Below, in pieces: positions 1-64,000 of a stretch of DNA of 64,000 bases (positions are counted from its first letter, which is position 1; each line of letters opens with the position of its first letter). The stretch is from the NCBI RefSeq assembly GCF_000165425.1, contig NW_001799462.1:124001-188000 (forward strand), in the 5' to 3' direction. Below the pieces are notes generated by a model that saw only the letters and a program-made list of their open reading frames with translations, searched no databases and had not been told where the DNA came from. Source of the DNA: Paramecium tetraurelia. Its lineage: Eukaryota > Ciliophora > Oligohymenophorea > Peniculida > Parameciidae. The translations under genes were made by a program, and so were the position numbers.

Positions 1-2986
1 CAGCGTCGATGATGTGATATCCATTGAAGGAACCTGAATCCATTTATTAGACAGTTTGAATTGGTTTGACATAAGAATCACATTGGTCGCAATCAATGTC
101 TAAGGAGACAGCTTGTCCATCGAACCAATCGGAAACAAGGTCAATGTTTTATTCAGTTTGAGTAGCATTCAAGGGTCTGTAATCAAGAACATTCTGTTCA
201 ATTCTTATGGTGATTTGAGTATTGATAAGGTTGATAACTTAATAATAGGTGATGGGTGTGATGTCATTGTAATTGTTGATTTGGAATTTGATAGTGTAGA
301 CAGAAAAGTATGTAGATTAGTCATAATTTGGTTGGATTGTTAGAACAGGTTAGTCGAAATAGGAATATACTTTTTATAAGGTACCACTGTTAACATAGAA
401 TACCATTTGACTTGATCCAGCTGTTGACATCATAATGGATGTACCATCAGCTATTTTACTGCCCAATGGAATGGCTTTGAGTAAGGAGTCTCTTAACAAC
501 TTACCTGGGCCATAGACTAAGACAACAGTTTGAGCACTCTTACTATCATAAGCTCTAACAAAGAGCACACCAGTGTCTGAACAGAAATCAGTCTAAAGTG
601 GAGTTTAGATTGTGTACCAGTACAATGGCACAGTTTTCATGAGATGGATGGAATTCAAATTCTAAAGATCGTATTCTTGAATCAGATTTTGAGTGGCTGA
701 TTTTAATATAATGAAAAAGCTCTCTAATCCAACTGCCACATCTATTGATCCTTTGCTTAGAGTGATTACTTTGACAATTGTGAATTCAGCATGATAATCA
801 GCAACAATAACATTATCGTCGTTGGTTATGAAGAGGAGGTAAGAATTGTGGACTCTGTTTCCGAAGATTCTTTAAGGATTCCATGAACCTGTGAATCCTC
901 TGTATCTGAGCATGACTTCAGTTACTGAATATTCCAATTCAAATGGACTGTAAGTAGATCGTATATCGATTTGTTTTTTGTTTCCCAAAATAAAGTAGAA
1001 TTTATCTTTCAAGACAGTGACAGCTGTGATTTTATTAAGAGTCTCAGCTGGATATGAAATGCTATCGACAACACTGGTTCCATTAATACCACTAACTCTA
1101 ATGGTAGCCGAATAATCGTTGTCCAAAACAAGGTGGTAAATGTTGAAACCTTAATACCACCAAATGAAGTTGTTCATATTTAATTAGGTTGATACGTCGA
1201 AATTTTAATATTGCTTGCATTCTGATCTGGCTTTGAATTTGTCTCTGATGTAACATTGATAGATTGTTGTAGTCTTGTTTGTTGATTATAAGAGGAGAGC
1301 ATAACGTTCATCCTTTGCATCCAATACCAATACATCAGAATAAATCACTGAAGATGGATTTGGTAAACTAATAGATTCAAGAAGCATCTCTTGTAATTGA
1401 ACAATCTTGGCAGTCACTGTTGTGGCATCCTTTTGTGATAACAACTAAAGATAATTCAGATTTGGTCCAGAGGCAAGTGGATCAACATTGAATGGTGCAG
1501 GAATATCATACAAAAGACTTGGAAGTTACAATTCCTCTGTTGGTTAGACTGTATAATCTAAGGCATTGAACACTTTGAAGTTTATTGTCACCTTGCATTA
1601 GGTTGAAAATGAATCTGTGGCTACCAAAGTAAATGATTATAAAGATGATGTTGTTGTTGATGTGCTTGGGAATCTTAATAGACCATGTGTAAGTGAATAT
1701 CTTCTTGAATCTACTTAAGTGATGGAAATCAATTCAGTTTCATATGGATTAATGATGTATCCCTTGGCTCCTTCAATGACTTCCTTGTGGATGAAATCTT
1801 CATGTTCAGTACTGAACAAGTATGTGACACCCTTCTGTTAGATTATCAAAAATTATTATGAAATAACTAAGGTAGCTGGATAGGCTGCTGTGAATTCCAA
1901 AATGTATGTATTTACTGGTACCTTACCTTCAACAATTTGAATGTAATCATTGTACATGATGGCGATGACTTCCTTGACTGTTCCATCTTCTTGTAATAAG
2001 TAATCAACATCGAATTCATATGCTTAGTCCTTTGATGTGACAATTCTGTCGATGAAACCGAATTCCCCATTTCCTAAGAATTCTAAAATGTAGACTCCAT
2101 CTCTGGCTGTCAAGATGTAAACCAATCCATTTGGGAAGACTTTGAAGTCGATCAAAGAAAAGCTCATCTTCTCTGGGTTTGATACTTCTGTGATTACTCC
2201 CAAAGTTGGGGCATCCAAAACACTTTATAATCTTGGCGTGCCTTCGCTGTCTATGTAGAACACTTCAAGAAGAGATGATACATCTAATCCTGTGCTTTGA
2301 GTGGCATATGCAGGTGTTGATCTAAAGAGGAATGTGTGATCATGGCCTAATTTATTTGTGAACACTATTGTCTATGAAATTCTCTTGGTGTTCACTCTGT
2401 AATTATTGTAATTTCCGTTCTGATGGATTTTTGAGTTTCCATTCTTGTCAATGACGAAAAACTTATTTGTGAATGGCAATTTCTGACTGTCAATACAATC
2501 CAAAATGAATTTGTCTTTACTCAAATAGTCCACTCCCAAACATGAAAGGTATGAGCTTCCTGTTGAGACGCTGATCTTCTATTTGAATTAAGGAGGATTA
2601 GTATTATCACCTTGAGCCCCTTCTGAGTAGAATAAATCTATTGAATCCAATTCCACCTCAATGAAGACAAAGTGATTCATCCACACTCTTTGTCCTTTCT
2701 CTGTCAAAGCACGAGAGGCTGTGACTCTGTTGATTGTTTCAGAGTGGGGCTTTGGACTGCTCAATTAAGCAAATGGTTTCTGAATTTGAAACAATGACTA
2801 AGAAGGACTCAGACTGTATGTCAAATAGGCTCCCTCGAAAAAGGTATCTTTCAAATCCCATTCTAATGTTTCGCCTGTAGAAGGGAACACCTTGAGTGTA
2901 CTAAGCTTGGTATCGCATGGCTGGAGTTTGAGCTACTCGCTGGCAGCCACGGCAATTACGATCAAAATTAAGATTTTTGATGTCAT
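1..2986 (-). CDS. Large type I membrane/surface protein, paralogue A (3' part outside window)
   Basis: Minus-strand frame open in the TGA-only code. It starts at the ATG complementary to 2984-2986 with a hydrophobic signal peptide (MTSKILILIVIAVAAS) and runs off the left edge, so at least about 960 residues are present. The block at about 2080-2165 reads IDFKVFPNGLVYILTARDG. It matches gene B (about 4057-4128) and each repeat of the giant locus at 44272-61134, so all belong to one paralogous family. The (I/V)DF-NG-(I/F)Y-(I/L)LDA-G pattern resembles a beta-propeller blade, but I cannot name the fold. The C-terminal membrane anchor expected from gene B lies outside the window. It is divergent from gene B across 115 nt. 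The surface location is inferred from the signal peptide and from the anchors of its paralogues; the function is unknown. Confidence 0.75.
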
Positions 2987-3101
2987 CGCTTAAAATAAAA
3001 ATATTAATATGGCACAATGAGTTTCAGAATATATATTTCTTCATAATGATGTCATATTATATGTGGAAAAATTAAACAAATCCTCCATTAATTAATTATT
3101 T
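2987..3101. promoter_or_regulatory. Short divergent promoter region between paralogues A and B
   Basis: These 115 AT-rich bases separate the two start codons of divergent paralogous genes, so any promoter elements of both genes must lie here or in the coding sequence. I recognise no defined motif. Head-to-head paralogues with a shared gap suggest an inverted duplication; this is inference. Confidence 0.5.
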
Positions 3102-6100
3102 ATGATATAAGCTCATATGTACATATTGGCATTATTGCCTATTATGGTTCTGTCGACTTGCAGTATGTGTTTATTTTTTATTCTCTAGCCACGGTTGAAT
3201 TATAAGATCATGTCTACCCTACCGTAAAAGAAACATTCAAATGGGATATCAGAAGATTTATCCAAGGTGATAATTTGAAGTATTAATTGGATGTTACAAC
3301 AACTCTTTTCCAACTTGAATAACCCCTACATAAGCTAGATGAGAAGAATCATTTTGCTGGTAATAAGAATATTCATCATTTAGCATAAATTGATATTATA
3401 GCCATAAGAGCTTTTGACATTCCAGAAACTGGTGCTTGGACCAATGATTTCGCATTCATGGGCCAAGATCCTGAAGACTATTCATGGTGGATTTACTATT
3501 CCGAAGGGTAATGAATAATTATATATCCTACTAGAAAGTAAACACAGATGAATGTAGCTCCCAAATTTGATAAAGAAATTCAATTCATAAATGACAATCG
3601 TTTGATAAAATGTTTGGATCTGGAATACATAGACAGAGATACATTTTTAGTTGATTGTATCGAACCATAACCTCAAACAGAAGAGGGTCGTGTACCAGGA
3701 AAGAATTATGTCTATATCATCAAGAAGGGAGATCCCCCTAAGATTATTTCAGAATCCACATATTCTAGAAAATATTTGACTGTTAATGATAGAAAGGTAT
3801 AATATCATGTCTACAACGCTCAAAATATCGGCGATGGCTTGAATGATGAGGAACCTCTTCGAATTTTACTAAGAGGTCAATATGCCTACGGAACACCAGG
3901 TAGCAGTCCAACTAACCTTGATGGAGATTGCATAATTGATTTGTTGAAAAATAATGATAAAAACGAAATTGTTGAAACTGCTTAACATTTGGATAGAGGA
4001 TTATTGATACAAGATTTAGCCATAAAAGCAGAGGATCAAGAGAAATTTAAGTTTACTTTGATTGATTTCAAAGTAATGCCAAACGGTGATATCTATATAT
4101 TGGATGCCTACGCTGGCATCTACATTTATTACATAAATTCAAAGTCTGAATTCAAATATAAGGGTAAGATTGATATCGGAGATGGAGCAACAAATCCAGC
4201 ATTTGCCTTTGATGTCAATAATAAGATAGACTACGAAGGCACTAATCACATTCACATTGCAGTGGTTCATTAGAAATCAGTAGTTGAATACATTGATGGA
4301 GTATAGAAGGGAGGATGGTTGAACGCCTTCGAAGCTAAGCATCCTTCATTCATTTTTGCAAGTCAACAATTTTTGATTGTCAATCCAGGAGGAAACACAT
4401 TCTACATTTACAACTCAGATCATCAATTCCTCATTCATACAGAGACTTTGCTCACTAAAATATACTTGGCCCAATCCCTATGAACCAGATTTGATTGCTG
4501 TCACAAACTCATTCGCTTACAGATATGAAGTTGGTCATGCAAGATTGGTAGCCCATTCATTCGATGCCACTCTTGGAGATAATGTTGTAAAATTTTCAGC
4601 CGTTGGATAAGACGAGAAAAGTTGTAAAGCCTCACTCAAGTATCAAATAATCAAGGAGGGTGATACCAACATTTATCCTGTTGATCATATTCCCATCCCA
4701 AATATAATGTAATATCCTTCCGATGCAATCGAAGTTTAAGAATTTGCAGCAGGACCGAACTTGATATACACAAATGGAGATGATTCACAAAAGGATCACG
4801 TTGTTGTAGACATTCACACAGTTTGGGAATTGAATGTGACTGGATTGACTTTTCCAACTGTAACTGATGTGGCATATGCAGACATACTGATAGATCCACA
4901 TTGGGTTAATGAACATAAGTTTTGGTTCCTCTATTAGTTGCAATCAAGTAAATAGGTTGAAATCTTTGAGTGCACAACTCAAACTAAGTTATCTAGAGAT
5001 GTTCATTGTGAAGAACATGCCAAATTTAAGATTCCAAATTTATTGAATCCAAGTACTTCTCAATTCGATTGGGATGCAGAAGAAGGTGATGTATTAACAC
5101 TTTAATTCCTCGAAAATGATTATTAGATCACAATCTTCGAAAGTACTCATGATTCGTCAGCTCCTTTATTTTCATTACCATAACCTCCCTTAGACCAAAT
5201 ACCTGAAAATAAGATTTCTTCATTTACTGTTTTGAGAAAAGCCATCTATATTGTGATGCAAAATAAAAAGGAAGTTGACGCTTGGTTTGGCTTCTTCCCC
5301 ACACCAACAAAACATGTCATTTCCAGTAAAACAATTAAAGATTAGGGAAGTGATAGAATATTTGAACCAAAGAAAGTGTTTGGTAATCCTGCTTTGAAAA
5401 GCGAGTTTGTGTTGATTCAATCTAAAGATTGCATTTTCTTCGGAGACATGAGAAATACCTTTACTCTAATTTATGTGTTCGACATCATCCCTGATGCTGA
5501 AATTAGAGCCTATTTGGGAATGAGAACAATCTTCATTGTTCAAAAGAGTGAAACCCAAGGATTCAAGATCCAAGAATACAATTACGAGAAGTTGAACAAC
5601 ATCTACTTGATGAAAGAATTACCACTATACGATTACGTCATCCAAAGTCCATTGACAACTGACTTCTGTTATTAAACTGGATTCTTGTTTGTCCGTGCTT
5701 TGGACCCAGCCTCATAGGAAACTGTGATTTTGGTCTATGAATCAAATGTCCTCTATCAATTATCATTACACAAAGTAGTTAAAACACATTTGAAAATTAA
5801 TGATGGACAAGTCATGAATATGGCTGCAGCTGGTCATGACCAAATGTACATGTATGTCAACAATCAACAGAATGTCTAAAAGATGGTTGGATTCTTAAGA
5901 GATGCCCTTGTTAATTTATAACCATCACATCTATCCAATCAATATATCACCAATTTGGTGGCCACAGTCAATATCACCAATCAAGCAGTGACTAAACCCA
6001 TGTCAATTAAATATCCTGTTAAGTACATTAACACTTAAACCTACATTCAAGTTAATTAGGAGGAGTTGGCAAAACAAAATGCAGAATTCGTATTCACCAA

Positions 6101-7749
6101 TCAAGCAGCAGATCAATATTTGCAAATCAACACAACTGGATGGTAAGCTGGATAGGTTATTAAATACGAAGCCCTCTGTGATTAATGCGAATCACATTTA
6201 ATCGAAATGGTTAATCCAGTTTATCACATTAATGATGGAGGAGATTATCAATTCCATTTTGTTGATGGAATTGCTGCTGGCAATTAAATGATCTTCTAAA
6301 CTGCAGATTCCATCATAATATAAGATGCTTCAGGTGCTTGGGAAAGGCACAAATTACCAATTGGAGTTGGTACTGATTGTATATCCATCACAGCAACAGA
6401 TGATGGAAAAGCTGTTTTCAGTGGATGCGAAGAAAGAGGAGTTGTTAATATTTATCTATCAATTTGTAATGGTAAAACATGCACTGCAGCTACACCAGCT
6501 TTGTAATAAGTTGCTTAAGGAGCTAAACATCCATCCAAATTACTTTATAAAGATGGAATTCTCTTCATTTTGGATAATTACAATGACAGACCTACCTTAT
6601 ACGATGGAACTGTTAGAGTCCATAAGGTCAGTCTTAACGTAGAAGCCAAAACTTGGGATCTAGATGCAGGAAAAGTCATTAATTCATAGTTCTTGAGCAC
6701 TGAACCAACTATTCCATTTTAAGCTTCAGATTTTGATGTTATTAAATACGAAGTTGGTAATGTTAATTACTATAAACTACTCTTATCCAGTGCTCTTAAG
6801 AGATTGTGGTTTGTTGACCTTTATTGGGATAATGGAACAATTAAATTTGGATAACATGATAAATTTGAAATTTACAATTTAATAGGCAAAAATTTAGCAA
6901 TTCAAGAAGTCACTCGATTCTATTAAATTCGAGCAATCAAATCAACCAAAAAGGATAAGAAACTATTGACTACTGCATTGGTGTCTACCACTAACATGGC
7001 CACTTATGGTGTCACATTTACCTTCGATATTTCAGATCCTGTTAAAGGAGCACCCGTTGAATCTGATGGTACCATTCCATTCTTGCTTGCCAATTATGGA
7101 ACATGGAAATAACTCAACAAACTTACACTCTTTGAAGATCATGTTGCCATTGCCTATACTAATGATAAGAGTATTTTAGTTGCTGTTTATGTATTGCCAA
7201 CCGTCGACCATTATGCTCTCTAGGAAGGGGAACCTAAAGTTATCACTCTCATTGGAGGTGAAGAAGATGAGTAAACTACTCAAATCTCTACTCAATTTGT
7301 CATGACTCTATCAAAAGATGCAGCATTAGCAAGAGTACATTAAATTTATAAATTTATAGCCTGTCCTCCATACCAACCTTGTATATAACATTGCATAAAA
7401 GGAAAATATGCTCGTCAAATATGGAGTCACTGATTTTCCAAGATTACACATCCAAAAGGGAGATCAAATCAAAGAACAAGTTGTGTCTATCTTTGCTAAA
7501 AATGACTATGGTTAAGCTAAAGGAGTCATTCGTTTAACCAAAAAAGATCCACCTAATCCCAACCCTCCTAAACCAGATGATGATTCGTAATTTATACATT
7601 TATATCCCTTTAGCAAAGGAAGTAGCAATTGGTGGTGGATAACCTTGATCATTGTCTTTGGAGTTGCCATCCTAGCCGTTGGTGGATACTTTGTCTATGC
7701 AAAATATTTTAAATCCTCCAATACACCATTACATGTTTAATCCTATTGA
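3102..7749 (+). CDS. Large type I membrane/surface protein, paralogue B
   Basis: The ATG at 3102 (or the in-frame ATG at 3117) opens a signal peptide (MYILALLPIMVLSTC). Introns at 3163-3188 (26 nt) and 3508-3534 (27 nt) are both GTA...TAG, and the second carries a TGA that would stop an unspliced message. Another 25-nt intron (GTACATT...TAG) lies near 7335. The frame ends at TGA 7747-7749, about 1,510 residues. The C-terminus is a Pro/Asp-rich linker, one transmembrane helix (WWWITLIIVFGVAILAVGGY) and a short basic tail ending near LHV. The giant protein at 44272-61134 has the same tail layout, also ending near LMHV. The family block is LIDFKVMPNGDIYILDA. Several internal introns were not individually fixed. 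A cell-surface or endomembrane glycoprotein is inferred; the ligand or role is unknown. Confidence 0.8.
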
Positions 7750-8641
7750 TATATCATAATAATTTAAATTATATATGTAAATCAAAGGTTCGATAGAAAT
7801 TATAATTAATTCAATAACTCGATTAATTAATTTTTTGAATTAGTAATTTGATGTCTATCATCAATTTAAACCTAAAGGCTTTTCATAAAAAGTTTAATTA
7901 ACACATAAAAATATTTATAAATAACAACCAAAATTAAATTTCTATAAAGCATAAAATAATTATCAATATTAAAAAATCCTATAATCTTTTTGATTTATTA
8001 TCAAATAACTTATAGAATTTTCAGAATTTAAATTAAACCCTCTTTGAATAATGAAATAATTCAGATTTTCTCAAGGAATTATTCCTGCTAGTTAATTTAC
8101 TATAACTGACTTCAAAATAATCCTCCTAATAATAAACAACATTTCAGAAACGCAGATGCAGCATATTAGTAAATGTCACAATTTGAAAACTAATGTAACA
8201 ATTTTAGTCTAGAAACCAAAATTAAAATTATTAATTTTTCATTCAACTATAATTATTTTTCAATATAACCTAATTATTCTCTGCTTAATTATATTGATTT
8301 TTCGTTGCATTGTCTAATTTTTTGTTCTTCAATTTGAGTAACATTAAGTATTCTTTCTAGTGTTTGTTAAATTAAATTATAAAAAATTCAATCGCTCATA
8401 CTCAAGTTGGAATAAGAAATTATAGTTATTAATTTGATTCAGAATTTTAGTCTAAGTGACAATAACAACATTAAAAGTTAAACACTTGTAATTTTATATA
8501 AAATATTATAAATAAAAGAATATTAAGAAAGACAAGGTTTCTCTAAAGTCAACCTTTATGTTTAATGATTTTATAATCTGTAATAAAATATTAGGAGTTT
8601 GAATTAACAATTTTCCAAACATTAATAACAATTAACAAATG
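7750..8641. other. 892-nt AT-rich intergenic stretch, possible gene relic
   Basis: Lies between the 3' ends of gene B (plus) and the VAP gene (minus). No complete gene is convincing. On the minus strand at about 8130-8350 a short reading frame is rich in Glu, Gln, Lys and Leu (IEEQKIRQCNEKSIQLSREQ) and looks like a coiled-coil fragment, but TGA and frame breaks interrupt it. On the plus strand a 130-codon TGA-free run from about 8051 is biased to Ile/Leu/Phe and probably arises by chance. Confidence 0.4.
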
Positions 8642-9415
8642 TCATAAATTGATTGCTTATAAAATATGGTTTTGGTAATGAAAACTCAAGAAAAAAGACA
8701 CAAGTAAGGATAACAGGAAAATGAGTTTATCCAATTTTCCAGATTTTGATTTGATATTTGCTTTTTCACTCAAACCATTGTTGAATTTTTAAAGATCTTG
8801 CTATAATTTTAACAACAATAATTACTAATTCTTATTCCTTCTTGGTGACTTCCTGTTGTAATACTTCAAATTTATTGCAAAAGTATTCAGCTTCGATTTT
8901 AGCCTTATCAGCAGTAGGAGTAGCAATGACACGTGTAGGTTCCACCTATCCAAATTATTTATTAACTGAATGGAACATTTGACTTTGATTTCCTTGACTT
9001 TGAGCAACGATTTTTCTATCCTGAGTAAGAATAGCAATATTGATCTTTTATTTTTCAAACTTCCTCATTTTGTCCAAGAATATGGGTCCTGCATCTTGAA
9101 CGCCTTGAGGCAAGATGGTTGTAATCAATTGCAATTTTTCATTAAAATCCTTGATTGAATTAGTCTCAAGGACTTTGCTATTAAGTATAATGGTGACTAA
9201 TTAACTCTGTCTGGGCTGCACTATTCCCAAAGGGGGTTTGACCAAGAAAATGTTGAGATTAGTAGCCTTAAACTAAGGATCACAATTGGATAATGAAATA
9301 CCTTATAAGCAACGGGTTGGTGAGTATCGTTATATAGAGTGATTGAAGAATGCATATTATCTAGTTTATTGTACTCGAAATCGACTTGAGACGCACTCAA
9401 TCTTAGCATGTCCAT
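8642..9415 (-). CDS. VAMP-associated protein (VAP), MSP domain with tail anchor
   Basis: Spliced length is 239 residues. Two introns are clear: 9273-9301 (29 nt) and 8801-8825 (25 nt, GTAATTATTG...TAG); removing them gives a whole number of codons. The N-terminal 120 residues form an MSP domain: LRLSASQVDFEYNKLDN, then SSITLYNDTHQPVAYKFKAT, then FLVKPPLGIVQP, the usual order of VAP strands. A coiled-coil-like stretch (EAEYFCNKFEVLQQEVTKKE) follows, then a hydrophobic tail anchor (LIFLLSLLVSFFLSF) at the extreme C-terminus. VAPs sit in the ER membrane and bind FFAT motifs of lipid-transfer and trafficking proteins at contact sites. Its start codon is only 21 nt downstream of the ferlin stop codon on the same strand. 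A 21-nt GTT...TAG stretch near 8950 could be an optional intron, but the frame is open without it. Confidence 0.85.
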
Positions 9416-9436
9416 TTTATAAATAATTTAATTAAA

Positions 9437-12400
9437 TCACTTCACAATAACATTAGCAATCAAAGGACCCAAGAATATCCATCCCACAGTGACACCTACA
9501 GTCAGAAGTAAAGCAGTTAAGAGGAACTTGCAAATCTTATTATATAGATCGGGACCTTTGATCAAATCAGAATACTACCCATAATCTCCTTAATAAAACC
9601 AAGTGGATTCGTGATATCAAAAGACAATCGACCAGTGGGCTCATTCAATGGAGGGAACACATTCGGAGGATCTCTGCCAAATCCATTTGGTTTTTTCTCA
9701 GCCTCAGTGAGTGGCATCAATTCAAAAGAACACAAGACTTGTCCTTATGATATCTTCTACCCTTCCTCGTCCACTGCATCTGGATGGTATACATCCAACT
9801 AGTAAATGATATGAGTGCATAATAAATACCCAAAGTCTGTCAGTTATTACACCTCCCTTCTCTCTTATTCGTTGAGTTAAGGATGTTGCTTAAAGTCTCT
9901 TCACAGCTTTGTCAATCATCTTGTGCGTATTCAAATTGAATGTTGTCTCTCCTATCAATTCATCTGATCCCACAATATCCTTGTCCCACAATTGAATTTT
10001 AAACTTATCAGTTCCGAATTCATCTGGAAGTGCTGGATAAGTAACCTTTTACTTGATTCTCCAATTAAATGAACCTTTAGCCCTGCATCTCCAATGAATA
10101 TCTGTTTCTTGAAGTTCTTAGTTGGCAATTCCTGCCTTACAGTACAAATCGTTGCATTTCTCTAATTCGTCTTTGAATACACAATTTCTTGTTTCAAAAA
10201 TAATTACTCTTAGTTCAAATTAATAACGAGGAGGAGCAGTAATTTTAATCATTGGGTCTTTTTTGGCATAAGCCTTTTCTACCAAATCAATCCATAATTA
10301 CAATCTGCCAACTGAGGATCCAAAATCATCCTTAATATTTCTATTCTCAATTGGTTTCTTCTCAAATTGATGCCACATCACCGAAAAATATCTATCCTCC
10401 AAATCAATCAGAGAGGTACCCACTAATTCATCGCCAATTGATTAGGCACTCCAAATTTCAACTTCTATAATAGCAGATCCTGGAACTTCCATTTATAATT
10501 CAAATGGGAAATAGAATTAAGGATTATTTGTGCTTTGTCTTAATGAAAGCATTTTCAAATCATGCTCTTTTGTTGCTGTTCTTATTTTTATGTACAAATC
10601 AGGTGGTTCATCCCCTCCACTTTAAATATCGATTCCTGATAGAATGTATAATCTGCATACATATTATTTGGGTCTCATCATTTTAATATACATTTCCTTC
10701 TTTTTCTCGATATCCTACCCAGGCTTGACCTCTAAGAACAGACACTTAAAATCGCAGACTCTTGAAGGTCCATTCTTATCAGTTAAGAATTAGGTATCTT
10801 TGCCTCGACTCTATCCTGTCATTATTGTGTACTTAAGGAATTTCTTGCTAGTTTTCATTTTGTCCTCCAAATCATCAGGTAAAAACTTCCTGCCCTTCAA
10901 CCATTCAGGCGTTACATCCAAATCCTCTCCGTCATCTGTATCAAAATCTTCGTATGTTTCAATATCAGTAGTTTTTTTCTTTTTTGGTAACAAGGCAGCA
11001 AAGCCAAATAGCTTCGCCTTTTTGGAACCCTTCGACATCATCTTCTTTTTTTATTTGGGTTTCTTCACTGCATCCATATTGTCTTTGGGACCAGAATTAA
11101 CTGACAATGCTTTTGAGGATACTTTGGAAGCTTTGGAAAAAGATAAATCAGTTGGAACCTATAAGGTCTTTAAAGGCTATTGTTATTGAGACAATTATTG
11201 AAGCTAATCCGATAGATTTGCTTATGGTTAGACAGCTTATACTTCTTGAATTTATTAGGATTGTCTACGACTTAATTCTACTTAATTCTTGACGTGTTAC
11301 TCAGCTTCAAATACAACTCGTTAATCAACTTAACTTAGCATTCTGATGCTTCTTTGAGATCCTTGAATAGGTGGTTAAATGACTCTCTACCCTATTTTCA
11401 TTTACTATTGATCATTCATAGTTTTAGACTTTGGTTCTGAGGGTACTATTCTGGATTCTTCCAAATTGGGTTGAAAATTAAAATCCTCAATCTGTTGTTG
11501 ACTGCCTTAGCTATATCCATTTCTATTTTGAATTGGGGATATGGGAATGGATGGCGATCTTTATTAGAAATCCTGGGATTAGCCAAGTTTGTTTGATTAT
11601 TGTTTCTCAAGCTACTACTATTGTGATTGTTGTCTCTATTACAAATCATCATTTCTCTGTATAGATTACTACTTCGATCTGGGTTATTGTTGTTCAGATT
11701 ATCTACGAGACTACTGTTTTTAAAGTTAAATTTCTTGCTATTATTCAATTTATTATTGTGATTGTTATCTCTGTTATTATTCGATTTATTATTGTGATTG
11801 TTATTGTGACTGTTATTTCTATAGTAATTGCTATTATTATGATGACCTCCTTGACTATTAAGGTTGTTATTCATTTACTACATTTGCTTACTATTATGAT
11901 TCTCTTCTTTATTACTATGAAATAGATTAATTCCTTTATTCAATAACTTCTTGCTATTGTGATCCTCTCTTTGATTGAGACACAGGTTATTGTCCTACTT
12001 ACTATTAGGATATACTCCTTTGATCCCTCTATTGTTGTTGTTGATTTTGACTGGCTTGATCATTGTTTTATACTCTCTCATTTTGCGATTAGGATTGTCT
12101 TAATGATTAGTGACTCTATAGATTATTGCGAGATTGAATTTGATTGTTCTCACCTATATTATTATTAGATTAGACTGGATTGTTCTCACCGATATTATCA
12201 TTATCCATAGGTCTAGTGACTCGCACTGGGATTTGTTCTTCTGGAGCATGCTCTTCCTTGGGAAACTACTCGATAATGATATTGCTTTGATTGGAAAAGT
12301 GAGATTATTATAGATTAGGTGCTTCTTGGCCTATTTACAAGCCACCACCTCCAAATGTGGTAGGTCTGTAGACTGGAACATCATCTTGTAAATTCATCAA

Positions 12401-15112
12401 GTCTTAGACATTTGATTCTCCTATTTGGGATTGCTTAAGTAGATCTTCTTCTTCCTCTTTTATGCGTTAATAGTCCTCTTCTTGTTTCCTCACGTACTCC
12501 TGATATTCGTAATCATCAACCACTCTTTTCTTGAAAGGCAATTCTTGTGGAATATTTAAATCAATTTTGTCAAGATCAAATGGTTCATCCTCCTCATTGG
12601 CATTGGCTTCCTTAATTTGTGCCAATCCAAGGGGTTTTTGCTTTTCTTCTAATTTCTTCATCAATTCATTTTCTTCTTCATCTGACTCATCAAATTCAAC
12701 TGGCATTTGCTCTCCAGGCTTCAATTTCAATTTGGTGTAATATTCTGCAAGTATCCTGGAGAGTTAAATGGTCTAGACACCCAAAAGCTTAGGTTTGTCT
12801 GGCAACTCTTGATTCCACACATAGCAATCAATGACAGGTGAGAAATGCTGATTTTTGGGGACATCCACTGAAATTGGGATTAGTCTATTGATGTTCACAC
12901 CCTTCTCCTTCACTTTCTTGTAATCAGTGTAGATGGGATCGTAATCATCACCACTGATATCGAAGGAAACAGAAACATTGCTTGGTGTAATATTTGAGAC
13001 CATGTCCTCGAAGTTACGCAATCCAATGCAGAAGAGATTGAGGTCCTGTTTGGCGCAATTAGGATAAATACTCTCATCAGGAATAAGATGTGCCTTCTCC
13101 TTGGGAATAATTGAATATGCTAAGAGTATTTATCCTTAGACTTCATCAGTTGCATCATACCTTATATTGTACCATTTAGGTTTTTTGTAGAACATATCAA
13201 CAATCTCACTATCGGTCTAAAATTGCATCTTTTAGGGTTCCAGAGTGATCCATATTCTCCCAATCAAATCATAAGAGGCCTTGTTGTCTTCATCCAGATC
13301 CTAATCGAAAACCATTACGAACATTCCTGAAGGCACTATGACTTCTTAGTCGAAAGGATACAATTTCACATCCAATTTTAGGGTTTCGTACCAACCAGGA
13401 TTCAACGTTTATGTACAAGCCTTGGATTATACGATTTGTCCTGCACACCTTATCTTCACTAGGGGATCTGAAGTACCGGTAGCATCTGCAGGAGGGATGT
13501 TTCTCCCTAAATACAAATAAACTCTCAATTGATAATCTAGTTTCAATTGAGCATTCGGTTTATAGGGTTCTCTCTTTCCTGGCATATTACTCATTAGTTG
13601 AATGTTAGCAAAGAGAAACCCTGGAAATTCATCATCTTTCACCAAATCCAATGATCTGTCCTCAGTCATCTTAAATATTTGAGGACGTAGAGGAATATCC
13701 AAGTAATCTTTGGGTTTCAATCGAATGAAACTGTGTCTTCGATCCTCAATATTGTCATCTGCCATATAAATGATAATGTCTGGTATTTCAGTGACAGTTT
13801 TGGGGAATAGTACCTTCTTGTCTGGTAGATTTTCATAGAACATGCATGATCCATCCTAAACAGTGGCAGGTTGACTGACCAATAGATATGGTCCCATTTT
13901 GACTTGAATGATGGATTATTTCCGAATTGGGAATTCGTGTCCTTCAAGCAAGTCTACTCTCAATATATATCCCTTTTGTTCTGGAACTGGCATAGGGTTC
14001 TCTGGGAATCTATAGATTAAATCTTCTTTGAAGGTTTTGGCATCCCTTTGATCGAAACGACAAATAGTGAAACAGATTCTTCCCCTGTAATGAGAACCCA
14101 TCGTCATTCCAAATAGATTCATCATGTCGGCCTTTTTAGACTCTCCCCGTAGAGGAGCACCATAGAGATTGACCCACATTGGTTGTGATTCAAATTCAGG
14201 GATGGACTTGAATGGGAGTTGGAAGGTCCCAACCAAGTCATCATCTCCAAGAAGATCATGATCATAAACGCTGATGTCCACGAATTTGCTTTGATTGGGA
14301 AGCATACAAGCCAAGTTCAATTGTTGATACCATTCTGGATTACGACTGGTGACAACTTTGGATTTGATTTTGGAACCGCCATATTTAACAACCACATAGG
14401 CATCGATTTCAGCTGCTGTCATATCCAGAGGAACCATGTGTTCACCTTTGAGTAGATTGATTCGGATGCAATGAGGCCATTATTGGATCTTTTTGGGAGT
14501 CAATGTTGCTCCTTTAGTGGCATCTGCTTTTTTTTCAGTGGCCACATCGTGAACAAATGGTTCATCATTAGGGCCTAATACCATTATATTACACAACACA
14601 TATCCCATAGTTCCTTCTCGTTCATCGGTTGGATCTGAAAGGGCTAGGTACGTTCGATATAATTCATGATGTAAGCTGAAATACACACTACTGAGATCCA
14701 ACTCATATGATCCGATTATTTTATTGCCCAAGAGTGGATTCTTACGATCAATTGCAGCCACAGTTATGGTAGCTGATGACAATTGGGCCTTTTTCATGTC
14801 ATTTAATTTGAATGAGATCAACTAGTTGAAAATGGGACTTAATTGATTCTTAACAACTTTAGTTCGTTTCACTTAGCCACATACAGTCAACTCGACGAAT
14901 GCATTGCAAGCAGTGCCTTTAGACGAAAGCAGCCCAATGCCTGCAAACCCGGAAATGCTAAAGAATATTGCACATAACATACGTGGGTATGAGATCATTG
15001 GCCTCCAGCACTCTAATTTGAACTGAATAGTCACCCTCAATCATTTTGTAGGTCTAGAATAAGACTATGAATTTACTTTGATTTCTTCCTCATCTTTTTT
15101 TTGTTATGCCAT
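9437..15112 (-). CDS. Ferlin (multi-C2-domain membrane fusion protein)
   Basis: About 1,830 residues, from the ATG at 15110-15112 to TGA 9437-9439. Fixed introns are 15054-15076, 14958-14982 and 9556-9578; the last ends AAG instead of TAG. C2 domains follow in order: residues about 15-130 (YSVQIRVLEANDLIP), then INLLKGEHMVPLD with YDHDLLGDDDLVG, then ILRVDLLEGHEFPIRK, then LRVYLYLGRNIPPADATGTS with VFDQDLDEDN. A final C2 pair follows, with IWSAQSIGDELVGTS and LWDKDIVGSDELIG. Aspartates typical of Ca2+-binding loops are present in several. The C-terminus has the ferlin GRLSFDI-NPLGFIKEI motif and a transmembrane helix (LLTALLLTVGVTVGWIFLG). Between C2 groups, at about 11440-12470, lies a long Gln/Ser/Asn-rich insertion. 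Ferlins drive Ca2+-dependent membrane fusion or repair; trichocyst or other exocytosis would be a plausible role here (inference). Confidence 0.9.
11440..12470 (-). repeat. Gln/Ser-rich low-complexity insertion inside the ferlin
   Basis: In the ferlin frame these bases stay free of TGA and encode runs dominated by Gln (mostly TAA/TAG and CAA), Ser, Asn and Arg, for example QSRNN, QNQQQQQ and SQQPQQE-like stretches. The same DNA read one base over gives an Asn-rich frame from 11874 to 11446, which is a shadow. The insertion lies after the middle C2 domains and before the DLDVTPEWLKGRKF segment. It is probably disordered; no function can be assigned. Confidence 0.75.
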
Positions 15113-15169
15113 TTGAAATAAATGTTATTATAAATGTTTTATATTAATATATCCTTATTATGATAAATT

Positions 15170-16338
15170 TCATGTTTTCACAACTAAGCTGGGAATCTGA
15201 TCGATATTAGCATAGGAATAAATATGCTGCACATAAGGTCCCTTTGTAAAAATATCAGAATCCGTCAGATCCTCAGTTTGCCATTTGATCAGAGGGTGAT
15301 CAATGACAGGAATCGAATAATGATAAGTCTGAAACAGTTTGGCTTCCTTGGTTGAAATGGATATAGTGTAAGTCTTGTTGGGTAACAACTTTATGGGATT
15401 TCTGAATTCAATAAAATACAAGTGGCCATCCACTACTTGCAATTTATCATGTTCCAAGACTTTGTGTTATTTGAAGATGTATTTGGTTAGATTGGTATCC
15501 TCGTGCAGTTTATATATCAATTTGGGAGTCTTGACTTGTGAGTCGTAATTAGTGGAATTATAACTTCCCTTATACAGTATTGGTTAGAAGATTCCAATCA
15601 AATACAACTGCTTCTCTCTCACTTGAAACACATTGGCTCGAATGGTGGATTTGTCAAAGATACTGGGCTTACTCTGTCCGTCATCAGCTAACATTAAGGA
15701 ATTAATGAAATAAACATACCTATCCACACTTTACGCAGTCTCTCCACTCTCTCAGTTTTTGTGTAGAATGTGCTATTAACACAATCCAATTGATCTATCA
15801 TTGACTTCTAAATGTTGGGTATTTTGTCTTGCAAGTAGGATGTGAGTTGTACCAATTACTACTTACTCTCTTTTTCCTTTAAATTGATTTGGTTATTTTA
15901 AATGTTTTATTGTTGATTGATTAAGAACAATCTCAGTTCTTTTATGTCCTACTCGTTGAATTGGTTCAGACTCTGCAGAAACTTGTACCCTTAATCATTC
16001 ATTTTTTGGTCATTCACCAACTTCAATATGAGCAATCTCAATTCGTCCTCCAATTGGTTCAATCTATCCTCAATTGCAGTTTTAAAACTTCTAAATACAT
16101 TGAAGGCTTCCAATCCCTATTTGTCCTGTATGATCTCATTCACATTGGTATGACGTTTTAGTAACTTGTCAATCTGTTTCATGTAAATAATGTGAGTCGA
16201 ATGAGTCAAATGGAGTTTAATACAATTCTGGCAAAAGTATTACTCTTCCTTGCACTCCTGATTCAGACAGATATTGGAAATGGGTGCTTGGGGATGCTTT
16301 GTGCATTTAATCTTCTGAAATTATTCAATAAAATTCAT
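15170..16338 (-). CDS. B-box zinc-finger protein with possible PHR-like C-terminal domain
   Basis: About 378 residues with one 32-nt intron (15688-15719), which gives a whole number of codons. Residues 10-50 carry a B-box-like Cys/His series (CTKHP...CLNQEC...FCQNC...HLTHSTH). A helical, coiled-coil-prone stretch follows (FKTAIEDRLNQLEDELRLL). The C-terminal 150 residues look all-beta and contain FRNPIKLLPNKTYTISI, reminiscent of PHR domains (F-xx-P-x-L-x-P-xxx-Y-x-I). That assignment is tentative. TRIM-like B-box proteins are often ubiquitin ligases, but no RING finger is visible here. The ATG overlaps the stop of the upstream NOT2-type gene as ATGA. The ferlin start is 57 nt downstream. Confidence 0.65.
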
Positions 16339-16945
16339 TAATTTTAATTATTCAAGAATTATTCAATCATACACAAATCTGACTCTTGCATATCTATTTA
16401 TGAACTCTCCATTATTTTCCAGTTTGGAATACTGAAGTACTTCCCAGAATATAAATTCTTGTTTATCAACTGCAAATCCTTAAACCATTGCTCCTTCCTC
16501 ATATTGTACCTCCACCCTCTCGTGTATCTAAATACGCTATGCATGCTTACAGATTTTCCACAGCCCATATCTACTATTCTTCATCCATCACATTATAAAA
16601 TATGTAGAAATTGGTTTCCTCAGAAAACTGACTGAACATCTCCTTCTTCCTATTCACACTATTCTAACGAGGCATCAACTTTTGCTTAATCCAGTCATGA
16701 GGCTTCGAAAGAGGATCTGGTTGAGTCGCATTATCATCTATAAATGGTGAAATAATCTTCGTTGGTTGTCCAGGTAATCTAATCTAACCCTAATCATACT
16801 TGTTATCTTAAACAGACATTCCCAATTCATCTAAATTCATCCCATTCCATAACTTAAAAATTGCTTTATCCTTGTCCTTCTCTTTCTCCGATACTTACTT
16901 TTGAAGCGCTGCAAAACCATACTTTAATTTAAATTCCTCGTCCAT
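16335..16945 (-). CDS. NOT2/NOT3/NOT5-family protein (CCR4-NOT subunit, NOT-box domain)
   Basis: 195 residues after removal of one 23-nt intron (16528-16550). The N-terminal half is charged and carries LWNGMNLDELGMSV, similar to the short motif before NOT modules. The C-terminal half, from about residue 110, matches the NOT-box: ETNFYIFYNVMDEEQQIWA, then LYTRGWRYNMRKEQWF, then KYFSIPNWKIMES, the order seen in CNOT2 and CNOT3. In the CCR4-NOT complex this domain pairs with its partner NOT subunit and docks on the NOT1 scaffold for mRNA deadenylation and decay. It is short, close to a minimal NOT2. NOT2 and NOT3/5 cannot be told apart by eye. Its TGA overlaps the next ATG. Confidence 0.8.
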
Positions 16946-17139
16946 TAGTTTATAAATATAATATAAATATAATATAAATTTACAAATAATAATAAACAAT
17001 ACAAAATTAAATCAATGCTCTCTCTATCCCTTTAATATTATATTTAAGGGATTTCTAAAAATAACTTAAAAACATATATTAATTATATTCCTTAAAAAAT
17101 GGTATACCTCTCAACTCTGGAAGATTGTTATCAAATATT

Positions 17140-17444
17140 ATGGTAGAATTGATAAAATGCAATGAGCAATCAAATAATATCAATTTTTCTGGATTGGATA
17201 GAAGGAAGAACTTTTATAAGGAATATTTATTATAGTATTTTGTTTTGAAAAGTGAAGAAAGGAGTCCATTTGATTTACAGGTATAACGATCTATGTTGCA
17301 ATTTGTTAGTCTTTTTGTTCAAATTTAAGATTGAATTTATAGTATAATATATTGAAATCATAAAGTGATTCTACTTATGAATAAGTTTTCTCAATCGATT
17401 CTTTTTAGAAGGGCTGTTATTGTCAAATCTAATTCATGCAATGA
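17140..17444 (+). CDS. Possible small hypothetical gene (uncertain)
   Basis: The ATG at 17140 opens a frame (MVELIKCNEQSNN...). With a consensus-like 29-nt intron at 17281-17309 (GTATAACG...GTTAG) it ends at TGA 17442-17444, about 90 residues. Without splicing it ends at TGA 17332-17334 after 64 residues. It lies in the gap between two minus-strand genes and its spliced form overlaps the 3' end of the 159-aa gene by 54 nt. I recognise no domain and it may be spurious. Confidence 0.25.
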
Positions 17445-17870
17445 ATGTAAATAACTAAATATAAATTATTTATACTTGGAGTTCAATGCACTTATATCCT
17501 TTTTATTCATCTAATTAAACCCATTGGTAATTCTCAACATATCTGATACACTCACATAAGCTGTCTGCTATTTACTAAATGAATTCTAGGTCTCTTTCCA
17601 ACAATTTGAATCAAATTGCACAAAAGGCTATGAGGACGATCTTGGAATGTACGATGATGATTCGTAATTGAGTCTTGATAATTATTGAGTGTTTTCAGGC
17701 TTTTAAACTGTCTATCTCAATTGTGTGCTTTTAAGAATAAATTCCAATTATTTTTAAGCATTGTTTCTTTTCGGAGTCTTATCCGTCGTTTTATTTATCT
17801 TAGCTGATGTTACTTCTCGAATATAGTTTCGAAATTCGACTAGCTCTTCTTTTTGTAATTGTGGATACAT
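17391..17870 (-). CDS. Hypothetical protein, 159 aa, intronless
   Basis: One uninterrupted TGA-only frame from ATG 17868-17870 to TGA 17391-17393. The N-terminal half is basic (MYPQLQKEELVEFRNYIREV, then KINKTTDKTPKRN), followed by a Ser/Gln-rich linker. The last 50 residues look helical (VSVSDMLRITNGFNQMNKKD, then YLHSLHELDLTITALLKRID). I do not recognise the family. It lies 43 nt downstream of the 466-aa gene on the same strand. Uninterrupted amphipathic composition in this frame, against broken frames opposite, is the reason for the strand choice. Confidence 0.6.
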
Positions 17871-17913
17871 TGAATGTAGTCGTTAATATAAAAATTAATA
17901 ATTCACACTTTTA

Positions 17914-19314
17914 TCAGGCTTACTCATACACCATCTTTACTATCACAGTTGGAGGTATCTTATCTTCAAAGATTAACTACTACAAGGTTTCTTTTGAGAT
18001 GGCTTATGGCCTATGAATTTAACTAACGATATCCATTAATATTTGATCACTTAAAGCATGATCCTTTCCATCTATTCGCTAAGCCAACAGTCTAAGTAAG
18101 CCTTGGATCTCTGTAAACGGAATCTCGTTTCTCTCCGATCCCATAAAGAAATCAAATGTGAATTTCATATATTCTTCAAAGGTGCCTTCCTGGAACACAA
18201 TCAATTTATAGAAATGTTTAAAAGAAGTGAATGTCATAGAATCACTTTTGCAAAATGCCCATACAACTCTCTCCACGATCTCATCTTCCTTTCTTATTAA
18301 ATCCCAAAACACTTAACAATATGTTAGGAATGTATCCTTTTTAATGGAAATATCATCTTAGACCTTCTCAACTTCTGATACATCCAATAGCACCTAATTA
18401 GATTTACCAAAGTCTATTGGATCGGTTGAGTTGCTCTACCTTGAATTTTTAACTACAAATTGAGGAGATATTTGAGAATTGGGAGTAGGCTAGTTATTGG
18501 TTTGTTTAAGCTTCTTCTTATGGAAATCTTAGATACTTTAATAATGGCTGATGGAGGAGATGGTACCAAATTATTGTAGTCGCATTTCTGCCCTCTTGAA
18601 ACCAGCAGAGAAAACTAATTGGTCATAACCTATTAATATATTCCATTCCTTCACTAAATCCAATTCCTTTGTTGTATTATTCTTTATCAATCGCACTAAA
18701 TTCTCTCTGTATAAATATTTGGGATTGCCTTTTTATCTTTCAAATCTCGTGTTTTTATCATAATCCAAATAAGTTCTTAATCTTGGACCAAAACCCTTTA
18801 AATTTTCATTTATCAACACCACATTTTATGCGTTTTATTCTATTTCCTAGGATATTGTGGCTTCATCAGTCCGAGATGACTTATATAATCTGGGCTATGA
18901 TAAGAATGGGGATCTCCAAGAATCCTACAGCGGATTTCTTTCATTCATTACTTAGACCTTCTTTTCCAACTTTTTCAACTCCTTACACCTATATTCACTC
19001 TGCTGTAAAGGATGAAGACCTTTTAATGCCTTCTCAAACAATAATGTGGGTTTCGATGGTAATTATGTATAATGTTTTAAGAGATCATTTCTCGAAAAAT
19101 CCGAATTCTATATACTCTATTAAGCATCATCCTGTAAAGTAGTAGTAACTAAATCTATCAATTACTTTTGAAAATTCCTCTTTTCTACAATTGCTTCTAA
19201 TTTTCTTTCATCATTAAATTTTGATCTTTATGGAGAACTAAGCAGTTATTTTGATTAACTCTGAATTTTTAATTTTGGTAAAACCGGTTTCATATTGGTT
19301 TTGTTTTAGAGCAT
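17914..19314 (-). CDS. Hypothetical protein, 466 aa, possible EF-hand-like C-terminus
   Basis: An intronless frame from ATG 19312-19314 to TGA 17914-17916. The N-terminal 120 residues are basic and Ser/Gln-rich (MKPVLPKLKIQ...), as in low-complexity cytoskeletal proteins. The middle has WNILIGYDQLVFSAGFKRAE. The C-terminal 150 residues are helical: VFWDLIRKEDEIVERVVWAF, then FTSFKHFYKLIVFQEGTFEE, then FDFFMGSERNEIPFTEIQGL. The phase of hydrophobic and acidic residues resembles degenerate EF-hand helix pairs, but no canonical 12-residue Ca2+ loop is visible. The role is unknown. The gene sits 252 nt from the stop of the giant HECT ligase. Confidence 0.6.
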
Positions 19315-19566
19315 AGTATTTAGTTGAGAAAAAGCAATATTTGATTATATTTATAAAATGAATTAAAAATATGCACAATTATGATAAATTCAGCCTATTT
19401 ATGATGTATCTTTCTGATTATCAATACATATAGATTGTAAAGTATGGTACTAATTTAAGAGAGATAATTATAAGATATTTTTATTAAATCTAATAAAATT
19501 GGATGGTTATTAGAATTATATTAAAGGAATGCAATAATAATTCTTACATATAAATAATTATTATAT

Positions 19567-22500
19567 TCAATAGGATCCAAATCCTTCTTATCCATATTCA
19601 ATTGCTTTTTCCATTTTTTTCTTTAAATCTTCATAAGTCTTATAGTATGGAAGAGTTAATTTATAAAAACATGTTTACGATCTTGGTAAGTGTGTTTCAT
19701 TCATTGTTTCTAAAAATTCAATTTATATAGTAGGCTTAGCATTCCAAGGCAGATAAGGAGATCCTGTTAGGAATTACAGAAAATCTTGTAATTATTCATC
19801 TTCTAATTGGTTGATAAACTTCTAGAAAAATTAAATCAGTTAATCAGATCCATTTATGTATATCATTAATTCTAAGACTTTTTCAGGTTTTATTTCTGAA
19901 GATCCCACAGTCAATGTGTGCATTTCTGTAGCATCAAAACAATCCATCAAAAGCTATTAATTAAAATATATATCTACCTGTCTATTTAAGACTGTATCGA
20001 AACCTTCAATGATGTTTTGAGTAATAGCTTAAAATTTTCCAACAATTAAATAATCTGCTAACTTTTAGAGATACCTCTCTGTATTATGAATTGTGACTTA
20101 TATTTTATATCCATTAGGGATTAAATTAATAATGTGAGTACCTTATGAGTGTGTAAACGTAATACAAAGAGAATCTATATCCTCTTTTGTCATCTACCTC
20201 AAACTTTTTATATTTTTAAATTCAACATCATCCATAATGCCTTCAAGGTCTTCAAAGACGATTGGTTTATTAAATATTAATTTCCAAAATTAATGGGCAA
20301 ATGGTACTCCTATTATTTCCTTATTTAGTATTGAATTTGCTATTAACTAAAATAGTATTATAATTAATTGTTACTTTTCCAAATGCTATAGCATATTATT
20401 CCTTTTCTTTATCTGGCTAAAATTTGGGTGAAAAAAAGTATGTTTAACTCTTAGCATTTAACCGAAAAAATCCATTTGATTGACTTTTCATCAACTCACC
20501 AACTTTATTATAAAATTCCCTTCTTAATCCACCATCATCACTTCCTTATTCACCTGAACGAATATATGTAATCTTTAGTGGACATTTTAATTATTAATCA
20601 GCCAACTTCTGCACCATCTTTGCGAAATTAACTCTTTCGATCTTTAATTCTTTAAAGACTTATGGAAATTTTAGTTTTTGATAAAACTTGATAATTCTCA
20701 TCTCCAATGTAAGTCCTTCCAAATGAAAAGTACATTCTACAATAATATATATATATATATACCTGATTCTAATTAGTCTAAAAGGGAAATCTTAATTGTA
20801 ACATCCTCAGGTTGATGCTAAATAAAATCAATTTAAACAAATTTAATATTTATAGTGATGGTTCCTTCTTTACCTGGACCGTTTATTTCAACTATAGATT
20901 CTGAAAATTGACTTTTGGTTGTAACTATTGGTTACATTTTATTCAATTTTGATTCAATATTTCCATAAATATTATTAAAATGATCTCTCAATTTTATAAT
21001 ATATTTAATAGTTTGATATAATGTGAGTGTCTGTATTTTTTCAGGTAAAATGATTTCACACCTTCTATAATCAACCTTATTGGCTAAGACTATAAAATGG
21101 CCATCTATCTTTTGGTCTCCTAAGAATAAATTATAGATGCCTTTGATTATAGGTTGCCATTTAAACTTAATTCCTAATGTTTCTTTGTATACTTTGGGAA
21201 ATATCTGAATCTATTAATATTGCGAATGCACAAATAGTGCATTCTCACATGCAATTTAAGCACTTGTTATGTCCTAAAATTCAATAAAATCAGTTCTCAT
21301 CTAGCCACAAAATGATGCAACACTTATTTAATTAAAAGTCAATGTATTAATCGTATTGTTGTTTTATAGATCCAACAAATCATACCTAGCTTGTAATAGA
21401 TTAGATTTCTTGAAAATTTAAGGTCTTTGATCAATTCCTTTTTATAAAAAATCAATTATTTTCCTATTTTCCTCCTTCAAAGACACTAATTTTTTCTAGC
21501 TAAAGGAAATTGGTTTATAAATCTCATTTTCCTTATTACTTTCAATCAGAATTCCAATGTGACATAATTTATTTTGATTTTACTGCATTGTCTTTTCAGG
21601 ATCAAACTAAATGATTATTGAATTTGTGTAATTCTAATTAGATAAAGAACTTATTAATAATTCGGGTGTTGTTGATCTGATTTTTACAGAATCGACTCCT
21701 TAAGCAATTAATTCAACCAAAGCAATATTCGTTGTTATTAATCTAGTATTGACCTTCAGTTTATTAATGTATCTTTTATAATAATTTAAAGAACGCTTTG
21801 TATTTTTCTTATTTATTTGCATTTTCACTTATATCGCATTTAATTAAGTATCTAAATCAATCCGCTCATTTAAACCAGAAACCAAAAAATAAAAAGATTA
21901 GCCAAAAAACTATCTGTTAATATTCTGTTTAAAATATTGATATAAAGGAATATACTTCTACTAACTCTTAAATGTAATCATAGCTTAAAACACACCTTTA
22001 CATTAGAAAAATAAAAGACCTCTTTCCTATTCTTTCGGTTCTAATCTCCATTCTGAAACTTATAATTTAGAGAAGTCTTTAGATATAAACAAATTCTTCT
22101 CCTCCTTTTTTAATTATGGGTAATACTAATTTTCCTTCAAGATCATCAAATTCTGAAGAATTTAGCAATTCAACAAGTGACTATCAACAGATAATTTCTC
22201 GTATTTAATCTAGCCTTAATAAACACAATTATTTAAGTAATCCAAAAGGAATTCATCAAGACTAAAATCTTTCAACAAATTATATGATATGACTATTTGT
22301 TTCTCTTATCTTTAAATTTGATATAAATATTTTTCTTAGTAGTTTTCTTACAACAAAAAAGTAAGTTTTTTATCATTTCTTAACAACTATTTTATTTGCA
22401 TCAATTAGAATAAGTACTTAGTAAGAAGAATGGTATTGGCTATGTTATTCATTAAATATGGCGAATCATCCTGTTGATATAAAATATCATGCTGTTCCTC

Positions 22501-25500
22501 CTTGTTATTCTAAGAGGCTAAGCTATTCATTCTTAGTGTAGAATCATTATCTTATAATTAAATTTCATACTGTTCATCCTTAATAATCAAGGAGGTTATT
22601 CCGAATTTCTCATATTGAACAATTAAATTTGAAATAAAGAAACTTATATCTGATTTAAGTGGTTGTTTTTAATCCAAAAATTTGTAAATTTTCAAAATAC
22701 CATTTGAAAATTATGTATTTTAATCCTTTTAATCTAACTCAAAATGAAATTCTATCTATTTTACAATTTGACAAAATATTCTCTCTTTCACTTGAGTTAA
22801 AGAGGAAACATCAAAAAGATAAGAAAGGGAATTATCAATTTGAGGAAATTGCTTTTCTTCACAAAATTCTTTGAATCCTAATTCAAAAATCTCAAAAAGA
22901 TTATTATGAGCGAAAAACTGTTCCAAATAAAAGGAAGGATTTTTGTTTAACTTATCATCAAAATAGATTTTTATGACTATTTTGGACATCTCCTTAATTC
23001 TTTGAGTAAATTTATTGAGTGTTTTAATGTACTTTTATAACCTTTAATTTGAATCAAAATAACAAGCAGTATTAAAATTACCTATACTTAATTTTTCCAA
23101 TTTGAAATCATCATTACTAATTGTAATATATATATCATTGCTCTCTTAAACATGATTTGATTATTATTGATCTTCAAATCTAAAATTATAATTAATCTAA
23201 CTAGGAATGATTGGAATGATTTAAGTTAGTGCAAATTTATCATAAGTAGATACTAAATTTTATCCAAATAAATTATCCAACAATTACTGTTTTTATTATT
23301 CGTTCTCAATTTATTAGATCATAGCAATTTTTTACTAAAATTTCTTTTCATGACACGTCAATATGTTTCCATTTTAATCTATAAACAGTATATTCAAAAT
23401 TTCATTATTGAAATTTTATTCAATTGGCCATTTTGATCTAACCCAAATAATAGACAATATATCTTCAAAAAGAAGATTTAAAAGCTCTCCTTATTTCCCA
23501 GAACCATTCATTTTTTTGGGACTTTATTATTTTGCAGCTTCATCATTTTAATCTCCCTTCTAAATATTCATTCTAAATTTGCCATCTATGTCATCAACAC
23601 TTAAGGCTGTTGTTTGATCCTTAAGAGAATAAAAATACAACAACTAAGAATCTTAACAAGAAATTAATTAGCAAGGTTCAAGTTTCATTGAACCATGTTA
23701 TTAAAATAAAACCATACACATATCTCCAGGCTTTGCTATTTATTAAAAATAAGTTGGTGTGAGTTAGAATCCAAATTAAAAGCTTACGATTTTGTAAGTT
23801 GAAAACTTACTTATTTTTTGAAGAACTTTGCTTTTGCTAGACCTAATTGCCCTTCGATAATTTTGCTATGTTGATTATTGAAGATAATTATTTTATCGTA
23901 TAGATTACAGTAGTATTGATAATTGAACTTCAAATAACTATTCAAAAGATTAACTCTTTAATTGTTCGAATAATGATTTACTAACCTTTTCCATAAAGAA
24001 TTCTTTTAATCTCAATAATTCGTTTTGAAGTTAATTTTGTCTCTCTACTTTAATTTACCTATTAGTTATCGCTTTTATTTCTATTATTTTTTCTTCATAT
24101 AATTGCTTTAATTAAGTATGATTCACAATTATGGAAACATCCTTATTTACAAAATAACCTAATTTTTTAGAAAATAGTTATGTGTAAGTATCTATATCTA
24201 ATCTGTTAAATAAATATCCAACCAAATCTGCAGGTTAAAATAAATCAAAAAAAAAGTCAGACTCATTAATTACATTGTATAAGTGGAACTTTATTTCTGC
24301 AGCTTTAATTATAGATGACTTGTTGAATTAACTGCGCTGAAACTATTTAGAATATTAAATAGACTTCTTTAATTGTTTATCTTTTCTTATAAACACATTT
24401 AGAGTAATGATGAGTATCTTTTGATAAATTTGATATTCTGTTTCTTAAAATTAAAATATTTAATCCAAAAAATAATTGCTATCACTTTAAGTTTCATATT
24501 GAGAGACAGGTTTTTCTTAGAATTCTACATAAATGTGTGAAAAGAGGTTTGTAATTGTGGGTAAAGACATAATATTTCTATAAATTATTTAGGCCAAGAA
24601 CATTTATAAAAGTTTCCATTAACAGATAAAATCTATTATAGTAAAAATATCAATATTTAAATTATCTGCAAAATAAGTATTTAAAATGCCTCTAGCTAAA
24701 ACTTAAAGTACTGATATCGAATTTATTCTCCATTAGATAGAATCAATCTCAAAATCTGAAAAACTTCTAACAGTATGTATAAACTTCAATAATTTTTAAA
24801 AAATAAATTATATAGCATAAGGAGTGAATTAAATTTCTTAGAAAAAGAATTTTTCATTTTCAATATAGTATGGAATAGTTATTGTCCATTTTTCATACTT
24901 TTCAGATTTGATCAACTCTTATAGGTTATCGTGATATTATTTAAACTTATAAATTAAAAAATCCAATGATGCCTTTGGATTATATTATTCAAGGTATTCT
25001 TGACGTGATAATTGTTGTAAAAATAGATCTGTTGATTACGGATAATTGAAATGATAAAATTCTATAAATATTGTAGTCTATTCACTAGTGTATCTGGATT
25101 TATATTTGTTCATTGGTAGGAAAGCTTTGACAATTTTAAGGTTTTATTTGAATTACTTTTTGCCAACAGTATTTTTCCCTTTTTCCTTTTTAGGTATTAC
25201 TGTTGATTGTTCCACTGCTTTATCATCGTTATCTAAATTTTTATGAGGAACTTACAAATCGCTTATTTTATAATTTTCTTGGTTATCTCCTAAAGGCTCA
25301 AGAAGGTGTTTAAAAAATATGATACTCTCATAAATTCCGCAGGGTATTATTTTTATCTATTTTTATATTGATTTAGAGTATCTGCTTTTTTAACGTTAAT
25401 TTTTTTCCTTATTCCTATTATTTGTAATTGGATTTGGATTTTTATTGCCGGGCATTTTTAGCTTCATCCCTTTCATTTTAATTTTACCATTATCTTTTTT

Positions 25501-28500
25501 ATCCTCCTCAATAACCTTATCTTCATCTTCAACTTCATCCTCATCCTCATCCTCATCTTCCTCATTATCTATATAATTATCGTTTTCTTTTTTATTATCT
25601 TAATCATTATCATTATCAATTTTATTATTTTTATTATCTTCATTTTTAGCTTTATCATTATCATCAGAATTAACTTTACCATTATCATCAGAATCAGCTT
25701 TATCATTATTATCATTTTAATTCTCATTATCTTTATTTTCTTAAGCCTTATTTGATATTTCTTCAGTAACTAAAGGTTTGCAATTCTACTCGTCTTTATT
25801 CAACTCAAAGTCATCCAAATGTTCAAAACAATATTAAGGTATTTAAGAAAAATCAATTTTTTTAAATAGTAATTTAAAGTTAAATTAAGGCCATTTTTCT
25901 TAAAATTCCTAAAATCGTAAGGTTTCTTTTTCCATCACTCTTTCATATTTTAATTATTTTAAAACGGGTATAAAATCAGTTATTAAGATTTCATCCAATT
26001 CAAATCTATCAGTATTATATTACAAAGGTAAAACATAATGTTCATTTATAAATGAAATTGGAACATTATCAAAAGAAATCTCAATTTCCTTCGCAAAGAT
26101 ACCCCATTTAGGTAGTTTAGAGAAGAAAAATCTAACAAGTTCTTCAATCTATTGAATCCAAATAATTCCTAAAATTATAATTTATCCTGTTTGTTAAGAA
26201 TTAAGTAATTTTTCGAATTTAGCTTTGTTACCTATAGTAATTTCTTTCTTCAACAAACCTAATATATAATCTAAACCATCATTTGATATTTTAGTCTGTT
26301 ACTTTTCAAAATACTATTCTATAAATTTTTAGCATTTTAGGAGCAATTCAATATTAATATTTTAAATTCCATCCTTTAAAATCGGAAACGAAAAATTATT
26401 TAAAAATAAACTCATCATGAATAAGTAATTTTATTATAAAGTTTCTATTCCACGAAAATTCTATACTTCGCTTGATTGTAATTCCAAGTGATTTACAATG
26501 AATTTTTGAAGAGTCTACGTTTATTTCAATTTAACAGATAGCAATAAACTAATCTCTAAATTAAAATCAGATGGCTTTAATAATTTAATAAACTCCTCTG
26601 GAAAATTCAGCATAGATTTATAAAATATAGGATTCTATATCAAATAGTATTATTAGCACTTTCTCACAATTTAATCTAAATTAGCCTTCAGATCTGTCAA
26701 AGGCAAACTATTTAAATAATATTCAAGTAGTTTTGGATGTCCTTTGGAAGTGTCTATTGCTTGTAGAATGTCTTAAGGTTAGCTTTGAAATAAAGAAAAA
26801 AATCTAAAATTATTCTTCAAGTATTTAAGAATCATTTGATTAAACCCAAATAACTTGTATATGCAAGCATGCTCAATATCAAGGAAATTATCTAATTAGA
26901 CTGTTCTTTTCACTTTATTCTTATCTTAACTCCAAACACCAATAATTTAAACTTTTTTTACTGCTTTTTTCAATTTATCTAGTATACCATCCTTTTTCTT
27001 CAATACTTAAACTTATTTATCTTATTATTTTTTATATTCAACATTTTTAACTTCATCTTTTTTAACTTCATCTTCTACCTCTTCATCTTCTATATCATCA
27101 ACTTTAATATCTTCAAGTTCTATATCTTTATCTATTATTTATTGTTCAATCTATTTATCTTTAATTTTTTTCTTCAAATAGCTTCTTTTCTAATTTTTTT
27201 ACGGTCTCAATTCTTATCTATATGTTGGTATTAAAAGTATTTATAAGTTATTTAGGTAGTATTTAGCAAATAAATTAAGTTTTTGATCTCCTTGTTTTTA
27301 ATTAAACAACATTGGAGCTAAATTTAAATCTAATGTGGTAACTAATTATTTTATTTCATTTGCCTTTATTATTCCATCTAAAAAATCAAATATAAAGTAG
27401 GACTTTTAGCAAATTCCTAATTAGTAAATCATCAATTAGGATTATTTTACTTTCATTTACAAATGCTATTGTACAATCTATTAGAGATTTTTGCTATTTA
27501 TCAATTTCTATAGGTATTACACAATTATAATATCAAAAACTTGATACTATTTTTTCTATACTATTGAAAGTAAAATAGATTCATCTTAACACAACATTAT
27601 TTTATCAATGTCTTTGATATAATTGTAAATATACTTTTCAAAAAAGGTGATGATATTTTTCTCATTTTAAAATCTCAAAATGATATGAAGAAGCTGATAG
27701 TCTAAACATAATTATTTAGGATTATAACTTATATCCAAGACTTTTGTTATTGTCATAAAGTGATTACTAATTAAAGCAGCCATTAAATTTGCATCAGAGT
27801 ACTTTATTAAATTTATATGATCTATACGACCTTTGCTTAATAGAACTTAATTAGGCGTCATTTTATCTAACGATAATGCATCTATATTCATTATGCTTTT
27901 AATAATATTATATCTATTGATGAAATGTTTATTTTGTGAAAAATTGTAGTAAGCTTTTGGTAATAAATTTACTTAACGTTAAGCATAGTAATATGTAGTA
28001 TTATTAAATTTAGTTAGATTGTAATTTTAGAGTCCCAAATTTAAACACTCAACCAATTTTTAATTTGTAAATTGGTATTTAAATATATATTCAGCTAATT
28101 TTTCATAAATTTCTAAATTAATGTTCTTTTTTTTGAGAATCTATTAGATATATTCGATCATAATCTCCTAAATCATATTTAAAGAAAATTATTTTGGTTT
28201 TCTAAAATCAAAAATAATTTCAATGCTCTTAGAATTTGCATTAAATAATGAAATATATCTCTCATAACGATTTTTAACATATTGATTAATAGACTTAGTT
28301 CTCATAAAGAGTTGACAGAAGTACTTAACTAATTCATTCTTTAGTTTGATCTATTTTGGATTAGGGTCTATGATGGAACTGTAAAGTTCATCATATGCTT
28401 CTAATTCTGCAGTTTTTTCTTTTGAAGTAGACATCAATTATTTAAGGATTTCGAACGTCTCCAAATAGTTAATATTTTGTGAATGAAAGTTAAAAGAACA

Positions 28501-31500
28501 TTTCTGTTCAGAAAGAGAGAGTATGCAATGTTATTAGAATGTCCTTTTAAATTTTCTCATAAACAATAACTGTACTTACAACTATTAATTGTTCAAATGC
28601 TCTGGAAATCTGTTAACTTCAACTTCGAATTCATTTTCTATACACATTTTTTTTGCTAATACATAATAGAAGTAAGATTATTAAATTTCCTTTTAAATAT
28701 TTGGTTATTAAATTAAAAATTTAAGTTATTCTACATATCCAAATAAGATAAACATTTAAATATGCTTTGAAATAGTTTGACTGCTCAATTATATCGTATT
28801 ATAGAACAATTAATATTGTAAGACACTAAAAACCAAATAATACTTCTTGAATAAGGCAATATGGTAGTTTTTGACATTATGACTCAAATGTACGTAAGTA
28901 TAGACATATGTAGTTGACAATCTATTTTCATAATAATAATTAATTAGATGGTTTAATAATTCTATGTTTTAATTGTTTAATGCATAATAATAAACTTAAA
29001 GGAACTAATAATTTTAGATTTTAAGTTTATTCAAATACTAAATGCATATTTCGTTAGAAATAAGAGACAATTAATATAACAGATTTACACTGAATATTTT
29101 TGAATATTAGAGTTCCTCTTTTGTTAAATATCGACACAAAATTTCAGCAATGTTTTTATTTTTATTAATTGATTTTGTAAAAGTAAGAGTAAATATTCCT
29201 GCTATTTTTTCAACTCCAAACTCCTTTCTTTTCAATTCGATCATATCCTCAATTAATATTTCTATTACCTTCTCATCATGAATTAGATCTAAATTGATTT
29301 AAAAGCTTAATCTCTCATAAATTTAAATTCTTAAATTTTTACCAATCATATTTAAGGATTCATAATCAAGATAATTGATTACTGAAACAAAATAAGGAGT
29401 TACCTTTCTTTTAGATTTTGCAATTTTTTTTTCATTGACATTTTCAAAAATGAAAATTGGACATACTTAATTTGAATACTTAAAATTATATTTCATAAGT
29501 TATTGGACTTGATGATTAAAATTAAATTTATTCACTTCCTATATTTCAGATGGAGTATAATCAAATAATTTAGTAGTAGAGAAATGATTTAAACTCAAAA
29601 TTTAAATAATGGAATAAGCGTCTAAATTAAAGTAATCCATAAAAAGTTATATGTTTTTTTTTGCTGAATTTTATAACATTTGGTGTAATTAAATTTAAGA
29701 AATTACTTCCTTTGTCTTTTGAACTTCCTAAGTTTATAGAAACCTAGTTAAATCTGCATTAAATTAATCATCTATAGCCAATGCTATAACAAAAGGCAGT
29801 CTATTAATTTATTAATAGCATATCAGTTGGGATTTAATTGATAGATCATGGAATAAATATTACTTTTTGGGGAATTTCATAACCTAAAATTGAATGCCAC
29901 TCATCTACCAATCAAACAATAAACTCAATTAGTTAATATTAGGTTAAGTAATATAAATTGGATATATGCGTTGAGTTGAAATAAATTTAAGCAGCGCTTT
30001 GTTAGGAACACTATCTTGGGTCAACCACCAGATTTTAGGTATGAATAGCTCAGGATTCAAAATAATAATTCGATTTATCAAAGGTATAGTAATTTCTGAC
30101 TGTAAAAGAGCTTATAAGAACTAGAATGTTATTTATTAATTTACTCCACCTTGATTTTTGTCATTTGATTATTAAATTGTGTTTTAAATATATTTTGGTT
30201 TGAAATGCTGTATAAAAAGGTAAAACTCACCAATTTGTAATTAGTTTTAGTGTTTTTCTATCCCCAATTTCCAAGAATAAAGTTTAATAGTATAATTTGA
30301 AGCCATCTTCTTAATGGTTTCATTAAATTCTATAGATCTTGGAAAGCTATCACAAAAATTTCTTAATTCGACTTCTTACTTAGTTACATTTCTTAATAAC
30401 AGTTCTTAAAATACGAATTCCTTCATTACATCAAAAGAAGGATTCTACAAATTATTATAAATGCAAATTTGCAAAACTTCTTTTACGAAAACTGCATCGA
30501 AAAGTTACTTTATCAATTAATACAATGTTGTAGTAAGTCCTTCCTACTTTGATTTGCTATTACCATAAATTTTTGCCCACAACATCTTTGGATCTCTTCT
30601 AAACTATTCCAAAATTATTTAATCAATTTCTTTTTGAAGTAAACTTGATTCATCTTTAATATCCTATTTTAAGTAAATTAGCTTAGCTAATAGTTATGCA
30701 TCCAATGAATAATCTTCTGGCAATTAAATTTTGAATTTATCTAACTCTTTTTTCTATGCTTACAAATAATTAATAAACTTGAACGTTTTCAATTATTATA
30801 AAATGAAATCATCATTCTACGTCTATAGAATAATTTATAGGAATGAATGATGAGCTGTTCCTAGATCATGGGGAAAATGAGATGTAAAAGTAAAAAACTC
30901 ATTTAAGTGGGAGAATTGAATTGAAAATTTTTGTTTTATTACTGCTTTCATTAATTGAATGTAATGTAAGTAATAAAGGTGATATTATTCTTACAATTCT
31001 TAGCTTAATTCGATGTTTAATTCATTTTAAACTTAGCAAAAGGGTTACTTCTTCATTCTTTTAAGTTCTTTAATGGGTTTCCTTTATTTTATTTTCCTGA
31101 ATTTCAATTATTCTCCTAAAATCTGTGCTAATGTATCAAGTCTATAGAAATCAAAGTCTTTTCTCAAAGATTCGCTTAAAAAATTAAGAATAGTCTAATC
31201 AACTATTTTGTGACTGTTTATATAAAAGACAAGAGGTATTTAATCCTAATAGGGTTGTAATAATAAATTTTTGAAATCTTTACTTTTTTTTATTAAATTC
31301 AATATTTCTTAACAGGTTTTATCTATCTTTGTTGGCAAGTTTTTATTTAGACAAAAGCAATGCAATAGGTTTAGTCCTTAAGGAGTAGAGTACTCAATTC
31401 CCTTAGCAAGTTATTGTGGAAATTATTAAATATAATCAAGAATAATTTAAACAGGGGCTCGTTAAAAAAAAATCATAAAGGGAGTCAACTTAGCATTATT

Positions 31501-32546
31501 GGGATTTTAGATTAGACTATTTGAATATTGAACAAAGATATCCCACTTTTTATTTTAAGCCACTTAATGGAAAATGTTGAATTAAAGTTCTCCAAGAGTT
31601 GAATGCATTTTTAATTATTCTTAAAAATGCCCTTTTTTAATTTTTTTTGATATGATAAGATTTTTTAATTTAAATTCTGCTGATGCTTGTAAATATTCTT
31701 CATATTTTTTTTCAAATGTCTTGACTCCCTTAATTACTTAACATAGAATCTTAAAAAACTTCAAATGCCATTTATTTTATTGATCAATATATGAAAATAT
31801 ATTTGTGAAATTTTAAATGATTTTTATTTTTCTTTGTTCTTAAGAGGAAGTCAATATGACCTCAATACACTTGGTTTTTTGAGTAGCTTTCAAAAACTCT
31901 ATGGCTTTTTCAACTTTGATTTGAGTGTTCAAATACTTCAACTTGAGGAATAATGGAATAGCTATTTATTGTAAATGAGCTTCCAACAAGTTGAAATCTA
32001 ATAATAATTAGGTAATGATATCGTAATTATCGACTTTATTTAGTATTAGTTCGATTATAGATTTGCCTTCATTAGTATTAACAAATAAAATGTCAAGAGG
32101 AGCCATTTATAATTGCTCATTTTTAATCTAAAAATGCATGTATAAATTACCAATAAAAATTTCAAAGTGATGGTCTTCTATTAAATATGAAGCATTATTT
32201 CGTCTAACTCTTTTTAATGTGATTACCAAAATTGATTGATTCTCAGATAGTATTGTTTAAATGTTTCAATTTTCTTCTTTAGTTGATTATCTTTATTAAT
32301 ATTGAGTATTTAGGTTGCTTTTTTCAAATGCGATTTTTTTGACCTGTTAAGGAATATGTTATTAGGATTAGACCCCTAAAATTTTGAATGCGATTAATCA
32401 ACAGCTGGTATTCTGTCTGTTGAGATTTCTTGCTAAACATTAATCTATTGCTTAAATAGTTTTCATACATTGGGATTCCAAATAGTAATATAGGCTTACT
32501 GTCTATCCAATTTTATGGTTTTATTTTTTTAGTTAATACAACCCAT
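19567..32546 (-). CDS. Giant HECT-type E3 ubiquitin ligase (~4,300 aa)
   Basis: A TGA-only frame spans about 13 kb. I followed it closely at both ends and in stretches around 21.5-23.1, 25.1-25.6, 28.4-28.8 and 30.4-31.3 kb. Three introns are fixed: 32504-32521 (18 nt), a 23-nt GTAATTTATA...TAG intron near 32128-32150, and 20737-20762 (26 nt, an AT repeat). Codon arithmetic implies at least one more. The C-terminus is a HECT domain: YFNQQLLMDCFDATEMHTL, then LQDFLQFLTGSPYLPW, then THLPRSQTCFYKLTLPYY, ending EYGQEGFGSY. The catalytic Cys codon is at 19669-19671 in the LPxSxTC motif. An Asp/Glu-rich tract lies at about 25500-25720. Size and acidic tract recall HUWE1/TOM1/UPL1 ligases. The N-terminus is MGC, a candidate for lipid modification. 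The region between is a Gln/Leu-rich helical solenoid. Confidence 0.85.
20737..20762 (-). other. AT-dinucleotide intron in the HECT gene
   Basis: On the minus strand this reads GT, then a run of about nine AT repeats, then TATTGTAG. Splicing it joins LLDQLES to ECTFHLEGLTLEMRI in frame. It is a simple repeat that functions as a minimal intron, so its length may vary between strains. Confidence 0.7.
32504..32521 (-). other. Putative 18-nt intron near the start of the HECT gene
   Basis: On the minus strand the sequence GTATGAAAACTATTTAAG contains an in-frame TGA. Removing it joins the MGC-starting first exon (TIWNPN) to a long open frame (QQINVQQEISTDRIP). It would be among the shortest spliceosomal introns known and ends AAG rather than the usual TAG. 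If it is not spliced, the gene must start elsewhere. Confidence 0.45.
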
Positions 32547-33116
32547 TTATTTTGAAAAATAATTAAAAAATAGTTTTAAATAAAATTAAATTAGTTAGAT
32601 ATCACTGTGTCATATCAAAAATGAAACCTTCTTATAAAAACTATTTTGATACAATTTATATTTATTTTAGAAGATGGTTGACCAAAAATTGACTAGATTA
32701 GTATCAATATCATAAGCATCATGATAGGAAAAATGCATCTTTTAAAAAAGGATTTTTAAATTAAACAAAACAATATATTTAATTTTCCAACTATATTAAC
32801 ATTAAACTCTCTTCTGGAATAGTTTTGAATATATACTAGTATCAATTCTAAGATGGGCACCTCAAATACATAAACAGTCTAAATCTATTGATACTGTATA
32901 TAATTGTTAAAATAAATTATTAAGATTATCGTTGTTCTGGTGATGATTACCTCCATTTTGATGTCTCCGAATTCAAAGTAGAATGAATTTTGAGTCATAT
33001 ATGTGATAAGACTCAATTTATTTGATCTATTGCTTAAGGGTGATGAAGGACGGCCTTTTTATTTTTTTTTTAAATCTAAATTGTCATTCTTTAATTAATA
33101 TATTATACTACGAATA
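32547..33116. promoter_or_regulatory. Divergent promoter region, HECT ligase / IFT144
   Basis: 570 AT-rich bases between two divergent start codons. No convincing coding sequence was found on either strand. Long A and T runs lie upstream of both genes, but I see no named regulatory motif. Confidence 0.45.
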
Positions 33117-36100
33117 ATGTCGAAGAAGTCTTAAATATTTGAATACAAGGATGACATCAACGGGAGAGTGCCAGTGATATTTCAATGGAGTTTTGACTTC
33201 AATTTCTTGGTTTGTGGAGGTGATAAATCTGTAATTTATGTGCTTGATAAGTAAATATCATAATCAAATTAGACGAGGGAAACGTTTAAAGGATATTCAA
33301 TTGCCGACAAATAATAAACTATTGTAATTGGAATGGGATAAAGATGGTGAATATGTGTGCATTGTACAGGTATGGAAGAATGAAAATTTAAAAAGGATGG
33401 TCTCAATCATGTAAATTTATGGGCTCCATTCACTAATAATTCGCAAGTGATTCAAGTAGAATTAGATAATCCAAAAGCAAAAGTTTCATATGCTAAGTGG
33501 TCTAAAAGTCATGGGATATTGGCAATAGGATCAGATAAGGGTGGTTTGTTGTTCTATACAAAGAAGCAGGCGAAGAAATTACCGACGATGGGAAAGCATA
33601 GCAAGAAGATCATTAGTGGGGATTGGAACAATGAGGGATATTTAAGTATGCATTCTCAAAAGTATCAATCTAGTAACGAGTGGAGAAGATAAATTCTTAA
33701 CAGTTTCAAATTACAATTCAGAAACTATGTTTGAATCTATTCCTGTGAAGGCTGAAGCCAAAAATGTAGTTTGGTCAAGATCCAAGACAGATTCAAGGGA
33801 GTAGAATTAAAGAACAGTCACGGCCATCATTCAATAAAAAACAATTATAATGTTTGAATTGGGCAAGAATCATAAAATGCCTGATGAATTAATGTTTGAA
33901 AATAAATATGGGAAAATAGTGGATTACACAATCTTTGGTGATGGATATTTGGTCATTGGATTTAGTGAAGGATACGTAGCCCATATTTCTACACACAGAA
34001 AAGAAATTAGTAATTCTTATTTCTATTTCATTAGAGGATGAAGTACAAAGTGAAAAATTGTTGAAGTCAGTGGATGCCATGTGCACAAATGATAGTCTCT
34101 ATAAATTGGCAGTAGCAGGAGATGGATGTATCAAAATGGTGAATCTACAAAGTTGGTAAGAAATACCAACTGAGAAAATTGAATTACCCAATGATTGTGG
34201 TCGTGTATCTAAAATGTATGAATTCTATTGTAATATTTAGGGTTTGGAGTTAAAATGGATAAATCTTGGTTGTGTCCACTGAAAAAGGTTGTTTGTTTGG
34301 ATTTTAAACATCAATCCCCACTTTGACTGCCTCATATGCATCTATGATTGCATTGTAATAGTCATTCACTGAAATCTCTATCTATTCTACTCAGGAGTAA
34401 TCCCTGAATGAAATTTCCACGGTCACTTTAGAGAATGAACCCAATTAGATTTCGATGAGTATGTAATATTTTGCAGCTGGACTCAACAATGTGGTTTTTT
34501 ATTATAAGTATTTGGAATTGAAAAACAAAAAAGCATTCAAACCTGCTATCCAAGCTATCAAGATGGATTATTTAGGATATGTGAATCAGATCATTTTGAA
34601 TGATGAATCTGCTGCCATCTTAAGTAATAATGTTTGCACTTTTCATAAAATCGAGTAGACAGGCGAATATGTTAAATAGTAATCTATTACATTTAAATAG
34701 ATAATTCCCTGATAATGATTAGGAAAAACCAATTTTGCACATCGGACTAACCAAAAATTTCCTATTCTTGTTAGATTCCTAATCTAAAATTAGAGTCTAC
34801 AATGTGTTTGAAAAACAATTCATCATTGAATTCAAAAACGATTACAGTTTGACCAAAATCTTCCCCAACATTAGTGGAACAAGATCCATTTGTATTAACA
34901 ATAAAGGTTAAGGTTTTTTATTTGAAGCATCCCTTGAATTATTGACTAAGATATCTGAATTCCCAGAAAAAACAGAAAGGATTATCTGGGATTAAAAAGA
35001 TCCCAATTTGTTTGTGACCTAAGTGGCCAATGATCTTACAACTTACATAGTTAATAAAAATAATCTATAATAAGAAATGGTGCATCCAGTATTGGAATAT
35101 TTGTCAATGGAAGATTTGTAAAAATCATCCCCTCCAAACCCCTCTGTTACAGAAATAGAGAAAGGAGTTTAAGCCTTAAGTTTAACAAATGGAACCTTAA
35201 AATGTTTCACCATGTCAAGGAATGTCATGGGGTAACCACTAATTAGTCATTCTTACTTGAAGTCATACAAGGGTGCTGATGACAACAATGAAGGTCATTT
35301 CAGATATTTCTTATAAAATCTTGCCTTGTTTAAATTTGCAAATGCACATAAGGCTGCTTTGAATTTGAAGAACCTAAAATTATTTGATACATTTGGTAGA
35401 AAGTGTTTGGAGAATCTAGAATTCGACGTAGCCTAGAAGGCATTCCAAGCTGCCAACAATATATCAATGGTTATGATGATATAAAGTTTCAAAAATGAGA
35501 CCGAAAAGAATTTATTGTTTGCATACGTGGCTATGATTCTAGGGCAACATGATTTGGCTCAAGATCTGTTCTTAAAATCATCTTATAGGCTGGGAGCTCT
35601 AGAATTGAGAAGTGATATCCAAGACTATGTGAATGCCTTGTCATTGGCCAAGAAGATAGCACCTGAATAAGAGCCATTTATTTGCAAAAGACTTGCCATC
35701 TAAATAGAAACCTAGGGCAATAATCCAGAAGCAGTCAAAATGTATGAGATGGCTATGTTGAATGAAAAATTGCATGACTCAAAAACAGTTGAAACACATA
35801 ATCAACAATGTGTGGCTGGTATTGCTCGTTGTTCAATCAAAATGGGTGATATTCTGAGAGGGTCTAGTCTGTCAAGATAAATTTCAGATCCATTGATTTT
35901 ATAGGAAATTGCTTTGGTGTGTGAGAATATGAAATTTTAAGTTGAAGCTGCTGAACTATATGAATAAGCAGGTTGTATAGAGAAGGCAGCCACTATATAC
36001 ATCACTCAAAAGATGTTCAAGCAAGCTGCACCATTAATGAATAAAGTGAAATCCCCTAAATTGTTGATATTGTATGCGAAGGCAAAGGAGAGTGAAGGAG

Positions 36101-37514
36101 CCTTCCAAGAGGCAGAAAATGTGTATGAAAAGGCTGAGGATTGGGAAAATGTAGTACGCTTAAACTTAAATTAATTAAACAACATTGAAAGGGCAAAGTT
36201 CATATTGCGAAATAAGTGTAAGACTGTAACTCTGGCTTCGATGGTGGCTTAATATTGTGAAAGGAGAGGGTCTAAAGCAGAAGCTGTTGAATTCTTGATA
36301 TTGGCTGAGAAGAAAGAGTAAGCATTTGCTTTGGCTCAAAATTACAACGAGATGGACTCGTATGTTGAGCATATGAAGGCATTTTCACTTGAAGAACGTT
36401 TGCAGGTGGCCTAGTATTTTGAGGGCAAAAATTAATTAGACAAGGCTGCATTTCATTTTGAGAAGGCACAAGATCCCATGAAAGCCTTGAGATTGTACTA
36501 GAAGGCAGGAGAGGAGTTCATTAACGATATGATAGATTTGGTTGCACGAAATAAATAGGATAGTCTAATCCAACATTTATCCGATTACATCAATGGAGAT
36601 ACTGATGATATTCCCAAGGATCCCATTTTCTCATTGAAACTATAGAAAGCTATAGGAAATTTATAGGCAGTGGGAAGGATTGCTATAACTATTGCAGCAT
36701 CTGAGCAAGAATGTGGTAAATATAAGGAGGCTCATCAGTTTCTATATGAAACCTGTGATGATTTGAAATCAAGTGGCAATTAGATACCATTTGACTTATA
36801 TCAAAAATTGATGACATTGCATTCATACACATTAGTTAAAAAGATTACGAAATTAGAAGAACATGAAGATTTGGCAAAACTATTGGATAGAGTATGCAAA
36901 AGTATAAGTTAATTCCCTAATGGGGCTACCAATATTTTGACAATGGCTGTAATCGAGGCTACAAAAGCTAATTTCAAGTAAGAACTAATATATGATATAT
37001 CTTTAGATCAATGGCATATCAATGGGCTATTACATTAATGAAACAAGAGTATAGATCATAAATAAATGAAAAATTTAAAACCAGAATAGAGAACATCGCA
37101 AGGAAACCAGTAAAGGAGGAAGTTCCAGACAAGAAAACACCATGTCCATTTTGTGGAGTAAATATATGAAAATGATTATTAGGAATTCGTTTCAGAATTT
37201 ACCCTTGATTGTCCTAAATGCTCAAACAATATTCCATTTTGTATTGCATCAGCAAAGTAATTTTGAACATCATAACCTATAGACATATTGTAGCAGAGCA
37301 ATGTTGCTTCTGCCCGGAATGTAAGTTCCCAGCAAACATTCAATATTTCAAAAGAATCCTAGAGATTGAGCCAATTTGTCCACTCTGTCAAAAGTAAATA
37401 CGTTCATAAGATCTAAAGGAAGTAAGCATTATGGTTCGACCTTAATTTTAGGTTTCAAAGGAGGAAGTACTCAAGCTAAAGAGGAAGGCTGCAGTCGATG
37501 AAAAAAAATAATGA
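33117..37514 (+). CDS. IFT144: Intraflagellar transport protein IFT144 / WDR19
   Basis: About 1,370 residues with several short introns, from ATG 33117-33119 to TGA 37512-37514. The N-terminal third carries WD40-type blades (FNFLVCGGDKSVIYVLDK; ILAIGSDKGGLLFYTKK, then TMGKHSKKIISGDWNNEGYL, the WDR19 signature region). The middle is an alpha-solenoid of TPR-like repeats (about 35280-37000; AKMYEMAML-like pairs and YEKAEDWENVVRLNL). The C-terminus is Cys-rich, with CPFCG, LDCPKCS, CCFCPECK and CPLCQ, the zinc-binding end typical of this family. IFT144 is part of the IFT-A complex, needed for retrograde transport and membrane protein entry in cilia. The last intron, just before VSKEEVLKL, is GTAAGCATTATGG...TAG. 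The next gene starts 28 nt later. Confidence 0.9.
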
Positions 37515-37542
37515 AGATTATTATTATAAAGTTATTGAATTA

Positions 37543-39332
37543 ATGTCTGATAGTAAAACTTCTCCTCGAAATCATGGAAGATCGAAGACAAAGACAAGTA
37601 TGAGAATCTTTTCAAGAAATAGGCGAAAATTTATAAATACTGTTCAAGAAGTCATCAGTTGCAAATGAAAGATTAGTCGTTAATAAATTAGGCATGAAAT
37701 TTGATCCTGTTTGTTGGAAGAAGAACCATGAAAAAGGGAGAATTCAATTTTTTTGCATTGTAAATCTCTGGCATTTAAAATAGGAATCGAATTGCAAAGC
37801 TGATAGAAGGTTGGCTTGTGCACATTGCATCATTGAAGAACACCAGGAACATATCTCAAATAAGATAACTGTTGAACAATATTGTGATTCCTTTGAGAGC
37901 AATTTTAAGAGCTATCTCTTTTAAGTAACCTAAATAATTTTAAATAGATAGCAAAATTAGAGGAATATTACAAAAAATGCAAAATGCTGGATTTAATCAA
38001 TTAAATAGATAAAGATATCAACACAGTTCTCGAAATTGTTAAACAATAATTAAGGGTTTTAAGGGATTTCTACGTTTAAGAAATCTAAATTCATGCAGAA
38101 TAAAATAATTCTTCTCTGATCTCATTTTATAATATGGAAAAACAGACGTTGTCTAAAATAAAGGACTATGCACAAAAGAATCTATTTGAGATGACTCCTC
38201 CTGAAATGGATCATAGTATGTTATTGTTAGGTCAAAATCATTTGGATAACATAACACTTAAAATATAGTAATTCGGTGATCAAAACTCAATTGTCTATAG
38301 CACTTTGAAATCCTAATGGAAACTAATATATGAATAATTAGAAGAATCTTTAATTGATGCTATAGCTTTGATTAGCTAGAATAATTTGGATTTTAATTAG
38401 CCAACTATTAAAGAAACTTCATAAGAACACAGTAAATCTACAAACTAATAATAATAATAAGATTTCTAGAAACTGAACTTATAAGATTTCAAGATCTAAA
38501 ATAAATAGATGAATTAATAATACACATAAAACTATCAATAATTACCTCCCTAACATTCCCAAGACTTCTAATAGATTAAAAAAGAAGTTAGCAAACATAG
38601 TGGCAATACTATACAATAATAATAATCGAACCCTCCAATTAATTAAACTAATAATCAATTATAATCTAATAGTCCTAAAGCTTCAAACGAAGTGCAAAGT
38701 TATAAATAGAATCATAGTATTAGTCAACATTAAGTGACTTCACCTTTGAAAAGTGGAGTTAATATAGCTACTTTTGGCAATTTAGGTAATGCCAATTAGA
38801 AATCCTTCAAAAAACATATGTCTCAACCTAAAACTAATGAAGTTTATGCTCAATCAAAGACTGATTAGAACAACAATTCAAATGCTAAATCTAGTTCTCT
38901 TGTTAGATAAGCAAGTGCCAATGGAGTTAATTACTATTACTAAAGTGATGGCAAACACCTTGAAGGCAGAAAGAATGGTTATCATATATAAACTCTTAAT
39001 TCATCATCATAATAAAAATAATAATACTAGTTTGAAAGAAGACTGTCAGCCCCGAAAATATAAAATACTCATTTTAATTGCAATTACAACAATATGAAAT
39101 GTATTCACAATGATATTGTTAAAACAAGTCCTGTTTTCAGTTGCTGCAATTGGGTATGTATATTTATGTATTAATTTTCTAGGCATTTCCATGTTACGAA
39201 TGCCATGACATGATTTCAACGCATAAAGCACACATAACAGTTCCTTCATAAAGATTCTGTTTGAATTGCTAAGAAATATTCTCTGTAAATTTATTGTCTA
39301 CAGTAGATGTCAAATGTTATAAATGCTAATGA
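37543..39332 (+). CDS. B-box plus CHY-type zinc-finger protein with Gln/Asn-rich linker
   Basis: 562 residues after removal of four introns (25, 24, 23 and 29 nt), which leaves a whole number of codons. The frame ends at TGA 39330-39332. At residues about 45-95 lies a B-box-like module (DPVCWKKNH, FCIESNCKADRRLACAHC, EEHQEH). A helical segment follows (KLEEYYKKCKMLDLINQIDK), then about 250 residues rich in Gln, Asn and Ser. The last 75 residues match a CHY zinc finger: CIHND, SCCNWAFPCYECHD, STHKAH, RFCLNCQE and KCYKC, the order C-x-H...CC...C-xx-CHD...H...C-xx-C...C-xx-C. CHY domains occur in ubiquitin ligases such as PIRH2. No RING finger is seen, so enzymatic activity is not claimed. DnaJ starts 18 nt downstream. 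Confidence 0.75.
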
Positions 39333-39350
39333 TCTAATTTATTATTAATT

Positions 39351-40097
39351 ATGTAAACATACTTAAGATTTTTTCGATTTGCAACTCATCAATCTGATCC
39401 TTATGTAGTGTTGGGATTAAAAAAAAATGCCTCGATGGATTAGATTAAGGATGCTTATATTGGTTTATGTAAAAAATGTAATTGGTTGACAATACAAGGT
39501 AGACCATCCTGACTTAAACAGTCAAGAGGATGCCAGAGAAAAGTTTGCTCAGATTCATGAAGCTTATAATATTCTGAAACAAAAGAAATTCTATGAACAG
39601 ATTGACGAAGAGTTTAAGAAGAATTATTAGTAAGAATTTGATTTACAATAAATATAGTTAGGGCTAATCGGAGGAGGAGTGTTTTAAGAGGGTCTTCGGA
39701 TTTTACTTCTATGAAAAACCTTAGGAATATTACAAACCTGAAAATGCTCAAAAAAGAGCAGATTATTATGAATTACTGCGAAAATTCAAAAACCAATAAT
39801 AAAACACTTAAGAAATGCAGAACAGTGGCTTTCATGATGTTAAAATTAATAGAACCTTCAATTCAGATTCTATCTACAGTACTTGATAAGATGAGTTATA
39901 TAGGATACAGTGATCACACTTTATTGAAAGTCTTAATAATGTTTACTTTGGTTGTTTCAATAACAAGTGCTTATGTCTTCTTCTATAAACGATAAACTAC
40001 ATACGCCAAGAACACTATAACGGACTCGTAAATTGTGAGAATGCGAGCTTTGGCTTAATTAAGAGAACAAAGGTAGGCAAAGGAGAAATAAGAATGA
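39351..40097 (+). CDS. DnaJ-domain protein, probable mitochondrial, C-terminal membrane anchor
   Basis: 222 residues after removal of three introns: GTAATTGGTTG...GTAG (25 nt), GTAAGAATTTG...ATAG (28 nt) and GTACTTGATAAG...ATAG (25 nt). It starts with a basic amphipathic presequence (MQTYLRFFRFATHQ), as expected for mitochondrial import. The J domain follows: SDPYVVLGLKKNASMDQIK, then the HPD tripeptide (KYHPDLNSQEDA), then KFAQIHEAYNILKQKKFYEQ. Behind it come an acidic linker and one transmembrane helix (LLKVLIMFTLVVSITSAYVF) with a basic, Gln-rich tail. The HPD motif stimulates Hsp70 ATPase; a J protein anchored in a mitochondrial membrane could serve the import motor or assembly, which is inference. 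It ends 31 nt from the stop of the convergent PI3K gene. Confidence 0.8.
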
Positions 40098-40128
40098 ACG
40101 TATAATTTCATAAAGGGAATTGTATAAA

Positions 40129-43100
40129 TCAGTCTCTTGTAAAGTTGTGAATCAAATTGTCAATCTTTCTCCACATGTCGTTCAAACTAGTAGTAATTTC
40201 CTTCCTGAACAATTCAGTAGCCTGTTGTTCACCAATGTCCAATTGCAATTTCTCCCTTAAGTATTCGATATCTGCAATCTCTTGGAGCTCAGGCATGCCT
40301 GCTGACAAATTCATAAGGAAGATATTGATTAGCAAATGCCCATGCTATCGAATTTGATTATAGGCTTTAGTGCAGAAATCCTCAAACCTTTGGAAATTGT
40401 GTCCTTACACTCCCCCCATTACATATGCCATCTCTTGAGTGAAGACAAAAGGAGTTCGTTCTCGATTGATTCCATATTTAGTTTTGAAATTACCTAAAAT
40501 AATGGTGAGTTTATTACCCAAAAAATGACCAAAATCTATATGAAATAGATGCCCACTTTCAGTTAACATGATGTTCCCACTGTGTCTATCTCCAATTCCA
40601 AGAAGATACGTGGCAACACAGTAGCCAGCACAAGATCTTAAGAAATTCTCAACTGCATTTTCCATGCTGTGTTTATTATGTTTTTTCAGATATTCCATAA
40701 TGGAACTTTTGTTCAAAGCTCCAAATTTGCCAGCATTCTCATGGATACTTGAAGTAGTGTCTGAATTGAGAACTACTTCAATCATTCCTACTTAATCCAA
40801 TGTGGAGATCACTTTGTATGGCTTCATACGATAATCAAGACCAAAATCTAACCATATTTTATCCATGATTTTTATCAATTGCAAGGTCAGCAAATCTTGT
40901 CTGATGTCATCTCCACATTTAAAAATAATAAGGAACTTGTCATTTATTGTGATTTTCCTTAGTTCCTTCTCTCTTCTTAGATTCTCAAGACAATCAGTAT
41001 CCTTCAAATTCTTAGAAGATAACATGATGATTTACTTTGGAATTTGAGTCACATCCCTAGTTTCAGCAGATTTCATAACTAACCATAAAGGTAGCTATAG
41101 ACATATATATACTCGATTACTTTTTTGCTATCTAATATTTTACATTTTTCGTAAATCAATTCTGAAGCACTCATTCTTGGGTCAATTGCAAATTGAAAGG
41201 TTTTAGAGAATTTCTGTCTGGCATCTTACAGTTTATTTTTCATCTCTTTTAACCTTTTGCCTGAATCCTTCTCTGTCTTGATAAAATCAGCAATCTACAT
41301 GATCTCATCATTGACTTAAACCTCACCAAACAACTCATATCTGTAATTTCCAAAAAGCATCATAAGCTATTCCAAAATTAAACTATATCTCTCGTAAGTT
41401 GGTTGAATGTGCAATTATGATCTCAATTACCAAAACAATTCATGTCCCACAACCCAAGGATTCATGATGGATCTTTCAATAAGCATTTCTCCCAAAGGTG
41501 AAAAATGACACTATTCAAAAATGAGAGCTTGAGTCAATTCCAGCATAAAAAGCACCAATTCATCATCCTTATATAGACCTACTCTCTTTGTAGCATAATA
41601 CCTAACTAGCTCATCCGAAATGTTTGCATCCAAGAGAGGCAAGGCATCATCAGAAGGTAGACTCGTCCAAACTTTCATCATCTGATATACTTCTCTAATC
41701 TCCTCAGGATCACTCCAATTGATAGCGCACAAAAAGATTGGAAATGCAGATGGCTAATTCTTGTAGTGATTTCTACATTTCAGCAGAATGAACTTGTCTT
41801 CATCTGTGTAAAGATGACGCTAAAGAGGATCAAATTTTAACAATCGATCCAATTTAGCCAATTCATTTGTGTTTGGAGTGGCTTTCCAATCTCTTTAAGG
41901 TCGCACTGTGACACTGGAATTCAAGGTTCCTCTCCTTTCTAAAATTCCATTCATATATTAGAGAGAAATCTGTTAGATATTCAATGGAGTGGAGGGGAAC
42001 CCAACTTATTTCATGTATTTCTCATCTCTCAAACTCCAATAAACATCTTCAATGAATGTGGGCATCCCAATAACCAATTAAGTGTAATAAGGTGTTCTCT
42101 CTTGATTTGGCAAGGCTGCTCCATAATATTCATTCATGCATGCTATCCTAGTATCACATTTATAGAATGGCCACACATTTAGATGCAGTCTGCCCTACTT
42201 TAGTTTTCCATTTTCATCAAATAGTTCTGTGATTGTACTACCAATTATTTGTTCTTCCCCATTTGAGGAATGCAAAACTATGTTGAAACACAATCTCAAT
42301 TCCATAGGTAACTAAGAGATTTTCAATCCTTAAAACGAAACGTCTTGATAAAACCAGGTGTTTTGCCTGAATGGTACTTTTTGACTGTTGACTATACTGA
42401 ATTTGGTCAAAGGAGTCTGGCCATACATCAATAGCACTTAAACAGATATCAAATACGGTTGTATATCGAGTTCATACTTCTACATTAGACATTCCATATT
42501 GGCTGTCCCTTATGGACCATGATTAAAAAAATGTGGATTAAAAGTCCCTTTAGAAAGTTATTTAATTTATGCAGCATCCTATTCCTTAGTCTTGCACAAC
42601 TTTAGGAAACTAATCTTCTTCTGCAATTTCTCTTCATCTTCCACCTTCACTTTTTTTTTAGAAGTATTATGTTATTCCTCTTGCTTTGCTGATGCTTTAG
42701 TAATAAATCTGGGTGGACATTGACCGTTATAAGTTGCTCTTCTTTTGTGCCCATTTTATTTTTTGAACTCGTCAAGATCTTTATCATCCAGTATGAAGAG
42801 TCTATGCACATTTGAGAGACACAGAATTTAAATTTTGAATCTGTAATCACATTCTCCAGAGTAGATGATGCTCTTTTTTAAAGGGAAGTAACGTTCTTAC
42901 AGCATTTAGTACCTCATCTCAACGAATTCCAAGCATCTCTCCTTAAGAAATAAACGAGGTCGTAAGGGTGAGAAATTCGAGTCTTGTCGACTTATCTTTT
43001 TTCTTTTTTTCCCCTCCTCGTTCTGTATATCTCGCAAGGGAAATGGAGCATAAAACAGAAAACAAGGGATGTCCATAAATTACTCCCAAGGTACACTTTC

Positions 43101-43832
43101 ATCTGCATTTCTTTCAAAAATGGGAGGAAAATTATCATACATCCTCCGAACCTTTGAAACTTCGGTTAGATTAACTTGCAAATATTATATACCTCTTAAA
43201 TTCATTCTGACTCTATCGTAACTCAATATTGAGTAGTTTCCTGCTAAGTATTCTCTAAAACCAGAAATCTACAGAACAAATTAATTCTCAGGGGATTTAG
43301 TTTTCAGTCTTACTTAAAAGTTGTTGTAGACTACTCTCAGGATCTTCTTGATCACCTCGTCTGAACAAGTGACTAAATCCACATGCAGTTCAATTGTTAT
43401 AGGATTTATATCTTAATATGCTTAGTCTTCCAATCTGATGTAATCGCTTAGATCTACAATCAATTTGAGTGAAGTGACTTTGGAGAATGCATCAGACATC
43501 GATGATTCAGCCAAATAGGTCGGCTCCTAGTTCACGATCTTATGCAATAAATATTCTGAGATTTCTCTCCTTCGATACCTTTAGTTTCTCAAAGTGTCCA
43601 TGTTCCATGAGGAATCAGGTAATTAAACCAATTTTTGGATATCCATAATATCCTTCTTTGCCTTAACTCTGTATACTTAAGGAACCTCATATTCAATGCA
43701 GATTTCATGATTCTTAAGATTGATAGTGAAGATTTAATGAGAATCCATATCAACACAAAGCAAATATTTAACCTTCTCATCAACCTAAGCTTTTGTAAAG
43801 ATTCTTTGGCTAGTTTACAATTATCTATCCAT
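40129..43832 (-). CDS. Phosphoinositide 3-kinase catalytic subunit, class I-like
   Basis: About 1,190 residues, from ATG 43830-43832 (MDRQLQTSQRIF) to TGA 40129-40131, with several short introns including 40494-40517 inside the kinase domain. Domain order: an N-terminal region like the Ras-binding part, a C2-like segment at about 42000-42500, and the helical PIK domain ([16 protein letters not shown], then [20 protein letters not shown], then ELTQALIFE). The kinase domain has [20 protein letters not shown], the catalytic loop [13 protein letters not shown] and [15 protein letters not shown]. The sequence [14 protein letters not shown] after the activation loop is typical of class I/II enzymes rather than Vps34. 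It phosphorylates the 3-position of phosphoinositides; in ciliates this bears on phagocytosis and chemotaxis (inference). No regulatory subunit gene is nearby. Confidence 0.85.
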
Positions 43833-43940
43833 TTTTAATGAATTTAAATATAATAGTGAAAGTGCTTTATTTTTGTAAGTAATTGTCAACTAGAGTCTCT
43901 AATAATATTAGTGATTATAAGAACTGCAATGTTAAAGAAA

Positions 43941-44240
43941 ATGATGTATTTTAATATGAGTAGCTGTAGCTGTGAATTAGAATTTGATATTGATTTAAAA
44001 AATGAGTGTATAGTTTTGAGAATCAAGAACAATAAAAAAAAGCAACTACTATAAAAAAGAAACATAACAACAGAAGAAATAGATAATATCATTAGAAAGG
44101 CTAAAGAAGAATAAGAGCAATAAAGAAATGAGAAAGATGAAGTTTATAAAAGATACAAAGTAGTAAAAACCTATTTATTATTTATCCGATTTAAAGTACA
44201 AGAAATGCTTACTATCCAAAGATTTAAATAATATAAATTG
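43941..44240 (+). pseudogene. Possible relic of an Hsp70 C-terminal region
   Basis: A TGA-free plus-strand frame reads ELEFDIDLKNECIVLRIK, then ITTEEIDNIIRKAKEEQEQQ, then EKDEVYKRYKVV. The FDID-N start, the basic middle and the EEID..I.KAKEE helix follow the order at the junction of the Hsp70 substrate-binding domain and its lid. The middle is eroded (Lys/Gln run in place of the usual ITITNDKGRLS). No ATPase domain precedes it and no proper stop follows before the next gene. It lies behind the PI3K start. The similarity is judged by eye and could be coincidence. Confidence 0.4.
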
Positions 44241-44271
44241 ATTTAATATTATAATTTTGTTAATGTATAAC

Positions 44272-47200
44272 TCAATTTACATGCATTAATCCAGATTCCT
44301 GATCATCTGAATCATCATCTTGATCTCTCTTCTTTCTAAAGAACAAGAATCCTATTAAACCTAGGAAAACAACAGATCCAACTATAATGAGTATGATCCA
44401 CCAAGCTTTAGAGCTTGAACCATTATCATCATCACCTCCATTATCTGGTTTAATATTTAATTAAATCGATTTAGAGACAGATCTGTAATCGTTTGAAAAT
44501 GTTATTGTTAAGGTTTGGTTTTGAAGATTGGCACTTTCTCCGAAGTACAAACTGATATCCTTTCTAATCTCATATTGATTTAATCCCTTACTGATTTTAC
44601 TTGATATCAAAGTTGAGCCCTAAAGTATAAATAAAAATAATTACTTGTAAATGAAGTGGGAAATCACTTGGTTCCAGTTTCTATGTTCCAATGGTAAATG
44701 AAAAGGAACCTCTTATCACAGAAACAGCACTATCTGTAATGTGATAAACACCAACAACAACTTTCGATTTATTTATAAATGACACAATAACTGATTCCTT
44801 ATTAGCAGCCACAGTATTTAAAGCTTTCCATGTTCCGTATCTATTTAGTGCCACTTTGACTTTAGTATCGGTCAACTTATTTGAATGGTTGTCAGAAATA
44901 GCAAATTACAGAGTGAAAACATAAGATGATGCATTATCAGTAACAACCACTATGGTGACACTCTTAGTTTTATCCTTAATTGATTCATCTATAATCTTAT
45001 TAGAATAATAATGGGTCTAATCATTTGCATATTGCTTATTTTCATTTAACCATTTGTTAAGTAACAAATACTCAATGTATATAAATTTGGTTTCAGAGGT
45101 AGCTTTTGTAATGCTGACATCAACAAATAACAATCCATTTACGCTATCAGAAATAATGAATTAAACTGCAAATGAGTTTTCCTCAGAATGAGTCACTGAA
45201 TGAACAAATGAGGATGGTCTAAATTATTTAGGTGTTTATTGTCCTAATTTAGATTAAATGAATTGATAATCAATGGTAAACAATAAAGTAGATGACCAAA
45301 TTCCATCCATTGATTATAATTTATGAATTGTAATATATCCATCATAATTTTCAGGATTCAATGAATCAGTATGAAGAACTGCAACAACATCTTAAGCCAA
45401 AGCTATAATTTAAGTAGCAGATGGTGCAGAAATGAAAGCATTTTCTCTCTTACATTCTTATTTATCATTACAATTAGCAACCAATATTTAATCTTCAACT
45501 CCATTATTACAAAGGGAATAGAGGGACTTTTCATAAGATGTTATTCTGAAACAATCATATTCTTCGCCTAAAGCATCAAGAATTGGTTTGCTTTCTTCTA
45601 ATTTATTGTCCTTCATCAAAAGAACTGTTTTTGTTGCTTAAAGAACTACATTGTTTTAGAAGGCTGAGGTGTCTTTGAAATAGTAATTCTAAAGAACATA
45701 ATTTTTCGTTTAATGTAGATATGATTATAAGAAGATATTATTAGTTTTTTGTTATAGCAATGTACAATAGGGTTCTTATCCACTAATCCAATCATTATCT
45801 AATTTAATAGTAGTTGAATTTTGTAAAGGTTCAATATCAATTGATTAAGTGGATTTTTTGTCATCAACGATCAAGTTTGTGAATGTATTGATCACTTTAA
45901 CTGTTTATTTAAATGGAAGTAAATTATTTAAGGAATCAGCATTCTTAACATTAATTGAAATTTCGTAATCAGTTAGATATTTTTGTTTCTATTTGTTAGG
46001 AATGAGAATCAATTGTGGATCAAGTACAATAAAATCTAATTATTAAACTGTTTCACCGTTGGCTAATGTAAGTATATAGGCTGATCCAATTGGGTCTGAT
46101 CCACTTGCAGATACTGCAAAGGTATCATCAACTTTAGCATTGATTTTAACAGCCAAATAAAAGGTGTCATGTTGTAATAATCCTGGTTTGTAAATGTTCA
46201 AATATACATTATCATTTTTGGTGGTTCTTATTACTAAAATACCAGTTTATAAATGTGATGAGACACCTAAAGGATTGACAATTTAATATCCAAATAATTC
46301 TACAGTCTTCTGCTTGAAAACATTATTAATTTTTTCATAATTGTATTCACTCAATTCTTTGTTATTCACAAAGAAGAAGGAATTAGTTGATGAAGTTATG
46401 TATATTTAATTGCCCTTTGTATAATCCACCTTCGATCCGTAAATGAATTCTTGGTTGCTGTAATTGATAATAGCAACATTGTTCTCATTTTGAACAAAGA
46501 TCACATTTTATCTTAGGACTCTATTGCCATATAACTTTATAGGTTTCCAATCTCCTTAAAATCCAATCAAAGTTGCTCCTGTTACTTTATTGATCAAAGT
46601 AAACTTCTCTGTGGAATAAGAGGACAAATCCCCATTTTATTAAATCACAAACAAAAAGTTACCTTGATTCTAGAATGCTACTGCTTTGAGTTCATCCTTC
46701 TCTTCATTTTCATTTAATTTGATTGTTCCATACAAAACAGTAACCCTATTTTTAATTTTGAAGAATTTAATTATAAATGGTGTTTCTAATAAGATGAAAT
46801 GAACTGTTTTCTCACTATCCTACCAAATACTGAAAAGCTAATCTGATAACTGTTCTTTCACTTACACATTTCCTTAGTCTTTACATTCATATCTAACGTG
46901 ATCAGTTAACTCACAATCTTAAATAACAACTTTCTTATCCTCTTGCTAGAATACTTAGTATAGGGTTTCTTAATTAATGTCAACCAAAGATGTCTAATAC
47001 AATGGTTTTTTTGGCCAGTTGGTCACTTTTATTGTTCTCTAATGGGCAATCTGGGCAAAGACATCCAAGTCTGGCTCTGCAGATAAGTTCAAGAAATTGT
47101 TGGAATTCTATGGTGATTTAGGTTGAACAATCTCATAAATCAAATTAGGACCTGACACCAAACTTCCTAATGTTATTTGTTCGTCGTTTTCATCTAAAAC

Positions 47201-48404
47201 CTTTGGGAAAGGAGTTTCAGTATCAACCTTTTTGTAGATTGTCTCACTATTTCCAGCCAATACTTGATAGTATATTCTTGAATAACAAACTTAATTGTGT
47301 TGAGATTTGGCTTGAATTGTGACAGCTTTGAAATTAGCACTTGCTTAGGCATTTCCATTGAATCTCAATAATCCCAAACCGAAGGTCCAAGCTGAAGAAG
47401 ATGTGAGAGAAAGTGTAACAATATCTTGACTGTTTGGATTTACGATTCCAGCTCCATTTGACACATTTACAATATCTATTAAACTGCTGTTCTCATCATC
47501 GAAATGATAAATGTATAGACTTCCTTGATTATGCAAAAACACATATTTCTCACTTGACTTAATATATTGAGGATAAGTCAAACTAGCAAATGGCAGATCC
47601 TATACTTTTTGAACTTTACCTTCATAATTTATGATTCCATAGTAATTATAACCCTTTATTACAAACATTTCCTCGCTGTTGCTAAATACAGTTCTATCAA
47701 AAGCAAAACTTTGGCCAAAATTAAATCCAATAAATCTAGAAAACTTCCAATCAGTATCAAAAAAGACAACAAAGATGCCCAATTTAGCATCTAATAAATA
47801 AATTTACCCATTCAATCCAATTTAGAAATCAACAATATTCAATTAATTTATCTATTTACCAGAAATATTAGATAATTTGGTTTTATCTAAAGTTGTTTTA
47901 CTAACTAAGCCATCATTTGTAAGTGCGAATAATTCAACAAATGAATTATTGGCTAATTAACCTTCAGCATTAATTGACAATGAAACTCTGACAACATAAT
48001 GATCATCCTTCAATTTGTATGTACCCAACACTCTGTTCAAAGAGTTATTGTCAACTAAAACAGTTTATGTTTCTTCAGTTCCTTTAATTAATAATAAGAG
48101 TTTGTTATTTTAGATTTAACAATCAACAACAAAAGTGGTAGTTGATAATTAAACAAAATCTAAGCAACTAAGATTGGCATCTGTCTTTTTAATGTTAACA
48201 ATTTGATTGAATGATGGAGCCTTATTTATAGATGCACTAATATTAAATATAATTTATTACGTATCTGTATAAAAAATGGAATATTTAGAACCATCCTTAT
48301 TTAAAAATCCAAATTGGTTAGACCATGCTCTATTCTATGTGACTAATGCTTTAGCTGATACTATTTATGTTGCACCTAATTAATTATAAATTTATATAAT
48401 ATAC
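44272..48404 (-). repeat. Ectodomain unit 4 with transmembrane anchor
   Basis: C-terminal unit. The family block is at about 47765-47835 (VDFQIGLNGQIYLLDAKLG). Its first 330 bases share the near-identical duplication. Farther in it has diverged, except for a patch at about 45200-45500 very similar to 49340-49640. The intron homologous to the unit-opening intron is present at 48376-48404, but one extra base upstream makes retention, not splicing, keep the frame. Confidence 0.65.
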
Positions 48405-51400
48405 CTTGTTTATGAATTTATAGATTCTCCTATTTATTATATTGCTTAAAATACTGAAAAATCAGTTGTGTCTACACTATATTTTAGAGAAACCCCATCA
48501 AATAAGTTTTAAGTTAATGACCATTACAGAACTTCTCCTTATGAAGGATAAATCTTTAGATCGGTAACCTTGGTTCTACATTCGTCTTTATCTACAGGGA
48601 TAATTGATAAATTTATAGTTCTGACGACTCTTCTAAAATCGTTCTAAAATGTTAGAGTTAGTTTCTAAGTATGCAATTTCTTTGGCTCCCCAAATTTCAA
48701 TATTTATTGATATCTAACTTAATTTTAATAGACTCCAACTGTAGAAGTACTTGTCAAAAATAATTCATCTGAGTTGTAAATTAAGAAATCTTGAGGTGTG
48801 ATTTATTTTTTAAAGGTTGCAAAGGTATGAGAACCTTGAATAGTTTATACATATGCATTCTCTTAATCAGTTGGAATCTTGTAAACTCCAATGACAACCT
48901 CTAAATTTTTGACATAAGGAATTGCTATTGAAGATGATGAAGCTGATACATAGTTCAAAGTCTTGAAATTACCATATCTATTCAAATTAAAAATTGTTTT
49001 AATTTAACTTAATTTATTTGACACATTAGCTTATATAGCAAAAGTTAATTCAAACACATATGATGATGAAATATCAGTAACAAGAACCAACTTCACAGTT
49101 TTTTTGATTGGATAGTCAATTTGTTGAGTAATTATTTAAGCTTAATAGTAATGTGTATCATCACTTGCATATTGCTCTACATTTAGCCAGTCTTTCAAAA
49201 GCTGATATTCCAAAAACTAATATTTGACTTCTGAAGTAGTCTTTGAAAGAGTTAAATCAACAAACAATAAACCATTTACACTATCTGTGATAATCAATTA
49301 TAAATAAAATAGAGAAGCATTATTTCCTGTTGGTGAATGAACAAATGAGGATGGTCTAAATTATTTAGGTGCTTATTGTCCTAATTTAGATTAGATGAAT
49401 TGATAATCAATAGTAAACAATAAAGTAGATGACCAAATTCCATCGATTGATTATAATTTATGAATTGTAATGTATCCATCATAATTTTCAGGATTCAATG
49501 AATCAGTATGTAGAACTGCAACAACATCTTAATTTAATGCTATAATTTAAGTAGCAAATGGAGCAGAAATGAAAGCATTTTCTCTTTTACATTCTTATTT
49601 ATCATTACAACTAGCAACCTATATTTAATCTTCAACTCCATTATTACAAAGGGAATAGAGTCTTGTGATATCAGCTTCTAATCTATAGCATTTATATTGA
49701 TCTGATAATTTTGGTAAGAGAGGTTGGGCATTCTTTAGGTCATTTCCCTTAAATGACAGCACTGTATTTGAAGCTTATAAAAATGTAACAGCAAAAGGTT
49801 TAGCTACATCATATATATAGTAATCCATTAGGACACCCATATCTTAGCTAACGAAAGGTAAAAGAGTTATATCATCATTCATTGCCTATAAAGATAACTC
49901 TGTATTTATTATTTATCCTCCAATCCAATCAGATCGGATTGCCACTTCTTATGCTTAATCAGTTTCGTTAATTTCAATCGACTTCAAATAATCTTCATCA
50001 TTCACAATTAAATTAGTCATAGTATTTGCTACTTTTACATTCTATTCATAATGTACTTTTTATGTTTTGTCATCCCCATTCATGATATCCATAACAATCA
50101 AGAAGTTTGAAACAAACTTTTAAAGTTTTTTTATTGGTATAATAACTAACTCAGGGTTGAGTAGGATAAAGTTTAATTATTAAATTTTTTATCCATTAGC
50201 AAAAGTTATAATGTAGAGAGATCCTCCTAATGATAATTAAAATTAGTCATCCGATTTAATTCCGTTTAATTTAAATGATAAATAGAATGTATCATGTTGT
50301 GTTAATGAAGGTCTATAAATATTTAAATAAACATCTTATGCTTTAGTAGTTTTAATTACTAGATTACCAGTTGAGAGTTAAGATGTTACAACTAATGGAC
50401 TTGCAATTGAGTATTCAAACAATTGCACTGTCTTTGCTTTGAAAATATTTAATAAGTTTTAATAATTGTATTCAAGTATTTCTTTATTGTTAACTAAAAA
50501 GAATGAATTCTTAGCAGCTGAAATATAGATTTAATTATTTTAAGTATAATCCATAGATTAAATGAATATGAATTCTGTATTGATGTAATTGATAATGGCA
50601 ATGTTATTTTCATTTTGAACAAATACAATGTTTGACTTTATCATTCTATTACCATATAATTTTAATGGCTTCCATTATCCACCATATCCAATCAAATCAT
50701 TTCCAGTTATACTATTCACAAATGAGAATTAACTACTCCAATAACTACTTAAAACGCCATTCTTTTATAAAATAAACAAGTAATCTCCTTAATTTAAAAT
50801 ACTTAATATTTATTAACCCTCTTGTTATGTAAATGAGACTGATGTCTCTTCTATTATAACTCCTTCAGCATCTGAATAAGCTGTCACTTTATATAAGGAT
50901 GATATGGTTATAAATCTCACTACATTATCATTATCTTACCATATGCTAAATAATTATTCAGATATTGGTTCTTAAAGTTAAACATTTCCATAATCTTTAC
51001 AAACATATTTAACATGATCAGTCAAAACACAAAGTTAAATTGTTAACTTCTTATCTTAAGTTTGGAAGATCTAGAATAAGGTTTCTCTATCGTTTGCTAC
51101 TAATTCAGTGCTGTATATAGGAGATTTAGGCCAATCAATAACTTAAATCTATCTGTTTTATGCAACCTAAGCACTGAAATCTAAAGGCATTTATGGCAAG
51201 GTAAGGCCGTACTCAAGATTAGGTCCTGATAGAATATTGCCCATTTAGAATTATTCAAATAGTTCATCGAAAACTTAAGGGAATGGCTAATTGGATTTAT
51301 TTTTCCTGATTGGAACTTTGCTGCTGCTTTCAATTACTTGGTACTGAATCTTAGTGGAGCATTAAAGATTATGTTAAGATGTAGCTGTAATTGTTAAATC

Positions 51401-54400
51401 TTTGAATTCTTAAGTTGCTGGACTGACTCCACTGAATTTTAATGATCCCAAGCTAACATTCCATCTAGCTGATGCCTTCAAAGACACTGTCACAATTTCT
51501 TGAATGAAGGGGTTGACAATTAACGCACCATTTGTTAAATCAATAATATCAATTAAGCCACTATTGTTATCATCAGAATGATAAACAAATAAGGAGATCG
51601 AATTCTTAACATATATATAGTTTGAGCTTGCTTAAATGGATTAAGGATAGGTGATGGAATTGAATTATAAATCCTAAACCTTTTTTGTTTCTCCATCAGA
51701 ATCAAATTAATACATAATAATTGAATCCTTAAACAACGGAATGCTTCCCTTTTTCGTTTTTAAGTAAAGGTTCTTGCAAATGAAAATGCTTGACCAAATT
51801 TAAATGTTATCCACTTTTAATATCTCCACTCTGTATCAAAGTTAACTACAATGATGCCCAATTTAGCATCTAATAAATAGAAGTATCCATTCAATCCAAT
51901 TTGGAAATCAACAATATTCAATTAATTTATTTATTTTCCAGAAATCTTAGACAATGTACTTTTATCAAGTGTTTATTTGGCTTATAGTTGACCATTTACA
52001 TATTAGAATAATTCAATAAATGAATCATTAGCTAATGAACCTTCATTTGTAATGGATAAAGTAACTCTGATAACAAATTAATTAGTTTTAACCTGGAAAG
52101 TGCCGATTGCTCTTTATAATTAAGAATTAGTAATTGTTGGTGTTTAAATTTCTTCAGTTCCTTTAATTAATAATAAGAATTTATTATTTTAGATTTAACA
52201 ATCAACAACAAATGTGTTAGTTGATAATTAAACAAAATCTAAGCAATTAAGATTGGCATCTGTCTTTTTAATGTTAACAATTTGATTGAATGATGGAGCC
52301 TTATTTATAGTTGCACTAATATTAAATATAATTTATTACGTATCTGTATAAAAAATGGAATATTTAGAACCATCCTTATTTAAAAATCCAAATTGGTTAG
52401 ACCATGCTCTATTCTATGTGACTAATGCTTTAGCTGATACTATTTATGTTGCACCTAATTAATTATAAATTTATATAATATACCTTGTTTATGATTTATA
52501 GATTCTCCTATTTATGATATTGCTTAAACTACTGAAAAATCAGTCGTGTCTACACTATATTTTAGAGAGACACCATCAAATAGGTTTTAAGTTAATTACC
52601 ATTACAGAACTTCTCCTTATGAAGGATAAATCTTTAGATCGGTAACCTTGCTTTAACATTCATCTTAATCCACAGGGATAATTGATAAATTGATAGTTCT
52701 GACGACTCTTCTAAAATCGTTCTAAAATGTTAACGTTAGTTTCTATGTATGCAATTTCTTTGGCTCCCCAAATTTCAATATTTATTGATATCTAACTTAA
52801 TTTTAATAGACTCCAACTGTAGAAGTACTTGTCAAGAATAATTCATCTGAGTTGTAAATTAAGAAATCTTGAGGTGTGATTTATTTTTTAAAGGTTGCAA
52901 AGGTATGAGAACCTTAAATAGTTTATACATATGCATTTTCTTAATCAGTTGGAATCTTGTAAACTCCAATGACAACCTCTAAATTTTTGACATAAGGTAT
53001 TGCTATTGAAGATGATGAAGCTGATACATAGTTCAAAGTCTTGAAATTACCATATCTATTCAAATTAAAAATTGTTCTAATTTAACTTAATTTATTTGAC
53101 ACATTAGCTTATATAGCAAAAGTTAATTCAAACACATATGATGACGAAATATCAGTAACAAGAACCAACTTCACAGTTTTTTTAATTGGATAGTCAATTT
53201 GTTGAGTAATTATTTAAGCTTAATAGTAATGTGTATCATCACTTGCATATTGCTCTACATTTAGCCAGTCTTTCAAAAGCTGATATTCCAAAAACTAATA
53301 TTTGACTTCTGAAGTAGTCTTTGAAAGAGTTAAATCAACAAACAATAAACCATTTACACTATCTGTGATAATCAATTATAAATAAAATAGAGAAGCATTA
53401 TTTCCTGTTGGTGAATGAACAAATGAGGATGGTCTAAATTATTTAGGTGCTTATTGTCCTAATTTAGATTAGATGAATTGATAATCAATAGTAAACAATA
53501 AAGTAGATGACCAAATTCCATCGATTGATTATAATTTATGAATTGTAATGTATCCATCATAATTTTCAGGATTCAATGAATCAGTATGTAGAACTGCAAC
53601 AACATCTTAATTTAATGCTATAATTTAAGTAGCAAATGGAGCAGAAATGAAAGCATTTTCTCTTTTACATTCTTATTTATCATTACAACTAGCAACCTAT
53701 ATTTAATCTTCAACTCCATTATTACAAAGGGAATAGAGTCTTGTGATATCAGCTTCTAATCTATAGCATTTATATTGATCTGATAATTTTGGTAAGAGAG
53801 GTTGGGCATTCTTTAGGTCATTTCCCTTAAATGACAGCACTGTATTTGAAGCTTATAAAAATGTAACAGCAAAAGGTTTAGCTACGTCATATATATAGTA
53901 ATCCATCAGGACACCCATATCTTAGCTAACGAAAGGTAAAAGAGTTATATCATCATTCATTGCCTATAAAGATAACTCTGTATTTATTATTTATCCTCCA
54001 ATCCAATCAGATCGGATTGCCACTTCTTATGCTTAATCAGTTTCTTTAATTTCAATTGATTTCAAATAATCTTCATCATTCACAATCAAAATAGTCATAG
54101 TATTTGCTACTTTTACATTCTACTCATAATGTACTTTTTATGTTTTGTCATCCCCATTCATGATATCCATAACGATAGCAAGGAGTTTGAAACAAACTTT
54201 TAAAGTTTTTTTATTGGTATAATAACTAACTCAGGGTTGAGTAGGATAAAGTTTAATTATTAAATTTTTTATCCATTAGCAAAAGTTATAATGTAGAGAG
54301 ATCCTCCTAATGATAATTAAAATTAGTCATCCGATTTAATTCCGTTTAATTTAAATGATAAATAGAATGTATCATGTTGTGTTAATGAAGGTCTATAGAT

Positions 54401-57400
54401 ATTCAAATAAACATCTTATGCTTTAGTAGTTTTAATTACTAGATTACCAGTTGAGAGTTAAGATGTTACAACTAATGGACTTGCAATTGAGTATTCAAAC
54501 AATTGCACTGTCTTTGCTTTGAAAATATTTAATAAGTTTTAATAATTGTATTCAATTATTTCTTTATTGTTAACTAAAAAGAATGAATTCTTAGCAGCTG
54601 AAATATAGATTTAATTATTTTAAGTATAATCCATAGATTAAATGAATATGAATTCTGTATTGATGTAATTGATAATGGCAATGTTATTTTCATTTTGAAC
54701 AAATACAATGTTTGACTTTATCATTCTATTACCATATAATTTTAATGGCTTCCATTATCCACCATATCCAATCAAATCATTTCCAGTTATACTATTCACA
54801 AATGAGAATTAACTACTCCAATAACTACTTAAAACTCCATTCTTTTATAAAATAAACAGGTAATCTCCTTAATTTAAAATACTTAATATTTATTAACCCT
54901 CTTGTTATGTAAATGAGACTGATGTCTCTTCTATAATAACTCCTTCAGCATCTGAATAAGCTGTTACTTTATATAAGGATGATATAGTTATAAATCTCAC
55001 TACATTATCATTATCTTACCATATGCTAAATAATTATTCAGATATTGGTTCTTAAAGTTAAACATTTCCATAATCTTTACAAACATATTTAACATGATCA
55101 GTCAAAACACAAAGTTAAATTGTTAACTTCTTATCTTAAGTTTGGAAGATCTAGAATAAGGTTTCTCTATCGTTCGCTACTAATTCAGTGCTGTATATAG
55201 GAGATTTAGGCCAATCAATAACTTAAATCTATCTGTTTTATGCAACCTAAGCACTGAAATCTAGAGGCATTTATGGCAAGGTAAGGCCGTACTCAAGATT
55301 AGGTCCTGATAGAATATTGCCCATTTAGAATTATTCAAATAATTCATCGAAAACTTAAGGGAATGGCTAATCGGATTTATTTTTCCTGATTGGAACTTTG
55401 CTGCTGCTTTCAATTACTTGGTACTGAATCTTAGTGGAGCATTAAAGATTATGTTAAGATGTAGCTGTAATTGTTAAATCTTTGAATTCTTAAGTTGCTG
55501 GACTGACTCCATTGAATTTTAATGATCCCAAGCTAACATTCCATCTAGCTGATGCTTTCAAAGAAACTGTCACAATTTCTTGAATGAAGGGGTTGACAAT
55601 TAACGCACCATTTGTTAAATCAATAATATCAATTAAACCACTATTGTTATCATCAGAATGATAAACAAATAAGGAGATCGAATTCTTAACATATATATAG
55701 TTTGAGCTTGCTTAAATGGATTAAGGATAGGTGATGGAATTGAATTATAAATCCTAAACCTTTTTAGTTTCTCCATCAGAATCAATTATCACATAATAAT
55801 TGTATCCTTGAACAACGAATGCTTCCATTTAGTTTTTAAGTAAAGTTCTTGCAAATGAAAATGCTTGACCAAATTTAAATGTTATCCACTTTTAATATCT
55901 CCACTCTGTATCAAAGCTAACTACAATGATACCCAATTTAGCATCTAATAAATAGAAGTATCCATTCAATCCAATTTGGAAATCAACAATATTCAATTGA
56001 TTTATTTATTTTCCAGAAATCTTAGACAATGTACTTTTATCAAGTGTTTATTTGGCTTATAGTTGACCATTTACATATTAGAATAATTCAATAAATGAAT
56101 CATTAGCTAATGAACCTTCATTTGTAATGGATAAAGTAACTCTGAAAACAAATTAATTAGTTTTAACCTGGAAAGTGCCCATTGCTCTATTTAATTAAGA
56201 ATTAGTAATTGTTGGTGTTTAAATTTCTTCAGTTCCTTTAATTAATAATAAGAATTTATTATTTTAGATTTAACAATCAACAACAAATGTGTTAGTTGAT
56301 AATTAAACAAAATCTAAACAATTAAGATTGGCATCTGTCTTTTTAATGTTAACAATTTGATTGAATGATGGAGCCTTATTTATAGTTGCACTAATATTAA
56401 ATATAATTTATTACGTATCTGTATAAAAAATGGAATATTTAGAACCATCCTTATTTAAAAATCCAAATTGATTAGACCATGCTCTATTCTATGTGACTAA
56501 TGCTTTAGCTGATACTATCGATGTTGCACCTAATTAATTAACTAAATAATATACTCTATTTATGATTTATAGATTCTCCTATTTATGATATTGCTTAAAC
56601 AATGGAAAAGTCAGTTGTGCCATCCTAATTGTATTTCAAGGAAACACCTTCGAAAATATTTTATGATAGATTCCATAATAATTGTTCACCAGTTGATGGG
56701 TAAATCTAGAGATTAGTGATCTTGGCGGTACATTCATTGTTATCAACTTCTTGAACGATTAATTTGAATTTTAATTTATCCTCAGAAAAGTTGTTTTTAG
56801 CAATGAGTGTGATTTCTTAGCTTTTGAGTGCTCTGTCTTAGTTTTTCACTAATAGGATTGGTGATCGGCTGATTCCATAGCTTTACAGTGGACCTGAAAA
56901 TTAGGATACAAAGAATATTAAATTCTTTTAATCGAAAAACACAGCTAGATTCAATGGACTGATCCATGAAGATTATTGATAGAGTACTCTATAGGTACCA
57001 AAACTAATGGTAGGAACAATTTCAGAAACACTATTAGCAGTAACGATATCTATGTCATAGATAACAACAGCAACTTCATTTTCTTTTCTATAAGGAATAG
57101 CTAGTTATAGATAATTGTGATGAATGGCTAGTTTGTTCATTGGAACCCAATCTCCGTATCTAACAACGACAGCAGATAAGGATTTGGCAGAAAGGAGTGT
57201 ATTAAAATTAGGTTGTCCAGTAAAATCTAATTTGAAACCATATTATGAAGCATCTGTAGTCAATATAATGAGGTAGGCTCTCAATAAATTTGAACTCCAT
57301 TCATAAGTAGGTTACCAAATGAATTGGAATGATAGGAACTTAGTTGTAGGGAGTGTGTATTGGCCAACTTGCTTATTTAAAAAATCATGAAGATTAAGTG

Positions 57401-60400
57401 TTTCAACTGACAAGAATACATACTCAAGTAGACCTGAGAATGAGAAATCTAAAAATACAAAACCACTCTCTGAATCACTGATAAACAATTTATAGGAGTA
57501 CTTATTTTCTTTAAGGTACTCTTATGTGACGACTGAAAAATCAGTTGGTCTGAAATCGTTTAAGGGAGTTGTTAATTTTGAATTAAGATAGTGTAAATCA
57601 ATGACTTCGACAATATCCAGTCTCCATTTTTATACTCCCATAATTATTTTATAAAGGACTATCTTTCCATCCTAGTAAAGTTCTGGGTTGCTTGTATCTG
57701 AATGCAAAACAACTAGAAGTTGATTGGAAATCAATTGTATTTTTGAAGCTGTTCCAAGCTTGAACTTCTCTCCCAATGGAGAACAACCTGTGATAGAAAA
57801 ACAACCAGTAGCATATATTGTGAATTCAGTTCCATCATGACACAATGAGTAGATAATCATTTTATCTTCAGAAACAGCAGCTTAATAGCATTAATATTCT
57901 TTGTTGGGCAAATCGAAATCATAGACTGATGCTAAAGTGTTGTCAGGGTTTACAAATATCAATCCTGTTGTAGCTTACATGATATTGTAGTTTTCATTAT
58001 ATTTGATGTGATCTCTAATTTCATATCCATTGAAGATTTTGGAGTTAAGTTGATAAAGAGGATTTTACAGTTCAATGTTGGTTTTACATTAATCACAATC
58101 AATTTCAAAGTTTCCAATCTACCCAGAATACCAATTTTGACCCAAATCAAAATTTTTAGTCTCATCAGTTGAATAGATCTATGCACCTGTTTTTGATAAA
58201 GGGAAATCATTTTGGTTCAACATAATTTTGGTTAAAGAAGAAATGGTTGTAACTTATTAATTGATTTCGACTGTATTAAATTTCTCTGGTTTATCTTAGA
58301 AGTTATAGTTCTTGATCTATAAATTTAATGAAAATTTATCCTAATAACTCGGTAATTCGATTATGGAATTGGTAATAATTGTTGCTTAATCATAGACTGC
58401 AAAGAGAGATTATTCTCCTTCAACATTTAAGTATAAATAGGTTTAGTTGATTCCATTGGCAGCAATTAATATTTGTTTTGAATCAGGAATAAGAGTAGTA
58501 GCTATATCCCAAGCTTGGACTAAGGCCTCATGTTGAGGAGCATTAGGTTTAAATACTAAAACAAAGGATTTGCTGCAATAGAGGCAGACACCTCTGATAA
58601 ACAAATGGCCTGTTTCTTCACTAAAGTCAACATTTAAAGGAGCAGAAATATCATACCAATATAGGTACAATTTCTTTTACAAATAGACGTTATTGATATC
58701 TGCAAAGTTATATTCATAGATTTAGGCATCTTTGGCAGTATCAGCAGATTTACCTTAGACAATGAAGAATGTTTCTTTTCCTATAGCAATTGAGTAATCT
58801 AAATTTGGAGTAATTTGTATGGTTTTAATGAAGTAAAAATAGCCAAAATCTATGTCTAGGATCAAGATATGATTTTTGTGTTGAATGAAGAGTATATTTG
58901 GATGTAACTTTTTGTTAGTGAAGAGAGCTTTTGGTTCCCAATCTTCGTTGTAGCCATATTATGAGAATGAGTTTTTGTTTAATGTTGAGAGCACTTAGAG
59001 CTCAGGTCTGTAAATAAGGAATGTGTGGATATCATTATTAGCTGTATGGACTAAAAGGTATTCTCCACAATTCAAGATATTTTAAATCTTATTTGTAGTG
59101 ACTGTAGAGTCCAATTGTATTGTTTTCACTGGAGTAACTTCGCCATTGTGTATTGATTTAATTACAACATTGTATATGGCATCAACGTACATGAAATATA
59201 ATATGCCATGTTTAGCCCAAATCGAAAAGTTTTGTTTGCTTACTTTAGTTTTGATTCCCAAATCGGCAACATATACTTCACAGGTTGTGGCATCAACATA
59301 AATGGAATTGTGAACACAACTCAAGATTTAAATTTTCAAATCTTAGGTTTACAATGCTTAATAGAAGACTGTGTCATCTTAAGTTGATATTATTTCTGCG
59401 TAGATCACATTTTTTGGTTATTCACTATTTAAACTTAATTCAACTCTTGATCTAATGGTAGTTGCAATCTCTACACCTCCCAATTGTGTTGGGTTAAGTT
59501 ATCTATATTGAAGGTTTGGCCCTGATGCTAATTTTTACAGAATAGATTGAGTTTGACCTTCTGCAATTGTCTTTGGAAAAGGCATTGGTTTATCAAACAA
59601 TTGATAAATCCAATTTTCATTATCCTCAATAATTTGATATGCAAGTTAAACAATGCATTCTTATTTGCTTGGAGACTTGGCTTTGATATTCACAACCTTC
59701 TTCTACTGTACCTTATCACTTCCCAAAAACTACAAATATCCATTGGAAATAGTGTGTCTAAAGGAGTTTTTAGTGCTGATTTGAATCAGATCTGGTTCTT
59801 ATGGGTTCACTAATAAGATGTCATTGGCAGGGATTTCTACTTTGTAATTTAAGTAGATTCTATCATTGTCCACATCAAGTTTATAGAAATAAGTCAATTT
59901 ATCATTTCTAACAATAATATTATCTTATGATATTTTAATGGAGGCTGGATAATCCAATTGGAAAAATGGAAGATTTTGAACATATGATTTTTCTTCATCC
60001 AAAACAACAAAGGAGTTGTATCCAAGGATGGCAATAACACCTAATTCAGATCCATCCTTTTTATGTTCATAATCAATATCGAAGGAATATACTCTTCCTA
60101 ATTGGAGGTCAGCTTAAGCAACTAATTCCCATGCTCCAGTTGGCTAGAATTTGACCACAAAGAGACCAAGTTATGCATCCTGAAGGAAAATGAATCCATT
60201 ATATGAGATTTCGAAATCCACAATAGTAAGTTCCATTTCAGCTCTTCCCAACAAAAATGCCATAGTAACATTATCTAAAAGATAGTTTCTGGCCACGGGC
60301 TAATAATTGTCATTCAATGCATAGACCTAAACAATTGAGTTTCCAGAAAGTTATTATGTTGGGTCCAAAGAATATGTAGGTGTTACTCTGACAACAAATG

Positions 60401-61134
60401 TAGTTTCTTTTCCTAATGCACTTGTCGAGTAGTATAATCCTATGCGTCTTTAATTGTAAATTTTAACAGAAGCTGCATCATCAAACGATGTTACTTTTTT
60501 TGTTGATTTTGAGTATATATAGAATACATCAATTTATTTTGTCATTTATTTCTCAGTCACTTCTCTTTAACAATCCACTATAAATTTATCATTGTCTATG
60601 TATTCTACATCGTAGCACTGTAGACTGTCAGCCACAGTTGCAATCTTAACCTTGGTCTTGAATTCTGGAGTCGGAATTTTATTCAATGCAGTTCTAACAT
60701 CTACATAAATGATTACCCTTCAGAAAAGTAAATGGACACTTCCGTTGCACTTTGATCGAGGAATACAAATGAATTCAACCATGATTGCATTTTCTTTGTG
60801 TGATATGGCTTTACTGCCCTGATATTCGAAGCAGCTATAAAAATTAAATGTGAAAATACGTGATATGTGACTTGAACTCTATCCAGTATTTGCAACTGGA
60901 TTAACTATCTTAAAATATGTGTCTTATAATTCATAAGTGAGGTCTTCGCCCTCAAAAAGATAATCACGAAGATTAATTTGCAATTTTTCTCCCTTTGTGG
61001 GAAACAATTATAATTACTCCACTTTTGAAGCTACGACTATAAGAAAATGAATTACAGCATCCTGTTGTCTTGGCGTTTAAGGCTAAAAGGCAAAGTGAGA
61101 ATACTATCAACGATGATGTAATCTTTTATTTCAT
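44272..61134 (-). CDS. Giant tandem-repeat type I surface protein (four ectodomain units), frame disrupted
   Basis: The start is the ATG at 61132-61134 with a signal peptide (MKQKITSSLIVFSLCLLALN). The end is TGA 44272-44274 after a single transmembrane helix (AWWIILIIVGSVVFLGLIGF) and an acidic tail (RKKRDQDDDSDDQESGLMHV). Between lie four units of about 1,360 residues, each like the whole ectodomain of genes A and B. Each carries the block IVDFQIGLNGYFYLLDAKLG or a variant. I followed the frame through all three unit junctions, using a short intron in two of them. Intact it would be about 5,500 residues. In the given sequence a 2-nt insertion in unit 2 (about 54171-54181) and several in unit 3 (about 51697-51775) shift the frame into TGA. 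It may be a decaying gene or an assembly with errors in a repeat. Confidence 0.65.
48075..56530. repeat. Tandem near-identical duplication, period about 4.08 kb
   Basis: Bases from about 48075 to 52150 recur from about 52155 to 56230 with only scattered substitutions. The start of the period appears a third time up to about 56530. The boundaries do not coincide with protein unit edges, which suggests unequal crossing-over within a repetitive gene. Confidence 0.85.
48405..52483 (-). repeat. Ectodomain unit 3 (near-identical to unit 2)
   Basis: About 4.08 kb. Its opening intron (52455-52483, 29 nt) is homologous to the one at the unit 1/2 junction and keeps frame when spliced. Its region at 51697-51775 carries several 1-2 nt insertions relative to unit 2, with a net change of about 5 nt that breaks the frame. 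The family block lies at about 51845-51915. Confidence 0.7.
52484..56554 (-). repeat. Ectodomain unit 2 (near-identical to unit 3)
   Basis: About 4.08 kb, almost base-for-base the same as unit 3. The block at about 55925-55995 reads IVDFQIGLNGYFYLLDAKLG. It opens with a 25-nt intron (56530-56554), which must be spliced to keep frame. A 2-nt insertion near 54171-54181 relative to unit 3 leads to TGA within about ten codons. Confidence 0.7.
56560..61134 (-). repeat. Ectodomain unit 1 (N-terminal, most divergent)
   Basis: First unit of the giant protein. It includes the signal peptide, an intron GTAATTATAATTG...AAAG near 61000 and one near 60832-60855. Its propeller-like block at about 60150-60230 reads IVDFEISYNGFIFLQDAQLG. 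It ends near FEGVSLKY...GTTDFSIVQAISQIGES, where unit 2 begins. DNA similarity to the other units is low. Confidence 0.6.
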
Positions 61135-62151
61135 TAAATAAATTAATTTATAAAATAGATATAGATTAGGAACTTTAAATTAAAAATTTTTACTGTTATA
61201 TACTAACATATAGAATATATTGAGTTTCAATTTCCTTTTTCGAGATAACTTATTTTGTTCCTAAAATCCAAAACGAATAAACGTCAAAACAACTAAGCTA
61301 CTAAAATCGATTAACGCTAATAAATTTGCTACTACGCCTTTTCTGACGTCATATATATTATTTGGCATTAAATAAAAAAAACTTTTAATTAATAATTAGA
61401 AATATTCAACATCAAACTTAAACTTAATTGTTCTTCAACTTTTTTATGCAAATGCTCCATTTGAAATATATATTTAAATCGTAATAAGAGAAAATTCCTT
61501 GTAATCAAAATAAAAAAGGCTTATTTATTCTGATTTCATTCTTAAGTAGTAAAAATTATACATAAAAAGTCCTATTTGTAATGAATATATGTAGAGTTTT
61601 CTAGGAGGAATTAAACTAATACTGATTCTTAAACATCTTCCTTATTGAGTATATTATTACTATATAACAATTCATTTTTCCTTTATGATTAACAAAAATT
61701 AGGAATTCATCAGAGCTGATTTGTATATTTAATACATAAAAATACAATCAAATGATTTAGTGAAAATGAATTTGCATTTTGATGACAATATTATTTTCTT
61801 ATTTGTATACATCACATGTTTAATATTAAAATTTATTATGTAATTTAAAAGATGTTTTAGTAATTTTATATATATTAAAGAGATGTTAGTTGAAATTTTA
61901 GACAGCTTACTTTAATTCTTCGATTAGCAGATGGGTGTTGTTTAAGAATGAACTTGACAATTGAAACTTACTGTTCGTTTAAATACCAATATCATATTGA
62001 AATATTACTTCCTTTTACAATGAGATTTCAGAAATAGATTGACTTGTAAAAATCTCTATGACTTCAGTCTATCATTTAATAAAAAGTCATGCGAATGAAT
62101 AAGCGAATATTATTATTTTGTTATTAATACTTAATATGCATATGATATAAA
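61135..62151. other. 1.0-kb AT-rich intergenic region
   Basis: Separates the start of the giant surface-protein gene from the stop of the acyl carrier protein gene. I found no reading frame with protein-like composition on either strand and no repeat or RNA gene. It probably contains the promoter of the giant gene near its left end. Confidence 0.4.
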
Positions 62152-62627
62152 TCATGCCAATGGAGCAGCATTGTTTTCCACTTTATATTGCTCAACTTAT
62201 TTAATGTAATTAACATAATGTCTAACCTTATTCAAGACTGGTAAGGTTTCAGCTGAGATGACGTATCCCAAGTCTTCTTCAATCTAATTAATGGTTAGGT
62301 AATTACTTGCATAGACAATTCAATAGAATCCAAACTATCCAATCCGTGTTATTCTAATTCAGAATCTAATGTTAAAGCTAACTGAATATTACGAGGATTA
62401 ATTACCTTGTTGGTTGTTCTGTAATAATTCTTGACCAAGGTGAGAACATATCCTTCAATATCTTATGACTTCTTCAATTGGAGATAATTTTTAGTTATCA
62501 ATTATCCATCTTTATAGACTTGAATTGGCTTTGCTTATTATTGTTTGCCTTAAGTTGTGGCTGGAGTCTTGTCAGCAGCAAAGTAAAAGATTGGTCTCAT
62601 CTACAACAATCTTAATCCTCTGATCAT
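62152..62627 (-). CDS. Mitochondrial acyl carrier protein
   Basis: 142 residues after removal of introns 62382-62405 (24 nt) and 62284-62306 (23 nt), a whole number of codons. The start at 62625-62627 gives a basic presequence (MIRGLRLLQMRPIFYF) suited to mitochondrial import; an internal Met nine codons later is less likely. The ACP core follows: YVLTLVKNYYRTTNK, then LDSELEQHGLDSLDSIELSM, then IEEDLGYVISAETLPVLNKV. The Ser of the DSLDS motif (codon 62334-62336) carries 4'-phosphopantetheine. Mitochondrial ACP serves fatty acid and lipoate synthesis, complex I and Fe-S assembly via LYR proteins. It lies 59 nt downstream of the bL35m stop on the same strand. Confidence 0.9.
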
Positions 62628-62686
62628 ATTATTTAAATAATATATTTGAAATAAAATATTTTTGTTTTCTCTTCTCTTTTATATAC

Positions 62687-63121
62687 TCATGATCCTCTTT
62701 TGCATTTCTACCTCTTCATTAATGGCAACAGCTTTCTCATTCTGGGCATATCAACATCGCTTATATATCTGGTTCGTCGTTTTCTCCTCAAATTGGCTTT
62801 GGAACAATTTCGATTAAGATGCCTGGAACCAGGAGACTTGAACTTAAGCCTTCTAGCTCTCCTGGGACCAACAATTTTGACCCTCTTCATCAACCCCTTG
62901 TGATTCCCAATCTTATATAACCTGTTTTGACTCCTGATTCTCTTTTTCCAACTTGAAGACGAGGATTTTGTCTTTGATCTCGCCTACCCACTTATACGAG
63001 TTTGTTTGAATAATCTTGCCAACCCAAAGAATTGCATTGGTTTCTAACAAAATTGAATGGGTCTAATAATTGGCACTATGTGCACCATACTCTTTATTGC
63101 CTAAGTGGCTAATCTCAACAT
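62687..63121 (-). CDS. Mitochondrial ribosomal protein bL35m
   Basis: 144 residues, intronless, from ATG 63119-63121 to TGA 62687-62689. The first 50 residues are an import-type presequence (MLRLATQAIKSMVHIVPIIR). The bL35 core runs NHKGLMKRVKIVGPRRARRL, then FKSPGSRHLNRNCSKANLRR, then KRRTRYISDVDMPRMRKLLP. This matches the basic loop, the RHL motif and the LLP end of bacterial L35. It is a large-subunit protein of the mitochondrial ribosome. An alternative frame over 62900-63000 also looks protein-like, but only this frame gives both presequence and core. Confidence 0.85.
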
Positions 63122-63155
63122 AAAAAACACTTAATAATATAAAAATAAATAAAAA

Positions 63156-64000
63156 TCAAGATGTAATTTTATATTTCATTGTTAATGTTCCCTTCTAATT
63201 CGACATCATCTAAGATGTTCCCAACTTTGGCACACTCTGAGTCGTTGACAACTTCTACACCTTCTACGCTGACTTTATTGATCTCGTTATAGATGAAGCA
63301 GTGATCGGCCTTGAATTCTTGAATTGTTACTCCTTCTTGGCTTCAATCACTTATTTCCGCTACTCCTCCAGTTGTTGCTCCTAATCCTAATAGGTGGCTA
63401 TTGCTCCCAATTGACCTTTCTCTCGCATAGCCTAAAACCTCTCAATCTTCAATTTCTAAAGATCCCTTCTCAGAATCTAATTCTAATTATCCATAATTGT
63501 GATGATCTTCCTATTTTGAATTAATTCATCCTTCAAAATCTCTACATTCTCTGTCAATTACTGAATCTTTTGTTACAACTCCTCATTGCTTGAATTGGCT
63601 GCCACTATTATTTAAATTTGCTTTTCAAATCTCTCCCTTATGCACATCTCCTTCCACAAATAGAAGGTCCTCAATTTCTTCAAAGATGAAAATAGCGAAT
63701 TGACTTACTCGCTGTCCTCCTTAAATTTATCATAAACTCCTACTCTTTGGTACTCTACATCCAAATCAATATTCAATTTGTTAACCTAACCAAACAATGC
63801 CTCTGATGCTTTGTCCCTGACTCTCTTCAGTCCATCTGTTTTATATTCTTAAATGAAATTTGTCATCTCCATTGAAATCCCTCTCTTATAATCTTAAAAT
63901 CGATTTTACATTTACTGTATAAGCACTTCTTGAGTACGTATCTATTCAGAGAATTCCTCCTTAATCTTGTCTCTCTGTTTCTACTTCTCAATGTCAAAAC
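63156..64000 (-). CDS. Coiled-coil protein, 5' part outside window
   Basis: An open frame of at least 281 codons enters from the right edge and ends at TGA 63156-63158. Most of it is heptad-like and charged (KQRDKIKEEFSEQIRTQEVL, then NEELQQKIQQLTENVEILKD, then RRDLQKLKIERFQAMREKG, then YQDQEQQLEEQRKQVIEAKK), so a long coiled coil is likely. The C-terminal 60 residues are basic and Ser/Thr-rich (RPITASSITRSIKSAQKVQK), like tails of cytoskeletal or ciliary coiled-coil proteins. I do not recognise the family. It ends 34 nt before the bL35m start. Confidence 0.7.

What the first reader, a model, noticed from the sequence alone, without database searches (positions are those of the whole stretch)
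44272..61134. Giant surface protein built by amplifying a whole ectodomain inside one gene
One signal peptide and one membrane anchor enclose four copies of a unit that in genes A and B makes up an entire protein. No new start, signal peptide or anchor is seen at the internal junctions, and the frame runs through them apart from two disruptions. The middle copies are nearly identical, so the array seems to be expanding by unequal crossing-over. Such loci can generate length variants of exposed proteins, comparable in principle to repeat-rich ciliate surface antigens, though this family has no Cys-periodic antigen pattern that I can see.
Basis: partly seen in the sequence, partly recalled or inferred. 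Interest (0 to 1): 0.75.

Follow-up and report, generated by a model that had tools for sequence, protein, structure and literature searches.

The report
Four-unit giant Paramecium membrane protein
A Paramecium gene has grown step by step by copying its entire outside-facing part within itself, now present in four copies, and the sequence still shows where the last unequal exchange took place; what the protein does is not known.

Summary
The finding is real. The window is from the ciliate Paramecium tetraurelia. One signal peptide (61134) and one membrane anchor (stop 44272) enclose four ~1,350-aa units. Most single-unit relatives examined also end in an anchor, so the unit equals a whole ectodomain. 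Two tiny introns recur at the same place in every unit and explain most frame changes; three irregularities remain, so the assembled frame is broken and published annotation splits it in two.

The partner gene from whole-genome duplication, and genes in P. primaurelia and P. sonneborni, have three units; a neighbouring gene has two; other loci found have one. The tree reads 1-2-3-4. Unit 3 switches from unit-4-like to unit-2-like sequence between 52396 and 52311: an unequal crossover. Units 2 and 3 differ little (dS 0.05, against about 1 between partners) and mostly silently. A P. pentaurelia gene model has two units.

Unexpectedly, a ~105-residue island is homogenised between units in all four genes compared, with nearly the same ends. 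Part of the unit is predicted as a beta-propeller. Adhesion or recognition is inference; the protein lacks the cysteine pattern of classical surface antigens.

The parts
61060..61134 (-). signal peptide, start of the gene
   Evidence: (P0007 N-terminus)
61031..61055 (-). intron after the signal peptide: 25 nt; a 19-nt alternative with the same 5' end also fits and is the one in the published model
   Evidence: the 25-nt form joins to CSSKVEQ as in the partner gene P0004, the 19-nt form to CFVASKVEQ as in P0007
56730..61030 (-). unit 1 (u1, type U1)
52656..56729 (-). unit 2 (u2, type U2)
48578..52655 (-). unit 3 (u3): U3-type start, then U2-type
44437..48577 (-). unit 4 (u4, type U3)
44332..44418 (-). 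single transmembrane anchor
   Evidence: (P0002 residues 3159-3187), placed
44272..44331 (-). short charged tail and stop
60835..60859 (-). intron alpha of unit 1 (25 nt, phase 1)
56530..56554 (-). intron alpha of unit 2 (25 nt, phase 1)
52455..52483 (-). intron alpha of unit 3 (29 nt, phase 1)
48376..48404 (-). intron alpha of unit 4 (29 nt); a one-base length change lies just upstream at 48416, so the usual upstream frame does not run into it
60694..60716 (-). intron beta of unit 1 (23 nt, phase 2)
56391..56414 (-). intron beta of unit 2 (24 nt, phase 2)
52316..52339 (-). intron beta of unit 3 (24 nt, phase 2)
48237..48260 (-). intron beta of unit 4 (24 nt, phase 2)
44620..44644 (-). intron near the C-terminus (25 nt)
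52311..52396 (-). crossover zone: the start of u3 matches u4 upstream, u2 downstream
54174..54183 (-). frame disruption in u2; published annotation splits the gene here
51706..51770 (-). frame disruption in u3: 11 differing alignment columns in 65 nt
53412..53738 (-). homogenised island 2, copy in u2
49334..49660 (-). homogenised island 2, copy in u3
45197..45523 (-). homogenised island 2, copy in u4
1..2986 (-). gene A, single-unit relative (runs off the window)
3200..7750 (+). gene B, single-unit relative with the same type of anchor (approximate ends)

Best explanation
This is a type I membrane protein gene of Paramecium tetraurelia whose complete ectodomain, about 1,350 residues with two introns, has been multiplied in frame inside the gene. 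An ancestral single-unit gene became a two-unit gene. After a gene duplication, one descendant doubled its second unit to give three (U1-U2-U3). The last whole-genome duplication copied this three-unit gene, and the window copy then gained a fourth unit by unequal crossing-over inside the near-identical start of U2 and U3, making the chimeric u3. Two short islands are kept alike between units by gene conversion and offer the homology for such exchanges. Shown by sequence: the units, the introns, the grouping of units, the crossover zone, the islands, signal and anchor. Inferred: the order of events as read from the tree; gene conversion as the homogenising process; extracellular beta-propellers strung on one anchor that act as a long adhesion or recognition stalk.
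Against: As assembled the frame is broken at three places in or beside the near-identical units. No reads, transcripts or protein data were available. The tree program warns of long branches, units a and b among them. Gene A has no anchor that I could find. The propeller model covers 411 residues of one unit; a profile comparison did not show the unit to be three copies of one domain. The two-unit P. pentaurelia gene is a gene model and might be an assembly collapse. Surface location and function are untested.
Confidence: 0.78

Rival explanations
1. The fourth unit is an assembly artefact: u2 and u3 are one copy placed twice.
For: Both clustered disruptions and the one-base change lie in or beside the near-identical copies.
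Against: u2 and u3 differ at sites spread along 4 kb, mostly silent (40 v 17 codons; dS 0.049, dN 0.007), which random errors would not give. The start of u3 has one switch of parentage. Progeny of autogamy are fully homozygous (PMC11334263, passages); if the sequenced line passed through autogamy, which I did not check, two haplotypes are unlikely. The published annotation has both copies on one scaffold, though it may rest on the same reads.
Confidence: 0.12
2. The window copy is a decaying duplicate: the disruptions are real and only the three-unit partner gene makes a full protein.
For: Three irregularities as assembled; published annotation splits the gene; an intact partner gene model exists.
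Against: Low dN/dS between u2 and u3 and between partner genes. The disruptions are tight clusters in the hardest stretches to assemble; apart from introns, u1 and the body of u4 read open.
Confidence: 0.3
3. Repeat number varies adaptively as a contingency system, like ciliate surface antigens.
For: Unit number differs between loci and species.
Against: Few cysteines, a membrane span with a tail by hydropathy, purifying selection; only one recent change seen here.
Confidence: 0.08

Closest known systems
Abalone VERL egg-coat protein (PMC2704960, passages)
   Same: Tandem large repeats in one gene; [quoted passage not shown]
   Different: VERL repeats are ~153 aa, and repeats 3-22 are homogenised as wholes; here the unit is ~1,350 aa, carries introns, and homogenisation is confined to islands. 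No homology tested.
Tetrahymena 90-bp-exon LRR genes (PMC6564038, passages)
   Same: Ciliate genes with variable internal repeat number ascribed to unequal crossing-over
   Different: There 90-bp exons, here 4-kb units that equal a whole ectodomain; beta-propeller prediction, not LRR
Paramecium surface antigens, SAg (PMC9788069, passages)
   Same: High-molecular-mass Paramecium proteins, some with internal tandem repeats
   Different: Few cysteines; by hydropathy a transmembrane anchor with a charged tail rather than a GPI signal
Maltase-glucoamylase and angiotensin-converting enzyme (recalled, not tested)
   Same: Whole extracellular catalytic unit duplicated inside one gene
   Different: Enzymes of animals; no relation claimed

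Membership tests
Paramecium surface antigens (SAg) | Cysteine periodicity over the whole protein | tested here: not met
   Cys 0.78-0.98% in six gene models: too few for a pattern over the whole protein; spacing itself was not analysed. Feature from PMC9788069 passages
Paramecium surface antigens (SAg) | GPI anchor | tested here: inconclusive
   By hydropathy a membrane span followed by a charged tail, which speaks against it; no GPI predictor was run
Paramecium surface antigens (SAg) | Internal tandem repeats (in some members) | tested here: met
Beta-propeller fold | Circular array of four-stranded blades | tested here: met
Any Pfam family | Match above the curated cut-off | tested here: not met
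   u4, u1, A and B: no match above cut-off; u4 has a sub-threshold ANAPC4_WD40 match, E 0.022
Whole-genome-duplication pair with the C79 gene | Conserved gene order around both copies | tested here: met
   Collinear matches on both sides, genes A and B with counterparts

The most novel reading that the evidence does not exclude
The two islands are kept identical between units of one molecule because the protein needs matching surfaces, for example a self-recognition or mating contact. Concerted evolution then makes each species' version distinct while the same islands drive gain and loss of whole units: one gene would couple species-specific recognition to stalk length.
Probability: 0.12. Interest if true: 0.8.

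Novelty: new variant of a known kind. Interest (0 to 1): 0.52.

Why it matters
It is an unusually readable case of a protein growing by adding whole ectodomains: single-unit, two-, three- and four-unit genes all survive, the last crossover can be placed within about 85 bases, and a homogenised island with nearly fixed ends persists between genes about one synonymous substitution per site apart. It makes testable how long proteins arise and why some stretches of a repeat stay alike while the rest diverges. The family has no Pfam match above cut-off and no informative name in the listings I saw.

Tried and rejected
The frame changes at unit junctions first looked like frameshifts of a pseudogene; they are introns. 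My own simple gene finder misplaced several splice sites near the ends and in C79; I used homology and published proteins instead. An internal triplication of the unit by sequence: not found. Relatives of solved structure by sequence: two weak chance-like matches, E 1.9. Rfam (gathering threshold) and tRNA scans of the window: nothing. The first fold, one sequence without alignment, was useless (pLDDT 36). An 11-row alignment with whole multi-unit proteins misplaced u1 and was dropped. One search was a probe with an unrelated family, made only to learn where the window lies. A paper opened for maltase-glucoamylase repeats concerned a deletion and was not used. P. pentaurelia as clean proof of unit loss: kept only as support, because P0006 and P0001 are gene models and P0001 is ambiguous over the first ~300 residues of its second unit. 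Beyond the three protein searches (one search scored only the 7991 candidates sharing most words) I did not test which other species have the family.

Full report
WHAT IT IS. The window is contig C184:124001-188000 of a 69-Mb, 231-contig genome. It reads in ciliate code 6. Its proteins match P. tetraurelia records: P0002 at 98% over 99% of the part searched, and P0007, both listed with a 215,862-base contig. I take the genome to be P. tetraurelia.

ANATOMY. On the minus strand the gene runs from a signal peptide at 61134 to a stop at 44272-44274, after one membrane span and a short tail. Between them lie four units starting near 61030, 56729, 52655 and 48577 (positions counted). DNA self-matches: 4.8 kb at 96% between the middle copies; 327 bp at 95% and other tracts to the last copy. 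Hydropathy shows no second strong membrane span; windows above 1.6, up to 1.96, occur inside units of some gene models.

INTRONS. Introns alpha (25, 25, 29, 29 nt, phase 1) and beta (23, 24, 24, 24 nt, phase 2) sit at the same place in u1-u4, and again in the three units of the C79 gene (25, 26, 26 and 23, 22, 22 nt). In unit 4 the one-base change upstream shifts the frame that leads into alpha. Of the neighbouring two-unit gene, unit a has alpha (28 nt) and unit b has alpha too (C79:46477, 28 nt, phase 1); no clean beta was found in either. Mean intron lengths of 23-28 bp in Paramecium are reported in PMC11334263 (passages). Thus each unit carries the exon structure of one ectodomain.

WHAT REMAINS BROKEN. 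Three irregularities are not introns: a cluster at 54183-54174 in u2, a cluster at 51770-51706 in u3 (11 of the 81 differing columns between u2 and u3 lie in these 65 nt; a few of the 81 are alignment-end noise), and a one-base length change at 48416 beside alpha of unit 4. The published annotation breaks the gene at the first of these into P0007 (2286 aa) and P0002 (3206 aa). Errors in hard-to-assemble repeats or true decay are both possible.

RELATIVES. C79 holds a collinear partner region with a three-unit gene, published as P0004, 4197 aa; P. primaurelia P0003 (4198) and P. sonneborni P0005 (4194) also have three units. P. pentaurelia P0006 (2856 aa) has two, shares the tail QESGLMHVN with the window gene and groups with it in both units (100/100). 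Just upstream of the C79 three-unit gene lies a two-unit gene with its own anchor; no counterpart was found at that place beside the window gene. In the own genome, three protein searches plus reading of the fetched stretches give 20 loci: 3 with several units, 13 with one near-complete unit, 4 with partial matches only. These counts are lower bounds, as the tool says. Of 11 single-unit loci examined for an anchor, 10 have a strong hydrophobic segment after the unit and C7 has no clear one; gene A, read separately, has none; B has one.

HISTORY. A tree of 32 rows (C174, C52, P0001 and the second half of u2 left out) gives {unit a, all U1} 100/99 and {unit b, (U2s, U3s)} 100/100, with single-unit C30 and C220 in the same half. 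The program warns of long branches, among them a and b, so their places are less sure than the numbers say. Order read from this: one unit, two, three, whole-genome duplication, then a fourth in the window copy. Partner-gene dS is 0.95-1.11; u2-u3 dS is 0.049 with dN 0.007 over 536 codons. Over three segments of u2 and u3, 40 codon differences are silent and 17 not.

CROSSOVER. I compared the unit starts at sites where u2 differs from u4. From the unit border (52655) to 52396, u3 sides with u4, with five u2-type exceptions; from 52311 on it sides with u2, with five u4-type exceptions (sites above 52655 only reflect the different preceding unit). In protein terms 8 of 9 informative sites in the first 50 residues of u3 are U3-like and the rest of u3 is U2-like. 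In P0006 the second unit shows the reverse: 5 of 6 sites in the first 50 residues are U2-like, and from 200 on it is U3-like. Residues 100-199 are not diagnostic, because u4 itself is U2-like there (5 of 7 sites). A second P. pentaurelia protein, P0001, also passes from U1 to a U3-like unit, with an ambiguous start. Genomes described in PMC10195154 were assembled from short reads (passages); I do not know how this P. pentaurelia record was made, so a collapse is possible.

ISLANDS. In P. tetraurelia C79, P. primaurelia, P. sonneborni and the window gene, U2 and U3 of the same gene are 94-100% identical over residues 980/981-1085/1088, while in most other windows they are about 30-65% identical. 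In the 100 columns from 986 to 1085 (columns with a gap skipped), paralogs agree within all four genes yet differ between genes in 27, with no fixed U2/U3 difference; outside both islands 3 of 1145 do, with 123 fixed differences. Silent-site differences drop too (lowest windows pS 0.05 and 0.10, against 0.64-0.65 overall), so this is homogenised DNA and not only protein constraint. A first island near residues 52-151 varies more in length, from 27 residues in C79 to 97 in the window gene, and a short tract near 220-253 is alike in three of the four genes. Gene conversion is the simplest account; the fixed ends may reflect flanks too diverged to pair. A functional need for matching surfaces is not excluded.

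LITERATURE. Eight searches were answered; none of the papers listed was seen, by title and start of abstract, to describe this family. The lists were capped and most subscription journals are not held, so absence is weak evidence. Of six papers I saw passages found by search terms, of none the whole text.

Corrected against the calls: support values of the tree, the reading of P0006, the exceptions at the crossover, the GPI test, the signal-peptide intron and one C79 coordinate.

Noticed in passing
window 19567-32265, minus strand: A 3,855-aa open frame of unusually low GC (23-26%) without Pfam match lies next to a HECT domain: perhaps one giant HECT ubiquitin ligase.
   Followed up: no
window 9722-15040, minus strand: Ferlin-like protein with five C2 stretches and FerI.
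   Followed up: no
window 40129-44573, minus strand: PI3-kinase gene in two open frames; its longest frame overlaps the last bases of the giant gene.
   Followed up: no
C79:48151-48720 and C79:56837-57406: A 570-bp tract at 89% identity is shared by the two-unit gene and the three-unit gene, which suggests gene conversion between neighbouring genes.
   Followed up: partly
window 56391-56414, 52316-52339, 48237-48260: Intron beta of units 2-4 is 24 nt, a multiple of three that reads without a stop, a length class reported as depleted in Paramecium (PMC11334263 passages).
   Followed up: no
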